A DNA stretch of 64,000 nt from Flavobacterium resistens (GTDB lineage: Bacteria; Bacteroidota; Bacteroidia; Flavobacteriales; Flavobacteriaceae): contig NZ_FXTA01000001.1 of the NCBI RefSeq assembly GCF_900182645.1, positions 1,054,001-1,118,000 on the forward strand, given 5' to 3'. A model generated the notes under the pieces. That model was given only the letters and a program-made list of their open reading frames with translations. It was not told the DNA's origin and made no database searches. Shown in pieces: positions 1 to 64,000 of this stretch (position 1 is its first letter; each line of letters starts with the position of its first letter). A program made the translations under genes and the position numbers.

Positions 1-141
1 AAAGTTAACGACAAAATAATTATAAGAAGTCATCACATATCGCAAGCGCCAAAATATTCATACCCAATAATAATGGGTGACTATGTAGAACGAGATAATA
101 AAACAATTTATATGCGTGAACCTAGCAAAGATGGTTGTTAA
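1..141 (+). CDS. C-terminal fragment of an unrecognised protein (5' end outside window)
   Basis: An open frame runs from base 1 to a TAA at 139-141 and encodes the last 46 residues of a protein that begins upstream of the window. The fragment is basic and rich in Ile, Lys and His (it begins KVNDKIII and ends KDGC) and has no motif I recognise. The very next gene is in the same direction after a 77-base gap. The frame is fully open and coding-like, but function cannot be assigned from this piece. Confidence 0.55.
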   Translation, partial: KVNDKIIIRSHHISQAPKYSYPIIMGDYVERDNKTIYMREPSKDGC

Positions 142-218
142 GTAAATAAATCATGAAATACATTTACATACCATAAAACACTATATTTACTTGTAATTAA
201 CTCTAATACAAGCAAATC

Positions 219-329
219 ATGTCAAAAGGTCAAGATGCTAAAAAAACAGTAAAAAAAGAACCGTTAAAAACGGCAAAAGAGAAGAAAGAAGAAAAAAGAG
301 AAAAGAAAAATTCTCCTAAAAGGGATTAA
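219..329 (+). CDS. Small highly basic 36-residue protein
   Basis: ATG at 219 to TAA at 327-329 gives 36 residues beginning MSKGQDAKKTVKK and ending KKNSPKRD. More than a third of the residues are lysine or arginine, with a charged Lys/Glu stretch in the middle. There are no hydrophobic segments and no cysteine. Similar tiny Lys-rich proteins starting with M-S/A-K-G-Q-D are, as far as I recall, common in flavobacteria with no known role. A good hairpin (339-380) follows the stop at once, which supports a real short transcription unit. It could bind nucleic acid or ribosomes because of its charge, but that is a guess. Confidence 0.55.
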   Translation: MSKGQDAKKTVKKEPLKTAKEKKEEKREKKNSPKRD

Positions 330-338
330 TTAGTTTTC

Positions 339-380
339 AGTCGCAGTTTTCAATCTCAAAGGAAACTGAAAACTGCGACT
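339..380. terminator. Hairpin terminator between convergent genes
   Basis: Fourteen-base arms AGTCGCAGTTTTCA (339-352) and TGAAAACTGCGACT (367-380) are perfectly complementary, with a 14-base loop. The hairpin lies between the small basic protein (+) and pepD (-), which converge here, so it probably ends both transcripts. Confidence 0.6.
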
Positions 381-394
381 AAAAACTGAGAACT

Positions 395-1855
395 TTATTT
401 AACCGGAATATTCGAAAGAATTTCCAATACAAATTTCCAATATTTTTGAGCAGATGAAATACTTGCTCTTTCGTCTGGAGAATGGGCTCCGTGAATAGTT
501 GGACCAAAAGAAATCATATCCATATCTGGATAATTTGTTCCTAAAATTCCGCACTCTAAACCAGCGTGACAAGCTACAACTTTTGGCTGTTCTCCATTTT
601 GTTTTTCGTAGATCTCTTTTAAAACTTCTAAGATTTCAGAATTTACGTTTGGCGTCCATCCTGGGTAAGAACCTGTAAGTTCAACTTCGCAACCTACTAA
701 TTCAAAAGCCGATCGCAAAGAATTAGCCAAATCAAATTTTGAAGATTCAACAGACGAACGTGTCAAACATCCAATTAACACTTCTCCGTCTTTAATAACA
801 ACACGAGCAATATTATTCGAAGTTTCAACCAAATCGGCCATATCAGCGCTCATTCTGTAAACGCCATTGTGTGCTGCGTAAATGGCTCTGATAATTCCTT
901 CCTGAACTCCTAAATCCATTACTTTTTCAGGTAAATCACCTTTTACGATTTCAATCGATAAGTTCGGTTCAGTTGTTTTGTATTCCGCTTTGATATCAGC
1001 AATTATTTCTTGCATATCGTACACATAAGCTTCATCAAACATTTGAGAAATAATTACTTTAGCAACACTTTCTCTCGGAATCGCATTTCTTAAACTTCCT
1101 CCGTTAACTTCAACGATCTGCAAACCGAAGTTTTCAAAAGCATCAAACAACAAACGGTTCATTATTTTGTTAGCATTTCCTAAACCTTTGTGAATATCCA
1201 TTCCTGAATGCCCTCCGTTTAAGCCTTTTACTGTAATCGTATATCCAACAGATCCTTCCGGGACTTCTTCTTCGTGATACGTTCTTGTTGCAGTAACGTC
1301 AATTCCACCAGCACATCCAATATCAATTTCGTCATCTTCTTCAGTATCCAGATTCAATAAAATCTGACCTTGAAGAATTCCTCCTTTTAGGTTTAAAGCA
1401 CCTGTCATTCCAGTTTCTTCATCAATTGTAAACAAAGCTTCAATTGCCGGATGCGGAATAGCTGTACTCTCTAAAATAGCCATAATTGTCGCTACTCCTA
1501 ACCCATTGTCAGCTCCAAGAGTTGTTCCTCGCGCGCGAACCCAATCACCATCTACATACATGTCGATTCCTTGCGTATCAAAATCAAAAACAGTATCTGC
1601 ATTTTTTTGGTGCACCATATCAAGGTGTCCCTGCATTACGATTGGTTTACGGTTTTCCATTCCTGGAGTTGCAGGTTTTCTGATGATTACATTTCTGATT
1701 TCATCTTCAAAAGTTTCTAAACCTAAACTGTTTCCAAAGTTTTTCATAAACTCGATAACACGTTCTTCTTTTTTTGACGGACGCGGAACAGCATTTAAAT
1801 CTGCGAATTTGTTCCAAAGTGCTTTTGGCTCCAGATTTCTAATTTCCTGACTCAT
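395..1855 (-). CDS. pepD: Aminoacyl-histidine dipeptidase (PepD, M20 family)
   Basis: This 486-residue cytosolic di-zinc peptidase hydrolyses Xaa-His and other dipeptides. M20 landmarks are in order: QGHLDMV (metal-binding His and Asp), LGADNGLG (bridging Asp), DEETGMTG (catalytic Glu pair), NLDTEED (metal ligand), and the late HAGLECGIL and SFGPTIHGAHSPDE motifs. Length fits PepD (about 485). I place the start at the ATG at 1855 (MSQEIRNLEP). The open frame extends eight codons further, but only to a TTG. A -7 promoter element (TAACTTTG) lies about 35 bases upstream of the ATG. It is monocistronic and converges on the small basic protein gene. Confidence 0.93.
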   Translation of the reverse strand: MSQEIRNLEPKALWNKFADLNAVPRPSKKEERVIEFMKNFGNSLGLETFEDEIRNVIIRKPATPGMENRKPIVMQGHLDMVHQKNADTVFDFDTQGIDMYVDGDWVRARGTTLGADNGLGVATIMAILESTAIPHPAIEALFTIDEETGMTGALNLKGGILQGQILLNLDTEEDDEIDIGCAGGIDVTATRTYHEEEVPEGSVGYTITVKGLNGGHSGMDIHKGLGNANKIMNRLLFDAFENFGLQIVEVNGGSLRNAIPRESVAKVIISQMFDEAYVYDMQEIIADIKAEYKTTEPNLSIEIVKGDLPEKVMDLGVQEGIIRAIYAAHNGVYRMSADMADLVETSNNIARVVIKDGEVLIGCLTRSSVESSKFDLANSLRSAFELVGCEVELTGSYPGWTPNVNSEILEVLKEIYEKQNGEQPKVVACHAGLECGILGTNYPDMDMISFGPTIHGAHSPDERASISSAQKYWKFVLEILSNIPVK

Positions 1856-1889
1856 TATATTTTGTTTGAAGTTTAACAATTAAGAGTCC

Positions 1890-1897
1890 CAAAGTTA
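1890..1897 (-). promoter_or_regulatory. Probable -7 promoter element of pepD
   Basis: On the minus strand TAACTTTG matches the Bacteroidota -7 consensus TAnnTTTG. It would start transcription about 28 bases before the pepD ATG at 1855. No clear TTG is found at the usual -33 distance, so support is partial. Confidence 0.4.
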
Positions 1898-1917
1898 CAA
1901 AGTTTAAATGCTTTTTT

Positions 1918-2012
1918 CGCCACAAATTGCACGAATTAGCACAAATTATAATGGCTCTAAAATTAAACAAATCAGCAATTAGTGAAAATTTGTGGAATTC
2001 GTGGCAAACTTT
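1918..2012. repeat. Dispersed inverted repeat, family B (GCCACGAATT type), degenerate copy
   Basis: The left arm around 1918-1947 reads CGCCACAAATTGCACGAATT and the right arm, ending near 2008, contains AATTTGTGGAATTCGTGGC. The pair forms an imperfect inverted repeat resembling copies at 13490, 19995 and 58669. It overlaps the open frame upstream of the DUF3810 gene, which is one reason to start that gene later. Confidence 0.55.
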
Positions 2013-2052
2013 TTTTAATTGTATTTATATTTACGTATCCAAAAAATATACT

Positions 2053-3114
2053 GTGAAATCAAAATATATTCTACCTCTATTTCTTTTAGTTCAGATTATC
2101 TTTTTAAAAATTCTGCAATACTTCCCAGATTATGTCGAAGGATTTTACAGCAACAATTTATTTGTTCGAATTTCACATTTTTTAAGAACACTTTTAGGTA
2201 AAGTTCCGTTCTCTGTTGGAGATTGTATTTATGCTTTATTAATTCTTTCGATTATCAGTTGGTTTTGGAAAATCAGAAAAAGTTGGAAAACTAATTGGAA
2301 AGATCATCTATTGAAAATCTTAGGCAAAATTTCTATTTTTTATTTCCTCTTCCACGTGCTTTGGGCTTTCAATTATTATCGTGAACCGCTTTTCGAAAAA
2401 ATGGAAATCAAAAGAGAATATTCTGATGCTGAACTTTTAGCTTTTACAAAAAGATTGATTGCAAAAACGAATGAAATTCAGTTTCAAATTACAAAAAACG
2501 ATAGTTCAAAAGTAGTTTTTCCATATTCTCAAAAAGAATCATTTCACATGATTTTAAATGGTTATAATAACTTGGCTAAAGAACATCCTTATTTTAAATA
2601 TGAAACATTGAGCGTCAAAAAATCTTTATTCAGCGTTCCTCTTACTTATATGGGATTTGGCGGTTATTTGAATCCGTTTACAAATGAGGCTCAAGTAAAT
2701 GATTTGCTGCCAATGTATAATTTCCCAATAACAACTTCACACGAAATGGCCCATCAAATTGGTTTTGCCAGTGAAAACGAATGCAATTTTATTGGTGTTT
2801 TAGCCTCGGTTAAAAACGACAATCTTTATTATCAATATTCAGGATATAGCTTCGCTTTGCGTTATTGTCTTGGAATCTGGCAATTTAAAAACGAAAAAGT
2901 TTTTAACGAATTGAAGAAATCAGTTCATATCGGAATCTTAAAAAACTATCAGGAAAGTCAGGATTTCTGGAAAAAATATGACACATTTATTGATAAAGGT
3001 TTTCATTTTTTATGGGATAATTTCTTAAAAACCAATAATCAAAAAGACGGAATGGAAAGTTACAGCAAGTTTATTGACTTGATGATAAATTATTATAAAA
3101 CGAGAAAATTTTGA
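2053..3114 (+). CDS. DUF3810 family membrane protein with HExxH-like metallopeptidase motif
   Basis: About 353 residues from the chosen GTG start at 2053 (reading V/MKSKYILPLFLL). The frame is open back to 1927, but that extra 42-codon stretch lies in a dispersed repeat and reads poorly as protein. Three hydrophobic segments occupy the first 130 residues or so. A soluble domain follows with HEMAHQIGF, an HExxH-type zinc motif, and then SENECNF, whose Glu could be a third ligand. This layout matches DUF3810, a Bacteroidota family of unknown role that looks like a membrane-anchored metalloprotease. Family assignment is good. Proteolytic activity is inferred only from the motif. Confidence 0.75.
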   Translation: MKSKYILPLFLLVQIIFLKILQYFPDYVEGFYSNNLFVRISHFLRTLLGKVPFSVGDCIYALLILSIISWFWKIRKSWKTNWKDHLLKILGKISIFYFLFHVLWAFNYYREPLFEKMEIKREYSDAELLAFTKRLIAKTNEIQFQITKNDSSKVVFPYSQKESFHMILNGYNNLAKEHPYFKYETLSVKKSLFSVPLTYMGFGGYLNPFTNEAQVNDLLPMYNFPITTSHEMAHQIGFASENECNFIGVLASVKNDNLYYQYSGYSFALRYCLGIWQFKNEKVFNELKKSVHIGILKNYQESQDFWKKYDTFIDKGFHFLWDNFLKTNNQKDGMESYSKFIDLMINYYKTRKF

Positions 3115-3156
3115 TCCAACTGTAACAAAAATGATTTCATAACTACTAATACTTAT

Positions 3157-3651
3157 ATGAGCGAAAATCTAGAACAGTCATTTGTTGCGCAATTGCAGGC
3201 AAATCAGAATATAATCCACAAAATTTGTAGATTATATACTGCTGGTGAAGATGCTCATAAAGACTTGTTTCAGGAAATTACCATTCAGCTCTGGAAAGCT
3301 TATCCAAAATTTAGAGGCGACAGTAAATTTTCGACCTGGACCTACCGTGTTGCTTTAAATACTGCAATTACCTTATACCGAAAAACCAAACGAACAATAT
3401 CGACTATTGAATATGAAAGTCATCAGCATTTTGTAAAAGATGTTGATTACAATTATGAAGAGGAAGAACAGATTAAATTGATGTATAAAGCTGTTTATCA
3501 GCTCAACGACATCGAAAAAGCATTAGTTTTTATGTATTTAGAAGACAAAGATTATCAAGAAATAGCTGAAACCTTAGGAATCAGTGAAGTGAATGCGCGC
3601 GTGAAAATGAACAGAATTAAAGGGAAACTTAAAAAAATACTAAATCCTTAA
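3157..3651 (+). CDS. ECF-type RNA polymerase sigma factor
   Basis: A 164-residue sigma-70 family protein with only regions 2 and 4. Region 2 (about 20-85) contains DLFQEITIQLWKAYPKF and the -10-binding FSTWTYRVALNTA stretch. Region 4 (about 110-160) is a helix-turn-helix around YQEIAETLGISEVNARVKMNRI. It would direct RNA polymerase to a small regulon. The next gene, a membrane protein, starts 8 bases after the stop, an arrangement usual for a sigma factor and its membrane partner. Which signal it answers to cannot be read from sequence. Confidence 0.88.
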   Translation: MSENLEQSFVAQLQANQNIIHKICRLYTAGEDAHKDLFQEITIQLWKAYPKFRGDSKFSTWTYRVALNTAITLYRKTKRTISTIEYESHQHFVKDVDYNYEEEEQIKLMYKAVYQLNDIEKALVFMYLEDKDYQEIAETLGISEVNARVKMNRIKGKLKKILNP

Positions 3652-3659
3652 AAATTATT

Positions 3660-4292
3660 ATGAAAGAACTGGATTTATTAAAAAAAGACTGGAAAAAGAA
3701 CTCGGATTCTTTTGAGCAAATTTCTGAAAAAGAAATCTACAAAATGATTCACAAAAAATCATCTTCCATTGTGAAGTGGATTTTGATTATCAGTATTTTG
3801 GAAGTATGCTTTTGGACTTTCTCAAATTTATTCATCAATACCGATGATTTATTACAAAAAATGAATCATCCAGAGATTGTCCTAGCCATGGAAATACTTA
3901 CCTATTTTAACTACGTAGTTGTTCTGGTTTTTATCGTTATTTTTTATAAAAACTATAAAACAATCTCAACTACAGTAGCGACGAAATCTCTCATGGGTGC
4001 GATTTTAAGAACTCGAAAAACAGTTCAGTATTATGTATGGTATAATCTTGGAATGCTAGTTTTAATAACTATTTTAAGCTACTTTATTGCTTTTGTTTAC
4101 AATCCAGATATGGCATTTTTTAGAGAACAACTTGCCGAAAGCGGGAAAACAATGTTTTTTACTGTCGGAATTTTATTTCTCATAATATTAGGAATATTGG
4201 GTTTATTCTGGTGTATTTACAGATTATTGTACGGAACTTTATTACGAAGATTGTATTCGAATTATAAAGAGTTGAAGAAAATTGATTTCTAA
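3660..4292 (+). CDS. Four-helix membrane protein partnered with the ECF sigma factor
   Basis: A 210-residue protein with a soluble, charged N-terminus (1-35) and four hydrophobic segments near 39-58, 78-100, 125-145 and 165-190. It starts 8 bases after the sigma factor stop, so the two are almost certainly co-transcribed. Flavobacterial relatives next to sigma factors have, as I recall, been carried in databases under a misleading beta-carotene monooxygenase name. Nothing here resembles a carotenoid oxygenase, such as the four His iron ligands. A role as a membrane-bound negative regulator of the sigma factor is plausible from position and topology, but there is no zinc-binding anti-sigma motif. 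Confidence 0.65.
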   Translation: MKELDLLKKDWKKNSDSFEQISEKEIYKMIHKKSSSIVKWILIISILEVCFWTFSNLFINTDDLLQKMNHPEIVLAMEILTYFNYVVVLVFIVIFYKNYKTISTTVATKSLMGAILRTRKTVQYYVWYNLGMLVLITILSYFIAFVYNPDMAFFREQLAESGKTMFFTVGILFLIILGILGLFWCIYRLLYGTLLRRLYSNYKELKKIDF

Positions 4293-4395
4293 TTCAAGAT
4301 ACTAAGGTTCTAAGGTGCTAAGGCTCTAAGGTGCTAGATTCTAAGTTTTTTCAAACTTGAAACTTGAAACTTGAAACTCTAAAAAACTAAACTTC
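4293..4395. repeat. Dispersed CTAAG repeat (family A) plus a heptamer tandem
   Basis: The gap between two convergent genes is built from reiterated words: CTAAGGTTCTAAG, GTGCTAAGG and CTCTAAGGTGCTAG, followed at 4353-4378 by three tandem copies of AAACTTG plus a partial one. The same CTAAG words recur at 6512, 6603, 20053, 26882, 55024 and 55711, so this is a family of intergenic elements and not chance. Confidence 0.6.
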
Positions 4396-5205
4396 TTAGT
4401 ATTCCCATTGTCTTAATCTGTTAAGTTCTTCTTGCGCTTTGATTTCTTCGGCTGGAATAACTTTTAAGAATGATGGATGTTGTTCGATTGCGTATTCTAC
4501 TTTTTCAACAATTTCTTCAATTGTATCATTTTCATAATCAATATCAAGAGGTTCTTTGATAATGAAAGACTGTAGAATTCCTTTTTTCTTCATTCGCAGA
4601 CCTTTTTTATCAAATGATCGTCGGAAACCGTCAATAACAATAGGAATTACAATTGGTTTATGCTGTTTGATAATATGTGCAGTTCCTTTACGAACAGGCT
4701 TAAAAGACTTTGTGGTTCCTTGCGGAAAAGTAATTACCCAGCCATCTTCAAGTGCAATTCTGATATTTTCAGTATCGTTTGGATTTACATCTCTTTTTTC
4801 AGTAACATCTACGCCTTTTGAACGCCATGTTCTTTCAACCGTAATTGCTCCAACATAAGCAAGAATTCTTGGCAACAAACCTGCTTGCATTGTTTCTTTG
4901 GCAGCGACATAATAAATGTTCATTTTTGGCTGCCACAAATAACCAATGTTCTTAATAGTATCTTGACGTCCGCTTAAACTTGCGTTAAAGACATGAAACA
5001 TTGCCACAACATCAGCAAAATAAGTTTGATGATTGGAAATAAACAGCACATTTGTATCAGGCAATGTTTTAATAATTTCAGATCCTTCAATCTGCAATTC
5101 ATTAAATCCTCTGTATCTGCGGTGCGTCATGGCTCCCAAGACACGGATTAACCATTTCTTGATGAATAAAATATGTCCAAAAGGATTTCGTTTAAACAAT
5201 CCCAT
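4396..5205 (-). CDS. 1-acyl-glycerol-3-phosphate acyltransferase (PlsC-like)
   Basis: A 269-residue lysophospholipid acyltransferase family protein. The catalytic HX4D motif appears as NHQTYFAD (about residues 58-65) and the acyl-acceptor motif as FPQGTTK (about 160). A hydrophobic N-terminal stretch would hold it at the inner membrane, where it would acylate the sn-2 position of lysophosphatidate or a related lipid. Length and motif order fit the PlsC superfamily. Whether it is the main PlsC or an accessory enzyme for another acceptor cannot be told. It has its own promoter (5237-5265) and converges with the sigma factor operon. Confidence 0.8.
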   Translation of the reverse strand: MGLFKRNPFGHILFIKKWLIRVLGAMTHRRYRGFNELQIEGSEIIKTLPDTNVLFISNHQTYFADVVAMFHVFNASLSGRQDTIKNIGYLWQPKMNIYYVAAKETMQAGLLPRILAYVGAITVERTWRSKGVDVTEKRDVNPNDTENIRIALEDGWVITFPQGTTKSFKPVRKGTAHIIKQHKPIVIPIVIDGFRRSFDKKGLRMKKKGILQSFIIKEPLDIDYENDTIEEIVEKVEYAIEQHPSFLKVIPAEEIKAQEELNRLRQWEY

Positions 5206-5236
5206 AGCTGTTTATTGTATTTTTTTTGTTAGTTCG

Positions 5237-5265
5237 CAAACATACAAAAATTATTCTTTTAGCAA
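5237..5265 (-). promoter_or_regulatory. Bacteroidota-type promoter of the acyltransferase gene
   Basis: On the minus strand TTG (5265-5263) is followed after 18 bases by TATGTTTG (5244-5237), a full match to the TTG-N17-23-TAnnTTTG consensus. The leader would be about 25 bases to the ATG at 5205. Confidence 0.6.
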
Positions 5266-5331
5266 TACTATAAAGCAATTTCGGAAATAAATCGTTATAA
5301 TAATGAATATCAAATCGTTAATTTTTCATTT

Positions 5332-5982
5332 TTACGAATTTTCGTCTAAAACACTTTTCAGAACGTCTCTCAGCTCACTTAATATCATCGCTGTCGCGCC
5401 CCAAACAACGTGATTTTGAATACTAAAAGCCGGAACCAAGGCATTTATTGCATAAGAAGTTGACAATGTGGCTTCAATAATAATTTCATCATTTAAAAAA
5501 ACAGACAAAGGCAACTCAATAATATCAGCAACTTCCCGAATATCCGGATAAAATGAAAGCTCTTCTTTTGCAATTCCCATATAAGGATGCACTAAAAAAT
5601 TACTTGGCGGAATGTACATTGGGGTAAAGTGTTTTACAACTTCTATTTTTTCAGGAAGAACACCAATTTCTTCATTGGTTTCCCTGAGAGCGGTATCTTT
5701 AAAATCAAAATCTGAAATTTCATATTTTCCACCTGGGAATGCAATTTGTGAAGAATGCACTCCATTGTATGCATTTCGAACGATCAAAACTAAATGTGTT
5801 TCTCCATTTTTAGGATAAAACAACATCATAACAGCAGCAATCCTTGGGTTTTTAGCGCTTAAATCAAGATTTTTAAGCTCTTGCATTCGTTCTTTGGGTG
5901 CCATTTTTATATGCGATGTCGTCGCTGGCAGTTCAACAGGAATTAAATTAGGAACATATTGCAAAAAATCTTGAAAATCCAT
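5332..5982 (-). CDS. Nudix hydrolase, coenzyme A pyrophosphatase type
   Basis: A 216-residue Nudix protein. The CoA-pyrophosphatase signature upstream of the Nudix box is visible as LIVRNAYNGVHSSQIAFPGG, followed by the box itself ending in ALRETNEEIGV, which supplies the metal-binding glutamates. Such enzymes split CoA or related dinucleotides into 3',5'-ADP and phosphopantetheine. I start at the ATG at 5982 (MDFQDFLQYV). The frame reaches 5988 only with a TTG. It is a lone gene, divergent from the DUF4268 gene. Substrate is inferred from the family signature. Confidence 0.82.
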   Translation of the reverse strand: MDFQDFLQYVPNLIPVELPATTSHIKMAPKERMQELKNLDLSAKNPRIAAVMMLFYPKNGETHLVLIVRNAYNGVHSSQIAFPGGKYEISDFDFKDTALRETNEEIGVLPEKIEVVKHFTPMYIPPSNFLVHPYMGIAKEELSFYPDIREVADIIELPLSVFLNDEIIIEATLSTSYAINALVPAFSIQNHVVWGATAMILSELRDVLKSVLDENS

Positions 5983-6073
5983 ATTCAAAGTTTATTTTTG
6001 TACTTTCAAATAAAATATAAATATACTCTAGAAAATGCGGTTCTACAAATTTTCTAAGACAAAGCCATAAATA

Positions 6074-6511
6074 ATGTACAGCAGAGAAGAATCACAACGA
6101 ATAAAAAGAGAATTTTGGGTAGCTTTTGCAGAAAAGTATCCGAGAAAATGGGTTCTTTATGATACAAAAATCAAAGACTTCTCTTTTAAGTTTTTTGTAG
6201 ATAATAAAAAAGCACAAGTTTTAATTGACATCGAACACCGAAGTGATGAAAAACGAACTGCCTATTTTGAAAAGATTGAAGCGCTAAAAAATATTCTGGA
6301 AGAAGAATTTATCAAAGATTTGGTTTTCGAAAAAAATTACACGCTGGAAAGTGGCAAAACCATCAGCCGAATCTGGGTTGAAAAACTAGGAGTTGGTTTT
6401 AGCAATCGAAATAACTGGGATGCGATTTTTGATTTCTTCAACGAAAACATGCACGCTCTGGAAATGTTTTATTTGGAGTATGATGAGTTTATTAAGGATA
6501 TTGAAAACTAA
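6074..6511 (+). CDS. DUF4268 domain protein
   Basis: A 145-residue soluble protein made essentially of one DUF4268 domain, beginning MYSREESQRIKREFW and containing the conserved FKFFVDNKKA and IDIEHRSDEKR stretches. In other bacteria DUF4268 is often at the C-terminus of nuclease-like or restriction-associated proteins. The stand-alone form here is common in flavobacteria and has no known function. It has neither a signal peptide nor a membrane segment. The neighbours do not hint at a role. Confidence 0.75.
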   Translation: MYSREESQRIKREFWVAFAEKYPRKWVLYDTKIKDFSFKFFVDNKKAQVLIDIEHRSDEKRTAYFEKIEALKNILEEEFIKDLVFEKNYTLESGKTISRIWVEKLGVGFSNRNNWDAIFDFFNENMHALEMFYLEYDEFIKDIEN

Positions 6512-6651
6512 GGTTCTAAGATGCTAAGGTACTAAGTAATTTATATAGCAAACCCGACAGGTTTTTTAAATCTGTCGGGTTTATTATTTAATTTAAGTTC
6601 AAAAAAACTTAGTCCCTCAGTATCTCAGAACCTTAGCACCTTAAAATCTAA
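6512..6651. repeat. Inverted pair of CTAAG repeats (family A) flanking a terminator
   Basis: CTAAGGTTCTAAGATGCTAA (starting about 6514) is mirrored by its near reverse complement in the segment 6608-6648 (TCTCAGAACCTTAGCACCTTA). The strong hairpin at 6550-6582 lies between them. The whole gap between two convergent genes is therefore one nested inverted structure. Confidence 0.6.
6550..6582. terminator. Bidirectional rho-independent-like terminator
   Basis: AAACCCGACAG (6550-6560) pairs perfectly with CTGTCGGGTTT (6572-6582) across an 11-base loop, with T-rich sequence on the plus side. It separates the DUF4268 gene from the convergent mnmA-subtilase operon end. Confidence 0.75.
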
Positions 6652-7062
6652 TTACACACTAAAAATATTATAAACAATAATATGATCGTCGTAATTGATA
6701 TAAAGTTGTTTTCGGAAATCTTGTTTTTTACGGGTAATAATTGAAAGTTTGCATTCTTTTCCGTCATTGTCTTTACACATGAAAGAATAGACAATATCAG
6801 TGTCATTTTCTTCTCTTTCGATGTAATCCAAAATATTGAAAAGCTGAATCTCTTGAGAATAAACTACAATTCTGTGTTTATTTGTATCTAAAACAACACT
6901 CAGGTTTACCAAATCCAGGTTAGACCATTCGCCCCACTTTCCTTTTTGATTTTTCTCTAAAACACTAAAACCAGATGTCTTAAAATTATACGACTGACTT
7001 TGAGCTTCTTGCAGTCCAAAACCAAAAAACAATAGCAATATAGAGATGCGAATAAAATTCAT
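6652..7062 (-). CDS. Small secreted protein of unknown function
   Basis: A 136-residue protein with a clear Sec signal peptide (hydrophobic core ISILLLFFGFG, likely cleavage after AQSQ near residue 23). The mature part of about 113 residues is beta-strand-like with alternating hydrophobic residues and two cysteines (CKDNDGKECKL) that could form a disulfide. No family recognised. It is the last gene of a leftward run, 20 bases after the nitronate monooxygenase gene. Confidence 0.65.
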   Translation of the reverse strand: MNFIRISILLLFFGFGLQEAQSQSYNFKTSGFSVLEKNQKGKWGEWSNLDLVNLSVVLDTNKHRIVVYSQEIQLFNILDYIEREENDTDIVYSFMCKDNDGKECKLSIITRKKQDFRKQLYINYDDHIIVYNIFSV

Positions 7063-7082
7063 GAAATATTTCTTACAGGTAA

Positions 7083-8027
7083 TTAAAATTCAAATTTAGA
7101 CTTTTCTTTGGATGCAGCATCAAATTCAGCTATCATTTGCTGCATAATTTGCTCAACAGGCAAGATTTCATGAATAAGTCCTGCAATTTGTCCAATTTCA
7201 AGCTCGCCTTCTTCAAGATCTCCTTCAAACATTCCTTTTTTGGCTCTGGCTCTGCCCAAAAGCTGAACCAATTCTTCTTTAGATGGACATTTTTCATATA
7301 AAGCCTGAACGTCATGATAAAATTTATTTTTTACCAATCGTACAGGAGCTAATTCTTTCAAAGTTAAATGAGTATCACCTTCTTTGATATTAACTATCGT
7401 TTCTTTAAAATTATTGTGGGCTGAAGATTCAAATGATGCTGCAAAACGACTTCCTATCTGAACGCCATCGGCACCAAGAATCATCGCTGCTAACATTCCT
7501 CTTCCGGTTGCAATTCCACCCGCTGCGATAAGCGGAATTTGGATTTTTTCCCTCACCATCGGAATCAACGTTAATGTTGTTGTTTCATCACGCCCGTTAT
7601 GTCCTCCTGCTTCAAAACCTTCAGCTACAACAGCATCAACGCCAGCATCTTGAGCTTTCAAAGCAAAAGCACTGCTGCTGACCACATGAACAACCGTAAT
7701 CCCTTTTTCTTTCAAAAATGAAGTCCATGTTTTAGGATTTCCAGCCGAAGTAAAAACAATTTTCACGCCTTCTTCCACAACTATATTCATAATTTCTTCA
7801 ATGTTAGGATATAACATCGGGATATTGACTCCAAAAGGTTTATCAGTAGCTTTTTTGCATTTTTGAATATGTTCTCTCAAAACTTCCGGATACATTGATC
7901 CAGCGCCAATAAGGCCTAAACCTCCCGAATTACTTACCGCAGAAGCTAGTTTGTAACCGCTGTTCCAAATCATCCCGCCTTGTATTATTGGATATTTTAT
8001 ATTAAAAAGCTGCGTAATTTTATTCAT
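7083..8027 (-). CDS. Nitronate monooxygenase / FabK-like FMN flavoprotein
   Basis: A 314-residue TIM-barrel flavoprotein. Recognisable segments are IKYPIIQGGMIW at the N-terminus, SNSGGLGLIGAG, the EGFEAGGHNGRDE loop with the conserved catalytic-region His, and the FMN phosphate-binding AAGGIATGRG followed by GADGVQIGSRF. The family includes nitronate monooxygenases and enoyl-ACP reductase II (FabK), which are hard to separate by sequence. No partner fatty-acid gene is nearby, so I favour the general nitronate monooxygenase label. The gene begins 11 bases after the subtilase stop, indicating one operon. Confidence 0.82.
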   Translation of the reverse strand: MNKITQLFNIKYPIIQGGMIWNSGYKLASAVSNSGGLGLIGAGSMYPEVLREHIQKCKKATDKPFGVNIPMLYPNIEEIMNIVVEEGVKIVFTSAGNPKTWTSFLKEKGITVVHVVSSSAFALKAQDAGVDAVVAEGFEAGGHNGRDETTTLTLIPMVREKIQIPLIAAGGIATGRGMLAAMILGADGVQIGSRFAASFESSAHNNFKETIVNIKEGDTHLTLKELAPVRLVKNKFYHDVQALYEKCPSKEELVQLLGRARAKKGMFEGDLEEGELEIGQIAGLIHEILPVEQIMQQMIAEFDAASKEKSKFEF

Positions 8028-8038
8028 GCAATATGCTA

Positions 8039-9640
8039 TTATTGTTTGATTATTTTTCCTGTTTTATGTAAACCATCGGCATCAAAAGTATAAAAATAAA
8101 GACCGCTGTTTAATGTTTCTACAGAAAGAAATGGATTTTGATTTGTAATTTGTTTTTCAATTACTTTTTGGCCTAAAACCGAAAAAATTGCAACTGAAGC
8201 ACTGTAATTTTCCTCAGGAAATGAAAACGAAATTACTGTTTTTGCTGGATTCGGAAATACTGAAAAAGTCGAATTTATGACAAAATCATTAATGCCTAAA
8301 TTAGCGCCAAAATTTGGAATTCCGTAACCGTAATTAAAATTTGGAGCCGTATAACGATCAGATGATTCTAAAATCATTTGCCTGATTTCTTTGTTTGTTT
8401 TTGTTGGAAACGCTTGCCAAAGACATGCAACCATTCCTGCCATAACAGGACATGAAAAAGAGGTTCCGTCTGCAGTGCCAATATTTCCAGAAGCATCCGA
8501 AACTGTTGTTGCGCTTCCCTGCGCCATAATATCTGGTTTTACCCGATTGTCAAAACTTGGTCCAATAGAACTGAAATCAGATTTTACTTTTGCCGCAGTG
8601 ACTGAACCAATAGCTAGCACTGAAACTGCATCGGCCGGAGCGCCAATATGCGGTTCGGGAGTTCTTCCCTCATTTCCTGCCGAAGCCAATATAATCATTC
8701 CTTTATTGAAGGCGATTTCTGCCCCTCTTGAAATAAAAGTTGTACTACCATTCATATCACTGTATGTATGACTTTCACCGGCTTTATCAAATTCAAAATA
8801 ACCTAAAGAAGTTGTAATAATATCAACTCCAAGACTGTCTGCTATTTCAGCAGCTTCAACCCAAAGCGATTCTTCAATAGGATTTTCTGATGCATCATTT
8901 TCAGTTATAAATAAATAATAGGAAGCATCTGGTGCTGTACCAACTAAAGAATTCTCTTTATAGCCGCCCATTGTCGAAAGTACTAAAGTTCCGTGATCAT
9001 CGCCAGTATAAAAATTGGTATTTCTATTAACGAAATCGTATCCGCCTAAAATTCTGTTATTTGTTTGAAGATTCTGAAAAGGCTGAGCTGTATTCACACC
9101 AGGAAAACCAGCATCTAAAACCGCAATAATTTTTCCTGATCCGGTGTAATTTTGCTTATGTAAAGCCTGTCCATTAAGCATCTGGATTTGATTTGCCGAA
9201 TTTCCATACGCATAATCAATAGTCGTTTTAAGCTTATTTTTTGTTTGAACGGTGCTATTTTGATTAACCTTTTTTCCTGTATTCAGCGTTTTATTTGTGA
9301 AAACTATTTTATCAACAAATGATAATGATTTAAGTACCGAAACATTAGTTTGAGTTCCTCGTATATGAAGCGCATTCAGCCATTTTGATTTAGCCAAAAC
9401 CGTAATTCCTGTGCTTGATTTTATTTGTGAAATATAACTTTTTTCAACAGGAACATCGGCAATATCTAAAGCAATATTTTGAGCTGTTCTTCGAGCTAAA
9501 GAACGCTGTGTCAGCATATCAGAAGGTTTGTCTAAAAAGGATTGCGAACTCGGTTTATCTTTAAAATAAACCCATGCATCTTCTTGCGAAAACATCACAG
9601 AAAAAAAAAGTAATAGAAAAAAGGTGAAACAGTATTTCAT
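8039..9640 (-). CDS. Secreted subtilisin-like serine protease with T9SS sorting domain
   Basis: A 533-residue S8 peptidase. A signal peptide (1-18) leads into an I9-like pro-region (about 20-125). The catalytic triad is visible as IAVLDAGFPG (Asp), GDDHGTLV (His) and DGTSFSCPVMAG (Ser). The last 75 or so residues form a type A T9SS C-terminal domain with VFPNPAKTVISF, LGQKVIEKQI and LNSGLYFY, so the enzyme should be exported by the PorSS/T9SS and released or anchored at the surface. It lies between mnmA (46 bases upstream) and the nitronate monooxygenase gene. Confidence 0.9.
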   Translation of the reverse strand: MKYCFTFFLLLFFSVMFSQEDAWVYFKDKPSSQSFLDKPSDMLTQRSLARRTAQNIALDIADVPVEKSYISQIKSSTGITVLAKSKWLNALHIRGTQTNVSVLKSLSFVDKIVFTNKTLNTGKKVNQNSTVQTKNKLKTTIDYAYGNSANQIQMLNGQALHKQNYTGSGKIIAVLDAGFPGVNTAQPFQNLQTNNRILGGYDFVNRNTNFYTGDDHGTLVLSTMGGYKENSLVGTAPDASYYLFITENDASENPIEESLWVEAAEIADSLGVDIITTSLGYFEFDKAGESHTYSDMNGSTTFISRGAEIAFNKGMIILASAGNEGRTPEPHIGAPADAVSVLAIGSVTAAKVKSDFSSIGPSFDNRVKPDIMAQGSATTVSDASGNIGTADGTSFSCPVMAGMVACLWQAFPTKTNKEIRQMILESSDRYTAPNFNYGYGIPNFGANLGINDFVINSTFSVFPNPAKTVISFSFPEENYSASVAIFSVLGQKVIEKQITNQNPFLSVETLNSGLYFYTFDADGLHKTGKIIKQ

Positions 9641-9685
9641 AGCCTACTTTTTAAAAAGGGAAAATCCCTGTAAAAAAGTATAAAG

Positions 9686-10873
9686 CTAAGAAATTACTCC
9701 CGAACCAACTAATTCATTATCTAAATACCATGCAACAAATTGGCCTTCAGTAATCGCAGATTGAGGTTCATCAAAACGAACATACATTCCGTCTTCAAAT
9801 TGATACAAAATAGCTTTTTGCAAAGGCTGACGATAACGGATTCTTGCCATTACTTCTTTTGTTTCACCTGGTTTTAAAGTCATGTCTTCTCTAACCCAGT
9901 GAATTTCAGAATTTCCAACAAATAATGCTTTTTTAAATAAACCTGGATGATTACTCGATAAACCTGTATAAATGGTATTTGTATCAACATCAGTAGCAAT
10001 TACAAATAAAGGATCTGTGGTTCCTCCAACATTTAACCCTTTTCTTTGTCCTACAGTAAAATAATGAGCACCTTGATGTTTTCCAACTATTTTGCCCATT
10101 GTTGGCAGATAATTCAGTTTTCTAGATTCGATTTTTAATTGCTCTTCTAAAGATAATCCAGAAATATCTTCAACTTCATAAATCGGGTCATTTTTATCAA
10201 TCTGAACGATTTTGCCATCTTTTGGCTGTAATTTCTGTTGCAAAAATTCCGGCAAACGAACTTTCCCGATAAAACATAATCCTTGTGAATCTTTCTTTTC
10301 AGCGGTTACCAATTCCATTTCAGCAGCAATTTCTCGTACTTCTGGTTTAGTTAAAGCTCCAATTGGAAACAATGCTTTTGACAATTGCTCTTGCGACAAC
10401 TGACATAAAAAATACGATTGATCTTTATTAATGTCATTTCCTGCAATTAATTGATAAACAGGTCTGCCATCAACTTCAATTTCATTTTTTTGACAATAAT
10501 GTCCAGTTGCCACATAATCAGCACCTAGACTTAAGGCAATTTTCATGAAAACATCAAATTTGATTTCGCGGTTACAAAGCACGTCAGGATTTGGAGTTCT
10601 TCCCTTTTCGTATTCGTTGAACATATAATCAACGATTTTTTCTTTGTATTCCTCGCTTAAATCAACAGTCTGAAACGGTATTCCAAGTTTTTCTGCTACT
10701 AATAAAGCATCATTACTATCTTCTAACCAAGGACATTCGTTAGAAATAGTAACTGAATCATCATGCCAGTTTTTCATAAAAAGGCCAATAACTTCGTATC
10801 CTTGTTGCTGCAATAAGTAAGCAGCAACACTAGAATCTACTCCACCAGAAAGTCCAACAACTACACGTTTCAT
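9686..10873 (-). CDS. mnmA: tRNA-specific 2-thiouridylase MnmA
   Basis: A 395-residue cytosolic enzyme that thiolates U34 of tRNA-Lys, -Glu and -Gln using ATP and a sulfur relay. It opens with the PP-loop [12 protein letters not shown]. The two catalytic cysteines are in [10 protein letters not shown] and SQGLCFIG, and the C-terminal beta-barrel carries RYRQPLQKA. Length is usual, although this version has an insertion after residue 215 ([19 protein letters not shown]) typical of Bacteroidota homologues. It is the first gene of the leftward run with subtilase and nitronate monooxygenase. A TATCTTTG -7 element lies upstream. Confidence 0.95.
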
Positions 10874-10902
10874 TCTAAATCGTTTATATTTTTACAAGGG
10901 TG

Positions 10903-10910
10903 CAAAGATA
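10903..10910 (-). promoter_or_regulatory. Probable -7 promoter element of mnmA
   Basis: On the minus strand TATCTTTG matches TAnnTTTG and would give a leader of about 25 bases. No TTG is found at -33, so the call rests on one element. Confidence 0.4.
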
Positions 10911-11016
10911 AGCCAAATAATAGAAAATTATAGTCGTTTTGATTAGTTTATATAATCCCGCAGTAGACAAAACCTATCGTTTTTTTTAATTACTTTTAAT
11001 AATCAATAAAAATGTC

Positions 11017-12894
11017 ATGCAAAAACTTGTTTACAGCTTAATTTTTCTCTTTTTGACCGCATCTTTGAGTGCTCAGCGATTCCGTGCTTCGTTACCAGAT
11101 TATGAATCTTATAAAGCTTTTAAAGGTAAACCACTATCTGATAAATTCTCCAATATTGAGTCTGTTAAAATTGTTTACGATTTGAGGCAGAAAAAAATGT
11201 ACTACTTTAACAGCCAACTTATTTCGCATCATTATCAATTTGCAACTGAGTATCTGGGTTATGACAAAGATATCGACGTATTTAATAATGAAAATTACAG
11301 CGATAGTGAAAAAGACAGAGACTATTTGCTTGGGAATTTAAATCACATTAAAGGAACAGAAAAATGGATTTTTGAGCTTGCAGCTTCAGATCATATGAAA
11401 GTTTCACAAATTGAATGGTTTTATAATCAGGTAAAAAATAGCTCTTTTATTGGCGACAATCTTAAATTTTATTTGAATGATCCTGAGAAAATAGCCTTAT
11501 TTCAAGAAGGAAAATTTAAAATTCCCTGTGTAAAATCAGATTATATTTTTAACGAAATTACCTATCAGCAAGTTGCCGGCGGATCAGCAATTGGAATCCT
11601 CAAACAATACAAAATAAAGGATTTAGAGAAAATTAAACCCAATCCGGATGAAATTATTATCCTTGACGGAACTCCAAACATATTACCAGAGGCGAAGGGC
11701 ATGATTGTAAACGAACTTCAAACTCCGCTGAGTCATTTAGTGCTTTTGGGTAAAAACCGAAAAATCCCCATAATGGCTTATAAAAACATTGATAAAGACA
11801 ACACTATCAAAAGATTGCTTTCTAAAAAAGTAGAATTCAAAACTGAAATTGATACTTTTTATTTGAAAGAAACAACAAAAAAAATCACTCAAAAAAATAC
11901 TTCAAAAAAGAAAATACTAACAATCGACAATTCAGTAACTGACATAATTGATCTTTCTTCGATTCCAAAAAAAGGAGTAAATTATATTGGTTCAAAAGCG
12001 CAAAATATGGCATATTTAATTGCTATTTCAAAAGATACGCCTTTTAAAACTCCTGAAAATGCTCATGCCATTCCTTTTTATTATTATACAAAACATATTC
12101 AGAAACCTTCTATTTCTGTTTTAATAAATGAGTTGCTTAATTATCCGAAAAAGGATTCAATAGCTTGGAGAAATAAAAAGCTAAAAGAAATTCGGGAAGC
12201 TATCAAAACAGAAAAAATTGATCCAGAGTTAATTGCAAAACTAAATCAGACTTTTAAAAATGCTTCTTTTAAAAATTTCAGATTCAGATCATCAACAAAT
12301 GCAGAAGATTTAGATGATTTTAATGGCGCCGGATTGTATGATTCTAAAACGGGAATTTTAGGCGACAGCATAAAAAGTTTCGAAAAAGCAATCAAACAAG
12401 TTTGGGCGAGTGTATGGAACGAAGCTTCTTATAATGAAAGAGAACTTTTTGGAATCGATCAACAACAAATTGCAATGGGAGTTTTAGTACATCGTTCTTT
12501 TCCTGAGGAAATTGCCAATGGAGTTGTAATTACAAAAAATATATTCCGAAGAAACTTTCCCGGATTTACGGTCAATGTTCAAAAGGGAGAAAATTCAGTT
12601 GTAAAACCTGAAAAAGGAGAAGTTTGCGAACAATTTACTGCTTATCATATCAACGAAGGAAACGATGATGAAGATTTTGAAATTGATTATACCTCAAACT
12701 CAAATTTAAACAATAACGAGCCATTACTAACACGAAAAGAGATGAACCGGCTTTATATTGTCAGCAAAACAATCGAATCAAAAATGTATCGATATTGGCG
12801 CAAAAACCAATTTCATCCTGTAGATATTGAGTTTAAAATTGTTGGCGAAAACAGGGATTTATATATCAAACAAGTTAGGCCTTTTAATGAATAA
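11017..12894 (+). CDS. Exported dikinase-like protein: phosphohistidine domain followed by PEP/pyruvate-dikinase ATP-grasp
   Basis: A 625-residue protein with a Sec-type signal sequence (1-19, ending SLSAQ). Residues 20-200 are unrecognised. Residues about 215-262 resemble the swivelling phosphohistidine domain, with TPLSHLVLLGKNRKIPIMAY holding the likely phosphorylated His240. Residues about 320-625 match the dikinase ATP-grasp (GSKAQNMAYL, FRSSTNAEDLDDFNGAGLYD, KQVWASVWNEAS, and the C-terminal DIEFK and IKQVRPF). The His-domain-before-ATP-grasp order and wording resemble plant-type glucan water dikinases, not PEP synthase, where ATP-grasp comes first. There is no PEP barrel. Family is well supported. 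Substrate and an exported location for an ATP-using enzyme remain open questions. Confidence 0.72.
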   Translation: MQKLVYSLIFLFLTASLSAQRFRASLPDYESYKAFKGKPLSDKFSNIESVKIVYDLRQKKMYYFNSQLISHHYQFATEYLGYDKDIDVFNNENYSDSEKDRDYLLGNLNHIKGTEKWIFELAASDHMKVSQIEWFYNQVKNSSFIGDNLKFYLNDPEKIALFQEGKFKIPCVKSDYIFNEITYQQVAGGSAIGILKQYKIKDLEKIKPNPDEIIILDGTPNILPEAKGMIVNELQTPLSHLVLLGKNRKIPIMAYKNIDKDNTIKRLLSKKVEFKTEIDTFYLKETTKKITQKNTSKKKILTIDNSVTDIIDLSSIPKKGVNYIGSKAQNMAYLIAISKDTPFKTPENAHAIPFYYYTKHIQKPSISVLINELLNYPKKDSIAWRNKKLKEIREAIKTEKIDPELIAKLNQTFKNASFKNFRFRSSTNAEDLDDFNGAGLYDSKTGILGDSIKSFEKAIKQVWASVWNEASYNERELFGIDQQQIAMGVLVHRSFPEEIANGVVITKNIFRRNFPGFTVNVQKGENSVVKPEKGEVCEQFTAYHINEGNDDEDFEIDYTSNSNLNNNEPLLTRKEMNRLYIVSKTIESKMYRYWRKNQFHPVDIEFKIVGENRDLYIKQVRPFNE

Positions 12895-13452
12895 TCAATA
12901 AAAAACTTGTAGATCGATTTCGTTTGTAATCGTATTTACGAGAATTATTTTGAATTCAAAATCAGAGATTTGGATCTTTTCTTCAATTGTTTTTCTTATG
13001 TTTCCATTATTCAATGAAAAATTGCTTTCAACCGAAATTTTCAAATCGACTGTGTTCAAATATTTTGAAACTTTCCTGTTGACAATAAGTGAAGCTGCAA
13101 TATAAAATCCGATAATGATCAACTGAAAAAACAAAAGAACTTCGATTTTTTCATACGGATACATGATATCTAAAATCGAAAGCGTGATTGTCGCAAAAAG
13201 AAAAATAATTGCATTTACGGTAAAAGATTGTGTCCTGAATCGTAAAATGGAAAAAATAGCAAATAAGCCAAAACCTATTCCAACTCCAATTTCAATTTTG
13301 GTAAACAAATAACACAGTGAAAAAGTACACAACCCAACAATGACCATCAATGGATTTATGGTTTCGTTATCTTTTCTGTTTGAGAAAAAATACAAAACCA
13401 AAATTGAAAAAAACAATAATAAAAATCTACCTATTAGTTCGTTTAAATTCAT
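12895..13452 (-). CDS. DUF4956 family membrane protein
   Basis: A 185-residue protein with four hydrophobic segments in the first 125 residues and a soluble C-terminal domain of about 60 residues. GFGLFAIFSILRFRT in the third segment is the hallmark of DUF4956. The family is often found near polyphosphate polymerase (VTC-like) or CotH genes, but neither is here. Its stop codon abuts that of the convergent dikinase-like gene with no gap. Function unknown. The cytoplasmic tail could be a ligand-sensing domain, by analogy only. Confidence 0.72.
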   Translation of the reverse strand: MNLNELIGRFLLLFFSILVLYFFSNRKDNETINPLMVIVGLCTFSLCYLFTKIEIGVGIGFGLFAIFSILRFRTQSFTVNAIIFLFATITLSILDIMYPYEKIEVLLFFQLIIIGFYIAASLIVNRKVSKYLNTVDLKISVESNFSLNNGNIRKTIEEKIQISDFEFKIILVNTITNEIDLQVFY

Positions 13453-13489
13453 TTTTTCAAAGTGTTAGACAATCAAATTTAAAAAAAGT

Positions 13490-13545
13490 TTGCCACGAAT
13501 TCACGATTTTTTTCATTCTAAAATTAATTCGTGAATTCGTGGCAA
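13490..13545. repeat. Dispersed inverted repeat, family B
   Basis: TTGCCACGAATTCACGA (13490-13506) is the exact reverse complement of TCGTGAATTCGTGGCAA (13529-13545), giving 17-base arms with a 22-base spacer. It lies in the gap between two minus-strand genes, where it could act as a terminator of the MORN-repeat gene. Confidence 0.7.
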
Positions 13546-13574
13546 AAAAATATTTTTCTTTCCAGCAGTTTAAT

Positions 13575-14279
13575 TTATTCCATTTTAGGCTTAGAGTCTG
13601 CCTGGTAATTGCTTTTTGGGTCGCTCATATTAACTTCTTTGGTTAATTTTCCTTTTAAGTAAAACTGCCATCTTCCGACTTTTTTTCCATTCAGAAATTT
13701 CCCTTTAGAAGCCATTACACCATCCGAATCATAAAAAATTGCGTCGCCATTATATAAATTATCTTTAAAAATTGATTGCTCTAAAAGAATCGCATTTTGC
13801 CCATATTTTTTATAAATACCTTCTTTCAAACCATTCTTATAGGTCATTTCTTCGGCAATTTTCGCATCTGGATAATAAACAGATCTTATACCTTCGAGCT
13901 TTCCATTTTTGTAATTTTCAAGTGTCATCACAACCTTTGATGCTTTGTGGTAATATTTCCATTCGCCTTCACGCGATTTTCCAATTTCTTTTCCCTCACT
14001 TACTTTGTTTTTATTTTGATCGTAAAAAATCGTGTACGAACTTCCGTCATTTGCAGTAAAATCACGACTTGCAATTACGTCACCTTTTTTAGTGTCATCA
14101 AAAAACTTAAAAATTCCGGTTTCTTTTCCGTGATCAAAAGTTCCTTCATAACGAGGACGTTTAGAGATTTCATATGTTCCTTTCCAAACCCCATCCTTTT
14201 TTCCGTTAGAATCAACTTTATTAAAATCCTGAGAAAAAGCTACACTACTTATTAAAAATAATATCCAAAATTTTTTCAT
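13575..14279 (-). CDS. Secreted MORN-repeat (YwqK-type) protein
   Basis: A 234-residue protein with a Sec signal (1-16, ending AFSQ). The rest is a string of about seven MORN_2-like repeats of roughly 23 residues built on the pattern GxxxGxWKxY/FY, for example GKSREGEWKYY, GLKEGIYKKYG and GKKVGRWQFY. Databases often call these YwqK family antitoxins, but no toxin gene is adjacent and the protein is exported, so that label should not be taken literally. Periplasmic or outer membrane location is likely. Role unknown. Upstream is a -7 element TACTTTTG (14331-14324). Confidence 0.75.
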   Translation of the reverse strand: MKKFWILFLISSVAFSQDFNKVDSNGKKDGVWKGTYEISKRPRYEGTFDHGKETGIFKFFDDTKKGDVIASRDFTANDGSSYTIFYDQNKNKVSEGKEIGKSREGEWKYYHKASKVVMTLENYKNGKLEGIRSVYYPDAKIAEEMTYKNGLKEGIYKKYGQNAILLEQSIFKDNLYNGDAIFYDSDGVMASKGKFLNGKKVGRWQFYLKGKLTKEVNMSDPKSNYQADSKPKME

Positions 14280-14586
14280 AATTCGTTTTTCTTTATAACA
14301 ACAAATATTCAGTTTTAGTATTGCAAAAGTATAACCAATTTTACTTTTATCCTGATTTTTAAAGGCTCAAAATTTATTTTAAATATTGTTTACTTTTTAT
14401 TTGGTTAATTAAAAACACAAAAACTACACAACAGCACAAAACACAACCAAATTACTAATAATCAACATTTTAAACTTTTAAACAAAAGAGTTAAATCTTT
14501 ATTAAATTTAATATTTGTTTAATATTTTATCAAAAATGTTAAACAAAATTTATAATTTAGCCAGACAAACGAAAAAAAACAATATC
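14280..14586. other. Divergent intergenic region between the MORN-repeat and fasciclin genes
   Basis: This 307-base AT-rich region should hold two divergent promoters. On the minus strand TACTTTTG (14331-14324) fits the -7 consensus for the MORN gene, with a leader of about 40 bases. For the fasciclin gene I see several weak TATTTG/TTTAAT words near 14500-14520 but no confident promoter. No hairpin or operator-like palindrome stands out. Confidence 0.4.
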
Positions 14587-15561
14587 ATGAAAACAATTAA
14601 AATTAAATTAATTGCTTTTTTAGCGTTAATTACTTTCGTCACTGTTTCCTGCAACAATGATGACGATTCCAGTCAGACTCCCCAAACAATTGTATCAATT
14701 GCGCAAGCAAATCCAAATTTAAGCTCTTTAACTGCTGCCTTACAAAAAGCAGATTTAGCCACAACATTAAAATCTTCTGGTTCCTTCACTGTTTTTGCCC
14801 CAACAAATGCAGCCTTTAGTGCTTTTTTAACTGCAAACGGATATGCCGACCTCAATGCCGTGCCTGTTCCTATACTTAAGGAAATATTATTAAATCATGT
14901 TTTAAGTACTAAAGTAAAATCAACTGAAATTGCAACAGGTTATGTAAAAACTCTGGCCAAAGGAGGTGCTTCAACCACAAACAACATAAGTATGTATCTC
15001 GAAAAAAATTCTGGTGTTGATATTAATGGTGGAAAAACAAATGGCGGAGCAACGGTGACTATTGCTGATATCCCTGCTTCTAATGGCATTATACATGTTG
15101 TAGATGGCGTAATTGGTCTGCCAACTATTGTAAATCATGCAATTGCCAATAAAAATTTCACTACTCTTGTAGCGGCTTTAACTTACAATCCATCGTCAGG
15201 ATTTGCCGGAATTTTATCAGGAACTCCTAGTTCACCTTTCACTGTTTTTGCTCCAACTAATACTGCTTTTTCGAGTTTTTTAACTGAAACTGGATATTCT
15301 GGACTTGCTGCCATACCTGCTAATGTTTTAGAAACAACCCTAAAATATCATGTGGTTGCCGGTGCAAATGTATTATCAAGTTCTTTGACAAACGGACAAA
15401 TCGTAAGCACTTTTGCTGGACAGAATTTTACGATTGGATTAACCGGCGGAGCAAAAATTACTGATGCAAACAACAGAGTCAGTAATATTATAGCTACTGA
15501 TGTACAATGTTCAAATGGAGTTATTCATGTAATTGATAAAGTCCTATTGCCTAAATTTTAA
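14587..15561 (+). CDS. Fasciclin-domain lipoprotein (two FAS1 domains)
   Basis: A 324-residue lipoprotein from the ATG at 14587 (MKTIKIKLIAFLALI). The open frame starts 24 codons earlier, but that would bury the signal peptide. The lipobox TVSC is followed by NNDDDSS, an acidic patch like the Bacteroidota export signal that sends lipoproteins to the cell surface. Two FAS1 domains follow at about 30-175 and 180-324, each with the FTVFAPTNxAFxxFL motif and a closing GVIHVIDxVLLP-type motif. FAS1 proteins mediate adhesion. A surface adhesion or matrix role is likely. A strong hairpin terminates it. Confidence 0.85.
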   Translation: MKTIKIKLIAFLALITFVTVSCNNDDDSSQTPQTIVSIAQANPNLSSLTAALQKADLATTLKSSGSFTVFAPTNAAFSAFLTANGYADLNAVPVPILKEILLNHVLSTKVKSTEIATGYVKTLAKGGASTTNNISMYLEKNSGVDINGGKTNGGATVTIADIPASNGIIHVVDGVIGLPTIVNHAIANKNFTTLVAALTYNPSSGFAGILSGTPSSPFTVFAPTNTAFSSFLTETGYSGLAAIPANVLETTLKYHVVAGANVLSSSLTNGQIVSTFAGQNFTIGLTGGAKITDANNRVSNIIATDVQCSNGVIHVIDKVLLPKF

Positions 15562-15564
15562 CCA

Positions 15565-15606
15565 CAAAAAAACCGTCTCGTTAAAAAAACGAGACGGTTT
15601 TTTTTA
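15565..15606. terminator. Bidirectional terminator between the fasciclin gene and yidC
   Basis: AAAACCGTCTCGTT pairs with AACGAGACGGTTTT across a five-A loop, with A-runs and T-runs on either side, so it works for the plus-strand fasciclin gene and the convergent yidC. Confidence 0.85.
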
Positions 15607-15620
15607 TATAATAAGTAAAA

Positions 15621-17534
15621 TTATTTCTTTTTATTCTGAGCTTTTGCTGCTTCTTGCTGTTCCATAACTTCTTGAAGACGTTGCTGGAATTTACTTGGCT
15701 TTTTTGGCTCTTTTTGTTTGTTTTCCTGAATTTGAGCGTGAATTTTATTACTGTCCACGATATAATTCTTAATCACAAACATAATTCCAATTGTAATTAA
15801 GTTTGAAATAAAGTTATACAAACTCAAACCAGCACCGTAATTATTGAAGAAAAGCAACATCATTAATGGCGAAACATAAATCATGATTTTCATCATCTTC
15901 GCCATATCCGGCATTCCTTCCTGTTGAGGCGCAGCCATTTGCTGATCTCCAGAAGTCATTTTCATATAGAAGAAAATTGCAACCGCAGCTAAGATTGGGA
16001 ATAAACTAATATGATCTCCATAAACAGGTATTGTAAATGGTAATTTTACAACAGCATCAAATGATGATAAATCGTCTGCCCAAAGGAAACCTTTTTGTCT
16101 CAACTCAAAAGCTGCCGGGAAAAACTGGAACGATGCATACATAAAAGGAAGCTGAATCAAAGCCGGGATACATCCTGCCATTGGGTTTACTCCTGCTTTG
16201 TTGTACAGTTTCATTGTTTCCTGTTGCTTTTTCATTGGGTCTTTTTTGTATTTTTCTCCCAACTCTGTAATATCAGGTCTTAAAACTTTCATTTTTGCCT
16301 GAGACAAGAAAGATTTATAGGTAATTGGCGACATAGCCAATTTGATGATAATCGTAAAAATGATAATCGCAATACCTAATGACAATCCGATTGTTGAACT
16401 TAAGAACCCGAACAATGGAATAAAAATCCATTTGTTGATCCATCCAAAAATCCCCCATCCTAATGGAATAATTTTTTCAAAATTTTTGTCGTAAGCTTTT
16501 AATGTTTTATAATCTGCCGGACCAAAATACAAGCTCATTTTATAGTCAACTTCTCCATTTGAGAATGCTAAAGGCAAATTAGCTCTGAATTGTTTTGTAA
16601 AAACAGTATCAATTTTTTCGTCTTTAACTAAGTTATCTGATTGCAATTTTGAAGTTTCAAAAGGCTTTTCAGTTGCTAGAATTGTAGTGAAGAAATGCTG
16701 TTTAAAAGCAACAAAGCTAACTTTTTCAGGAGTTTCCTCTTTTCCTTGTCCTGTAGAATTTACATTACTGTATTTTGATTCTTCGTATTTGTAATCAATC
16801 TGAGAAAAACGATTCTCATACGAAATACTTTTTTCGTTTCTGTATGTTCTTAAATCCCATTGTAAATCCAATGGTTTAGAAGAATTTAAAACTTTATTCA
16901 ATCCTTGAGAACGAACGTCAAAACCAACTAAATAATCATTTGGTTTTAAAACATATTTGTACTCTAAAAATTCATTAGCCCCTGCTTTCAAACGCATTGA
17001 CAAAACTTGATCTGCTCCAACTTTTTCTAATGTTGGCTCAAAATACAAATCTTTAGAATTTAAAGTTCTGTTGTCAGCAGTCTGTAACTGAATATTTAAG
17101 TTTGAATTATTGTCTTTAATTAACTCAACTAATTGTTTAGACCCTTTTTTAAACTTTTCGAATTCTTTTAAAGTTGCCTCAACGATGTAACCACCCTTAT
17201 TAGCAATTTTTAATTTAATCTTTTCGTTTTCGATTGTTGTAAAAGATTCTTTTGCAGAAGGAAGCGTTGCAGAATAAGCAAAACCACCTAAAGTTTTTTG
17301 CAATTGCGCTAATTGAACAGTATCACCAGGTGTTGCAGCTGTTACTGGTGCAACAACAGTTTTAGCTTTATCAGCTTTTGCTTGAGCTTCTTGTTTAGCA
17401 ACTAATTCTTTCTTGGCTTTTTCAGCAGCAATTTCCTTCTCAGAAGGTTGATTTTGGTACATAATCCAAATCAAAATTCCAAATATCAATACAAAACCAA
17501 TGATTGAATTAAGGTCTAATTTTTTTTCTTCCAT
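15621..17534 (-). CDS. yidC: Membrane protein insertase YidC
   Basis: A 637-residue inner membrane insertase/chaperone that works with SecYEG or alone. An N-terminal helix (about 10-24) is followed by a linker rich in Lys and Ala, a large periplasmic domain (about 75-350) with the FxFxKQHFFTTIL stretch, and the conserved five-helix core starting near 365. That core includes SPITYKSFLSQAKMKVLRP, GVNPMAGCIPALIQLPFMYASF and the late NLITIGIMFVIKNYIV helix. The tail is charged. Length is typical for Bacteroidota. It follows pyrG by 79 bases in the same direction, a pairing common in flavobacteria as I recall. Confidence 0.96.
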   Translation of the reverse strand: MEEKKLDLNSIIGFVLIFGILIWIMYQNQPSEKEIAAEKAKKELVAKQEAQAKADKAKTVVAPVTAATPGDTVQLAQLQKTLGGFAYSATLPSAKESFTTIENEKIKLKIANKGGYIVEATLKEFEKFKKGSKQLVELIKDNNSNLNIQLQTADNRTLNSKDLYFEPTLEKVGADQVLSMRLKAGANEFLEYKYVLKPNDYLVGFDVRSQGLNKVLNSSKPLDLQWDLRTYRNEKSISYENRFSQIDYKYEESKYSNVNSTGQGKEETPEKVSFVAFKQHFFTTILATEKPFETSKLQSDNLVKDEKIDTVFTKQFRANLPLAFSNGEVDYKMSLYFGPADYKTLKAYDKNFEKIIPLGWGIFGWINKWIFIPLFGFLSSTIGLSLGIAIIIFTIIIKLAMSPITYKSFLSQAKMKVLRPDITELGEKYKKDPMKKQQETMKLYNKAGVNPMAGCIPALIQLPFMYASFQFFPAAFELRQKGFLWADDLSSFDAVVKLPFTIPVYGDHISLFPILAAVAIFFYMKMTSGDQQMAAPQQEGMPDMAKMMKIMIYVSPLMMLLFFNNYGAGLSLYNFISNLITIGIMFVIKNYIVDSNKIHAQIQENKQKEPKKPSKFQQRLQEVMEQQEAAKAQNKKK

Positions 17535-17613
17535 TATTAATTAAAAAAGTTATTCGTTTGAGGCTATTAGTATTCGTTTAATTTAAAAGTTACAGTCTCT
17601 TAGAATATAATTA

Positions 17614-19299
<1,686 letters not shown>

Positions 19300-19638
19300 T
19301 AGAGAATGAGATAATTTTGTAAATTTTTAAACAAATCGATTAGTTGTTTCTGTAATCGATAATTTTAAGTTTTAATTGGGAATATTTTTGAAGAATGTCC
19401 TTATTTCTGAGTTTAAAATATTTAGAAAGGGCTTTAAAATAAAGAAGCATATTGATGAACGTTACTATAAGGCAGTTTTTAAAGCAAAAAAAAAATATTA
19501 TAATTTAAAAAACACTGACTTGTACACATTTATGAATTCAGGCTTGAATTCTGTGGTATCACTTTGTTTTTGGAAATTATAATATTTTTGTATTTCAAAC
19601 TTAAATAAAAAAAATCAAACTTGCAAAGATTTTTCCTA
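19300..19638. other. AT-rich intergenic region upstream of pyrG
   Basis: Some 340 bases between the pyrG promoter and the stop of the DUF3820 gene. It contains one open stretch of 68 codons (19376-19582) starting with TTG. Its composition follows that of non-coding AT-rich DNA and there is no recognisable motif, so I do not call it. No stable hairpin, palindrome or riboswitch-like element was found. Confidence 0.35.
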
Positions 19639-19875
19639 CTATTTAATCGGTTTCGGATATTGCTTCTTAATATTACGTATTAATTCTTCTAATCCGTTTA
19701 GTTTTAATTCATAAATAAGCTGCAATTGCTGCCCTAATTCTCCTTTTGGAAAACCTTTATTATGATACCAAACGACATAATATTCGGGTAAATCAATTAA
19801 AAAACGTCCTTCATATTTTCCGAAAGGCATTTTAGTATGTGCTAATTTTATGAGAAGTTTTTTGTCTTGTTCCAT
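19639..19875 (-). CDS. DUF3820 family small protein
   Basis: A 78-residue soluble protein dominated by a DUF3820 (QSregVF-like) domain: MPFGKYEGRFLIDLPEYYVVWYH is the family core, followed by KGFPKGELGQQL and an ELKLNGLEELI helix. Homologues are widespread small proteins, some once described as quorum-sensing-regulated virulence factors in Pseudomonas, and they may be nucleic-acid associated. Function here is unknown. Single gene with repeats of two families upstream. Confidence 0.8.
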   Translation of the reverse strand: MEQDKKLLIKLAHTKMPFGKYEGRFLIDLPEYYVVWYHNKGFPKGELGQQLQLIYELKLNGLEELIRNIKKQYPKPIK

Positions 19876-19994
19876 TTTTTTTTAGAGAAGAAAGAAGCTA
19901 GAACAAAGAAAATAGATTATTCCGCTTAATTTAATTGAATACAAAACTATCACTTATTTTTTCTTTTGCTACAGATTAAAAGGATTTAAAAGAT

Positions 19995-20045
19995 TTCGCC
20001 ACTATTCACGAATTATATTTAAATCAATTCGTAAATAGTGGCGAA
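19995..20045. repeat. Dispersed inverted repeat, family B
   Basis: TTCGCCACTATTCACGAATT (19995-20014) pairs with AATTCGTAAATAGTGGCGAA (20026-20045), one mismatch in 20 and an 11-base loop. It is the same family as copies at 13490 and 58669. Confidence 0.7.
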
Positions 20046-20052
20046 TATAAAA

Positions 20053-20102
20053 TCTTAGTCCCGATAGCTATCGGGATAGCTCCTTAGAACCTTAGCATCT
20101 TA
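20053..20102. repeat. Family A repeat containing an 18-bp perfect palindrome (family D)
   Basis: TCCCGATAGCTATCGGGA (20059-20076) is perfectly palindromic and is embedded in CTTAG words of family A (CTCCTTAGAACCTTAGCATC), which run to the stop codon of nagB. It probably forms part of the 3' end of the nagB transcript. Confidence 0.65.
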
Positions 20103-22028
20103 ATAATGCCATCTCACAAAAGCTTCCATTGCTGCATAAGTCGCTAAACCTAATTGTTGATACAAAGCTGCTGTTTCGCTGTTTCTGTCTTCAGCTCTTT
20201 GCCAAAATTCTCTGGCATCAGTTCCTTGGAAAACAACGCCATCTTTTTGAGATTGGTGTTTGAAGATTCCGTGACGTTTTGCTAAAACTTGATCCGGGCT
20301 CATTGGAACTGCCATTTCAACTTCATCAATTCCCCATTCCTGCCAAGCTCCGCGGTATAACCATAACCAACAATCATCCATAAATGATTTTGGTTTCAGA
20401 ACTTTTACAGCTTCAAAAATAGCGTCCAAACAAACTTTATGCGTTCCATGTGGATCTGCTAAATCTCCAGCTGCATAAATTTGATGTGGTTTGATTTTTT
20501 CAATTAAATCAACCGTTAGTTGAATATCTTCTGGTCCGATTGGTTTTTTCTCAATTGTTCCCGTTTCATAGAAAGGCAATTCCATAAAATGAATTTGACT
20601 ATCTGGCAAACCAACAAAATGACTTGTTGCTCTCGCCTCTCCTTTTCTGATCAATCCTTTAATGTAACGAACTTCTGGAATATCAATTTCACTATTCTTT
20701 TTATTCTCTAAAAAGGTGTGTGCTTTTTGATAAATGTTGTCAGCCTCTGCGCTTTTGATTCCGAATTTCTCATTGTAATCAATTACGAATCTTGCAAAAC
20801 GCAACGCTTCATCATCCGCGACAGCGATATTTCCTGAAGTTTGGTAAGCCACATGCACTTCATGTCCCTGCTCTTGCAAACGCATGAAAGTTCCACCCAT
20901 ACTGATAATATCATCATCTGGGTGCGGACTGAAAATCAATACACGTTTTTTAGCCGGCTCAGCTCTTTCAGGACGATTTGTGTCGTCTGCATTTGGTTTT
21001 CCACCTGGCCAACCTGTAATTGTATTTTGAAGTTTATTGAAAATTTTAATATTAGTGTCATACGCCGGACCAGAATCTGCCAATAAATCGCTCATTCCGT
21101 TTTCGATGTAATCAGCATCAGTAAGCTTTAAAATTGGTTTTTTAAGATCTAATGCCAATCCTAAAACCGCTTTACGAGTTAATTTATCTGTCCAGACAAT
21201 TTTTTCAACCAGCCAAGGTTTATTAATTCTGGTAAGTTTTGAAGAAGCTTCCTTATCCAAAATAAAAACAGCATTATCATGTTCTTGCAAAAACGAAGCT
21301 GGAACTCGGTTTGTAACTTCATCTTCAACAGATCTTTTTACAATATTTGCTTTTCCTTCTCCCCAAGCCAATAAAATTACTCTTTTAGCTTCCATGATTT
21401 TTTTAACTCCAAGCGTGATTGCTGTTCTTGGCGTATTATTTAATCCGAAGAAATCTTTGCTTGCTGCAACTCTTGTTATATGATCTAAAGCCACTAAACG
21501 GGTTTTAGAGTTTTGTAGCGAACCTGATTCGTTAAAACCAATATGTCCGTTTCCTCCAATTCCAAGAATCTGCAAATCGATTCCGCCTAAAGCTTCAATT
21601 TTAGCTTCATATTCATGGCAATAATCTGCAATTTGTTCTTTTGTTAAAAGTCCGTCTGGAACATGAGCGTTTTCAGGCAAAATATCGACATGATCAAACA
21701 GCAATTCTTTCATAAAACGAACATAACTGTTGATTGAGTTTGGTTCCATCGGATAATATTCATCCAAATTAAAACTGATTACGTTTTTAAAACTCAAACC
21801 TTCTTCTTTATGCAAACGAACTAATTCAGCATAAAGTCCTTTTGGAGAAGAACCGGTTGCCAAACCTAAAATGCAAGGCTGATTTTCTTTTTGTTTTGAC
21901 TGAATTAAAGCTGCAATTTCCTGAGCAACTGCTTTTGAAGCTTCTGAAGAATTTTCAAAAACAACCGTGTTGATGTTTTCGAATCGTTTTTCGAATCCCG
22001 TTGCCTTGTCGATTTTACTTTTTAACAT
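20100..22028 (-). CDS. nagB: Glucosamine-6-phosphate deaminase fused to a PIG-L/LmbE deacetylase-like domain
   Basis: A 642-residue cytosolic protein. Residues about 1-275 are a complete NagB isomerase-deaminase (LATGSSPKGLY, SFNLDEYYPM, GIGGNGHIGFNE, TLGVKKIM), converting glucosamine-6-phosphate to fructose-6-phosphate and ammonia. Residues about 365-630 are a PIG-L/LmbE-type zinc deacetylase domain with its N-terminal SPHPDDDIISMGG motif and C-terminal DPHGTHKVC His motif intact. NagB alone is about 260 residues, so this is the long Bacteroidota form. No nagA is in the window. An attractive inference is that the second domain removes the acetyl group before deamination. It follows the permease gene by 32 bases. 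Confidence 0.9.
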   Translation of the reverse strand: MLKSKIDKATGFEKRFENINTVVFENSSEASKAVAQEIAALIQSKQKENQPCILGLATGSSPKGLYAELVRLHKEEGLSFKNVISFNLDEYYPMEPNSINSYVRFMKELLFDHVDILPENAHVPDGLLTKEQIADYCHEYEAKIEALGGIDLQILGIGGNGHIGFNESGSLQNSKTRLVALDHITRVAASKDFFGLNNTPRTAITLGVKKIMEAKRVILLAWGEGKANIVKRSVEDEVTNRVPASFLQEHDNAVFILDKEASSKLTRINKPWLVEKIVWTDKLTRKAVLGLALDLKKPILKLTDADYIENGMSDLLADSGPAYDTNIKIFNKLQNTITGWPGGKPNADDTNRPERAEPAKKRVLIFSPHPDDDIISMGGTFMRLQEQGHEVHVAYQTSGNIAVADDEALRFARFVIDYNEKFGIKSAEADNIYQKAHTFLENKKNSEIDIPEVRYIKGLIRKGEARATSHFVGLPDSQIHFMELPFYETGTIEKKPIGPEDIQLTVDLIEKIKPHQIYAAGDLADPHGTHKVCLDAIFEAVKVLKPKSFMDDCWLWLYRGAWQEWGIDEVEMAVPMSPDQVLAKRHGIFKHQSQKDGVVFQGTDAREFWQRAEDRNSETAALYQQLGLATYAAMEAFVRWHY

Positions 22029-22060
22029 GATATAGTTTTTTTTAATTTCTCTAATTTATT

Positions 22061-23434
22061 TTACCATTTTCGGTATTTGTGTCCTTTTACAGCATAAAAA
22101 AGAATCATTACATAAGATGGTAAAAGCATTAAATATGCAAGCTGATTGCCACTTCTTGAAGTTGCTTCTGTCCCGGCTGCAATATTTGATGTATTTATAG
22201 TTTCGGTAATCAAGCCATAAAACAAAGGAAAGATTGCACCTCCAATAATTCCCATAATTAAAATAGCACTTCCTATTTTAGTGTATCCACCCAAATCTTC
22301 TAATGCCATTGGCCAAATCGCCGGCCAGCAAAGTGCATTTGCTAAACCTAATAAAGCTACCAAAAGAATTACAATTGGCAAATTTGGAATTCCCGGCAAC
22401 TGAATCATTAATTTTGGTGAAATCAGAACAATTGACAGAACCAAAATAATTCCTAAAACTCCAGATCCTTTTAAAGCTGTTACTTGCGAAAGGTATTTTG
22501 GAATCAAAGTTATTCCTAAAATATAGCCCACAACCATCGCCGACATTGTGAAAGAAGTTAATTTTAAGTAAAAATTCCCTTCATCTCCATAAACACCTAA
22601 TTGTTTTCCAAAACCTCCAATTGAATCTCCCGCCAAAACTTCGGCTGCCAAATAAAGCATCAAAGTTACAACTCCTAAAACCAATTGAGGGCGTTTGAAT
22701 GCGTTTTTAATTTGCTTAAAAACACTCAAATTTGTTACATTTCCATCTTCATCCAAATCAATCTCTGGGAGAGGTGAAAGCTTCACAAACAAAGCCAACA
22801 CAATAATAATCAACCCCATATAAAGGTAAGGTCTTTGTAATTGCAAAGCAAGGGAATTTAATGCATTTGATTTTGAAACAGAATCCAGCATTGCAATTTT
22901 GTCTGCCGTGAACTCTTGCATATTTGACAAAACCAAAGCTGTTAATATAATTGGCGCTACAAATCCTGCTAATTTATTAGCAATTCCTAAAACGCTAATT
23001 CTTGCTGCAGCACTTTCCCTTGGACCAATTACAACTACATACGGATTTGAAGCCGTTTGTAAAATCGCTAAACCAGTTCCCATGACAAAGAGCGCTATTA
23101 AAAACAATAAAAAAGTACGGCTTTCGGCGGCTGGATAAAATAAAAATGCTCCTAAAGCAATAATCAATAATCCGAGCGAAATACCATTTTTGTAGCCTAC
23201 TTTTTCGATAACCCACGATGATGGCACAGCCATAACAAAATATGCAATATAAAAAGCAAAAGTTACAAAGTAAGCCTGAGATGGAGATAACTCACATGCT
23301 AATTCAAAAAATGGAATTAATGGTCCGTTAAGCCACGTTACAAATCCGAGAATAAAAAATAATGCGGTCAAAATAACCATCGGAATTATTGAATTCCTTT
23401 TTTCTACCTGGATAACATTTTCAATGTTCGACAT
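22061..23434 (-). CDS. Sugar MFS permease (FHS family, NagP/FucP-like)
   Basis: A 457-residue inner membrane transporter with about 12 hydrophobic segments. FHS-family features include GFVTWLNGPLIPFF in helix 1, VMAVPSSWVIEKVGYKNG after helix 2, and LQTASNPYVVVIGP, the counterpart of the conserved AANPY motif of fucose permeases. It would import a monosaccharide by proton symport. Being immediately upstream of nagB points to N-acetylhexosamine or a related sugar. A -7 element and two operator-like palindromes lie just upstream (23505-23554), so this pair probably has its own regulated promoter. Confidence 0.86.
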   Translation of the reverse strand: MSNIENVIQVEKRNSIIPMVILTALFFILGFVTWLNGPLIPFFELACELSPSQAYFVTFAFYIAYFVMAVPSSWVIEKVGYKNGISLGLLIIALGAFLFYPAAESRTFLLFLIALFVMGTGLAILQTASNPYVVVIGPRESAAARISVLGIANKLAGFVAPIILTALVLSNMQEFTADKIAMLDSVSKSNALNSLALQLQRPYLYMGLIIIVLALFVKLSPLPEIDLDEDGNVTNLSVFKQIKNAFKRPQLVLGVVTLMLYLAAEVLAGDSIGGFGKQLGVYGDEGNFYLKLTSFTMSAMVVGYILGITLIPKYLSQVTALKGSGVLGIILVLSIVLISPKLMIQLPGIPNLPIVILLVALLGLANALCWPAIWPMALEDLGGYTKIGSAILIMGIIGGAIFPLFYGLITETINTSNIAAGTEATSRSGNQLAYLMLLPSYVMILFYAVKGHKYRKW

Positions 23435-23504
23435 AATACTTTTGGGTTGATTGTTAATAGATTATTTGCTTTCAATCTATAGTAGAATCAACACTATCAA
23501 ACTA

Positions 23505-23533
23505 TTTTGCGTTTTTTACGCAAAAATTTGCGT
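23505..23533. promoter_or_regulatory. Operator-like overlapping palindromes upstream of the permease gene
   Basis: TTTTGCGT-TTTTT-ACGCAAAA (23505-23525) and ACGCAAA-AA-TTTGCGT (23518-23533) are both perfect inverted repeats sharing the middle half-site. They begin about 7 bases downstream of the presumed start of the transcript driven by TACTTTTG at 23554-23547. That is the usual place for a repressor. The half-site differs entirely from the CTCGAG sites elsewhere in this locus. Confidence 0.5.
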
Positions 23534-23546
23534 TTTTTTTGCAATA

Positions 23547-23554
23547 CAAAAGTA
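23547..23554 (-). promoter_or_regulatory. Probable -7 element of the permease-nagB promoter
   Basis: TACTTTTG on the minus strand fits TAnnTTTG. No TTG was found 17-23 bases upstream. The leader to the ATG at 23434 would be about 105 bases and includes the palindromes. Confidence 0.4.
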
Positions 23555-23608
23555 ATGTAATAAGTTGTACTAATCCCTAAAATAGATATGAAATTTTTGT
23601 TAATATTT

Positions 23609-24484
23609 TTAAGACTCCCAGTTAAGTACTGGATAGTGCTTTTTAAGATATTCTTTGACGTCGGCAATGTCTTCTTTTGCCGTCAAATCAGGAACATGCT
23701 CTGAAAATGGAATTCCGATTGTGGTGTTTGGATTTGCTTTTACAGTATTCAAAAGAACTGTAGGTAACTCTTTTTCATCTCTTTCAGGATTTACCGGACA
23801 ATTTTTAAGATGATTATATAAAGTCTTTCCAGTAAACTTAAAAGCATTCATACTTACTCTTATTTTCCCTTCCACATCTTTATAATGTTCCAAATCAGAA
23901 GCTTCTGGTTTTTCTAAAATATCCAATAACTGATTATTTTCATCCAATTTTGCAATGGCGAAACGCGAAATTCTTTCCAAAGGAAATTCCAAAGCATCAC
24001 GATCATAACTTATAAATGCATTCGGACTGGTCGTTTCTCTTAAAGCCAACAAAGCTTCTGCAGAATACAAATTATCGCTATTACAAACAGAATATTCCAA
24101 TTCGTTCAGTTCGGGAAATTGCTCAACAGCCTGAAAAAGCGCATCGGCAGTACCAAAAGGTTTAATCCTTCCTTCTGGAATATATTGAACTGCAAATGAA
24201 ATATTTAATCCATGAAAATCATTATCAGTATCATGACTTCCGTAAAATTCTTTAAACAATTCGCCCTGTTCTCCTATAATGATGTAAATATTTTGATAAC
24301 CTGCTTTTTTAGCGTTCAATAAAAGGTAATCCAGTAAAGGTCTTCCACTTGATCCAACGCCAATCAAACCTTTACTTCTTTCATTTGCCTGAGCTATTTC
24401 TTCAGCAGATAAATTATCTGTAACGGCTTCTTTTTTCATACGCGACGATGCTCCGCCCGCAAGAATAACTAAATTGTTGTGCAT
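23609..24484 (-). CDS. Sugar-phosphate nucleotidyltransferase-like protein
   Basis: A 291-residue protein with a nucleotidyltransferase (GT-A-like Rossmann) fold. VILAGGASSRMKKEAV replaces the usual GGxGTRL nucleotide loop, NIYIIIGEQG and a VCNSDNLYS metal-site equivalent follow, and a late EKPEASD stretch matches EKP of pyrophosphorylases. I start at the ATG at 24484 (MHNNLVILAGG). The longer frame opens only with a TTG and would overlap the kinase gene. It begins 10 bases after the kinase stop, so kinase and nucleotidyltransferase are a tight pair. Together they could turn a sugar into a sugar-1-phosphate and then a nucleotide sugar. The exact sugar is not known. Confidence 0.75.
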   Translation of the reverse strand: MHNNLVILAGGASSRMKKEAVTDNLSAEEIAQANERSKGLIGVGSSGRPLLDYLLLNAKKAGYQNIYIIIGEQGELFKEFYGSHDTDNDFHGLNISFAVQYIPEGRIKPFGTADALFQAVEQFPELNELEYSVCNSDNLYSAEALLALRETTSPNAFISYDRDALEFPLERISRFAIAKLDENNQLLDILEKPEASDLEHYKDVEGKIRVSMNAFKFTGKTLYNHLKNCPVNPERDEKELPTVLLNTVKANPNTTIGIPFSEHVPDLTAKEDIADVKEYLKKHYPVLNWES

Positions 24485-24494
24485 ATTTCTTTCT

Positions 24495-25586
24495 CTAAAT
24501 TTCAATATTTTCAATAATTCTCACGCCTGGATCAACAGTTACACTATAAGCTTCTTGTGCGCCAGCATTCAAAATCGCCTCAATAACTGAAGCTTCATTT
24601 TTAGGATCTGCAATTACAACAATGCTTCCTCCGCCTCCAGAACCTACAATTTTTGCTCCGAATGCGCCCGCGCGAAGAGCCGCATTTATCATAGCATCAA
24701 TTCGTGGAACGGTGATTTTCAATAAGTCACGTAAAACTTCATGATGTTGATTCATCCAAAAACCAATTTTTTTCAGATCTAAAACGGGTTTTTCAAATTC
24801 TTTTAATGCTTCTTTAGTATAATGATAATTTTTCAATGCCGCTTCAAAAAACGGAATCAAACGATCTGGAAGACAATTTTTATAACGGCCAATATCTTCA
24901 ATTTCAGAAGCATTCAAATCAAAATCAGGATAATTTTGTTTTACGAGATCAATAGCCATTAAAGCATTTCCTTTTAACTCTCCAATTAATCCGATAGTCT
25001 CTTTTGGAACTCCGGAAACTCCTGTAATCAAACCTTTTAATTCTGTGCCGATAGAACGATAGGAAAAAGGATCTTTTGTATTGATAAAAACAATATTCCC
25101 TACTCCAATACTAAAATGGTCCATCATTCCGCCAGGTTCTCCGTGCTCTAAAACTTCAGATGCATATCCTATTTTGGCAATAAATTCCGGAGTGACTTCT
25201 TCATTAACTCCAAAGGCTTCGATTAAAAACCGAATCCAGGCCATTAATAATGCCGATGAACTTGATGTACCAGAATTTATTGGAATATCTCCTGTAATCG
25301 TAATTGTGTATCCACTTGTAGGAATACAGCCATGCCTGCGCAAAACACGCAATGATGAAGCGAAATAATCTCTTGGCTCGAGTTTTTCAAAAGATGCATT
25401 AATATCAATGACTCTAATTTCATTGATATCAATCATATTAATAATAAATGTATTTGTGTTATTTTGCTCTGCGGTCAGTTTTATATTTCGATCTATCGCG
25501 CAGGCTATAACAGGCAATCCTAAATAGTCCTGATGATCTCCAAAGAGACAAGTACGGCCCGGGGCGAGTGAAGTAATTTTTTTCAT
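24495..25586 (-). CDS. GHMP-family sugar kinase (galactokinase-like)
   Basis: A 363-residue cytosolic kinase with the three GHMP motifs: an N-terminal substrate motif, GRTCLFGDHQDYLGLPV, which resembles galactokinases; the ATP loop PINSGTSSSSALL (about residues 96-108); and KIVGSGGGGSIVV near 315. LEHGEPGGMMDHFS supplies the catalytic Asp region. It likely phosphorylates C1 of galactose, N-acetylgalactosamine or a related sugar. It is the first gene after the left copy of the duplicated promoter/operator module (25675-25761) and is coupled to the nucleotidyltransferase gene. Substrate is inferred from locus context only. Confidence 0.82.
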   Translation of the reverse strand: MKKITSLAPGRTCLFGDHQDYLGLPVIACAIDRNIKLTAEQNNTNTFIINMIDINEIRVIDINASFEKLEPRDYFASSLRVLRRHGCIPTSGYTITITGDIPINSGTSSSSALLMAWIRFLIEAFGVNEEVTPEFIAKIGYASEVLEHGEPGGMMDHFSIGVGNIVFINTKDPFSYRSIGTELKGLITGVSGVPKETIGLIGELKGNALMAIDLVKQNYPDFDLNASEIEDIGRYKNCLPDRLIPFFEAALKNYHYTKEALKEFEKPVLDLKKIGFWMNQHHEVLRDLLKITVPRIDAMINAALRAGAFGAKIVGSGGGGSIVVIADPKNEASVIEAILNAGAQEAYSVTVDPGVRIIENIEI

Positions 25587-25675
25587 GTAAACAACTTACA
25601 TTAGAATATTATAAATCAGTAATTTACAATATTTATTGGTTATAAATTTATTTGATATTTCCGGTTTTGATTCTA

Positions 25676-25706
25676 CGAAACTATATATTAAATTTTGATA
25701 AAACAA
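25676..25706 (-). promoter_or_regulatory. Promoter of the GHMP kinase operon
   Basis: On the minus strand TTG (25706-25704), an 18-base spacer, and TATAGTTTCG (25685-25676), close to the TAnnTTTG consensus. The same elements at the same spacing are kept in the inverted copy before susC, which supports their importance. The leader would be about 85 bases. Confidence 0.6.
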
Positions 25707-25721
25707 GAAAAAAACAAAAAA

Positions 25722-25758
25722 TGTGCTCGAACACACAAAATTTATGTTCTCGAGCACA
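25722..25758. promoter_or_regulatory. Pair of LacI-type operators, left copy
   Basis: Two near-palindromes centred on TCGA: TGTGCTCGAACACA (25722-25735) and TGTTCTCGAGCACA (25745-25758), with centres 23 bp apart. A central CG in an even palindrome is typical of LacI-family operators. They lie upstream of the kinase -33 element and 60-97 bases before the regulator gene, so they could serve both divergent genes. Confidence 0.75.
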
Positions 25759-25805
25759 TAATTCAAATCAATCAATTTTTTTTCCGATAATTAAATCAAA
25801 GTTTT

Positions 25806-25813
25806 TATATTTG
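25806..25813 (+). promoter_or_regulatory. Probable -7 element of the LacI regulator gene
   Basis: TATATTTG matches TAnnTTTG exactly and ends only 5 bases before the ATG at 25819. Transcription would begin at or within a couple of bases of the start codon, implying a leaderless message. Confidence 0.4.
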
Positions 25814-25818
25814 CTTAT

Positions 25819-26856
25819 ATGGATAAAAAGTACACAATCAAGGATATTGCGCAAATGGCTGGTGTTTCTAAGGGAACTGTAGATCGCGTTTTACATAATA
25901 GAGGAAAAGTTTCTCCGGCTGCGCTTGAGAAAATCAATGAAGTTTTGAATGTTATTGACTACGAACCAAACTTAATTGCACGCAATTTAAAGAGCACTAA
26001 AATTTATCGCGTTTGTGTTTTGCTTCCTGATCCGGCATTTGACCCCTATTGGCTTCCTTGCGTGAACGGAATTCAAGATGCCATTACAGAATTCAAAGCA
26101 TATAGCGTTATTATTGAAACTCATTATTTTAATCCAGAAAGTACTAAATCATTTTTAAAGGTTAACGAAACCATTATTTCACAATCTCCTGATGCTGTTT
26201 TACTAACTCCGCTATTTCACAAAGAAACTGTCGAGATCATCAAACAGTACGATGAATTGGGAATTATGGTAAATACTTTCAACAACCAGGTTGAATCTTC
26301 ATCTGTTAAAAGTTTTGTTGGACAGGATTTGCACAAAAGCGGACGCGTTGCGGCGAGTTTAATGAATTTAATTTTAAACAAAGGCCAAATTGCGATTATC
26401 CACATTGACGAAAGTCTTAAAAACGCAGTTCACATGCAGGAAAAGGAAAAAGGATTCAGAAATTATTTTGACGAAAAAGAACTTTCTGATTTCTCTTTAA
26501 CCACTCTGAAACTCAAATATTCTAATATTGAAACTAAGTTTACCGCATTTCTGGAAGAAAATCCAGATTTGAGCGGGATTTTTATTACTACTTCAAAAGC
26601 GTATCAAATCGCCTCTGTTTTATCATTGGCAACAACCAAAAAAATTGCACTTATTGGTTACGATTTAATTGAAAAGAATGTAAATTTCTTAAATCAGGGA
26701 AAAGTTCATTTTTTAATTCATCAAAATCAAAAAAGACAGGCTTATTTGGGGGTCAGCACTTTAGTGGAGCATTTTTTATTCCGAAAAGAGTTTCCGGACA
26801 CTATTTTGCTTCCAATTGATATTATCAATTCTGAAAATGCATCTTTTTATTTTTAA
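25819..26856 (+). CDS. LacI-family transcriptional regulator of the glycan locus
   Basis: A 345-residue regulator. The N-terminal helix-turn-helix reads YTIKDIAQMAGVSKGTVDRVLHNRGKV with a hinge helix ending IARNLKS. Residues about 65-345 form a periplasmic-binding-protein-like sensor (VCVLLPDPAFDPYWLPCVNGI, SPDAVLLTPLF, VNTFNNQV, GIFITTSKA) of the Bacteroidota sort that includes sugar-binding LacI proteins. Two palindrome pairs with central CTCGAG flank the gene (25722-25758 and 27956-27992), so it is the obvious regulator of the kinase arm and the susCD arm. The inducer is unknown but probably a sugar or sugar phosphate from the imported glycan. Confidence 0.9.
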   Translation: MDKKYTIKDIAQMAGVSKGTVDRVLHNRGKVSPAALEKINEVLNVIDYEPNLIARNLKSTKIYRVCVLLPDPAFDPYWLPCVNGIQDAITEFKAYSVIIETHYFNPESTKSFLKVNETIISQSPDAVLLTPLFHKETVEIIKQYDELGIMVNTFNNQVESSSVKSFVGQDLHKSGRVAASLMNLILNKGQIAIIHIDESLKNAVHMQEKEKGFRNYFDEKELSDFSLTTLKLKYSNIETKFTAFLEENPDLSGIFITTSKAYQIASVLSLATTKKIALIGYDLIEKNVNFLNQGKVHFLIHQNQKRQAYLGVSTLVEHFLFRKEFPDTILLPIDIINSENASFYF

Positions 26857-26863
26857 GCTGCTA

Positions 26864-26915
26864 TCCTGATAGTTATCGGGACTAAGACACTAAGATTCTA
26901 AGGTTTTTTATTTCT
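26864..26915. repeat. Family D palindrome followed by family A CTAAG words
   Basis: TCCTGATAGTTATCGGGA (26864-26881), nearly palindromic, continues into CTAAGACACTAAGATTCTAA. It is the same composite as at 20053-20102, in the opposite orientation, just after the LacI gene stop. Confidence 0.55.
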
Positions 26916-26969
26916 GGTAAATTAACTTCTAAACCTTTGCTCCTCTGTTTCTTTATCACTTTATCTAAA

Positions 26970-27608
26970 CTATTTGATCAAAATCAACTTACCAAAAGAC
27001 GAAGCGATATGAAAATTTGGAGTTTCGGTATTTGGATTTACCCATGAAATCCATGTTGGTTCGTAGTTTTGATTTTCATCTTTAGAAAATTTTGCCCTAA
27101 AAATACCCGCTTCAATTATATTGTTCTGAATCAAATTCAATTTGTTCAATGATTCAATACTAATTCTCCCTTCAACAGTAAAAGAAACTTCATCTTTTGA
27201 AGCTGTTATGCTTAAATCTTCTTTTGGCCATTTCCAGCTGAAATCAAAATCTTTATTCGGCTTTGCCTCAAAATCCATTAATCTTGCCGAAGTATCTATT
27301 TCAAGGCAATAATACGGATTCAGAGAATCATTTGCTCTAAAAAAAAGCTCAACACGATCTGAGTTTCCAATACTATCAATACTATTGTCTTTTTCATCAA
27401 TATAAATATCAGTATCAAAAACCCTAAAATTAAAATAGAGGTTTTGAGCATTCCAAAGTGCACGAAACTCAATTTTAGAAACCAAATCATTATTCCATGG
27501 CGATGAAAAATCAGTCAGACAATTTGCATTTTCCCAAATTGACTGATCCAAAATTTCCATTTCATTTTTCACATTTTTTGTGATTAAAACTACTTGATAT
27601 TCTTTCAT
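26970..27608 (-). CDS. Carbohydrate-binding family 9-like protein without signal peptide
   Basis: A 212-residue beta-rich protein matching the CBM9-like/DOMON-type sugar-binding fold: WENANCLTDFSSPW, a FRALWNAQNLYFNFRVFD strand pair, SDRVELFFR, YYCLEIDTSARLMDF and FTVEGRISIESL are the usual landmarks. It has no signal sequence, and an in-frame TAA lies four codons upstream of the ATG, so it should stay in the cytoplasm, unlike most CBM9-like proteins of such loci. It is convergent with the LacI gene. It might bind imported sugar. No catalytic residues are apparent. Confidence 0.72.
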   Translation of the reverse strand: MKEYQVVLITKNVKNEMEILDQSIWENANCLTDFSSPWNNDLVSKIEFRALWNAQNLYFNFRVFDTDIYIDEKDNSIDSIGNSDRVELFFRANDSLNPYYCLEIDTSARLMDFEAKPNKDFDFSWKWPKEDLSITASKDEVSFTVEGRISIESLNKLNLIQNNIIEAGIFRAKFSKDENQNYEPTWISWVNPNTETPNFHIASSFGKLILIK

Positions 27609-27955
27609 GATTTTGATTTAAAATTTTTGTTAATTTTTGATTTTTAAAAAACCCGAAAACATCTTTAAACTCCGCTTCTGAAACTATTCATTTTTAAAGA
27701 AACTAAATCTGCTTTAAAGATGAATAAAAAACTTTTGCTTTTCTTAAATAAACCGAAAAATTCCTTTTAAAAAGACATCAGAAAACCCTGCTTAATTTAT
27801 ACGATTTTGAGTCAGTCATTGCGAAATTCATAACTATTTTTAAAAACACCATTTATTATTTAAAAAAGCACACTTTTTAAATGTCTGCTAATTTCTAATT
27901 TTTTTTTAAAATATCACATCATTTTAGCGTAAAAAAAATGTATCGCACAATTTTA

Positions 27956-27992
27956 TGTGCTCGAGAACATAAATTTTGTGTGTTCGAGCACA
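27956..27992. promoter_or_regulatory. Pair of LacI-type operators, right copy
   Basis: TGTGCTCGAGAACA (27956-27969, inside the 20-base near-palindrome TTATGTGCTCGAGAACATAA) and TGTGTTCGAGCACA (27979-27992). Centres are 23 bp apart, and the pair is the mirror image of the left copy. Confidence 0.75.
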
Positions 27993-28008
27993 TTTTTTAT
28001 GTTTTTTC

Positions 28009-28039
28009 TTGTTTTATAAAAATATAATCTATAGTTTCG
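28009..28039 (+). promoter_or_regulatory. Promoter of the susCD transcript
   Basis: TTG (28009-28011), an 18-base spacer and TATAGTTTCG (28030-28039). It is identical in spacing to the kinase promoter. The operator pair sits just upstream of the -33 element, at roughly -59 and -82 from the expected start. Confidence 0.6.
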
Positions 28040-28284
28040 TCAGAGATTAATCTTAAAACTGAGTTAAATCAGTAAAATTTTTGGTGATTTTGAAGCCTAA
28101 AAAATGATCAAAAATGAAGTGAACAAGCTGTATTTCGACTGAAAAATTAAACGGTTTTTTTTAGAAGAAAACAATACAACAGAAATCAAATAAAAAACAA
28201 AAATGAATTTGAGAATCAAAAAAGAAGTCTAAAACCTACAAACAACAAAAAACAAATTAATCATTAACCAAAACCAATTTTCGT

Positions 28285-31200
28285 ATGAAATTATTAACCC
28301 AAAAAAAGCCAAGAGATTTTCGGATTAACAATTTATCCCGTAAAGAAATTAAACTAACAGTTCTTTCACTATTAGCTTTGACATTTCAAGCTTCGGCAGC
28401 TACATCAATAAGCACTTCAAACAAAAATTATACTTCATTATTTTTTGAGAAAACAGTAAAAGGTACAGTAACAGATCAAAACGGACTGCCTCTTCCTGGT
28501 GCAAATGTTGTCGTAAAAGGTTCCACAAAAGGAGTTCAGACAGATGTTGACGGAAGTTTCTCGATTACTGTAGCAGACAACGTTACTAAACTTGTTGTAA
28601 CCTACATTGGTATGGAAGATCAGGAAGTATCAGTAGGAAGCTCTCCTCTAAAAATTGTCATGAAAGAAGCAGGACAAAAATTAGACGAAGTTGTTATTGG
28701 ATACGGAAAATCAAAGAAAAAAGATCTTACTGGTTCTGTTGCTTCTATCAGTAAAGACAACTTAAACTTAGGCGGAACCGTTTCAAACGTTGGGCAGGCT
28801 TTACAAGGTCGTGCTTCTGGAGTTCAGGTACAGCAAAACAGCTACGCGCCTGGAACTAATCCTTCTGTTGTAATTAGAGGTGGAAACTCTATTAATACTT
28901 CAAATGCGCCTTTGTACGTAGTTGACGGGTTTATTACCAGCACCGGAGGATCTATCAGTCCAAATGATATTGAAAATATCCAGATCCTGAAAGATGCCGC
29001 TTCTACAGCAATTTATGGTGCACGAGGTGGAAATGGGGTTATTTTGATTACTACCAAAAAAGGAAAATCAGGAAAAATGCAGGTTGAGGCTGAAATTTCT
29101 GATGGTTTTCAAAATATCATCAAAGAGCCATCTTTAATTACGGGACAACAATATGCTGATATTCAAAACGCAATTGCATTAGAAAACGGAAGACCACCGG
29201 TTTTCCCTGCAAGTTTTCCTATTGCAAACACAAACTGGTTTGAAGCTGCAACGCGTCCTGGTGAGGTTTTAAACAGAACGCTTACTTTCAGTGGAAGCGA
29301 TAAAACGTCTAAATTTTTCCTTTCTGGAAACTATTTAAAACAAACCGGAGCTATTGAAAATACAGATTTTGAAAGATATACTGTAAGAATGGGCGGCGAG
29401 AAAAGATTTAATGACAAATTAAACATGGGAACGAATGTTTATGGCGCTGTGAGTGAAGGAAATAACAGTGATTTTGGAGACAATATTTTATCTCCGATGT
29501 TCTCTATCCAGACTGCACCTCCAACAATTCCTATTTATAATGCTGATGGTTCTTATTACAAATATCAAGGTAAAGACAATGCTTTGGCGCTTTTACTAGA
29601 ACCTACTGACCACACGATCAACAGAATGGTGAACGGAAATATGTTTTTAGATTATGAAATCATTAAAGGTTTAACGTACCACTTTGGTGCTGGTGCTGAA
29701 TGGCAGGAAGTTATTCAGGGAAAATATACACCAAGTACTTTAGTAGCCGGAGCTGCATTAAAAGGATCTGGATCTGAGGAAAACAGAACGTATTTCAGAT
29801 GGAGTACGGAACAATATTTGACTTATAAATTTAATATCGCAGAGCAACATGCATTTACTGCAATGATTGGAACTTCAAATCAAAAAGATACTTACGAAAG
29901 AGTAAAAGCGTCTGGAACTGGTTTCTCAAGTGACTTGCTTACATATTACAATCTTCAGGGAGCTGCAGTTTATTTAAAACCAGAAACTGAAAAAACAGAA
30001 ACAAAACTTACTTCTTATTTTGGAAGGCTAAATTATGCATTCAATGACAAATATCTTTTCACTTTTACAATAAGAAAAGATGGTTCTTCTCGTTTTGGGC
30101 CAAACAACAAATTTGGTATTTTCCCATCAGGAGCTGTGGCTTGGAAATTGTCTAATGAATCATTCATTCAAAATCTGAACACTTTTTCTGATCTTAAATT
30201 AAGAGCCAGCTACGGTATTACAGGAAGTGACGGTATTGGTGATTACTCTTACATGAGCAGACTGCAATCATGGGGCGTAACAATTGCACCTGATCAATTT
30301 GTTGCAGGTACTGAACCAGCCAACTTGGCAAACCCGAATTTAAAATGGGAACAAACAGCTCAAACGAACTTAGGTTTGGACATGGGATTCTTTAATGACA
30401 ATGTTACAGTTACAATTGATGCCTACAAAAAAAGAACTTCAGATGCTCTTTTGAACGTTCCTGTTGGAGGATGGTGGGGATTCGGAACGCAAAGAGTTAA
30501 CTCTGGAGTTATCGACAACAGCGGAATTGAGTTAGGAATCAGCACAGTAAACTTTAAAACAGATAAATTCACTTGGAGTTCATCTTTAAACTTAGCTTAC
30601 AACAAACAAGAAATTGTATCTCTTGCTGATAACGTAAAAATCATCAGTACAAATACTTCAAATCCAAGCGGAACTGTTTCTGGACAGGAATTCACAAGAT
30701 TAGAACCAGGAAAAGAAATGGGCGTTTTATACGGTTATAAATATGCAGGAGTTATCAAAACTGGAGAAACTTATGCTCCACAACCGCTTTCTAAACCAGG
30801 AGATCCAAAATATGTGGATGTTGACGGAGACGGTACAATTACTGCTGCAGACAGAACTTATTTAGGAAATTCTATTCCGCATTATATTGCTGGTTTCAAT
30901 AATGATTTCAGATATGGAAACTTTGATATGAATATCTTTTTCCAAGGTGCTTTTGATTATTCAGTATATAATATGACTGCAATGGTGGGCGAATCATCTA
31001 CAAGCACAGATGCCTTGAACCGTTGGGTTGCCGGAACAAATGAAAACACTGATATTCCGAGAGATGGTTACTACAAAAGCAAATATGGAAGTTATGTGAA
31101 TTCTAAATTTGTTGAAGAAGCGTCTTACCTGCGTTTAAAAAATGTTTCTATTGGCTATTCGATTCCTGAAAGCGCTTTAAAAACAGTAAAATTTATTGAC

Positions 31201-31371
31201 AGCATTAGATTATATGCTATCGGACAAAATTTATTGACGATCACAAATTATTCTGGAAATGACCCAGAGGTTAATGGGCACTCAGGAAACAATTTAGGCG
31301 GTGGAATCGATTTTAACTCGTTCCCAGCTTCAAGAACTTTTATACTTGGTATTAAAGTAGCAATTCACTAG
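28285..31371 (+). CDS. SusC/RagA family TonB-linked outer membrane transporter
   Basis: A 1028-residue outer membrane protein. After an unusually long charged N-terminus and signal sequence (to about residue 40, ending QASAA) comes a carboxypeptidase-D-like domain (about 55-135, GTVTDQNGLPLPGANVVVKG). The plug follows (about 145-265, with LDEVVIGYG, PLYVVDGF and IYGARGGNGVILITTKKG), then the beta-barrel to an aromatic-rich end (FILGIKVAIH). It imports oligosaccharides using TonB energy with SusD as lid. The susD gene starts 32 bases later. The upstream module ties its expression to the LacI regulator. Confidence 0.95.
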   Translation: MKLLTQKKPRDFRINNLSRKEIKLTVLSLLALTFQASAATSISTSNKNYTSLFFEKTVKGTVTDQNGLPLPGANVVVKGSTKGVQTDVDGSFSITVADNVTKLVVTYIGMEDQEVSVGSSPLKIVMKEAGQKLDEVVIGYGKSKKKDLTGSVASISKDNLNLGGTVSNVGQALQGRASGVQVQQNSYAPGTNPSVVIRGGNSINTSNAPLYVVDGFITSTGGSISPNDIENIQILKDAASTAIYGARGGNGVILITTKKGKSGKMQVEAEISDGFQNIIKEPSLITGQQYADIQNAIALENGRPPVFPASFPIANTNWFEAATRPGEVLNRTLTFSGSDKTSKFFLSGNYLKQTGAIENTDFERYTVRMGGEKRFNDKLNMGTNVYGAVSEGNNSDFGDNILSPMFSIQTAPPTIPIYNADGSYYKYQGKDNALALLLEPTDHTINRMVNGNMFLDYEIIKGLTYHFGAGAEWQEVIQGKYTPSTLVAGAALKGSGSEENRTYFRWSTEQYLTYKFNIAEQHAFTAMIGTSNQKDTYERVKASGTGFSSDLLTYYNLQGAAVYLKPETEKTETKLTSYFGRLNYAFNDKYLFTFTIRKDGSSRFGPNNKFGIFPSGAVAWKLSNESFIQNLNTFSDLKLRASYGITGSDGIGDYSYMSRLQSWGVTIAPDQFVAGTEPANLANPNLKWEQTAQTNLGLDMGFFNDNVTVTIDAYKKRTSDALLNVPVGGWWGFGTQRVNSGVIDNSGIELGISTVNFKTDKFTWSSSLNLAYNKQEIVSLADNVKIISTNTSNPSGTVSGQEFTRLEPGKEMGVLYGYKYAGVIKTGETYAPQPLSKPGDPKYVDVDGDGTITAADRTYLGNSIPHYIAGFNNDFRYGNFDMNIFFQGAFDYSVYNMTAMVGESSTSTDALNRWVAGTNENTDIPRDGYYKSKYGSYVNSKFVEEASYLRLKNVSIGYSIPESALKTVKFIDSIRLYAIGQNLLTITNYSGNDPEVNGHSGNNLGGGIDFNSFPASRTFILGIKVAIH

Positions 31372-31403
31372 TCTAAAAAGCTTTTTTAAGTAACATTAAA
31401 TTT

Positions 31404-32921
31404 ATGAAAATGAAAAAATATACAATATTATTCCTTTTACTCGCTGCAGGAGTACAATTTTCGTGCAACGAAGATTTGGATCCAACAGTATATAGCAATT
31501 TGACTAATACGAATGGGTATCAAACCAAGTCAGATGCTATTGCGTCAATCAATTCCATTTACGGAAGACTGAAAGGTCCTGCTGTAGGCGATAACTTTTC
31601 ATACTGGGCAACAAGACACTTCGCCTTGACTGATATAGCTACAGATTTAGGACATTGTCAATATGGAGGAGATCCAGGACAATTATCATTAGGAACATGG
31701 AGTTCGACAAACGGATTGCTGGCTGAAGACTGGAACGCGATGTACAAATTGATTGCCAATGCAAACAACGCAATTTTCAACATTACACCAATGTCTGGAA
31801 TTACAGCAGCAGAAAAAGCACAATTTATAGCTGAAGCTAAATTTTTGAGAGCTTCTGCTTATATGGATTTGACTGATTCTTGGGGGCCTGTAATTTTAAT
31901 CACTGAGGCCAATTTAGGAAGTCCTGGTTATTTAGATCAGACACCACCATCATCTGTTGAAGAAATTGATGCTTTCCTTGTAAAAGAATTAACTGAAGCT
32001 GCTGATGTATTGCCAGTAAACTATAAAAGCAATGCTATTTATAGTACAAATGACGTTGGTAGAGCTACAAAAGGAGCCGCACTTACTTTATTGGCAAAAC
32101 TTTATATGCGCAGCCACGATTGGCAAAAAGTAGTGACATTGACACAACAAGTAATGGCTTTAAACGAATATAGTTTATATCCTTCTTACTTAGGTTTATT
32201 CAAAGAAAGTAATAAATGGTGCAGTGAAAACATCTTCTCTTCTTTGAGTGATGCTAACACAAACGGAACAGAATTATTGAATCATTTTGGACCAATTGAT
32301 CACCCAGTTGTCGAAAACAGATGGCAGTATTATACGGTAAACTGGGATTTCTACAACACTTTTGGTGACGAAGATGATAGAAAAAAATGTTTCTTCCCAG
32401 AATTTATGGGAACTGACGGTCTTCTTCATAAACAAGCGCCATCATTAGGAGCTCAGCCACCAGCTGGTGAATTTTATATGCCAGACGTATCAACAAGAAA
32501 ATATGCTGATGATGAAACAACAACCTATTATGACGGACATAGTGTGAATATTTTACGTTATGCTGATGTTTTGTTAAGCAGAGCTGAAGCTTTAAATGAA
32601 ATCAACGGTCCTACTCCTGAAGCTATTAACTTGATTAATCAGGTAAAAGGAAGATCACACGCTAAATTATTGGTTTTAGCAGGTTTGACGAAAGAAACGC
32701 TAAGAGATGCGATATTACAAGAAAGAGGCTGGGAACTTTTCTATGAAGGAAAACGTCGTGCCGATTTGATCAGAATGAACAAATATGATGTTCTTGTAAA
32801 CGCTTACCACCTTAGAGTTGGAGAAGCAGCACAAATCAAAATGCCACAAAATAAGTATTACACTTATCCACAAAGTCAGGTAAATCTTAACCCTAAATTA
32901 AGTAATGCCGACAGACAATAA
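31404..32921 (+). CDS. SusD/RagB family surface glycan-binding lipoprotein
   Basis: A 505-residue lipoprotein. A signal peptide ends in the lipobox QFSC followed by NEDLDP, an acidic export signal for the cell surface. The SusD fold is seen in SINSIYGRL, the TPR-like helices (WNAMYKLIANANNAI, AEAKFLRASAYMDL) and the C-terminal RYADVLLSRAEALNEING, ILQERGWELFYEGKRRADLIR signature. It captures glycan for the SusC partner encoded just upstream. Two nearby ATGs (31404 and 31410) are possible. I keep the first. A long hairpin follows the stop. Confidence 0.94.
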   Translation: MKMKKYTILFLLLAAGVQFSCNEDLDPTVYSNLTNTNGYQTKSDAIASINSIYGRLKGPAVGDNFSYWATRHFALTDIATDLGHCQYGGDPGQLSLGTWSSTNGLLAEDWNAMYKLIANANNAIFNITPMSGITAAEKAQFIAEAKFLRASAYMDLTDSWGPVILITEANLGSPGYLDQTPPSSVEEIDAFLVKELTEAADVLPVNYKSNAIYSTNDVGRATKGAALTLLAKLYMRSHDWQKVVTLTQQVMALNEYSLYPSYLGLFKESNKWCSENIFSSLSDANTNGTELLNHFGPIDHPVVENRWQYYTVNWDFYNTFGDEDDRKKCFFPEFMGTDGLLHKQAPSLGAQPPAGEFYMPDVSTRKYADDETTTYYDGHSVNILRYADVLLSRAEALNEINGPTPEAINLINQVKGRSHAKLLVLAGLTKETLRDAILQERGWELFYEGKRRADLIRMNKYDVLVNAYHLRVGEAAQIKMPQNKYYTYPQSQVNLNPKLSNADRQ

Positions 32922-32931
32922 ATAAAATTTT

Positions 32932-32975
32932 AAATCAAGAATAGACAGTTAAAGTTGTCTGTCTATTCTTGATTT
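32932..32975 (+). terminator. Strong hairpin terminator after susD
   Basis: AAATCAAGAATAGACAG (32932-32948) pairs perfectly with CTGTCTATTCTTGATTT (32959-32975), a 17-bp stem with a 10-base loop and following T residues. It would limit read-through from susCD into the downstream genes. Confidence 0.8.
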
Positions 32976-33022
32976 TTTAAACAAAAAAAGCACTTTTCTG
33001 TTTCACAAAGAAAGCCTTTAAG

Positions 33023-34435
33023 ATGATCAAAAAAATAGTATTAAAATGGAGTTTTATTTTGGTTTTGCTTGTTTTGGCAAGCTGTTCCAAAAATCAGGGC
33101 AATGGTATCACAAATATCAATATTGGGACTCATAGCAACAACGAACTGAAAATTCAGATCGATGTTACTACGAAGGACAATGTTCAGGTATATGCAGAAT
33201 ATTGGTCGGATAAAAATGGAATTACGAATAAAATAACTTCTCCAATTTCAAAAGCTGGTCTTGAGCATTCTTTGGTTTTATGCAATATTATTCCAGAAAC
33301 GAATTATAGCTATCAATTAATTACGATTCAGGATGGTGAAAAAAAACCAAGTAAAGTTTACACTTTCAAATCAAGAAAACTTCCAGAATGGCTTCAAAAA
33401 CAATTCAAAGCCAATTGTCCAAAACCAGAATTATTGCCAGCAAATTTCAAAAAAGGTTTTATGCTTTTGGCAAAAAGAGAAACTCCGGGAACAGCCTATA
33501 TTGTTGATTACAAAGGAAACCTAAGATGGTATCATACGCTTGAAGGAACTGGATTTAAAGTTACTCACTTTACAAAAGACCAAACGATTCTTTCTATTTT
33601 AGGAACAAATGACGAACCAACAAGTTACGGAAGTGAAATCTTGGAAATCAATCTTCAAGGAGATACATTAACACATATCAAAAAAGGTCAGGGCGATTTT
33701 AAACAAACTATTCATCATGAAATTTTAAAAAAATCGGCTAACGAACTTGTGACTATAACCGTTGACCAAAAAATAATCGATTTAACTTCTATTGGAGGAA
33801 AAAAACAAGATACTATTAACAGTGACGGAATCCTGATTATGGATAAAAAGGGAAAACAACTTTGGAAATGGAGTGTTTTTGACGATTTAGATCCACTGAA
33901 AGATAAAGATTTATTAAAAACCAAAAAAGATTGGACACACGCCAACAGTCTGAATTATGATACAGATGGAAATTTTCTAATTTCTTTCTATAACAACGGC
34001 CAAATTTGGAAAATCGATTCTAAAACTGGAAAAGTAATCTGGAAATTAGGAAAAGGCGGCAATATGAAAATGGCTCCAGATACTAATTTCTCTCAGGCTC
34101 ATGCCGCGCATATTGATCAAGAAGGAAGCTTGTTGTTTTTTGATAATGGTGTTGACAAAAAACAATCTTCAGTTTTTGCTTTAAAAGTAAATGAAAAAGA
34201 GAATTCAGTTAAACTGGATTTCCAAATAAAACTACCAAAAGATATTTATAATGATAGAATGGGAAGCGCTTACATGATCAATAAAGATCTCTTTTTAGTT
34301 TGCTGTTCAAAAAGACATATTACGGTTTTAACCAATAAAAAAGGCGTTTTGTTTTGGGCTTTAGAATCTGAAATTCCGCCATACAGAACAATCTTTATTC
34401 CTGAAGAAAAACTAAAACCTTTTCTTCTAAATTAA
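33023..34435 (+). CDS. Arylsulfate sulfotransferase-like (ASST family) lipoprotein
   Basis: A 470-residue lipoprotein with lipobox LASC at about residue 21. The N-terminal 120 residues form a beta domain. The rest is a six-bladed propeller of the arylsulfotransferase family (GNLRWYHTLEG, GKQLWKWSVFDDLDP, GKVIWKLGKGGNM). Histidines in IHHEIL, DWTHANSLNYD and QAHAAHID sit where the active-site histidines of bacterial ASST are expected. ASST moves sulfate from one phenolic ester to another without PAPS. In a glycan locus the substrate is unclear. It starts 13 bases upstream of the cytochrome gene and is co-transcribed with it. Confidence 0.8.
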   Translation: MIKKIVLKWSFILVLLVLASCSKNQGNGITNINIGTHSNNELKIQIDVTTKDNVQVYAEYWSDKNGITNKITSPISKAGLEHSLVLCNIIPETNYSYQLITIQDGEKKPSKVYTFKSRKLPEWLQKQFKANCPKPELLPANFKKGFMLLAKRETPGTAYIVDYKGNLRWYHTLEGTGFKVTHFTKDQTILSILGTNDEPTSYGSEILEINLQGDTLTHIKKGQGDFKQTIHHEILKKSANELVTITVDQKIIDLTSIGGKKQDTINSDGILIMDKKGKQLWKWSVFDDLDPLKDKDLLKTKKDWTHANSLNYDTDGNFLISFYNNGQIWKIDSKTGKVIWKLGKGGNMKMAPDTNFSQAHAAHIDQEGSLLFFDNGVDKKQSSVFALKVNEKENSVKLDFQIKLPKDIYNDRMGSAYMINKDLFLVCCSKRHITVLTNKKGVLFWALESEIPPYRTIFIPEEKLKPFLLN

Positions 34436-34447
34436 AAAATAGTAACC

Positions 34448-35449
34448 ATGAAAAAAACAATTCTAATCGGACTTTTTTCAGCATTATCAATGACTGTTTT
34501 CAATTCCTGTACCAAATCAAATTCTCAAACTTTAGCTTCACAAACAACTGAAGAAGGTGAAGAAGATGAAAGTTATATCACAATTGATACATCGAAAATC
34601 CCAGACGATCAATTTGGAGAATCGGTTCGTTACGGAAGAGAATTGATGATGAAAACCGCTTATTATATTGGTCCAAACGGAAAAAACGGAAAATATTTAG
34701 GCAATAAAATGAATTGCACAAACTGCCATCAGGATGCGGGAACAAAACCGCATGCGTTCAATTTAATGTCTTCACATGATAATTATCCACAATATCGCGG
34801 GCGAGAAAATAAAGTGCTTACACTGGCAGAAAGAGTTAATAACTGCATTATGCGCCCACATTCTGGAAAACCGCTTCCGTTGGATAGCAAAGAAATGGTT
34901 GCATTTTTATCTTATTTTAAATGGATCAGCAAATTTGTTCCAAAAGATGGTAATTTTAAAGGAGCTAAAAATCTAGAAATCGAATTTCCAGATGTTGCGG
35001 CGAGTCCGGAAAGAGGAAAAGCATTATTTGTAGAAAATTGTGCACGTTGCCACGGAAATAACGGTGAAGGCGTATATAATGCCGATAAATCAGGTTATAC
35101 TTATCCTCCACTTTGGGGCGAATACGGTTATCAGCCAGGTTCAAGCATGCACCGTGTAATCAAACAAGCGCAGTGGCTGAAAAGCAATATGCCTTATGAT
35201 AAAGTACAACTTGGAAAACCATATTTAACTGATAAAGAAGCACTAGACATTGCAGCTTATGTAAATGACGATTCTCAACATACAAGACCAAACCCAAAAA
35301 CATTTGATTATCCAAATAAAATGGGAAAACCAATCGACTATTCACACAGTCCTTTTCAGGACAATTTTACTGAAGAACAACACAAATACGGGCCTTACAA
35401 ACCAATAATCGCGTATTGGCAGAAAAATGGTTGGAAAGCCGTTTATTAA
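34448..35449 (+). CDS. Dihaem c-type cytochrome, TsdA (thiosulfate dehydrogenase)-like lipoprotein
   Basis: A 333-residue lipoprotein (lipobox FNSC near residue 20, acidic linker after it). Two haem-c sites are present, CTNCH (about 91) and CARCH (about 200). TsdA-like features include YPQYRGRENKVLTLAERVNNC, whose Cys corresponds to the axial haem ligand of TsdA; SGKPLPLDSKEM; YPPLWGEYGYQPGSSM; and QHKYGPYKPI near the end. TsdA oxidises thiosulfate to tetrathionate or the reverse. The pairing with an ASST-like gene inside a glycan locus is unusual. Enzymatic direction and even substrate are inference from family resemblance. Confidence 0.78.
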   Translation: MKKTILIGLFSALSMTVFNSCTKSNSQTLASQTTEEGEEDESYITIDTSKIPDDQFGESVRYGRELMMKTAYYIGPNGKNGKYLGNKMNCTNCHQDAGTKPHAFNLMSSHDNYPQYRGRENKVLTLAERVNNCIMRPHSGKPLPLDSKEMVAFLSYFKWISKFVPKDGNFKGAKNLEIEFPDVAASPERGKALFVENCARCHGNNGEGVYNADKSGYTYPPLWGEYGYQPGSSMHRVIKQAQWLKSNMPYDKVQLGKPYLTDKEALDIAAYVNDDSQHTRPNPKTFDYPNKMGKPIDYSHSPFQDNFTEEQHKYGPYKPIIAYWQKNGWKAVY

Positions 35450-35494
35450 TCTCAAAAATCTTACTACACTATTATAATCTGAACAAAAAACAAA

Positions 35495-38491
35495 ATGAAA
35501 CTAAACCTAAACAAACAACTCATAAATAAAATATTGATTGCGTGCTTTTTCGTATTCAGTATTTCATTGACTGCACAAATAAAATATTCAGATGGAAATG
35601 ACAGCTGGAATCCGAATCAATTAGGAAATCACCGCGCTGTAGTTACCTTTTCTGGTTCAGGAAATGTTGCTAAAACAACAATCGAATGGCGAAGAAGAGA
35701 CACAAATCCGGAACTTAAAAAAATTATTGTTCAGGATGCATCTGGAAAGGAAATTCAGAATATAAAAACAGAAAACATCAATAGAGAAAACGGAACTATT
35801 TTCTTTGAACCTATTTCAGGAAAAGGAACATATTACGTTTATTACATGCCTTATGTTGATGAAGGAACTGCTAATTATCCGAAAGGAATTTATCAAAAAC
35901 CTGAAAACAAAGCTGATGCACAATGGCTTTCTAATATAAAAGCAAACTTAAAAGACAATACATCAGTAACTGAAATTCAGAGTGTAAATGCTTTCAATAG
36001 TTTTTATCCTATGGAAGTGATTGCAACAGCATCTGAAACTTCAGCTCTTGTGGCAAAAAACAGTGGAAATTCATTTTTAGTTTTTCCAGAAGACAGAGAA
36101 CATTCTATCAAACTAAAATCGGATTTACCGCAAAGATGGATTCAGAAAGGTGTTCAAAATAGCTTTTCTGATACGGCAATGAAAGGTGAATATTTAGCTT
36201 TTCAATTAGGTGTTTATGCTCTTGAAGATATCAAAAATGTCAAGGTGACTTTTTCAAATTTAGTTAGCCCAACAGGAACAATTGATGCAAAAAATATTAG
36301 TTGTATCAACACTGACGGAACTAAATATGATGGTAATCCTTTTACCAACACTGTTTCAGTTTCAAAAGGAAAAATTCAGGCAATGTGGTGCGGAATTGAT
36401 GTTCCTCAAACTGCAACGGCTGGAACTTACAAAGGAAAAGCGACAGTTACTGCTGACGGAAAATCAAAAGAAATTGAACTTCAAATTACGGTTTCTAACG
36501 AAGTAACAAAAAACGGAGGAATAGACAGTCCAGAAAAAATGACGCGTTTAAAATGGTTAAACTCAACGTTAGCACAGGAAAATACAGTTATTGCTCCTTA
36601 TACTCCATTAACAATAAACAATTCTGAAATTTCATTATTAGGAAGAAAACTGATTTTGGCAGCGAATGGATTCCCTGCACAAATCCAGACTTTCTTTACT
36701 CCAGAAATGACTTCTGTAACAGCAAAAGCAAATGATGTTTTAAGCTCACCAATCGATTTTCATTTTGTTGATGCATCTGGAAAAGAAGCACAATGGAAAA
36801 ACAGCGGTATAAAATTCACTAAAAAAGAAGCTGGAACCGTTTCTTGGGAAAATACTTCGACTTCAAAATCGGTTCAAATGGATGTAAATGCTTCTGTTGA
36901 ATTTGATGGTTTCGTACATTATATTGTAAAAGTTACTGCTCTTGAAGATGTTTCTTTCAGTGACATTAATTTCCAAATGCCAATACAGCCAACTTCTGCA
37001 AAATACATGATGGGATTAGGCCAAAAAGGTGGAGATCGTCCTGCAACTTTTGACTGGAAATGGGATGTCGCTCATAAAAATCAAGATGGCGCTTGGATTG
37101 GCGCTGTAAATTCTGGATTGCAGTTTTCTTTGAGAGACGAAAAATACAGCCGTCCGTTAAACACAAATTTCTATTTGCAAAAACCTTTGTTATTGCCAAC
37201 TTCTTGGGGTAACGATAATAAAGGAGGAATTACGATTACGCCTAATCAAAAATCAGTTTTAGTAAATGCGTACAGCGGAGCTAGAACAATGAAAAAAGGT
37301 GAAGTTTTATATTATAACTTCAACTTGTTGATTACGCCTTTCCATACTATCAATACAGATTTTCAATGGGATACAAAGTTTTATCACAAATACAGCCCAA
37401 TCGATTCTATTGCTAAAACTGGTGCAACGGTAATCAATATTCACCACGCAAATGCAATTAATCCATATATCAATTATCCTTTTATCGAATTTAAAAAGAT
37501 GAAATCGTATATTGATGAAGCCCATGAAAAAGGATTAAAAGTGAAAATCTATAATACGGTTAGAGAAGTTTCAAACAAAGCTTATGAAACTTTCGCTTTA
37601 AGAAGTTTAGGTCACGAAATTTATTCTCCAGGAAAAGGAGGCGGTTTCTCTTGGTTGCAAGAACACGTTGGCGACGATTATATCGCAGCTTGGTTTGTGC
37701 CAGAAATTAAAGATGCTGCAATCGTAAACAGCGGCATGAACCGTTGGCATAATTATTATGTGGAAGGAATGAATTGGTTAACTCAAAATGTTGGTATTGA
37801 CGGAATTTATCTGGACGACGTTGCCTTCGACAGAATCACAATGAAACGTATCAAAAGAGTTTTAACTAAAGACGGTCATCCGGGAATTATCGATTTGCAC
37901 AGTGCGAATCAATACAACAAAAGCGACGGATTTAATAACAGTGCCAATTTATACATGGAGCACTTTCCGTACATCAACAAATTATGGTTTGGAGAATATT
38001 TCGATTACGAGAAAAATCAACCTGACTTTTTCTTGACCGAAGTAAGCGGAATTCCGTTTGGATTAATGGGAGAAATGCTTCAAGATGGTGGAAATCCATG
38101 GAGAGGAATGGTTTACGGAATGACAAACAGATTGCCGTGGAGCGACGGTGCTGACCCAAGAAATATCTGGAAAGTTTGGGATTCTTTCGGAATTAAAGGT
38201 TCTGAAATGATTGGATATTGGAGCGAAAACTGTCCTGTAAAAACAAACAACGATAAAGTATTGGCGACAGTTTACAAAAAGAATGGAACAGCCTTAATTT
38301 CAATTGCAAGCTGGGCAGATGCTGATGTAAATGTGAAATTAAATATCGATTGGAAAAAACTAGGAATCAATCCTGCAAAAGCAACAATTACAGCTCCGGA
38401 AGTTACCAATTTCCAATCCGCAAAAACGTTTACAGCTAAAGACGAAATACCAGTTTCTAAAGGAAAAGGCTGGTTGTTGATTATTAAATAA
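35495..38491 (+). CDS. Large secreted GH123-like (DUF6067) glycoside hydrolase candidate
   Basis: A 998-residue protein with a Sec signal (ends SLTAQ at about 28). The first 480 or so residues are beta-rich modules like those in front of GH123-type enzymes (DUF6067/GH123_N). Residues about 630-910 look like a TIM barrel, with INIHHANAINPY, GLKVKIYNTVREVSN, GIDGIYLDDVAFDR (a likely catalytic Asp pair), IIDLHSANQYN and GEYFDYEK. The last 90 residues form a beta-sandwich. Known GH123 enzymes are N-acetyl-beta-galactosaminidases. This fits with the GH109 and GH35 genes downstream. The exact specificity is unproven. Confidence 0.7.
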   Translation: MKLNLNKQLINKILIACFFVFSISLTAQIKYSDGNDSWNPNQLGNHRAVVTFSGSGNVAKTTIEWRRRDTNPELKKIIVQDASGKEIQNIKTENINRENGTIFFEPISGKGTYYVYYMPYVDEGTANYPKGIYQKPENKADAQWLSNIKANLKDNTSVTEIQSVNAFNSFYPMEVIATASETSALVAKNSGNSFLVFPEDREHSIKLKSDLPQRWIQKGVQNSFSDTAMKGEYLAFQLGVYALEDIKNVKVTFSNLVSPTGTIDAKNISCINTDGTKYDGNPFTNTVSVSKGKIQAMWCGIDVPQTATAGTYKGKATVTADGKSKEIELQITVSNEVTKNGGIDSPEKMTRLKWLNSTLAQENTVIAPYTPLTINNSEISLLGRKLILAANGFPAQIQTFFTPEMTSVTAKANDVLSSPIDFHFVDASGKEAQWKNSGIKFTKKEAGTVSWENTSTSKSVQMDVNASVEFDGFVHYIVKVTALEDVSFSDINFQMPIQPTSAKYMMGLGQKGGDRPATFDWKWDVAHKNQDGAWIGAVNSGLQFSLRDEKYSRPLNTNFYLQKPLLLPTSWGNDNKGGITITPNQKSVLVNAYSGARTMKKGEVLYYNFNLLITPFHTINTDFQWDTKFYHKYSPIDSIAKTGATVINIHHANAINPYINYPFIEFKKMKSYIDEAHEKGLKVKIYNTVREVSNKAYETFALRSLGHEIYSPGKGGGFSWLQEHVGDDYIAAWFVPEIKDAAIVNSGMNRWHNYYVEGMNWLTQNVGIDGIYLDDVAFDRITMKRIKRVLTKDGHPGIIDLHSANQYNKSDGFNNSANLYMEHFPYINKLWFGEYFDYEKNQPDFFLTEVSGIPFGLMGEMLQDGGNPWRGMVYGMTNRLPWSDGADPRNIWKVWDSFGIKGSEMIGYWSENCPVKTNNDKVLATVYKKNGTALISIASWADADVNVKLNIDWKKLGINPAKATITAPEVTNFQSAKTFTAKDEIPVSKGKGWLLIIK

Positions 38492-38513
38492 TCAACAATT
38501 ACCTCGTACTGTT

Positions 38514-38613
38514 TGTCATTTCGACAAAGGAGAAATCACACAAGAAATTCCATACAGAAAATCGCCAATCTTTATCGATTTACGAGTGTGATTTCTCCTT
38601 CGTCGAAATGACA
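38514..38613. repeat. Dispersed long inverted repeat (GTCATTTCGAC type, family C)
   Basis: A 28-base arm at 38514-38541 (TGTCATTTCGACAAAGGAGA then AATCACAC) pairs with 38586-38613 with one mismatch, across a 44-base spacer. The sequence resembles a repeat that I recall as frequent in Flavobacterium genomes. Here it separates the GH123-like and DUF5107 genes. Confidence 0.7.
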
Positions 38614-38632
38614 AAAATGCAAAAAATTTAAT

Positions 38633-38668
38633 GCCACTCCTGATAGCTATCGGGAGTGGCAAAAAAAA
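38633..38668 (+). terminator. Hairpin terminator with family D palindrome in its loop
   Basis: GCCACTCC (38633-38640) pairs with GGAGTGGC (38653-38660), enclosing TGATAGCTATC, followed by eight A residues. TCCTGATAGCTATCGGGA (38638-38655) is the third copy of the family D palindrome in the window. Confidence 0.6.
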
Positions 38669-38690
38669 CCACAAAAACTAGCTCTCCACC

Positions 38691-41600
38691 ATGAAATTTA
38701 GACCACTATTATCAATTCTACTTTTTGGAAGCCTCTTTGTCACAGCACAAAACAAACCCACTGTAAAAGAATACAAAAAAGTATTTACCACATATCCATT
38801 CTCAGATCCTGACCCGATTCCGAAACCAGATACTAAGTTTTATCCTTATTTCCGTTTTGACGGTTTTACAGACAAACCCGTTCAAAAAGAATGGAAAGTA
38901 ATCGAAATTGAAAACGATTATATCAAACTAATGATTCTGCCAGAAATTGGTGGAAAAGTATGGTCGGCTATAGAAAAATCAACTGGAAAAGACATTGTTT
39001 ACAATAATCATGTTGTAAAATTCAGAGATATTGCGATGCGCGGCCCTTGGACAAGCGGCGGTGTTGAAGGCAATTATGGAATTATTGGCCACACGCCAAA
39101 TTGCGCAACTCCTGTCGATTATAAAATCATAAACAGAGAAGACGGAAGCATCAGTTGTGTGATCGGAGTTTTGGATTTATTAACGAGAACTTCTTGGAAA
39201 TTAGACATCAATCTGCCAAAAGACAAAGCTTATTTTACTACAAATTCGTTTTGGTCGAACACAACCGAATTCGAACAGCCATATTATACTTGGATGAATA
39301 CAGGAATTAAAGCTGCCGAAAATCTACAGTTTATTTATCCGGGACAAACTTATATTGGTCATAACGGAGAATACAATTCGTGGCCAATTGACAAAGAAAA
39401 CGGCAAAGATTTGTCATTCTACAAAAACAACAATTTTGGTGGTTATAAATCATATCACGTATTCGGGAAATACGATGATTTTTTTGGAGGATATTATCAT
39501 GACGAAGATTTCGGAATGGGAAGATATGGCAATCACGACGATAAACCAGGTAAAAAAATCTGGATTTGGGGATTGTCACAGCAAGGAATGATTTGGAAAA
39601 AATTATTAACCGATACTGACGGACAATATGTAGAAGTACAAAGCGGAAGATTGTTTAATCAAGCAAGCGAAGGCAGTAATCTCACACCTTTCAAACAGCG
39701 TTCATTTGCACCTTATCAAACTGATACTTGGACCGAATATTGGTTTCCTGTAAAACAGACAAAAGGTTTTGTAAAAGCCAATAATTATGGTTCTGTCAAT
39801 ATTAAAAACGAAAACGGCTGGCTGAAAATCTATTTTTCTCCGCTTCAAAAGCTAAATGAAAAAATTGAAGTTTTTGACAACGATAAAAAAGTGTATTCTA
39901 AAGATATTGCTTTGAATACGATGCAAACTTTTAAAGATTCTATTCAGATAAAAGTCGATTCTAATAAATTGAAATTTGTTTTAGGAGACAATAAACTCGT
40001 TTGGAATTCAGCTCCAGAAGATGGAAATATCAATCGCCCTGTCGAAATTCCAAAAGATTTTGATCATAATTCGGTTTACGGATTGTATCAGCAAGGTAAA
40101 AACTATATAAGCTTTAAAGATTATGTAAAAGCAGAAGAAAACCTTACAGCTTGTTTACAGAAAGATCCAAACTTCGCTCCTGCCCTTTCTGCATTGGCTT
40201 CTTTACAAATTAGAAAATTGGAATACAAAGCAGCTATAAATTCGGCAAGCAAAGCCCTATCAATAGACACTTACGATCCTGCTGCAAATTATTTTTATGC
40301 TTTGGCAAATTTCCATTTAGGAAATAATACCGATGCAAAAGATGGTTTTGATATTGCGGCTGCAAGTGTTGAATTTAGAAGCCCAGCTTACACTGCTTTA
40401 AGCAAAATTTATTTGGCCGAAAACGATCTGTCTAAAGCAGTTGAATATGCCGAGAAAAGCTTAATCTATAATCAATACAATGTAGAAGGTTTACAAGTTT
40501 TAGCCGTTTTATATCGTCTTCAAAATAATTCAGATAAAGCAACTTCTGTTTTAAAAACAATTACAGCACTTGATCCTCTGAATCATTTTGCCGATTTTGA
40601 AAAATACCTTTGGAACAATTCAAACGATTCAAAAAACACTTTTACTGCTGCCATTCAAAACGAAATGCCAGAACAGACTTTTCTTGAACTCGGAATCTGG
40701 TATAATAATCTTAGCCGAAAAGAAGAAGCTTTAAAAGTATTTTCTATTGCAGAACCAACTGCTGAAATCATTTATTGGAAAGCTTTCTTAGAAAACAAAC
40801 CAGTTGATGTAAGCAAAATCAAACCTGGAATAAGTTTCCCTTTCAGAAATGAAACGGCTGAAATCCTGAAATCATTAATAAAAACAAACGATCAGTATCA
40901 ATTAAAATATCATTTAGGTTTAATTGAATGGAATCGCAACAATATTTCAGAAGCTAAAGAATTGTTTTCGCAATGCGGTACAAAACTAAATGATCCTGCT
41001 TTTTACGGCGCAAAAGCTTCTTTATTTAAAAACGATGCTTCAATAGTATTGGCAAGTCTTCAACAAGCAATAAAATTGGATCCGCAAGGCTGGAGATATC
41101 ATAAAATGCTGGCAGAACATTATATCGCTCAAAAACAATTTGACAAAGCGCTTACAACCGCTGAATCTTTTTATAAAAAACATCAAGACAATTATTTGAT
41201 TGGAATGCTTTACGCTAAAACTTTATTACTGAACAAAAAATATCGTGAAGCTGATGCGTTTTTAACCAAATTGCAAATCCTTCCTTTCGAAGGTGCAACG
41301 GCGGGCAGACAATTGTATCACGAAGCCAAATTAATGCAGGCTTTAGCTGAAATGAAAAATAAACAGTACAAAAAAGCATTACAATTTATTGCCGATGCCA
41401 AACTGTTCCCAGAAAATTTAGGCGTAGGAAAACCTTATGACGAAAATATCGATGAAAGATTAGAAAATTGGCTGGATTATCAATGTTATACCAATCTTGG
41501 AAACAAAGAAATGGCTTCAAAATCTTTAGAGAAAATCGTGGCTTTTCATCCAAAAGTAGATAATACGGTTATGAACTTTCTTCCTGCAAATCAATTGGTT

Positions 41601-41786
41601 TCGGCTTGGGCTATCGAAAAAACTTCTTCTGCTCAGGAAGCTGAAAAATGGATTAAAACTCAGGCAGATTTGTATCCGACAAATAAAATAATTCAGTGGA
41701 GTTTATTGGCTTACACCAAAAAACAATCGAATATTTTAAGCGAAGATGAAAAAGACGGTGAAGTCAGAATTATCGAAAAACTTTAA
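38691..41786 (+). CDS. Secreted DUF5107 protein with C-terminal TPR repeats
   Basis: A 1031-residue protein with a Sec signal (ends FVTAQ at about 20). Residues about 60-400 form a DUF5107 domain, a galactose-mutarotase-like beta-sandwich with LMILPEIGGKVWSAIEK, SGGVEGNYGIIGHTPNC and WTEYWFPVKQTKGF. From about 455 to the end there are roughly ten TPR-like helical pairs (for example NYISFKDYVKAEENLTACLQ and YHKMLAEHYIAQKQFDKAL). DUF5107 proteins are common in glycan loci of Bacteroidota and Actinobacteria and are suspected to act on carbohydrates. No enzymatic residue can be named with confidence. Confidence 0.75.
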   Translation: MKFRPLLSILLFGSLFVTAQNKPTVKEYKKVFTTYPFSDPDPIPKPDTKFYPYFRFDGFTDKPVQKEWKVIEIENDYIKLMILPEIGGKVWSAIEKSTGKDIVYNNHVVKFRDIAMRGPWTSGGVEGNYGIIGHTPNCATPVDYKIINREDGSISCVIGVLDLLTRTSWKLDINLPKDKAYFTTNSFWSNTTEFEQPYYTWMNTGIKAAENLQFIYPGQTYIGHNGEYNSWPIDKENGKDLSFYKNNNFGGYKSYHVFGKYDDFFGGYYHDEDFGMGRYGNHDDKPGKKIWIWGLSQQGMIWKKLLTDTDGQYVEVQSGRLFNQASEGSNLTPFKQRSFAPYQTDTWTEYWFPVKQTKGFVKANNYGSVNIKNENGWLKIYFSPLQKLNEKIEVFDNDKKVYSKDIALNTMQTFKDSIQIKVDSNKLKFVLGDNKLVWNSAPEDGNINRPVEIPKDFDHNSVYGLYQQGKNYISFKDYVKAEENLTACLQKDPNFAPALSALASLQIRKLEYKAAINSASKALSIDTYDPAANYFYALANFHLGNNTDAKDGFDIAAASVEFRSPAYTALSKIYLAENDLSKAVEYAEKSLIYNQYNVEGLQVLAVLYRLQNNSDKATSVLKTITALDPLNHFADFEKYLWNNSNDSKNTFTAAIQNEMPEQTFLELGIWYNNLSRKEEALKVFSIAEPTAEIIYWKAFLENKPVDVSKIKPGISFPFRNETAEILKSLIKTNDQYQLKYHLGLIEWNRNNISEAKELFSQCGTKLNDPAFYGAKASLFKNDASIVLASLQQAIKLDPQGWRYHKMLAEHYIAQKQFDKALTTAESFYKKHQDNYLIGMLYAKTLLLNKKYREADAFLTKLQILPFEGATAGRQLYHEAKLMQALAEMKNKQYKKALQFIADAKLFPENLGVGKPYDENIDERLENWLDYQCYTNLGNKEMASKSLEKIVAFHPKVDNTVMNFLPANQLVSAWAIEKTSSAQEAEKWIKTQADLYPTNKIIQWSLLAYTKKQSNILSEDEKDGEVRIIEKL

Positions 41787-41794
41787 AAAATGTA

Positions 41795-41827
41795 TTAAAA
41801 GTACAATACAATTAGCTGTACTTTTAA
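41795..41827 (+). terminator. Hairpin between the DUF5107 and M1 peptidase genes
   Basis: TTAAAAGTACA (41795-41805) pairs with TGTACTTTTAA (41817-41827) with an 11-base loop. The T-run is short and inside the stem, so partial termination is more likely than full. Confidence 0.5.
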
Positions 41828-41857
41828 ATCATAAAACAATCATTTAAAATCAAAAAA

Positions 41858-44041
41858 ATGAATAACCTTTTCTTAAAATGTACTCTTTTTGGTCTTGCTT
41901 TATTGGCAGGTCAAAATACAGAAGCACAAAACGCAGATAAGAACAAAGATGAATTGTCTGTTTACCGAGTTACCGCTCAGAAAGTTCACGATTTAGTTCA
42001 CACTAAACTTGACGTATCCTTTGATTATGGCAAAAGATACCTTTATGGGAAAGAGTGGCTTACTTTAAAACCACATTTCTATGAAACCGATTCACTTACA
42101 CTTGACGCAAAAGGAATGGATTTTAAAGAAATTGCAATTACTGAAGGAAACAAAAAAACACCTTTAAAATATACGTATGACAATGAGCAGCTTTTTATCG
42201 CTTTAAACAGAAAATACAAAAGCACTGAAAAGTTCACTATTTACATTAGTTACACCGCAAAACCAGATGAATTAAAAGCAAAAGGAGGTACCGCAATTAC
42301 AGATGCAAAAGGATTATATTTTATAAATCCTGATGGAAAAGATGATAAACCAATCCAGATCTGGACACAAGGAGAAACAGAATCTTCATCGGCCTGGTTT
42401 CCTACAATCGACAAACCAAATCAGAAAACAACTTCTGAAATTGCGATGACGGTTGACGCAAAATATGTAACCTTATCTAACGGTAAACTGGCGTCACAAA
42501 AAGTCAATTCAAACGGAACCCGCACGGATACCTGGAAAATGGAATTACCACATTCTCCTTATTTGTTTATGATGGCTGTTGGTGATTTTAAAATATCCAA
42601 AGACAATTATAATGGCAAAGAAGTAAGCTATTATCTGGAACCAAAATATGCCCCATACGCAAAACAAATATTTGGAAAAACTCCGGATATGATGAACTTT
42701 TACAGCAAAATGCTAGGTGTTGAATATCCATGGACAAAATATGCGCAAATCGTTGCCAGAGATTATGTTTCTGGTGCAATGGAAAATACATCTGCAACTT
42801 TGCATGGCGAGTATGTACAGAAAACAGCCAGAGAATTATTGGATGACAATCAGGAAAGTACGATAGCTCATGAGCTTTTTCATCAATGGTTTGGCGATTA
42901 TGTAACGGCTGAATCTTGGTCAAATTTAACAATGAATGAATCGTTTGCCACTTTTGGAGAAGTACTTTGGCACGGTCACGATGCTGGACAAGATGCAGAA
43001 GACAGATCGCGTTATGAAAAATTGCAGAATTATTTGCGTTCTCAAAAAAATGGTGACAGTCCTATTCTAGCACGTTTTCATTACAAAAACGCAGACGATA
43101 TGTTTGATAATATCAGCTATTCTAAAGGCTCTATTATTTTATATGCTATGAAAAACCAAATGGGTGATGAAGCATTTTTTAAAGGACTAAATCATTATTT
43201 GACAACAAATGCTTATAAATCTGGTGAACCGCATCAATTGCGTTTATCAATGGAAGAAGTGACTGGAAAAGATTGGCTACCTTATTTTGATCAATGGTAT
43301 TATAATGCTGGAAGTCCGATTCTCGATGTGACTTACAAATATGCTAATGGAAAAATCATCATTACGATAAGTCAATCTCAGGATAGTTCGGTGCAAACCT
43401 TTACATTGCCTCTGAAAGTTGATTTTTATGTAAACGGAACTAAAATAAGAAAGGATCTTTTAATTAATAAAAGACAACAAAGTTTCAGTTTTGACCTTCC
43501 TTCAAAACCAGAGTTTATAGATTTGGATCCAGATAAAATCTTAGTTGGCGAAGTTAAAGTAGATAAAAAAACGGTTGCTGATTATCTATTCCAATATAAA
43601 AATGCGCCATCGTATTACAACCGAATCGAAGCCATAAAATTTGCTTCAAAAGACAGAAGTCAGGAATCACAACTTATTTTACTGGAAGGTTTAAAAGATC
43701 AACAAGAAGATTTAAGAGTATTGAGCATCAAAGCAATTGATTTAAATGAAAAACAAACCAAAGATCAGGTTTTAAAAACGCTTCTTGATATTGCTAAAAA
43801 TGACAAAAAGACAATTGCCAGAGCAAATGCTATTGTAAAATTAGCTTCTACAGAAGATGCTTCTTATAAAAGTTTGATGGAAGAAAGCATTAAAGAACAA
43901 TCATACAACGTAATTGCAGCTGGATTAGCAGGATTAACAAAATATGCACCAGCCGAAGCAGATAAAGCATTGGCTTCATTAGATGACGATACAAAAAAAC
44001 ATGTAACGCCATTAATGAAAAGATTTAATAGTCAAAAATAA
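41858..44041 (+). CDS. Secreted M1-family metallo-aminopeptidase
   Basis: A 727-residue exported zinc peptidase (signal ends TEAQ at about 24). The exopeptidase motif is GAMENTSAT, and zinc is bound by HELFHQWFGDY with the distal Glu in NESFATFGE. An N-terminal beta-saddle (about 30-215) precedes the catalytic domain, and HEAT-like helices (about 585-727) follow. It would trim N-terminal residues from peptides. Within this locus it may attack the protein backbone of a glycoprotein after the glycans have been stripped. Confidence 0.88.
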   Translation: MNNLFLKCTLFGLALLAGQNTEAQNADKNKDELSVYRVTAQKVHDLVHTKLDVSFDYGKRYLYGKEWLTLKPHFYETDSLTLDAKGMDFKEIAITEGNKKTPLKYTYDNEQLFIALNRKYKSTEKFTIYISYTAKPDELKAKGGTAITDAKGLYFINPDGKDDKPIQIWTQGETESSSAWFPTIDKPNQKTTSEIAMTVDAKYVTLSNGKLASQKVNSNGTRTDTWKMELPHSPYLFMMAVGDFKISKDNYNGKEVSYYLEPKYAPYAKQIFGKTPDMMNFYSKMLGVEYPWTKYAQIVARDYVSGAMENTSATLHGEYVQKTARELLDDNQESTIAHELFHQWFGDYVTAESWSNLTMNESFATFGEVLWHGHDAGQDAEDRSRYEKLQNYLRSQKNGDSPILARFHYKNADDMFDNISYSKGSIILYAMKNQMGDEAFFKGLNHYLTTNAYKSGEPHQLRLSMEEVTGKDWLPYFDQWYYNAGSPILDVTYKYANGKIIITISQSQDSSVQTFTLPLKVDFYVNGTKIRKDLLINKRQQSFSFDLPSKPEFIDLDPDKILVGEVKVDKKTVADYLFQYKNAPSYYNRIEAIKFASKDRSQESQLILLEGLKDQQEDLRVLSIKAIDLNEKQTKDQVLKTLLDIAKNDKKTIARANAIVKLASTEDASYKSLMEESIKEQSYNVIAAGLAGLTKYAPAEADKALASLDDDTKKHVTPLMKRFNSQK

Positions 44042-44076
44042 TTAGCAAGGTCCATTTGAATTGTTTTGTTTTTGAA

Positions 44077-44107
44077 AACCTCTCTAATCTGGTTCATTAG
44101 AGAGGTT
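44077..44107 (+). terminator. Hairpin terminator after the M1 peptidase gene
   Basis: AACCTCTCTAAT (44077-44088) pairs perfectly with ATTAGAGAGGTT (44096-44107) with a 7-base loop, followed by ACTTTTAAAT. Confidence 0.65.
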
Positions 44108-44138
44108 ACTTTTAAATAAAAAACCAAAATCACAGCAA

Positions 44139-45428
44139 ATGAAAAATTTATTTTACCTGTTTTTTGCTTTTCTTTTAGTCTCTTTTTCGAATGAAAAAAA
44201 AGAGTCCGAAACAACTGTTTCTATTCCGCTTGCGGGAAATGCATTCAGTTCTGAGCATATTGACGGAAGCAATACAATTACTGAAAATGGTATCGAAAAC
44301 TGGACAAATGCAAAGGAATTTTTTACTGTTTATTTTAAAATTTCAAAACCAGGAACTTTTCAGATTTCTGTTGAAGAATCAGTAGAAGTTTTTGGAAAAT
44401 CGGAAGTTGAATTTTCAATAAATAATGAAGTAAAAAAAGCAACTTTCAATACTTCAAAAAAAGCGGTTTCCATTGGAACCTGGACAATAAAAAAAGAAGG
44501 TTATGTTGCCCTAAAAATAAAAGGAGTCAGTAAAAGCGGTACTCAATTTCCTTCCATCAACCGTTTAACAATTTCAAGCAAAGATTTTGATGGCAAAATT
44601 TCTTATGTGCCAAATAATGAAGGAAACTTTTATCATTGGGGACGTCGTGGGCCTTCGGTTCATTTAAATTATCAAGTTCCTGAAAATGTAAATGCAGAAT
44701 GGTATTACAACGAAATTACAATTCCTAAAAATGAAGATAAAATTGGCTCTTATTTTATGGCAAATGGTTTTGGCGAAGGTTATTTCGGAATTCAAGTAAA
44801 CTCGGCAACAGAAAGACGAATCCTGTTTTCAGTTTGGAGTCCGTTTACGACAGATGATCCAAAAAGTATTCCTGAAAATCAGAAAATAAAAATGCTGAAG
44901 AAAGGTGAAAATGTTCACACAGGAGAATTTGGAAATGAGGGTTCAGGAGGTCAAAGCTATCTGAAATACATGTGGAAAGCTGGAACAACATATAAATTCT
45001 TATTGCACGGAAATCCTCAAAACGATAATTCTACAAATTATACCGCTTATTTCTATGCACCAGAATTAAAAAAATGGTTGTTGATTGCAAGTTTCAATCG
45101 GCCTCAAACGCATACTTATTTAAAAAGATTTCATTCCTTTTTAGAAAATTTCGTTCCCGAACAAGGTGATTTATCTAGAAGAGTTCTATTCAATAATCAA
45201 TGGGTTTGTGATGAAAAAGGAAATTGGATTGAAATTAATTCGGCTCGTTTTACCACAGACAATACTGGCGCAAAAGGGTATCGAATGGATTTTGCAGGTG
45301 GACTCGAAAATGATTCTTTTTATTTAAAAGATGGTGGATTTTTCAACAATTTCACAACGCCAAAAACAATATTTACAAGACCTTTAAACAACAAAAAACC
45401 AGAAATAAATTTCAATACTTTGCCATAA
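44139..45428 (+). CDS. DUF5077-DUF3472 protein of the glycan locus
   Basis: A 429-residue exported protein (signal about 1-19). Residues about 22-140 form a DUF5077-like beta-sandwich (IPLAGNAFSSEH, GTWTIKKEGYVALKIKG). Residues about 150-415 form DUF3472 with HWGRRGPSVHLNY, YFMANGFGEGYFGIQVNS, FSVWSPFTTDDP and GGQSYLKYMWKAGTTYKFL. This pair of domains is frequent beside SusCD and glycoside hydrolases and may bind glycan or act on it. No catalytic assignment is made. The GH109 gene starts 41 bases later. Confidence 0.78.
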   Translation: MKNLFYLFFAFLLVSFSNEKKESETTVSIPLAGNAFSSEHIDGSNTITENGIENWTNAKEFFTVYFKISKPGTFQISVEESVEVFGKSEVEFSINNEVKKATFNTSKKAVSIGTWTIKKEGYVALKIKGVSKSGTQFPSINRLTISSKDFDGKISYVPNNEGNFYHWGRRGPSVHLNYQVPENVNAEWYYNEITIPKNEDKIGSYFMANGFGEGYFGIQVNSATERRILFSVWSPFTTDDPKSIPENQKIKMLKKGENVHTGEFGNEGSGGQSYLKYMWKAGTTYKFLLHGNPQNDNSTNYTAYFYAPELKKWLLIASFNRPQTHTYLKRFHSFLENFVPEQGDLSRRVLFNNQWVCDEKGNWIEINSARFTTDNTGAKGYRMDFAGGLENDSFYLKDGGFFNNFTTPKTIFTRPLNNKKPEINFNTLP

Positions 45429-45469
45429 ATGATGAAGTATTAAGCAACAAAAAACAAATTAATTTACTC

Positions 45470-46849
45470 ATGAAAACTACATTTTTTAAATCTGCAATAG
45501 TTCTTTTTCTTTTGTTCGGATGGACAATTGCATCGGCACAAATGATCAAGACAAAAACACCTGCACGTGCAAAAGGTCAACAAGATGTACTCAGAATGGC
45601 AGCAGAGCCAATCCCAACTGTTCGTATTGCTTTCATCGGACTTGGAATGCGCGGTCCGGGAGCTGTTGAACGCATGACACATATTCCGGGCGTTGAAATT
45701 GTTGCTCTTTGCGACATGACTCAGGAAAACACTTCAAAAGCAAATGAAATTTTGACTAAAGCTGGATTTCCAAAAGCACAGGAATTTTATGGTGATGAAA
45801 ATGCATGGAGAAAAGTAACAGCATTGCCAAATGTAGATTTAGTTTATGTGGCAACAGATTGGCTTCATCATGCCGTAATTGGAGTTCAGGCCATGAAAGA
45901 TGGAAAACACGTTGCAATTGAAGTTCCAGGAGCTTTGACTATGAAAGAAATCTGGGAACTGATTGATACTTCCGAAAAGACGAGAAAACATTGTATGCAA
46001 TTGGAAAACTGCGTTTACGATTTCTTCGAATTGACGACTCTTAACATGGCTCAGCAAGGTTTGTTTGGAGAAATTCTTCATGCTGAAGGTTCTTACATTC
46101 ATGGTTTACAGCCATTCTGGGGAGAATACTGGAACAACTGGAGAATGGATTACAATATCAAACACCGCGGCGATATTTATGCGACACACGGAATGGGACC
46201 TGCGTGTCAGGCACTAAATATCCACCGTGGTGACAAAATGAATTTCTTGGTTTCAATGGATACAAAAGCGGTTGGAAATCCTGCTTACATTAAAGAAAAA
46301 TCAGGGCAAGAAATTAAAGATTTTAGAAACGGAGACCATACCATGACTATGATTCGTACTGAAAACGGAAAAACAATCCAAATTCAGCACGATGTTACTT
46401 CTCCTCGTCCGTACAGCAGAATGTACCAATTAAGCGGTACAAAAGGTTTCGCAAATAAATATCCATTAGAGGGTTATGCTTTAGATGGAAAAGAATTAAG
46501 TGATGATGTAAAACCAAATCATGAAAAACTAAGCGCACACTCTTTTGTTCCTGAAGAAGTGAAAAAAGCATTAATGGAAAAATACAAACATCCAATTGCA
46601 AAAGGAATTGAAGAACAAGCTAAAAAAGTAGGCGGTCACGGCGGAATGGATTTTATTATGGATTATCGTTTAATTCATTGCCTTCAAAAAGGACTTCCTC
46701 TTGATATGGACGTTTACGATTTAGCCGAGTGGTCTTGTCTTGGTCCATTAACAGAAATTTCATTGGATAATAATTCGGCTCCTGTTGAAATTCCAGATTT
46801 TACCCGTGGAGGCTGGAATAAACTTAAAAAATTAGAATTTTCTGAGTAA
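45470..46849 (+). CDS. GH109-type alpha-N-acetylgalactosaminidase (Gfo/Idh/MocA fold)
   Basis: A 459-residue exported enzyme. A Sec-type signal (1-24, ASAQ) without a twin-arginine motif is followed by a Rossmann domain (AFIGLGMRGPGAVERM, ALCDM, ATDWLHHAV, VAIEVPGALTM) and an alpha/beta domain with QLENCVYDF, HRGDIYATHGMGP, GHGGMDFIMDYRL and DVYDLAEWSCLGPL. These match GH109 enzymes such as that of Elizabethkingia, which use tightly bound NAD to cleave terminal alpha-GalNAc (blood group A, mucin O-glycans). This is the best single clue to the substrate of the locus. It could instead belong to a related Gfo/Idh glycosidase group. Confidence 0.82.
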   Translation: MKTTFFKSAIVLFLLFGWTIASAQMIKTKTPARAKGQQDVLRMAAEPIPTVRIAFIGLGMRGPGAVERMTHIPGVEIVALCDMTQENTSKANEILTKAGFPKAQEFYGDENAWRKVTALPNVDLVYVATDWLHHAVIGVQAMKDGKHVAIEVPGALTMKEIWELIDTSEKTRKHCMQLENCVYDFFELTTLNMAQQGLFGEILHAEGSYIHGLQPFWGEYWNNWRMDYNIKHRGDIYATHGMGPACQALNIHRGDKMNFLVSMDTKAVGNPAYIKEKSGQEIKDFRNGDHTMTMIRTENGKTIQIQHDVTSPRPYSRMYQLSGTKGFANKYPLEGYALDGKELSDDVKPNHEKLSAHSFVPEEVKKALMEKYKHPIAKGIEEQAKKVGGHGGMDFIMDYRLIHCLQKGLPLDMDVYDLAEWSCLGPLTEISLDNNSAPVEIPDFTRGGWNKLKKLEFSE

Positions 46850-46875
46850 ATATTTTTTATTGGTTAGTTAAAAGG

Positions 46876-46913
46876 AACAAGAGGGCATTATTTTAAAAAA
46901 GTGCTCTCTTGTT
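46876..46913 (+). terminator. Hairpin between the GH109 and GH35 genes
   Basis: AACAAGAGGGCA (46876-46887) and TGCTCTCTTGTT (46902-46913) pair with one G-T wobble around a 14-base loop. It ends 28 bases before the GH35 start codon. Confidence 0.5.
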
Positions 46914-46941
46914 TATTACAGTTATTTATACTATTTCGAAA

Positions 46942-48798
46942 ATGAAAAAAATCATACATATTCTTTTGTTTTTGCTTGTCATAAATTTATCATCCACTGC
47001 ACAGCAAAAACAAACCTTTGCCATTCAGGATGGAAATTTTCTTTTAAATGGAAATCCAGTGCAAATTCACTCTGGCGAAATGCATTACTCCCGAATTCCT
47101 CAACCGTATTGGAGACATCGTTTAAAGATGATGAAAGCGATGGGTTTAAATGCTGTTGCTACTTATGTATTTTGGAATTATCATGAAATTGCTCCCGGAG
47201 TTTGGGATTTTAAAACAGGCAATAAAAATTTAGCCGAATATATTAAAACCGCTCAGGAAGAAGGTTTGTTTGTGATTTTACGTCCAGGACCTTACGTTTG
47301 TGCGGAATGGGAGTTTGGAGGTTATCCTTGGTTTTTACAGAATGTTCCAAATATGGTTATTCGTGGCAATAACAAGGAATATTTAGCTGCTACTAAAGCT
47401 TATTTTAATGAATTATACAAACAGGTTGCCAATTTACAAATTACGAAAGGCGGACCAATTATTATGGTTCAGGGCGAAAATGAATTTGGTTCGTATGTGT
47501 CACAGCGAAAAGATATTCCGTTAGAAGAACATAAAAAATATAGTGCAGCTGTTTTTCAGCAATTAAAAGATGTTGGTTTTGAAGTTCCGTTTTTTACTTC
47601 AGATGGAAGCTGGCTTTTTGAAGGTGGTGCACTCCCTGGAGCTTTACCGACAGCAAATGGTGAAGACGATGTTGCAAAACTAAAAAAAGTGGTTGATCAA
47701 TTTAATAATAATCAAGGTCCTTATATGGTTGCCGAATTCTATCCGGGTTGGTTAGATCATTGGGCAGAACCATTTCCGACTCAAAAGTCAGAACAAACGG
47801 TTCGCCAGACTAAAAAGTATTTAGACAATAATGTTTCCTTCAATTATTATATGGTGCATGGCGGAACCAATTTCGGATTTACTTCTGGTGCCAATTATGA
47901 TAAAGAACACGATATTCAGCCCGATATGACATCATACGATTATGATGCGCCAATAAGCGAAGCTGGTTGGGCAACTCCAAAATACAATGCTTTAAGAGAA
48001 CTTTTAAAAACTAAAGAAACACCAAATATTCCTGAACAATTTCCTGTAATCACGATTCCAAATATTTCTCTTTCGAAAGTAGTTGACTTAGAAGATTTAA
48101 AATCGAAAATTGATCCTATAATCGAAGATACGCCACAAACATTTGAGCAGTTAAATCAAGGTGACGGTTATGTTTGGTATAGCAAAAAATTTACACAGCC
48201 TATCAGCGGTAAATTAGAATTAAACGGATTAAGAGATTATGCAATAGTTTATCTTAACGGAAAAAAGGTTGCCGAATTAAACCGTTATTACAAAAAATAC
48301 AGCTGCGAAATTGAAGTCCCTTTCAATGCGACTTTAGATATTTTAGTCGAAAATATGGGACGTATAAATTATGGTTCTCAAATTAATTCTAACAATAAAG
48401 GAATTATCAGTCCGGTAATTATTAATGGAGAAACGATTACCGGAAATTGGGAAATGTATAAATTCCCAATGAATAGAGAACCTGACTTAACGGCTTACAA
48501 AAACCCAGGAAAAGCAAATCGTCCTGTTTTGTACCAAGGAGCTTTTGATTTGAAAAAAACAGGAGATACATTTCTAGATATGAGAGATTTTGGGAAAGGA
48601 ATTGTCTTTATCAACGGAATCAATATTGGCCGTTATTGGAGTGTTGGTCCACAACAAACGCTTTATGTTCCAGGATGCTGGCTTAAAAAAGGAAAAAACC
48701 AAATTACCATTTTTGAACAGAAAAATGAAACCATTCAAAAAGAAGTCAAAACAATTACAACGCCAATTTTACAAGATTTAAAACCTGAAAAAGGTTAA
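46942..48798 (+). CDS. GH35 beta-galactosidase
   Basis: A 618-residue exported enzyme from the ATG at 46942 (MKKIIHILLFLLVI, signal ending SSTAQ). The frame opens 11 codons earlier, within the hairpin preceding the gene. The GH35 barrel carries GEMHYSRIPQPYWRHRL, NAVATYVFWNYHE, the acid/base in QGENEFGSY (Glu181) and the nucleophile in VAEFYPGWLDHW (Glu265). A beta-sandwich with GLRDYAIVYLNG and GKGIVFINGINIGRYW follows. It removes terminal beta-galactose. It is the last gene of the locus and ends in a perfect terminator. Confidence 0.93.
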   Translation: MKKIIHILLFLLVINLSSTAQQKQTFAIQDGNFLLNGNPVQIHSGEMHYSRIPQPYWRHRLKMMKAMGLNAVATYVFWNYHEIAPGVWDFKTGNKNLAEYIKTAQEEGLFVILRPGPYVCAEWEFGGYPWFLQNVPNMVIRGNNKEYLAATKAYFNELYKQVANLQITKGGPIIMVQGENEFGSYVSQRKDIPLEEHKKYSAAVFQQLKDVGFEVPFFTSDGSWLFEGGALPGALPTANGEDDVAKLKKVVDQFNNNQGPYMVAEFYPGWLDHWAEPFPTQKSEQTVRQTKKYLDNNVSFNYYMVHGGTNFGFTSGANYDKEHDIQPDMTSYDYDAPISEAGWATPKYNALRELLKTKETPNIPEQFPVITIPNISLSKVVDLEDLKSKIDPIIEDTPQTFEQLNQGDGYVWYSKKFTQPISGKLELNGLRDYAIVYLNGKKVAELNRYYKKYSCEIEVPFNATLDILVENMGRINYGSQINSNNKGIISPVIINGETITGNWEMYKFPMNREPDLTAYKNPGKANRPVLYQGAFDLKKTGDTFLDMRDFGKGIVFINGINIGRYWSVGPQQTLYVPGCWLKKGKNQITIFEQKNETIQKEVKTITTPILQDLKPEKG

Positions 48799-48801
48799 AA
48801 C

Positions 48802-48837
48802 AAAAAAGCCATTCACCGCGGTGAATGGCTTTTTTTA
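48802..48837. terminator. Perfect bidirectional terminator closing the glycan locus
   Basis: AAAAAAGCCATTCACC runs directly into its reverse complement through CGCG, with A-run and T-run ends. It serves GH35 (+) and the convergent osmC-like gene (-). Confidence 0.88.
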
Positions 48838-48851
48838 TATTCGTTTAAAAA

Positions 48852-49253
48852 TTAACTCCAGTTGAAAGTAATTTTCTTTTCTATTTCACTACTTAAACTC
48901 AAAAATACTGGGCAAGTCATTGCAGCACGTTCCAAAATAGTTTTGCTTTTTTCATCAGCATTACTTTTCATTTGAAATACAATTTCAATTGCTCCAATTC
49001 TTCTTGGTTCTGCATTCATGATTTTAGTTACTTCCGCTGTAGAACCTACGAAATCAACTTCTAAATCACGGGCTTTAATTCCCATAATTGTCATCATACA
49101 ACTTGCTAAAGCATTGGCAACTGTATCTGTTGGAGAAAAAGCCTCGCCTTTTCCGTTATTATCTAATGGCGCATCTGAGATAATTTCGCTTCCAGATTGC
49201 ACGTGAATTGAACTTGTTCTTAAATCGCCTAAATAGGTTACTTTTGATGTCAT
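48852..49253 (-). CDS. OsmC/Ohr family peroxiredoxin-like protein
   Basis: A 133-residue protein of the OsmC family, thiol-dependent hydroperoxide reductases. The two redox cysteines are in ASCMMTIMGI and MTCPVFLSL. The family beta-sheet start TYLGDLRT and FSPTDTVANALASC loop are clear. Its start codon shares a base with the stop of the upstream LysM gene (TAATG arrangement), pointing to translational coupling with that envelope gene. Subgroup (OsmC, Ohr or YhfA-like) is not resolved. Confidence 0.85.
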   Translation of the reverse strand: MTSKVTYLGDLRTSSIHVQSGSEIISDAPLDNNGKGEAFSPTDTVANALASCMMTIMGIKARDLEVDFVGSTAEVTKIMNAEPRRIGAIEIVFQMKSNADEKSKTILERAAMTCPVFLSLSSEIEKKITFNWS

Positions 49254-51349
49254 TAATTTGCTGCTTTTAAAGTTAAATCGGTGTCGTAATATAAAATGTA
49301 AACACCTTTGTTTGCGTGTCCGCCATCTTCTTTTTTGTAATATTGAAATTTATTATCCACTTGTTCTGTGGTCATTAAATCTGCTGTTTCCTGATATGTT
49401 TTTCCTTGAACCAAACGCATCATAGTGTCAAAAGTAACATCAAATCCTTTTGTTGCATAAGTATTTGGATTCACTTTATTTTTCAATCGGTATTCTTTTT
49501 TGAAAATCAATGCTCCTGCTTCGTCGCTTTCGCGGGTAATAGAAGGATACATCAATTTCAATTTCACCAAATTATCAAAACTGATTTCATCTGTATCTAA
49601 TGTACTGTTTGGTTCTAAAATAACCAATTGTACCTGACATGTTTTTTGCGAATCAAGCAATGCTTTTATCGTTGTTTTTACCATTGCTGTATTTCCTGTT
49701 TCCATAACAACATAGTTCATTCTTCCTGGAAGAAGCAAACCTTTTAGATTAGCAACATCTAATCCGCCAGTTTCTGTTAAAGAAGCAAACACTACTCCTT
49801 TTTGATTCTGTTTAATATAATTTATAACCGATTCTTTTTTCTTGTCAACAACGGCTACTATATTTCCATTTTTTGCACGCATATAATCAAAAACCGAATT
49901 ACGGATTACATCATTAGACGGAATCGCCTGATATAAATTATCAATTGGGTTTGCAGTATCTTTTGATAACGGAGAAATTACCGGAACGTTATTTGAACGA
50001 AGTGCATTTGCAGTTGCTTCAGCGTTACTTTGATAAAATGGTCCAATAATCGCGTTGGCATTCTGCAGTTTATTCTGAGCAATCAAACTAGAAATATTCG
50101 ATGAAGTTTTAGTTTCTCCTGAATCGTAAATGGCAACATCAATTGGTAATTTCAAAGTTTTAGCTGAATCAATTGCCATCATTGCTCCCGAATAAAAATC
50201 CAGCGTCATATTTAAAAATTTATCGTTTTTAATTCGGTTTGCAGCACTTGTAGTATCGCTTTGCATTTTAGCCAAATTAAACGGCAATAATAAAACTACT
50301 TTCTGACGATCAGTCTGACCTCTTTTCTTTGTCAGTTCCACTATTTCAGGATCTGCAGAAACAGTTTCAGATTTAACTTTATCAACAATTTTAATGCCGC
50401 TTGGAGCTGAAGTTTCTATAGCTTTTTCCATTGGTTTTTCAACAGCTTTTTCTACTGGCTGTGCCTGAGCAATAATCGGCTGAGGTGCTAAATATCCTGT
50501 CGGAACTTTCAAAACCATTCCTTCTTTTACACCTTCAGAAAGTGCTGGATTTAATGCTGTCAGTTCCTCTTGACTCAAATGAAAAGTTCTTCCTAGACTA
50601 TAAAAAGTCTCTTTTGGCTTCACTTGATAATCCATGTAAGTTGTTGCCTTTTTAGAAGTTTCCGCTTTTTTAGTTTCAGTAGGTTTTGCTGTATTTGCAA
50701 TTGGTGCTGCTTCCGTTTTTGGAGCAGTTCCTTTTATAGTCAATCGGTATCCAACTGGAAGGTTTGAAACAATTTCAGGATTTCTTTTTTCCAATTCTTC
50801 AACTGTCATATTGTATTGCTTTGCAATGCCAAATTTTGTTTCCTTTGGCGCAACATCATGATACACATATTTTTCCTGTGAACTATTTTTAGACGGTTTA
50901 GCATTAGCAGCTGTTTTTGCAGCTGAACCTTTTGCCGGAATTACCAATTTCTGTCCAACTACAACTCCATCTTTCTCTAAAAATGGATTTGCAGCTTTCA
51001 ACGCTTCATCTGAAATATCATATTTATGTTCAATACTCCAAAAAGTTTCTTTTGGCTGTACTTCGTGAATAATTTCTTTAGAATTCGCCGTCGTTTTCGC
51101 CACAGCTGGTTCAGATTTTATCGCTGTTTTTGAACCGCTTGCAGGAATCAGCAAAACCGTATTTGGCTTTACGCCATTTCTTGCATCAGGATTTAATACA
51201 TAAATATCATAAGGCGTAACTTTAAATTTTAATGCAATCTCATTTACAGTTTCACTTCCTGAAACGGTATATTTTACTGTCTTTCCCTGCGAAAAAGCAG
51301 AACAGGTTACAAAAAAAACAAGAAACAATAATGTTGAATAATATTTCAT
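49253..51349 (-). CDS. LysM-repeat protein with periplasmic-binding-protein-like domain
   Basis: A 698-residue exported protein (signal ends SAFSQ at about 21). Four LysM repeats lie near 24-70, 93-140, 160-207 and 238-284 (for example VQPKETFWSIEHKYDIS and VKPKETFYSLGRTFHLS), separated by Ala/Lys/Pro linkers. Residues about 345-698 form a type 1 periplasmic-binding fold (VVLLLPFNLAKM, ANAIIGPFYQSNAEATA, VPVISPLSKD) like the Leu/Ile/Val-binding or LpoA families. No transporter genes are nearby, so it more likely acts at peptidoglycan. The Lpo idea is an analogy only. Downstream osmC overlaps by one base. Confidence 0.85.
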   Translation of the reverse strand: MKYYSTLLFLVFFVTCSAFSQGKTVKYTVSGSETVNEIALKFKVTPYDIYVLNPDARNGVKPNTVLLIPASGSKTAIKSEPAVAKTTANSKEIIHEVQPKETFWSIEHKYDISDEALKAANPFLEKDGVVVGQKLVIPAKGSAAKTAANAKPSKNSSQEKYVYHDVAPKETKFGIAKQYNMTVEELEKRNPEIVSNLPVGYRLTIKGTAPKTEAAPIANTAKPTETKKAETSKKATTYMDYQVKPKETFYSLGRTFHLSQEELTALNPALSEGVKEGMVLKVPTGYLAPQPIIAQAQPVEKAVEKPMEKAIETSAPSGIKIVDKVKSETVSADPEIVELTKKRGQTDRQKVVLLLPFNLAKMQSDTTSAANRIKNDKFLNMTLDFYSGAMMAIDSAKTLKLPIDVAIYDSGETKTSSNISSLIAQNKLQNANAIIGPFYQSNAEATANALRSNNVPVISPLSKDTANPIDNLYQAIPSNDVIRNSVFDYMRAKNGNIVAVVDKKKESVINYIKQNQKGVVFASLTETGGLDVANLKGLLLPGRMNYVVMETGNTAMVKTTIKALLDSQKTCQVQLVILEPNSTLDTDEISFDNLVKLKLMYPSITRESDEAGALIFKKEYRLKNKVNPNTYATKGFDVTFDTMMRLVQGKTYQETADLMTTEQVDNKFQYYKKEDGGHANKGVYILYYDTDLTLKAAN

Positions 51350-51444
51350 AATAGACTTAAAACAATTTAATTTTTAATTCAAAAACAAGTTACTAAATTC
51401 TTGTCAGAGCAAGATTCGAGCCAGTGTTAATTCCGTCCCAAATA

Positions 51445-53361
51445 TTATCTCAGATCAATCTCGACCTTAGCAATAATTATCTCTTTATATAACTCATCTT
51501 CTTCCTTTTTCTTGCATTTATACAAAACTTCTTCCATGTTTTCGAACTTATCCGAGTAAACATAATACGAAAGACTGTTTATATTGAAAAAGAAACTTGC
51601 GTTAAAATCACCAGAATCAATAAGTTTCATGATAAGCTTATCGCGTAGTGTTGCGTCTGTAAATATACCTAAAACTAAGTAATAGCCGTTTGAAACTTCT
51701 TTAAGATTATCAAAAACTTCAACTTTTACTGTTTTGTCTTTTTTAAGCGGATTTTCTTCCAATTCGCGTTTCATCTCTTCTAATGAAACTACTTTTGAAG
51801 TTTCAGAAATCCCCGATTTATTTTGTTTTTTAATCGCCTCATCCTGATACTTTTTCAACTTTACCAAAGCCAGTTTATCGTCAAATTTTCGAGCTTCCAT
51901 ACTATAATAAGAAGCTTTGCTGATGTGTCTTTTTACTTCAATTTGTTTTTGAATGTCTAATGAATCGATTTTCGCTATTAAAAGCTGATTTTGCGCATCA
52001 CCTTGCTCCTGCTCGATTTTATAACGCTTGATTTCTTCTAAAGAAAGTCTTTGTTGAATTGAAGTTACATTATTATTTTTCTCGCTTTCGCGGATTTTCT
52101 TTTTATATTCCTGATTTTCTTCAACAGCTATTTTTTCTACTTTGTTCATCAAACCGGCATATGCTTTTCGATTTTCTCCCAATTCTTTTTTCAGTTGAGA
52201 AGATAATTCACTCGTTTTTCCAATGCTTTCATACGATTGTTTTTCCAGACGTTTTGACTCATCAACATTCATAATATCCATTCGTTTCAATTCAACTAAA
52301 TCATTATTCATTGTATTTACTAACGAATCTAATTTGGCCATCAAAATATCCTGAACATTTTTATTGGCTTCTAAAACCAAACGTAATTTTTCAACCGAAT
52401 TTTCTTTAGAACCATTCATATCATTCAGATTTACTTTCAAATCATTGATTTTTATAATCTTCTGATTCATTTCTTTCTGAATAACCAATCTGTCTTTCAA
52501 ATCTTCTAATTCTACAGTTTTGGCTTTTGTTTTTTCAACCACAACTTGTTTTTCTGCAAGAGCAAGCATCAATTCCTCGCTTTCATTTGCGGGTTTTATT
52601 TCTTTTGTGTTGATGGCTAATTTATTTCCAATAATCAATCCGTTTACAATTTCGGGATTTTGTGATTCTAATTGATCGATAGAAATTCCGTATTTTTTTG
52701 CAATCGAAAATTTCGTTTCTTTTGGTTCAACAACATGAAAAATAGTTTCTTTATTAATCACACGAACTCTTCCGTCTAAAGTTTTTCTTTTATTCGGAAT
52801 TAAAATAGTTTGCCCGATCTGCAATCCGTTTTGCAGCAATTCTTTATTTTCATTTTCTAAATCCTGAACCGAGACATTATATTGTCTGGCAATGCTGAAT
52901 AAAGATTCTTTAGCAACAACAAGATGCGAAGCTTTTGAAGTATTTGTATTTTCAGTTTTCGAAAGATTTGAAGCATTTTGCGGAATAATTAATTCCTGGC
53001 CAACCTGAAGTCCGCCGGCGAGAATTTCTTTATTGGCTTCCTGAAGTGCTTCTTGAGAAACTTTATATTTTTTTGATAAACCGTAAAGTGTTTCCTTTTC
53101 CTCAACAATATGAGTAATTTGTTGGTCTGATTTTATTTTTTCAGAAGAATGAACCGGAATCTTAATAATCTGATTGTCTTTGATTCCATTTTGAGATTCG
53201 GGGTTGAACTTGTAGATTTCATCAACCGAAACCTTATATTTTTGGGCTATAAAATAAGCGGTTTCTCCCTTTTGAATTTTGTGCTCAATAAATGATTCTT
53301 GCGCAATTATTCTGTTAAAAGACAAAATAAAGACAAGAAAAAACGTTAAAAATTCTCTCAT
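51445..53361 (-). CDS. LysM-repeat coiled-coil protein with SPOR-like C-terminus
   Basis: A 638-residue exported protein (signal ends IIAQ at about 21). Four LysM repeats lie near 25-71, 82-129, 143-190 and 207-252. A long, highly charged coiled-coil region follows (about 260-545). The last 80 residues (NGYYLVLGIFTDATLRDKL, SLSYYVYSDKF) resemble the SPOR-like tails found on flavobacterial outer-membrane and T9SS-associated proteins. It is probably a peptidoglycan-bound periplasmic spacer. It sits between guaA and a second LysM gene. Repeat divergence suggests an old duplication of the N-terminal LysM block. Confidence 0.8.
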   Translation of the reverse strand: MREFLTFFLVFILSFNRIIAQESFIEHKIQKGETAYFIAQKYKVSVDEIYKFNPESQNGIKDNQIIKIPVHSSEKIKSDQQITHIVEEKETLYGLSKKYKVSQEALQEANKEILAGGLQVGQELIIPQNASNLSKTENTNTSKASHLVVAKESLFSIARQYNVSVQDLENENKELLQNGLQIGQTILIPNKRKTLDGRVRVINKETIFHVVEPKETKFSIAKKYGISIDQLESQNPEIVNGLIIGNKLAINTKEIKPANESEELMLALAEKQVVVEKTKAKTVELEDLKDRLVIQKEMNQKIIKINDLKVNLNDMNGSKENSVEKLRLVLEANKNVQDILMAKLDSLVNTMNNDLVELKRMDIMNVDESKRLEKQSYESIGKTSELSSQLKKELGENRKAYAGLMNKVEKIAVEENQEYKKKIRESEKNNNVTSIQQRLSLEEIKRYKIEQEQGDAQNQLLIAKIDSLDIQKQIEVKRHISKASYYSMEARKFDDKLALVKLKKYQDEAIKKQNKSGISETSKVVSLEEMKRELEENPLKKDKTVKVEVFDNLKEVSNGYYLVLGIFTDATLRDKLIMKLIDSGDFNASFFFNINSLSYYVYSDKFENMEEVLYKCKKKEEDELYKEIIIAKVEIDLR

Positions 53362-53377
53362 AAATAGTAGGTTTAAA

Positions 53378-53411
53378 AAATTAAGGCATTACAAATGTAA
53401 CGCCTTAATTT
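53378..53411 (-). terminator. Hairpin after guaA, just upstream of the LysM gene
   Basis: AAATTAAGGCATTACA (53378-53393) and TGTAACGCCTTAATTT (53396-53411) form a 16-bp stem with one mismatch and a two-base loop, followed by T residues on the minus strand. It ends 17 bases before the LysM start, so it may act as a partial terminator. Confidence 0.6.
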
Positions 53412-53422
53412 GAAAAATCTTA

Positions 53423-54952
53423 CTATTCCCACTCAATTGTTGCAGGTGGTTTTGAACTAATATCGTAAACAACGCGATTCACGCCTTTTACTTTATTTAT
53501 AATATCATTTGATACTTTCATCAAGAAATCATAAGGCAAATGAACCCAGTCAGCCGTCATACCGTCAGTAGATTCAACAGCTCTAAGCGCCACTACTTTT
53601 TCATAAGTACGCTCATCGCCCATTACTCCAACACTGTTTACAGGAAGCAAAATTGCTCCAGCCTGCCAAACTTTATCGTATAATCCCCAAGATTTCAATC
53701 CTTCAATAAATACCGAATCAACATCTTGTAAAATTTGTACTTTCTCAGGTGTAATATCTCCTAAAATTCTGATTGATAATCCTGGTCCTGGGAAAGGGTG
53801 TCTTCCTAATAATTCAGGATCGATTCCTAATGTAGCTCCAACTCTTCTCACTTCATCTTTGAAAAGCATTCTAAGCGGTTCTACAATTTTTAATTTCATA
53901 TAATCTGGCAATCCACCAACGTTGTGGTGCGATTTAATAGTTGCAGATGGTCCTTTTACAGAAACAGATTCAATAACGTCTGGGTAAATTGTTCCTTGCG
54001 CTAACCATTTTACGTCTTCTAATAAGTGTGATTCATCATCAAAAACTTCGATAAATACACGACCAATTGTTTTACGTTTCGTCTCTGGATCACTGATTCC
54101 GGCTAATTCGCCAAGGAAACGATCTCCGGCATCTACACCTTTTACGTTTAATCCCATTCCTTTGTATTGATCTAATACACTTTGGAATTCGTTTTTACGT
54201 AAAAGTCCGTTATTAACGAAGATGCAATATAGATTTTGTCCGATTGCTTTGTTTAATAAAACTGCTGCTACAGTAGAATCTACTCCTCCAGATAAACCAA
54301 GAACAACTTTATCGTTTCCTAGTTTTTCTTTTAATTCTGCTACCATTTCGTCAACGAAGGCATTTGGAGTAAAGTTTTGAGGAACTTCAGCAATTTTAAC
54401 CAAGAAGTTTTCTAACATCTTTTTACCATCTGTTGAATGGTAAACTTCTGGATGGTATTGAATTGCATAAGTAGTTTCGCCTTCAATTTTATAAGCTACG
54501 TATTCTACATCATGCGTGCTTGCTAATTTTACAGCATTTGTTGGAAGCGCTTTGATACTATCGCTATGGCTCATCCAAACCTGGCTATTTTCTGAAACTC
54601 CTTCGAAGAAAGTTTCGCCTTCTTTAATATAAGACAAGTTTGCTCTTCCGTATTCTCTTGTATTAGAAGCTGCTACTTCACCACCGCTGAAATGCGCTAA
54701 ATATTGCGCTCCATAACAAACGGCAAGCAAAGGCATTTTACCTCTAATTTGCGATAAATCAGGATGCGGTGCATCTTCTCCTCTAACAGAGAAAGGGCTT
54801 CCTCCTAAAATTACGGCTTTATAACTTGATAAATCACTCGGAATGTGATTGTAAGGGAAAATTTCGCAGAATATATTTAATTCGCGAACTCTACGCGCAA
54901 TAAGCTGAGTATATTGCGATCCGAAATCTAAAATAAGTACGTTGTGTTGCAT
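53423..54952 (-). CDS. guaA: GMP synthase (glutamine-hydrolysing)
   Basis: A 509-residue enzyme that aminates XMP to GMP. The class I glutaminase domain (about 1-195) has [10 protein letters not shown] (nucleophile Cys) and [10 protein letters not shown]. The ATP pyrophosphatase domain contains [12 protein letters not shown], and the dimerisation domain ends in the invariant PPATIEWE. Start is the ATG at 54952 ([11 protein letters not shown]). A TTG two codons upstream is not used. Length and all motifs are canonical. Confidence 0.97.
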
Positions 54953-55020
54953 GCGCAAAAATACTTTTTATATTCCAAAATGAAAAATCGGAGCAATGAA
55001 AAAAAATATTTTTTTTTCAT

Positions 55021-55127
55021 TTTAGGTTCTAAGATGCTAAGGTTCTAAGGTTCTGAGTTTTTTTCAACGTAATAAAAAGGTAAAAACTTAGTTACTTAGA
55101 ACTTTAGCAACTTAGCATCTTAGAAAA
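55021..55127. repeat. Inverted pair of CTAAG repeats (family A)
   Basis: GGTTCTAAGATGCTAAGGTT starting at about 55024 is mirrored by CTTAGCAACTTAGCATCTTA-type words ending near 55124, forming a long imperfect stem. Unlike the other copies it lies in a divergent promoter region (guaA left, lipoprotein right). Confidence 0.6.
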
Positions 55128-55185
55128 AAAAATCCAAACCTCAAAATATTTCGTATGTAACGAAAAACCCAATTTAAAATTAACT

Positions 55186-55713
55186 ATGAAATCAAAATTT
55201 ATTGCCTTGACAATTTTGCTGTCAATCTTTTTAACTTCTTGTGATGCTGTTGATGATTTATTGACATTCAGTATTTCGAATGAAACTTCAATAAAAATAA
55301 AGAGCACTTCGCCTATTAATCTGCCTTCGGAAATAATCACGCCGGAAGTAACGACAAATTCATCTGCCGAATTTGAAAACAACAAAACAAAAGCTAGTCT
55401 GGTAAAAGATATAAAACTGAGATCATTAAAATTATCGATTTCTGATCCGTCAGATAAAACATTTACGTTTTTAAAATCGGTTCATTTGTATATTTCGACT
55501 ACGAACTCTGACGAAATCGAATTGGCTTATCAGGACAATATCATGTCAACCAGCAACACAATCGATTTGATTTGTACCGATAAAAAACTGGATCAATACA
55601 TAAAAGCCGATAGTTACAAAATTAGAACTCAAGTAACATTGAAAGAAACTTTAACAAAAGATGTGACGGTTAAAGCCGATATGAAATTTAAAGTTACAGC
55701 AGATCCTTTCTAA
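55186..55713 (+). CDS. Lipoprotein of unknown function
   Basis: A 175-residue lipoprotein with signal MKSKFIALTILLSIFLTSC and an acidic start to the mature chain (DAVDD), which could favour surface export. The mature chain is beta-rich with no recognised family: FSISNETSIKIKST, LRSLKLSISDPSDKTFTFL and TLKETLTKDVTVKADM suggest an immunoglobulin-like sandwich. It lies alone between family A repeats on both sides. Confidence 0.65.
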   Translation: MKSKFIALTILLSIFLTSCDAVDDLLTFSISNETSIKIKSTSPINLPSEIITPEVTTNSSAEFENNKTKASLVKDIKLRSLKLSISDPSDKTFTFLKSVHLYISTTNSDEIELAYQDNIMSTSNTIDLICTDKKLDQYIKADSYKIRTQVTLKETLTKDVTVKADMKFKVTADPF

Positions 55714-55832
55714 GATGTTAAGACACTAAGATTCTAAATTTTTCTCTTAGAATATTTGATTTAAATTATAAACTACTAAGGTTCTAAAATGCTGCATTTT
55801 TCTTAGCATCTTAGAACCTTAGTTTCTTAGTA
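55711..55832. repeat. Inverted family A repeats between convergent genes
   Basis: AAGATGTTAAGACACTAAGA after the lipoprotein stop and CTTAGCATCTTAGAACCTTA before the next gene form opposing copies, with a further CTACTAAGGTTCTAA in between. The gap contains little else. Confidence 0.6.
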
Positions 55833-55843
55833 TCTTTCAAGAA

Positions 55844-56593
55844 TTATTTATTTGCTTTTTTAAGCAATTCTTTCTGTTTTACAATAACAAATTTTGCTTT
55901 AAATCCTGTATCTAAATTATCCCAATAATCAGATAAAACATGATTTCCTTCCGCATCTGTAATTTCAAATCCTCCGGTATTTCCACCGAGTGTCCCAACG
56001 TTAAGCGCTTCTAATGAAAAAGTATTAAAACCTTCGTTAAAAGTAATTTTAAAACTCTGGTATTCAGACTTCAATAACATCCTTTCTACCACAACATTAT
56101 CATTAAAAACTGCCTTAATCAAATCTCCGTCAATTGCACCCGCATCACGACATTTAATAATAAAATAAGCAGAACTGGTATAAATATCACCAAATTCTAT
56201 ATCTTTTCTAACCAACGGCCCTCTTCCTTCTTTTAATCCCGCATCTTTTAAAGCCTTATCCAAATCTTTTTCCATTTTGTCCACATAACGATCCCCTGGA
56301 TTGGCAAACTGTTTTTCAGTTGACATTGAAAATTTGCTTTTTTCTTCTCCAACCTGAAATTGAGATTTTGTCGTTAGTTTGGTATTATCGTAAACATTTG
56401 GTGTTTTTATACTTGGAATTTCACCATTTGGCGCAGCCGGATCATCTAAACTTGGCATATCTGGAGCAGGCATTTTTTTTGGTTTTGCGCCAAACTTTGG
56501 AGCTGGAATACTCTTGAATTTAGTACTAAATTCCGTTTGGGCTGATACCGATGCAACAGCAAAAAATAATATGAAAAATAAAATATGCTTCAT
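55844..56593 (-). CDS. Secreted protein of unknown function
   Basis: A 249-residue exported protein (signal 1-19, ending VSAQ). A Pro/Lys-rich disordered stretch (about 25-75, with PAPKFGAKPKKMPAPDMP) is followed by a folded domain with DIYTSSAYFIIKCRDAGAIDGDLIKA and FNTFSLEALNVGTLGGNTGGF. That part looks like a beta-sandwich. I do not recognise a family. No catalytic motif stands out. It is convergent with the lipoprotein gene. Confidence 0.6.
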   Translation of the reverse strand: MKHILFFILFFAVASVSAQTEFSTKFKSIPAPKFGAKPKKMPAPDMPSLDDPAAPNGEIPSIKTPNVYDNTKLTTKSQFQVGEEKSKFSMSTEKQFANPGDRYVDKMEKDLDKALKDAGLKEGRGPLVRKDIEFGDIYTSSAYFIIKCRDAGAIDGDLIKAVFNDNVVVERMLLKSEYQSFKITFNEGFNTFSLEALNVGTLGGNTGGFEITDAEGNHVLSDYWDNLDTGFKAKFVIVKQKELLKKANK

Positions 56594-56896
56594 TGAAAAA
56601 GTTTTATCGAATCGGCTTTTATAATTTTATAAAATATCTATAGCAAAGCAAAAATAACATAATTTGTTTCTGAACTTTCACTTTAAGGTTTTTATAACAA
56701 TTATTTGGGCTAATTTTTAGAATCAAAAAACCTGCCAAGGTTTAATTCAAATTATGAAAATTAAATATCATCTATAAGATATTCTAATTAATTTCTTTTG
56801 TAAAAATTTTGTTATAAAATATTCTTTTCCTTTGACAGTAAGCAACTTATTCCTAAATTCAAGGTTTAAATTTTTCTTCATTAAAAAAACAGGAAA
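56594..56896. other. Divergent intergenic region before cbpA
   Basis: About 300 bases of AT-rich DNA between two divergent genes. A TTG near 56800 followed by TATTCTTTT about 19 bases on is a weak promoter candidate for the chaperone operon. I see no inverted repeat resembling a CIRCE heat-shock element and no open frame. Confidence 0.35.
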
Positions 56897-57817
56897 ATGG
56901 ATTATATAGACTACTATAAAACATTAGAAATTACGAAAACCGCGACCGAAGCTGAAATCAAGAAAGCTTACAGAAAATTAGCCCGAAAATATCATCCTGA
57001 TTTAAACCCGAATGATAAGGAAGCGGAGAAAAAATTCAAGGAAATAAACGAAGCAAATGAGGTTTTGAGCAATCCTGAAAACCGCAAAAAATACGATAAA
57101 TACGGAAAAGACTGGAAACATGCCGATGAATTTGAAAAAGCAGGTTATGATCCAAATCAGCAACAACAGCAATATTCAAGACAACAAAGTGCACAGGATT
57201 TTTCTGATTTTGGAAACGATTTTTCGGGAAGTGATTTCTCCGATTTTTTCAATTCAATGTACGGATCTGGACGAAGCAGCCGAACTCAATCTAAATATCG
57301 TGGCCAAGATTTCAATGCCGAATTACAATTGGATTTAGCATCGGCATATACCACACACAAACAAAGTTTGACCGTTAATGGCAAAAATATCAGAATTACT
57401 ATTCCGGCCGGAGTTGAAAACGGTCAGGTTATAAAAATCCCAGGACATGGTGGCCCCGGTGTAAATGGCGGGCCAAATGGCGATTTGTATATTACCTTTT
57501 TAATTTCTAATAATTCTGATTTTAAAAGAGATGGCAACAATTTATATTCAAATGTCGATTTGGATTTATATACTGCCATTCTTGGTGGAGAAATCAGCAT
57601 TAAGACTTTTGATGGAAAAGTAAAAATAAAAGTTCCTGCCGAAACTCAAACCGGAACAAAAGTCAAATTAAAAGGAAAAGGATTTCCTATTTATAAGAAA
57701 GACAATCAATTTGGCGATTTGTATGTGACATACAACCTAAAAATTCCAACCAAATTATCAGAAAAAGAAAAAGAATTATTTACAGAATTATCTAAACTTA
57801 GAAATCATGGGCAGTAA
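56897..57817 (+). CDS. cbpA: DnaJ-family co-chaperone, CbpA type
   Basis: A 306-residue Hsp40. The J domain (about 4-68) contains the HPD tripeptide in KYHPDLNPND. A Gln/Ser/Phe-rich linker (about 85-135) and two C-terminal substrate-binding beta domains follow (GRSSRTQ.., IRITIPAGVENGQVIKIPGHG, GDLYITF, KVKIKVPAETQTGTKVKLKGKG). There is no zinc-finger region, which separates CbpA from DnaJ. It stimulates DnaK. The next gene, a CbpM-like modulator, overlaps its last 11 bases, confirming the CbpA identity. Confidence 0.9.
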   Translation: MDYIDYYKTLEITKTATEAEIKKAYRKLARKYHPDLNPNDKEAEKKFKEINEANEVLSNPENRKKYDKYGKDWKHADEFEKAGYDPNQQQQQYSRQQSAQDFSDFGNDFSGSDFSDFFNSMYGSGRSSRTQSKYRGQDFNAELQLDLASAYTTHKQSLTVNGKNIRITIPAGVENGQVIKIPGHGGPGVNGGPNGDLYITFLISNNSDFKRDGNNLYSNVDLDLYTAILGGEISIKTFDGKVKIKVPAETQTGTKVKLKGKGFPIYKKDNQFGDLYVTYNLKIPTKLSEKEKELFTELSKLRNHGQ

Positions 57818-58115
57818 AAATTTGATTCAAATAAAACAGTTTTGTCTGTATCACGAAATTGAAAATACTTTTATAAAAGAGCTAAATAGTTATGGTTTGA
57901 TCAAAATTATTTTTGAAGAAAATGATGAATACTTAGAGCCTGAGCAATTACCCTCAATCGAAAAAATGATGCGCATGCACTATGATTTAAATATCAATTT
58001 AGAAGGAATTGACGCAATTTATCATCTGCTAAATAAAATTGAAACTTTACAGCAACATTTAACAAATACCCAAAACAAACTTAGAATTTACGAAGAACAG
58101 GAAGTAAGAGAATAA
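57807..58115 (+). CDS. cbpM: CbpM-like chaperone modulator (MerR-like fold)
   Basis: A 102-residue protein whose start overlaps the cbpA end by 11 bases in another frame. The N-terminal part (IQIKQFCLYHEIENTFIKELNSYGLI) resembles the winged-helix MerR_2 fold of CbpM. EEQLPSIEKMMR-type and DLNINLEGIDAIYHLL helices follow, and then a coiled coil. CbpM binds the J domain and inhibits CbpA activity. Similarity at the residue level is modest, but context makes the assignment strong. Confidence 0.82.
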   Translation: MGSKNLIQIKQFCLYHEIENTFIKELNSYGLIKIIFEENDEYLEPEQLPSIEKMMRMHYDLNINLEGIDAIYHLLNKIETLQQHLTNTQNKLRIYEEQEVRE

Positions 58116-58275
58116 CCAAATTTATTTTTAAAATATCACAAAAAAGAAAGATTTATAATAAGATTTCAAACCAAAATTATCCTTTTTCACCACCTTATTT
58201 TATAAATTGCAACGCATTAATTAACCTGGATTTGTTTTTAAAAACCACCAAAAACAATTCAAAAAAAATCATAAA

Positions 58276-58659
58276 ATGAAAAGAGAAAACATCTTAACAG
58301 GATCACCGTGGGAAGACAAAATGGGATACTGCCGTGCTGTAAGAATTGGTAATATCATCGAAGTTTCAGGAACTGTAGCAATTGTAGATGGCGACAAAGT
58401 TAAAGCCGATGACGCGTACGCACAGACATATAACATTATTGAACGTGTTGAAAAAGTTCTTGAAGATTTAAACGTTGGAATTAAAGATGTTATCAGAACA
58501 AGAATTTTTACCACAGATGTTTCTACTTTTGAAGAAGTTGCCAGAGCACATTCGGCTTTCTTTAAAGATGTAAAACCTACAACCGGATTTTATGAAATCA
58601 GCAAATTAGTTGCTCCTGAATATTTGGTTGAAATCGAATTTACAGCTGTAGTACAATAA
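58276..58659 (+). CDS. RidA family protein (YjgF/YER057c/UK114)
   Basis: A 127-residue trimeric-fold protein. Family landmarks are SPWEDKMGYCRAVRIGN near the start, VSGTVA, the helix YAQTYNIIERVEKVLEDL, the catalytic-region DVIRTRIF, and the C-terminal LVAPEYLVEIEFTAVV. RidA hydrolyses reactive 2-aminoacrylate and related imines, but this sequence lacks the usual GPY motif, so it belongs to a different RidA subgroup with unknown substrate. Confidence 0.82.
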   Translation: MKRENILTGSPWEDKMGYCRAVRIGNIIEVSGTVAIVDGDKVKADDAYAQTYNIIERVEKVLEDLNVGIKDVIRTRIFTTDVSTFEEVARAHSAFFKDVKPTTGFYEISKLVAPEYLVEIEFTAVVQ

Positions 58660-58668
58660 TATTTTTCC

Positions 58669-58736
58669 GCCACGAATTCACGAATTATTTATTATTAAAG
58701 TATTCAATTCTTTACATTTGTGATTCGTGGCGAAAA
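58669..58736. repeat. Dispersed inverted repeat, family B
   Basis: CGCCACGAATTCAC (from 58669) pairs imperfectly with GTGATTCGTGGCG (ending about 58732). It lies between ridA and the CLC gene and just precedes the start of the latter. Confidence 0.65.
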
Positions 58737-58755
58737 AAACGCTTCTCTTAAAAAA

Positions 58756-60012
58756 ATGACTTCCCAAAACCTAAAAAAATTATTGATTTCTATTTCAAAA
58801 TGGATAATTATTTGTGCATTAATTGGTATATTTTCAGGTTCTGCTTCAGCATTTTTTCTAGTTTCTTTAGAATGGGTTACCCAATTTAGAATTGCACACG
58901 ATTGGATTATTTGGCTTTTGCCAATTGGCGGATTATTAGTTGGTTTAAGCTATTATTACTTCGGAGAATCTGTTGTAAAAGGGAACAATTTATTGTTGGA
59001 AGAATACGAAAATCCGCAGAAGACAATTCCGTTCAAAATGGCGCCTTTAGTTCTTTTGGGAACTTTGCTTACACATTTATTTGGAGGTTCTGCCGGACGC
59101 GAAGGCACAGCGGTTCAAATGGGAGGCGCGATTGCTGATCAATTCACCAGATTTTTCAAACTCGACAATTCTGAACGCAAAATTTTAATTATTCTCGGAA
59201 TCAGCGCAGGTTTTGCATCCGTTTTCGGAACACCTTTGGCCGGTGCCATTTTTGCTTTAGAGGTTTTATATTTTAGCAAAATCAATTTCAAAAGTATTTT
59301 GCTTTCTTTTTTAGTAGCTTATGCAGCTTATTTCACAGTTGAATTTTGGGAAATCAAACATACACATTATAGTATTCCAATTGTACCGGAATTAAACTCT
59401 AGTAACTTATTTTACACTATCGTTTTAGGATTATTATCGGGCTTGGCCGCTTTATTGTTTGCAAGAAGCACGCACTTTTGGAGTTCTCTTTTTTCAAAAA
59501 ATGTAAAATATCCACCACTTCGCCCTTTTATTGGCGGCGTTATTCTGGCAATTGTAATTGCAGGTTTAGGATTTACAAAATTCTCTGGACTTGGCGTTCC
59601 TGTAATTGTGGATTCATTTTCAAATCCAAATAACTGGTACGATTTTCTATTAAAGATTCTCTTTACCGGATTTACTTTAGGCGCTGGTTTTAAAGGCGGT
59701 GAAGTAACCCCGTTATTTTTTGTCGGTGCAACTTTAGGAAGCGCTTTGTCAATCGTAATTCCAATGCCAATTGCACTTCTGGCAGGAATTGGATTTGTAG
59801 CTGTTTTTTCTGGCGCAACCCACACGCCTATCGCCTGCACCATTATGGGGATGGAATTATTTGGAATTCAGCCTGGAATATTCATTGCAATTGGCTGTAC
59901 AATCGCTTACTTTTCTTCAGGTTCTGTCGGAATTTATAAATCTCAAATCGTTAAAGGCGCTAAATACAAATTGTATCAAAGATTTAAGAAAGAAGAATTG
60001 GAACATCTTTGA
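58756..60012 (+). CDS. CLC family anion channel/antiporter, possibly fluoride type
   Basis: A 418-residue membrane protein from the ATG at 58756. An upstream extension to 58720 would lie in a repeat. CLC motifs are GGSAGREGTAVQMGG, containing the gating glutamate; GISAGFASVFGTPLAGAIFALE; and GAGFKGGEVTPLFFVGA. The anion-coordinating GSGIP of chloride-type CLCs is missing. The corresponding place reads KGNNLLLEEY. GREGT and GGEVTP together with loss of that serine recall the CLC-F fluoride/proton antiporters. That subtype is an inference and a chloride transporter remains possible. No fluoride riboswitch was seen upstream. Confidence 0.85.
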   Translation: MTSQNLKKLLISISKWIIICALIGIFSGSASAFFLVSLEWVTQFRIAHDWIIWLLPIGGLLVGLSYYYFGESVVKGNNLLLEEYENPQKTIPFKMAPLVLLGTLLTHLFGGSAGREGTAVQMGGAIADQFTRFFKLDNSERKILIILGISAGFASVFGTPLAGAIFALEVLYFSKINFKSILLSFLVAYAAYFTVEFWEIKHTHYSIPIVPELNSSNLFYTIVLGLLSGLAALLFARSTHFWSSLFSKNVKYPPLRPFIGGVILAIVIAGLGFTKFSGLGVPVIVDSFSNPNNWYDFLLKILFTGFTLGAGFKGGEVTPLFFVGATLGSALSIVIPMPIALLAGIGFVAVFSGATHTPIACTIMGMELFGIQPGIFIAIGCTIAYFSSGSVGIYKSQIVKGAKYKLYQRFKKEELEHL

Positions 60013-60051
60013 TTTAAATTCCAATCCCGAAGTTTCTTTATAAAATTCCAA

Positions 60052-60079
60052 AACTCATAACTTATAACTCATAACTTAA
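60052..60079. repeat. Short tandem-like intergenic repeat
   Basis: AACTCATAACTTATAACTCA followed by TAACTT is a reiterated CATAACTTATAA word between the CLC and nrnA genes. It is similar in style to the AAACTTG heptamers at 4353. Confidence 0.5.
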
Positions 60080-60140
60080 AAGTGTGTTAATCTATAAAAT
60101 GATTGCAACATTACATTAAAAAAATGTAAATTCGCACACT

Positions 60141-61145
60141 ATGAAAATACAAGATATTCAGGCAATACAATTGTTGCTTTCTGCCCCAAAGAAAATTGTA
60201 ATAATCCCGCACAGAGGACCAGATGGCGATGCTATGGGTTCAACTTTAGCATTATACCATTTTTTAATAAAAAATAATCATCAGGCAACGGTAATAGCGC
60301 CGAATGATTTTCCTGATTTTTTAGCTTGGCTTCCGGGTTCTGAAAACGTAAAAATATTTGAAAAAGATACCGAAAACTGCACTCAAATATTAGAAGCAGC
60401 CGAGTTAATTTTCACACTTGATTTTAATGCATTTCATCGTACAGGCGAAATGGAACATACTTTAGCAAAATTGACAGTTCCGTTTATCATGATCGATCAT
60501 CATCAAAAACCTGATGATTATGCAACCTACATGTATTCTGACACTGAATTTGGTTCAACCTGTGAGATGGTTTACAACTTTATTTCTTTTCTAAATAAAA
60601 AAGAAGATATTGATAAAACTATTGCAACCTGCATTTACAGCGGAATTTTGACTGATTCTGGCTCGTTTCGTTTTCCAGGAACAACAGGAAACACGCATCG
60701 AATTATTGCTGAATTAATTGATTTAGGTGTTGAAAACACGCAAATTCCTGTTTTATTATTCGATAATAGCTCATACAGCCGTTTACAATTATTAGGTCGT
60801 GCTTTACAAAATATGAAAGTTTTTGAAGAGCATAAAACTTCCTATACTTCGCTTACTCAGGATGAATTAGATTCATTCGATTATGTAAAAGGCGATACTG
60901 AAGGAATCGTAAATTACGGACTGAGTATAAAAGGTATTATTTTTACCGCTATTTTTATCGAAAATAAGGATGAGAAAATCATTAAAATATCTTTCCGTTC
61001 GCAAGGAGGATTTGATGTAAATCAATTTGCCAGAGATCATTTTAACGGCGGAGGGCACAGCAATGCAGCCGGCGGAAAATCTGAATTATCAATGGAAGAA
61101 ACCTTAGTGAAATTTGAAGATTTAGTTACTAAACTTGCAATATAA
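60141..61145 (+). CDS. DHH-family oligoribonuclease / pAp phosphatase (NrnA type)
   Basis: A 334-residue phosphoesterase. Metal-binding motifs of the DHH domain are PHRGPDGDAMGS, TLDFNAFHRTG, MIDHHQKPDDY and GILTDSGSFRFPG. The DHHA1 domain ends in FNGGGHSNAAGG. NrnA-type enzymes degrade 2-5 nucleotide RNAs and dephosphorylate pAp. Length is typical. The gldI gene begins 6 bases after the stop, so the two are co-transcribed. Confidence 0.92.
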   Translation: MKIQDIQAIQLLLSAPKKIVIIPHRGPDGDAMGSTLALYHFLIKNNHQATVIAPNDFPDFLAWLPGSENVKIFEKDTENCTQILEAAELIFTLDFNAFHRTGEMEHTLAKLTVPFIMIDHHQKPDDYATYMYSDTEFGSTCEMVYNFISFLNKKEDIDKTIATCIYSGILTDSGSFRFPGTTGNTHRIIAELIDLGVENTQIPVLLFDNSSYSRLQLLGRALQNMKVFEEHKTSYTSLTQDELDSFDYVKGDTEGIVNYGLSIKGIIFTAIFIENKDEKIIKISFRSQGGFDVNQFARDHFNGGGHSNAAGGKSELSMEETLVKFEDLVTKLAI

Positions 61146-61151
61146 CCGAAT

Positions 61152-61841
61152 ATGAAATATTTAAAAATCAGTATTTACACACTTCTTTTTACTGTTTTAT
61201 TTGCCAGCTGCAAGCAACATGAAGAAGCCAGAAGACCGCTTTCAAGAGCATCGGGTACTTTCATGAAAAAATCAGCTGACCGAAATAAAAAGCTAGTGGC
61301 TAATGAAGAGGATGTCATCAAAAAAATCATAAAGAGCAATCCGAAAGTAAAATATTATGCCACAAAAAAAGGCTATTGGTTTTCTTATGATGAAAAAAAT
61401 CCAAACGAAACTCAAGCACCTCGTCGAGGGGATATTGCTTATTTCAATTTAGAAGTAAAAGATATTCAAGGTAAAATTATTTATTCTGAAGCTGATCTTG
61501 GTCCGCAAACCTATTATGTAGATAAACAAGACATTATGATGGGATTGCGTGATGGTATCAAATATATGCACAAAGGCGAAACTGTCACCTTTTTGTTTCC
61601 TTCACACATTGCTTACGGATATCATGGAGACAATAATAAAATTGGACCAAATGAATCTTTAATGTGCACCGTAACACTTCGTAATTTTGTTCCAGATCCT
61701 ACAGCTCCAAAAACAGCTGTTCCGGCTGGACAATCTACAGATGCACAAGCTTCGGCAGGACAAACACCGAAACCTGCTACTCCAAAACCGGTTGCTTCAA
61801 AACCTGCCGCACCAACTAAAAAAGATACAGTAAACCCTTAA
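61152..61841 (+). CDS. gldI: Gliding motility lipoprotein GldI (FKBP-type peptidyl-prolyl isomerase)
   Basis: A 229-residue lipoprotein (lipobox FASC at about 20). The FKBP domain (about 85-185) has RRGDIAYFNLEVKD, MMGLRDGIKYMHKGETVTFLFPSHIAYGY and NESLMCTVTL. The Pro/Ala/Lys-rich tail (about 186-229) is flexible. GldI is required for gliding and T9SS function in F. johnsoniae, probably by helping to fold envelope proteins. It sits between nrnA and two more isomerase genes. Confidence 0.9.
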   Translation: MKYLKISIYTLLFTVLFASCKQHEEARRPLSRASGTFMKKSADRNKKLVANEEDVIKKIIKSNPKVKYYATKKGYWFSYDEKNPNETQAPRRGDIAYFNLEVKDIQGKIIYSEADLGPQTYYVDKQDIMMGLRDGIKYMHKGETVTFLFPSHIAYGYHGDNNKIGPNESLMCTVTLRNFVPDPTAPKTAVPAGQSTDAQASAGQTPKPATPKPVASKPAAPTKKDTVNP

Positions 61842-61858
61842 ATAAAAACATTTTAGAA

Positions 61859-62935
61859 ATGAAAAAGAATATCTTATTATTACTATTAGCCGTAACCTCA
61901 CTTTATTCTTGTAAAGATGAACACAGCAATTTACCTGATGGTTTATACGCCGATATTGAAACAAACAAAGGACATATCATTGTTGAATTAGACTATACAA
62001 AAGCACCTGTTACTGTAGCAAACTTTGTGACTTTAGCAGAAGGCAAAAACGAATTTGTAACCAAAGAGTACAAAAAAAATAAGTCTTTTTTTGATGGTTT
62101 AAAATTTCACAGAGTTATTGAAAATTTCATGATTCAGTCTGGAGATCCTGAAGGAACTGGTTCAGGTGATACTGGATATAAATTTAAAGACGAAATTACC
62201 GATTTGAAATTTGACAAACCGGGAGTTTTAGCAATGGCAAACAACGGTCCTGGAACAAACAGCAGCCAATTTTTTATTACGCATGTTGAAACGCCTTGGT
62301 TAGAAGGAAAACACACTATTTTTGGTCACGTAGTTGAAAAAGGACAAGAAGTTGTAAACCAAGTAAAACAAGATGACACGATTGTAAAAGTTACGATTAT
62401 CAGAAATGGAGAAGCGGCAAAGAAATTTGATGCTGTAAAAGTATTCCATGACTATTTTTCAGAAGTTGCAAAAGAGAAAAGCAAATATGCCGGAGTTCAA
62501 AAAGAAAAAGTGGCTTATTATGCTTCAATAAAACCAAAAGCAACTAAAACTAACTCAGGTTTAGAGTTTGTTATTACTGAAAAAGGAACTGGTAAAAAAC
62601 CAGCGATTGGAACCCAGATTTATATTCATTACGCAGGTTTCCTTGAAGATGGGACTTTATTCGATTCAAGCATCGTTGATGTTAATAAAGCTTTTGGAAA
62701 ATATGATGCTACAAGAGCAGAACAAAACGGTTATCAGCCAATTCCATTTCAGGCAGGCAAAAAAGATGGTTTGATTCCTGGATTTATTGAAGGAATTGAG
62801 CAGTTGTCATTTGGAGATAAAGCGGTTCTTTTTATCCCTTCTCATTTGGCTTATGGAGCAACTGGCGCTGGAGGAGTTATTCCACCAAATGCTAACATTA
62901 TTTTCGAGATTCAATTGCTAGAAAAACCACAATAA
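61859..62935 (+). CDS. Cyclophilin-FKBP fusion peptidyl-prolyl isomerase, lipoprotein
   Basis: A 358-residue lipoprotein (lipobox LYSC at about 18, followed by KDEH). A cyclophilin domain (about 30-180) has [55 protein letters not shown] and HTIFGHV. A helical linker leads to an FKBP domain (about 235-358) with TQIYIHYAGFLEDGTLFDSS, LIPGFIEGIEQLSFGDKAVLFIPSHLAYG and IPPNANIIFEIQLL. Both isomerase types are in one exported chain. It lies 17 bases after gldI and is followed by a paralogue. Confidence 0.92.
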   Translation: MKKNILLLLLAVTSLYSCKDEHSNLPDGLYADIETNKGHIIVELDYTKAPVTVANFVTLAEGKNEFVTKEYKKNKSFFDGLKFHRVIENFMIQSGDPEGTGSGDTGYKFKDEITDLKFDKPGVLAMANNGPGTNSSQFFITHVETPWLEGKHTIFGHVVEKGQEVVNQVKQDDTIVKVTIIRNGEAAKKFDAVKVFHDYFSEVAKEKSKYAGVQKEKVAYYASIKPKATKTNSGLEFVITEKGTGKKPAIGTQIYIHYAGFLEDGTLFDSSIVDVNKAFGKYDATRAEQNGYQPIPFQAGKKDGLIPGFIEGIEQLSFGDKAVLFIPSHLAYGATGAGGVIPPNANIIFEIQLLEKPQ

Positions 62936-62968
62936 TAAATTATTTCATAGACTTAAATTCGAAACAAA

Positions 62969-64000
62969 ATGAAATTTAAATTTCTATTATTATTCTGTTT
63001 GGCAGTAGTAAGTTTACAAGCACAAACAACAAAAAAACCAGCTGCAAAACCAAAGGCCGCAACAACAAAAACAACTCCGGCAAAAGCAGCTGCGACAAAA
63101 GCGGCTCCGGCCAAAACAGCAGCTACAAAAACGGTTACACCTGCAAATCCTAATGAGGGTATTTTTGCAACGATCTCAACTTCAAAAGGTGATATTGTTG
63201 TTGTATTAGAATATGTAAAAGCTCCTGTTACAGTTGCTAATTTTATTTCTTTGGCAGAAGGAAATAATCCAAATGTTAAAGTAGAAAAACTAAAAGGAAA
63301 ACCATTTTATGATGGCTTGAAATTTCACAGAGTTATTAATGATTTCATGATTCAGGGTGGAGATCCAGACGGAAATGGTTCTGGAGGTCCGGGCTATTCC
63401 TTTAAAGATGAATTTACTGAAGAATTAAAATTTGACAAAGGTGGTATTTTAGCAATGGCAAATTCTGGGCCGGCAACTAACGGAAGCCAATTTTTCATTA
63501 CACATAAAGATACTCCTTGGTTAAATGGAAAACACACTATTTTTGGTCATGTCGTTTCAGGAATGGACAATGTAAATAAAATTGTTCAGAATGATATCAT
63601 GACAAAAATTACAATTACACGCAAAGGCGACGCTGCTAAAAAGTTTGATGCTGTGAAAATTTTGGCTGATGATGTTAAAAAAGAAGAGGCAAAAAAACTT
63701 GAAGCACAAAAAGTAGTTGCACAAAAAGCAGCTTATTTTGCAGCAACTAAAGCTAAAGCAACTACAACTGCATCTGGCTTAAAATATGTGATTACACAAA
63801 AAGGAACTGGCGTAAAAGGCGCTGAAGGGTCAACAATTTATTTTCACTATGCGGGTTATTTTGAAGACGGAAATCTTTTTGATAGCAGTATGGCAACGGT
63901 TGCAAAAGCGTATGGAAAATATGATGCAAACAGAGATGCAGCAGGAGGATACAAAGCTTTTCCTTTTACAGTTGGCAAAAAAGACGGCATGATTCCGGGA
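62969..64000 (+). CDS. Cyclophilin-FKBP fusion isomerase, exported (3' end outside window)
   Basis: An ATG at 62969 opens a frame still open at the window end (344 codons). A Sec signal without lipobox cysteine ([19 protein letters not shown]) is followed by an Ala/Lys/Thr-rich linker of about 45 residues. A cyclophilin domain follows ([37 protein letters not shown]), then a charged helix and the start of an FKBP domain ([20 protein letters not shown]), cut at about GMIPG. It is clearly a paralogue of the preceding gene, which it follows by 33 bases, differing by a soluble periplasmic rather than lipid-anchored form. Confidence 0.9.

What the first reader, a model, noticed from the sequence alone, without database searches (positions are those of the whole stretch)
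25675..28040. An 87-bp promoter/operator block is duplicated in inverted orientation around the regulator
25675-25761 and 27953-28040 are near-perfect reverse complements: 46 bases identical at the operator end, then a few differences, with TTG and TATAGTTTCG kept. Each copy carries two TCGA-centred palindromes 23 bp apart and an outward promoter, one toward the kinase operon and one toward susC. The LacI gene and a CBM9-like gene lie between. This wires two arms to one switch, and the inverted pair could also loop or allow inversion of the 2.2 kb between them.
Basis: partly seen in the sequence, partly recalled or inferred. Interest (0 to 1): 0.8.

Follow-up and report, generated by a model that had tools for sequence, protein, structure and literature searches.

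The report
Paired promoter switches around sugar regulator
In a Flavobacterium genome the same 87-base control block sits in front of both the uptake genes and the processing genes of a predicted amino-sugar glycan pathway, with a regulator gene between them, and its rigid layout across dozens of related genera suggests that the regulator likely switches both gene sets on together rather than blocking them.

Summary
25675-25761 and 27953-28040 are about 94% identical inverted copies, each with two CG-centred palindromes 23 bp apart and an outward promoter. They hold 4 of the genome's 5 exact sites.

The block tracks the LacI gene between them: 41 of 42 genus genomes with this LacI carry it (E<=1e-6), 0 of 157 without. 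The same site adjoins lacI relatives in 38 of 40 loci from other genera.

The new result is geometry. A -7-like box starts 38-40 nt past the operator in 19 of 22 divergent targets and 15 of 16 susC targets of other genera, but in 1 of 22 cases on the lacI side of the same operators. Named loci agree: 70 of 75 and 64 of 64. Predicted operator centres lie near -58 and -81, upstream of the promoter.

Best reading: a portable operator-promoter cassette through which LacI likely activates, class-I style, the amino-sugar arm and whichever SusCD locus sits behind it (two non-orthologous SusC types do).

Inversion is unsupported (no inverted form in 42 loci). Looping is untested and the layout does not require it. 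Binding, sign of control and sugar are unproven.

The parts
25675..25761 (-). Block A: operator pair plus promoter facing the kinase / NTP transferase / MFS / nagB-like genes
   Evidence: kinase-side blocks in 29 of 80 instances
25722..25735 (.). Operator A-proximal TGTGCTCGAACACA, centre at about -57.5 of the predicted kinase start site
   Evidence: start site inferred from TAnnTTTG = -12 to -5 in F. psychrophilum (PMC9723704, passage)
25745..25758 (.). Operator A-distal TGTTCTCGAGCACA, centre at about -80.5
25676..25683 (-). Predicted -7 box of the kinase operon, TAGTTTCG on the - strand; predicted start 25671
24495..25586 (-). GHMP-family sugar kinase, first gene of the intracellular arm
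   Evidence: Pfam; PDB relatives: mevalonate kinases (best), galactokinases, N-acetylgalactosamine kinase
23609..24514 (-). NTP transferase (sugar nucleotidyltransferase family)
22061..23434 (-). MFS sugar transporter; best NCBIfam hit NagP, below that model's cut-off; gluP model above its cut-off
20100..22028 (-). NagB-like glucosamine-6-phosphate deaminase domain fused to a PIG-L deacetylase domain
25819..26856 (+). LacI-family regulator (LacI HTH plus Peripla_BP_4)
   Evidence: recognition helix VSKGTVDRVLHNRGKV
25807..25814 (+). Predicted -7 box of lacI, TATATTTG, ending 5 nt before the ATG (predicted leaderless mRNA)
26970..27608 (-). CBM9-like protein between lacI and block B
   Evidence: a relative lies beside lacI in 34 of 42 loci
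27953..28040 (+). Block B: operator pair plus promoter facing susC
   Evidence: susC-side blocks in 33 of 80 instances
27956..27969 (.). Operator B-distal TGTGCTCGAGAACA, centre at about -81.5
27979..27992 (.). Operator B-proximal TGTGTTCGAGCACA, centre at about -58.5
28009..28011 (+). TTG, candidate -33 element, 20 nt before the -7 box
28032..28039 (+). Predicted -7 box of susC, TAGTTTCG; predicted start 28044, 241 nt before the susC ATG
28285..31371 (+). SusC (TonB-linked outer membrane receptor)
31404..32921 (+). SusD
35495..48798 (+). Likely further genes of the susC arm: GH123, DUF5107-TPR, M1 peptidase, DUF5077/DUF3472, GH109, GH35
   Evidence: that they share the susC transcript is inferred

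Best explanation
The two inverted 87/88-bp blocks are conserved copies of one control cassette, a pair of CG-centred palindromes at a fixed distance upstream of a predicted promoter box, which the LacI-family protein encoded between them likely binds and from which it is predicted to activate RNA polymerase in class-I fashion, so that one sugar signal would turn on both the SusCD uptake arm and the kinase/NagB-like intracellular arm. Shown directly: the copies, the palindromes, their 23-bp spacing, the fixed distance to a -7-like box, the co-occurrence with this LacI gene, and the same layout in other genera. Inferred: that LacI binds the palindromes; the transcription start sites (by analogy with F. 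psychrophilum), hence centres near -58 and -81; activation rather than repression; and a GalNAc- or GlcNAc-type sugar as signal, from gene content. The inverted order follows from two operons pointing away from a central regulator; no inversion is proposed. The cassette seems portable, because non-orthologous SusC genes sit behind it in different species.
For: Co-occurrence: 41 of 42 genus genomes with the LacI have the block at E<=1e-6, 0 of 157 without. Rare site: 5 exact sites in 5.04 Mb, 4 of them here. Operator spacing is 23 bp in 81 of 88 pairs counted over spacings 15-44. In 80 of 84 pairs at spacing 22-24 the best TATAGTTTCG-like box sought 34-55 nt downstream scores at least 7 of 10, and all 80 lie at 36-38. 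In other genera an exact operator adjoins lacI in 38 of 40 loci. Offset scan with TANNTT: the best 3-nt window is 38-40 on both independent target types, 19 of 22 (shuffle mean 1.7, max 6) and 15 of 16 (mean 0.9, max 4), against 1 of 22 on the lacI side of the same operators. The 3 divergent exceptions carry one more operator nearer the promoter and keep one at 38-41, so 22 of 22 have such an operator. Named loci, not selected for a promoter box: 70 of 75 on the A side, 64 of 64 on the B side. Loci fetched after the rule was first seen: 40 of 40 clusters, one of them (L223) a repeat of L183. Of 33 SusC behind blocks, 21 are 79-100%, 11 are 31-33% and one is 27% identical to the window's.
Against: Most LacI-family regulators are repressors (recalled), and GalR can repress from a site near -60 (recalled), so position alone does not settle the sign. 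No expression, binding or start-site data exist for this locus. Three other-genus loci (L195, L205, L207) have an extra operator whose centre would fall near -36, over the -33 region, where repression is as easy to picture. With the stricter box (TAnnTTTG, at least 5 of 6) the divergent set gives 17 of 22 but the susC set only 1 of 16; the looser TANNTT was adopted after reading those sequences. A promoter-weakness argument failed: TTG-N20-TAnnTTTG is not unusual in these stretches, and the non-consensus -6 base of the genus blocks is not kept in other genera. Eight of 42 loci have no strict block within the stretch shown around lacI. Five lacI relatives at 35-41% identity from other families and two at 35-38% in the family have no exact site; one of these two, L184, still has a near-identical recognition helix. 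Within the genus the lacI-side distance is also constant among close relatives, so the internal control rests on the other genera.
Confidence: 0.6

Rival explanations
1. Ordinary sugar-released repressor: LacI bound at the two operators blocks the promoters from upstream, by contacting polymerase or through a nucleoprotein complex, and the sugar releases it.
For: The usual LacI-family mode (recalled). Tandem sites about 22 bp apart are common in the family (PMC4052901, section 9). GalR represses from about -60 (recalled). Three other-genus loci have an extra operator over the -33 region.
Against: In most targets no operator overlaps -33, -7 or the predicted start: named loci 70 of 75 and 64 of 64, other genera 34 of 38. 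A pure blocker would not need near base-level constancy of distance at promoters whose other sequence differs between genera.
Confidence: 0.28
2. DNA-loop switch: LacI assemblies join blocks A and B across about 2.2 kb.
For: Two operator pairs flank the regulator in 28 of 42 loci and in 61 of 80 named loci, partly the same genomes, 1.8-3.0 kb apart.
Against: The distance varies. Six of 42 loci have a block on one side only, many other-genus loci have one cluster near lacI, and solitary blocks occur elsewhere in the genome. The inverted order is explained by the divergent operons alone.
Confidence: 0.08
3. The inverted repeats are a recombination substrate that flips the lacI segment or homogenises the copies.
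For: In 23 genomes, copies in one genome are slightly more alike than copies from different genomes (promoter part 0.92 against 0.90, permutation p 0.0015; 9-bp spacer 0.60 against 0.55, p 0.015; relatedness not corrected). Only the window and ASV13 have identical 37-mers.
Against: No inverted form in 42 loci. Operator identity is explained by binding constraint. Occasional gene conversion would be a by-product, not a function.
Confidence: 0.04

Closest known systems
LacI-family local sugar regulators (RegPrecise collection, Ravcheev et al. 2014, PMC4052901; abstract, section 9 and passages seen)
   Same: HTH plus sugar-binding domain, even palindromes with central CG, tandem sites with a 22-bp peak, local sugar genes, a site next to the regulator gene.
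   Different: The term Flavobacter does not occur in that text. Here the target promoter sits at a fixed offset from the operator across genera, and the same operator-promoter block precedes SusCD loci.
LacI-family regulators with activation: Cra/FruR, and PckR predicted from site position (PMC4052901, passages); CcpA at ackA (recalled)
   Same: Some sites read as positive control; for PckR the mode was predicted from site position.
   Different: Those are global carbon regulators; this one lies beside its own pathway genes.
NagR (LacI family) of gammaproteobacteria (PMC5343134, passages)
   Same: Amino-sugar genes and, in two Xanthomonas species, a kinase and TonB-dependent receptors in one regulon.
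   Different: Different phylum. Motif and sign of control were not compared here.
BtAraR of Bacteroides (NrtR family; PMC4666351, passages)
   Same: Two tandem operators, effector-sensitive local sugar regulator in the same phylum.
   Different: Unrelated protein family; arabinose abolished its DNA binding.

Membership tests
LacI-family transcription factor | LacI-type HTH at the N terminus plus periplasmic-binding-protein-like domain | tested here: met
   PF00356 52.8 bits (cut-off 27) and PF13407 112.6 bits (cut-off 35.1)
LacI-family transcription factor | CG-centred even palindrome next to the gene | tested here: met
LacI-family transcription factor | Binds that palindrome and responds to a sugar | not testable with these tools
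   co-occurrence only
Class-I transcription activator | Binding site upstream of the promoter elements at a fixed helical position | tested here: met
   start sites are predicted, not mapped; three loci have an extra nearer operator
Class-I transcription activator | Loss of the protein lowers target transcription; contact with the alpha C-terminal domain | not testable with these tools
   no expression data
Polysaccharide utilization locus | SusC/SusD pair with glycoside hydrolases | tested here: met
   TIGR04056 835 bits; SusD, GH123, GH109, GH35
Invertible promoter element | Both orientations observed between inverted repeats | tested here: not met
   no inverted form in 42 loci
Invertible promoter element | A recombinase gene nearby | not tested
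   no dedicated search; none among the 16 window proteins scanned

The most novel reading that the evidence does not exclude
Flavobacteriaceae run a clade of LacI-family class-I activators whose operator-promoter cassette is a portable socket: any SusCD locus that acquires the cassette is placed under the amino-sugar regulator, so uptake systems can be swapped behind a fixed switch, while the regulator itself is made from a leaderless transcript.
Probability: 0.45. Interest if true: 0.68.

Novelty: new variant of a known kind. Interest (0 to 1): 0.55.

Why it matters
LacI proteins beside SusCD loci tend to be read as repressors by default (my own impression of the field, not from a call). A site whose distance to the target promoter is held across dozens of genera, while its distance to the neighbouring lacI promoter is not, makes the sign of control a direct question for experiment. 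It also gives a compact, probably inducible promoter cassette and a motif with which to list the regulon in many genomes.

Tried and rejected
Promoter weakness as evidence for activation: rejected, because spacing 20 and the -7 variants are not unusual in these stretches and several other genera have consensus boxes. Identity of the two copies as the conserved feature: rejected. Inversion: rejected. Gene conversion: left open. In one search the labels A and B are swapped for loci with lacI on the minus strand; later scripts orient by lacI. The first recognition-helix pattern was too narrow and was replaced, which recovered 4 of the 7 own-genome LacI sequences. The counts 29 of 29 and 33 of 33 are on blocks already chosen for having a box 34-55 nt downstream, so I rest instead; confidence was lowered slightly (0.62 to 0.60) when this, the strict-box result and the extra operators of L195, L205 and L207 were set out. 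At the search tool's own threshold (E<=0.001), 74 of 199 genomes match the block; I counted at 1e-6 because the values break between 4.0e-7 and 2.2e-5. The 32 matching genomes without LacI all lie above that break; the matches listed for them mostly cover about 25-50 of 91 bases, and the list of matches was cut. Of 46 places other than the own genome I fetched 40 as long stretches. Four operator pairs without a promoter-like box were left out of the downstream-gene count. The organism is placed in Flavobacterium by named relatives, the nearest with 99% identical LacI. No published description of this regulator or site was found in the ten searches, which cover open-licence papers only.

Full report
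Observation. The two segments are as described. They are inverted copies of 87 and 88 bp, about 94% identical by BLAST, exact over 46 bp at the operator end. Each has two palindromes of the form TGTKNTCGANMACA with centres 23 bp apart and a promoter pointing outward. The genome of 5.04 Mb has 5 exact matches to that form, 4 of them here. Between the copies lie the LacI gene and a CBM9-like gene.

Surroundings. Leftward run a GHMP kinase, a nucleotidyltransferase, a NagP-like transporter and a NagB/PIG-L fusion. Rightward run SusC, SusD, an arylsulfotransferase-like protein, a cytochrome c, GH123, a DUF5107 protein, M1 peptidase, DUF3472, GH109 and GH35. GH109 is described as alpha-N-acetylgalactosaminidase in PMC7440613 (passage); GH123 as beta-N-acetylgalactosaminidase is recalled. 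The locus reads as use of a GalNAc-containing glycan; the substrate is inferred.

Does the block belong to the regulator? Among 199 genus genomes, 42 hold the LacI gene (E<=1e-60), and 41 of those hold the block at E<=1e-6; none of the other 157 does (counted from the tables). The exception, G104, has its lacI near the end of a 13.5-kb contig and a weaker match of 7.5e-5. At the tool's looser E<=0.001, 32 of the 157 also match. In a larger draw 94 of 398 genus genomes hold the LacI gene, and 45 of 299 family genomes do. In 40 long stretches from other genera an exact site lies within about 1.4 kb of the lacI start in 38; the two misses are the most distant relatives there, 35-38% identical. 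The recognition helix is nearly invariant, VSKGTVDRV(L/I)H in most of the 81 relatives read.

Anatomy. In 60 fetched stretches plus the window, site pairs occur at spacing 23 in 81 of 88 cases over spacings 15 to 44. Of 84 pairs at spacing 22-24, 80 have a TATAGTTTCG-like box (best match sought 34-55 nt downstream), all at 36-38 nt; TTG lies 20 nt before TAGTTTCG in 69 of the 80. None of those 80 has T at position 7 of TAnnTTTG. First genes behind the 80 blocks: 33 SusC, 29 kinase, 5 DUF3472-type, 2 nucleotidyltransferase, 1 GH109-type, 10 other or off the stretch. Others include an APH-family kinase, GH31, an NAD epimerase and a metallophosphatase; one DUF3472 protein carries ricin-type lectin domains. 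Of the 33 SusC, 21 are 79-100% identical to the window's, 11 are 31-33%, one is 27%. Genomes G186 and G174 carry both main types, each behind a block. The uptake gene thus changes while the block stays.

Order. Blocks flank lacI on both sides in 28 of 42 loci, on one side in 6, and at this strictness on neither in 8; several of those 8 genomes have weaker block matches. In the loci with blocks, those shown upstream of lacI point away from it on that side and those downstream point away on the other. No locus is inverted; L097 shows lacI alone and cannot tell. In 80 named loci, partly the same genomes, 61 have both, 14 A only, 3 B only, 2 neither; the copies are 1.8-3.0 kb apart.

Geometry as evidence on mechanism. 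In F. psychrophilum the consensus TAnnTTTG lies at -12 to -5 (PMC9723704, passages). Applied here, operators are centred at -57.5 and -80.5 (kinase side) and -58.5 and -81.5 (susC side). For other genera, with the strict box (at least 5 of 6 letters of TAnnTTTG), the divergent targets have it at 38-40 nt in 17 of 22 (shuffle mean 1.2, max 5), the lacI side in 1 of 22, and the susC-after-lacI targets in only 1 of 16. The last set uses a different box. With the loose pattern TANNTT, chosen after seeing that, the best 3-nt window of all offsets is 38-40 in both sets: 19 of 22 (shuffles mean 1.7, max 6) and 15 of 16 (mean 0.9, max 4). On the lacI side it is 1 of 22; that side's own best window (27-29) holds 10 of 22. 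The three divergent exceptions carry one more operator 22-23 bp nearer, and in 22 of 22 some operator of the cluster is at 38-41. Named loci not chosen for a promoter box give 70 of 75 (A side) and 64 of 64 (B side). Loci fetched after the rule was first seen give 40 of 40 clusters, one a repeat. Operators thus mostly lie upstream of the promoter at one helical position, the layout of a class-I activator. A 22-bp spacing between sites fits cooperative dimers, as argued for the family in PMC4052901 (section 9 read).

Limits. Start sites are predicted, not mapped. Position does not prove sign: GalR acts negatively near -60 (recalled), and the extra operators of L195, L205 and L207 would lie near -36. 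Promoter weakness gave no support. Five lacI relatives from other families, 35-41% identical, lack the site. Within the genus the lacI-side distance is also nearly constant among close relatives. Genomes are related, so counts are not independent events; the other-genus set is the fairer one.

Copy identity. Copies in one genome are slightly more alike than copies between genomes (relatedness not corrected). The identical 37-mer on both sides is shared only by the window and ASV13. Occasional conversion between copies is possible.

Verdict. A real, conserved regulatory cassette of a known protein family, with a layout that favours activation. I rate it a new variant of a known kind.

Noticed in passing
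window 25807-25821: lacI is predicted to have a leaderless mRNA: TAnnTTTG ends 4-8 nt before the ATG in 39 of 43 genus loci and 20 of 22 divergent-type loci of other genera, but in 1 of 18 loci of the other layout. In F. psychrophilum leaderless mRNAs are 5.5% of those mapped (PMC9723704, passage).
   Followed up: partly
window 28285-31371 and L079, L080, L082-L085, L089-L092, L107: Two non-orthologous SusC types (79-100% and 31-33% identity to the window's) sit behind the same block in different species; G186 and G174 carry both.
   Followed up: partly
window 26970-27608: A CBM9-like gene faces lacI on its downstream side in 34 of 42 genus loci; role unknown.
   Followed up: no
L170-L176, L178-L183, L186, L187, L189: A second layout (LacI 45-50% identical) has the operator after lacI and, in most, in front of susC, with a different -7-like box, often TAAATTCAC or TAATTTCAC, at the same offset.
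   Followed up: partly
window 6505-6528, 20082-20102, 26881-26903, 55030-55050, 55802-55825: A short intergenic repeat of the kind CTTAGAACCTTAGCATCTTAG recurs in both orientations.
   Followed up: no
window 48802-48835: A perfect inverted repeat (AAAAAAGCCATTCACCGCGGTGAATGG...) just after the GH35 gene, likely a terminator.
   Followed up: no
window 33023-35449: An arylsulfotransferase-like gene and a cytochrome c gene lie inside the SusCD locus; unusual companions for glycan hydrolases.
   Followed up: no
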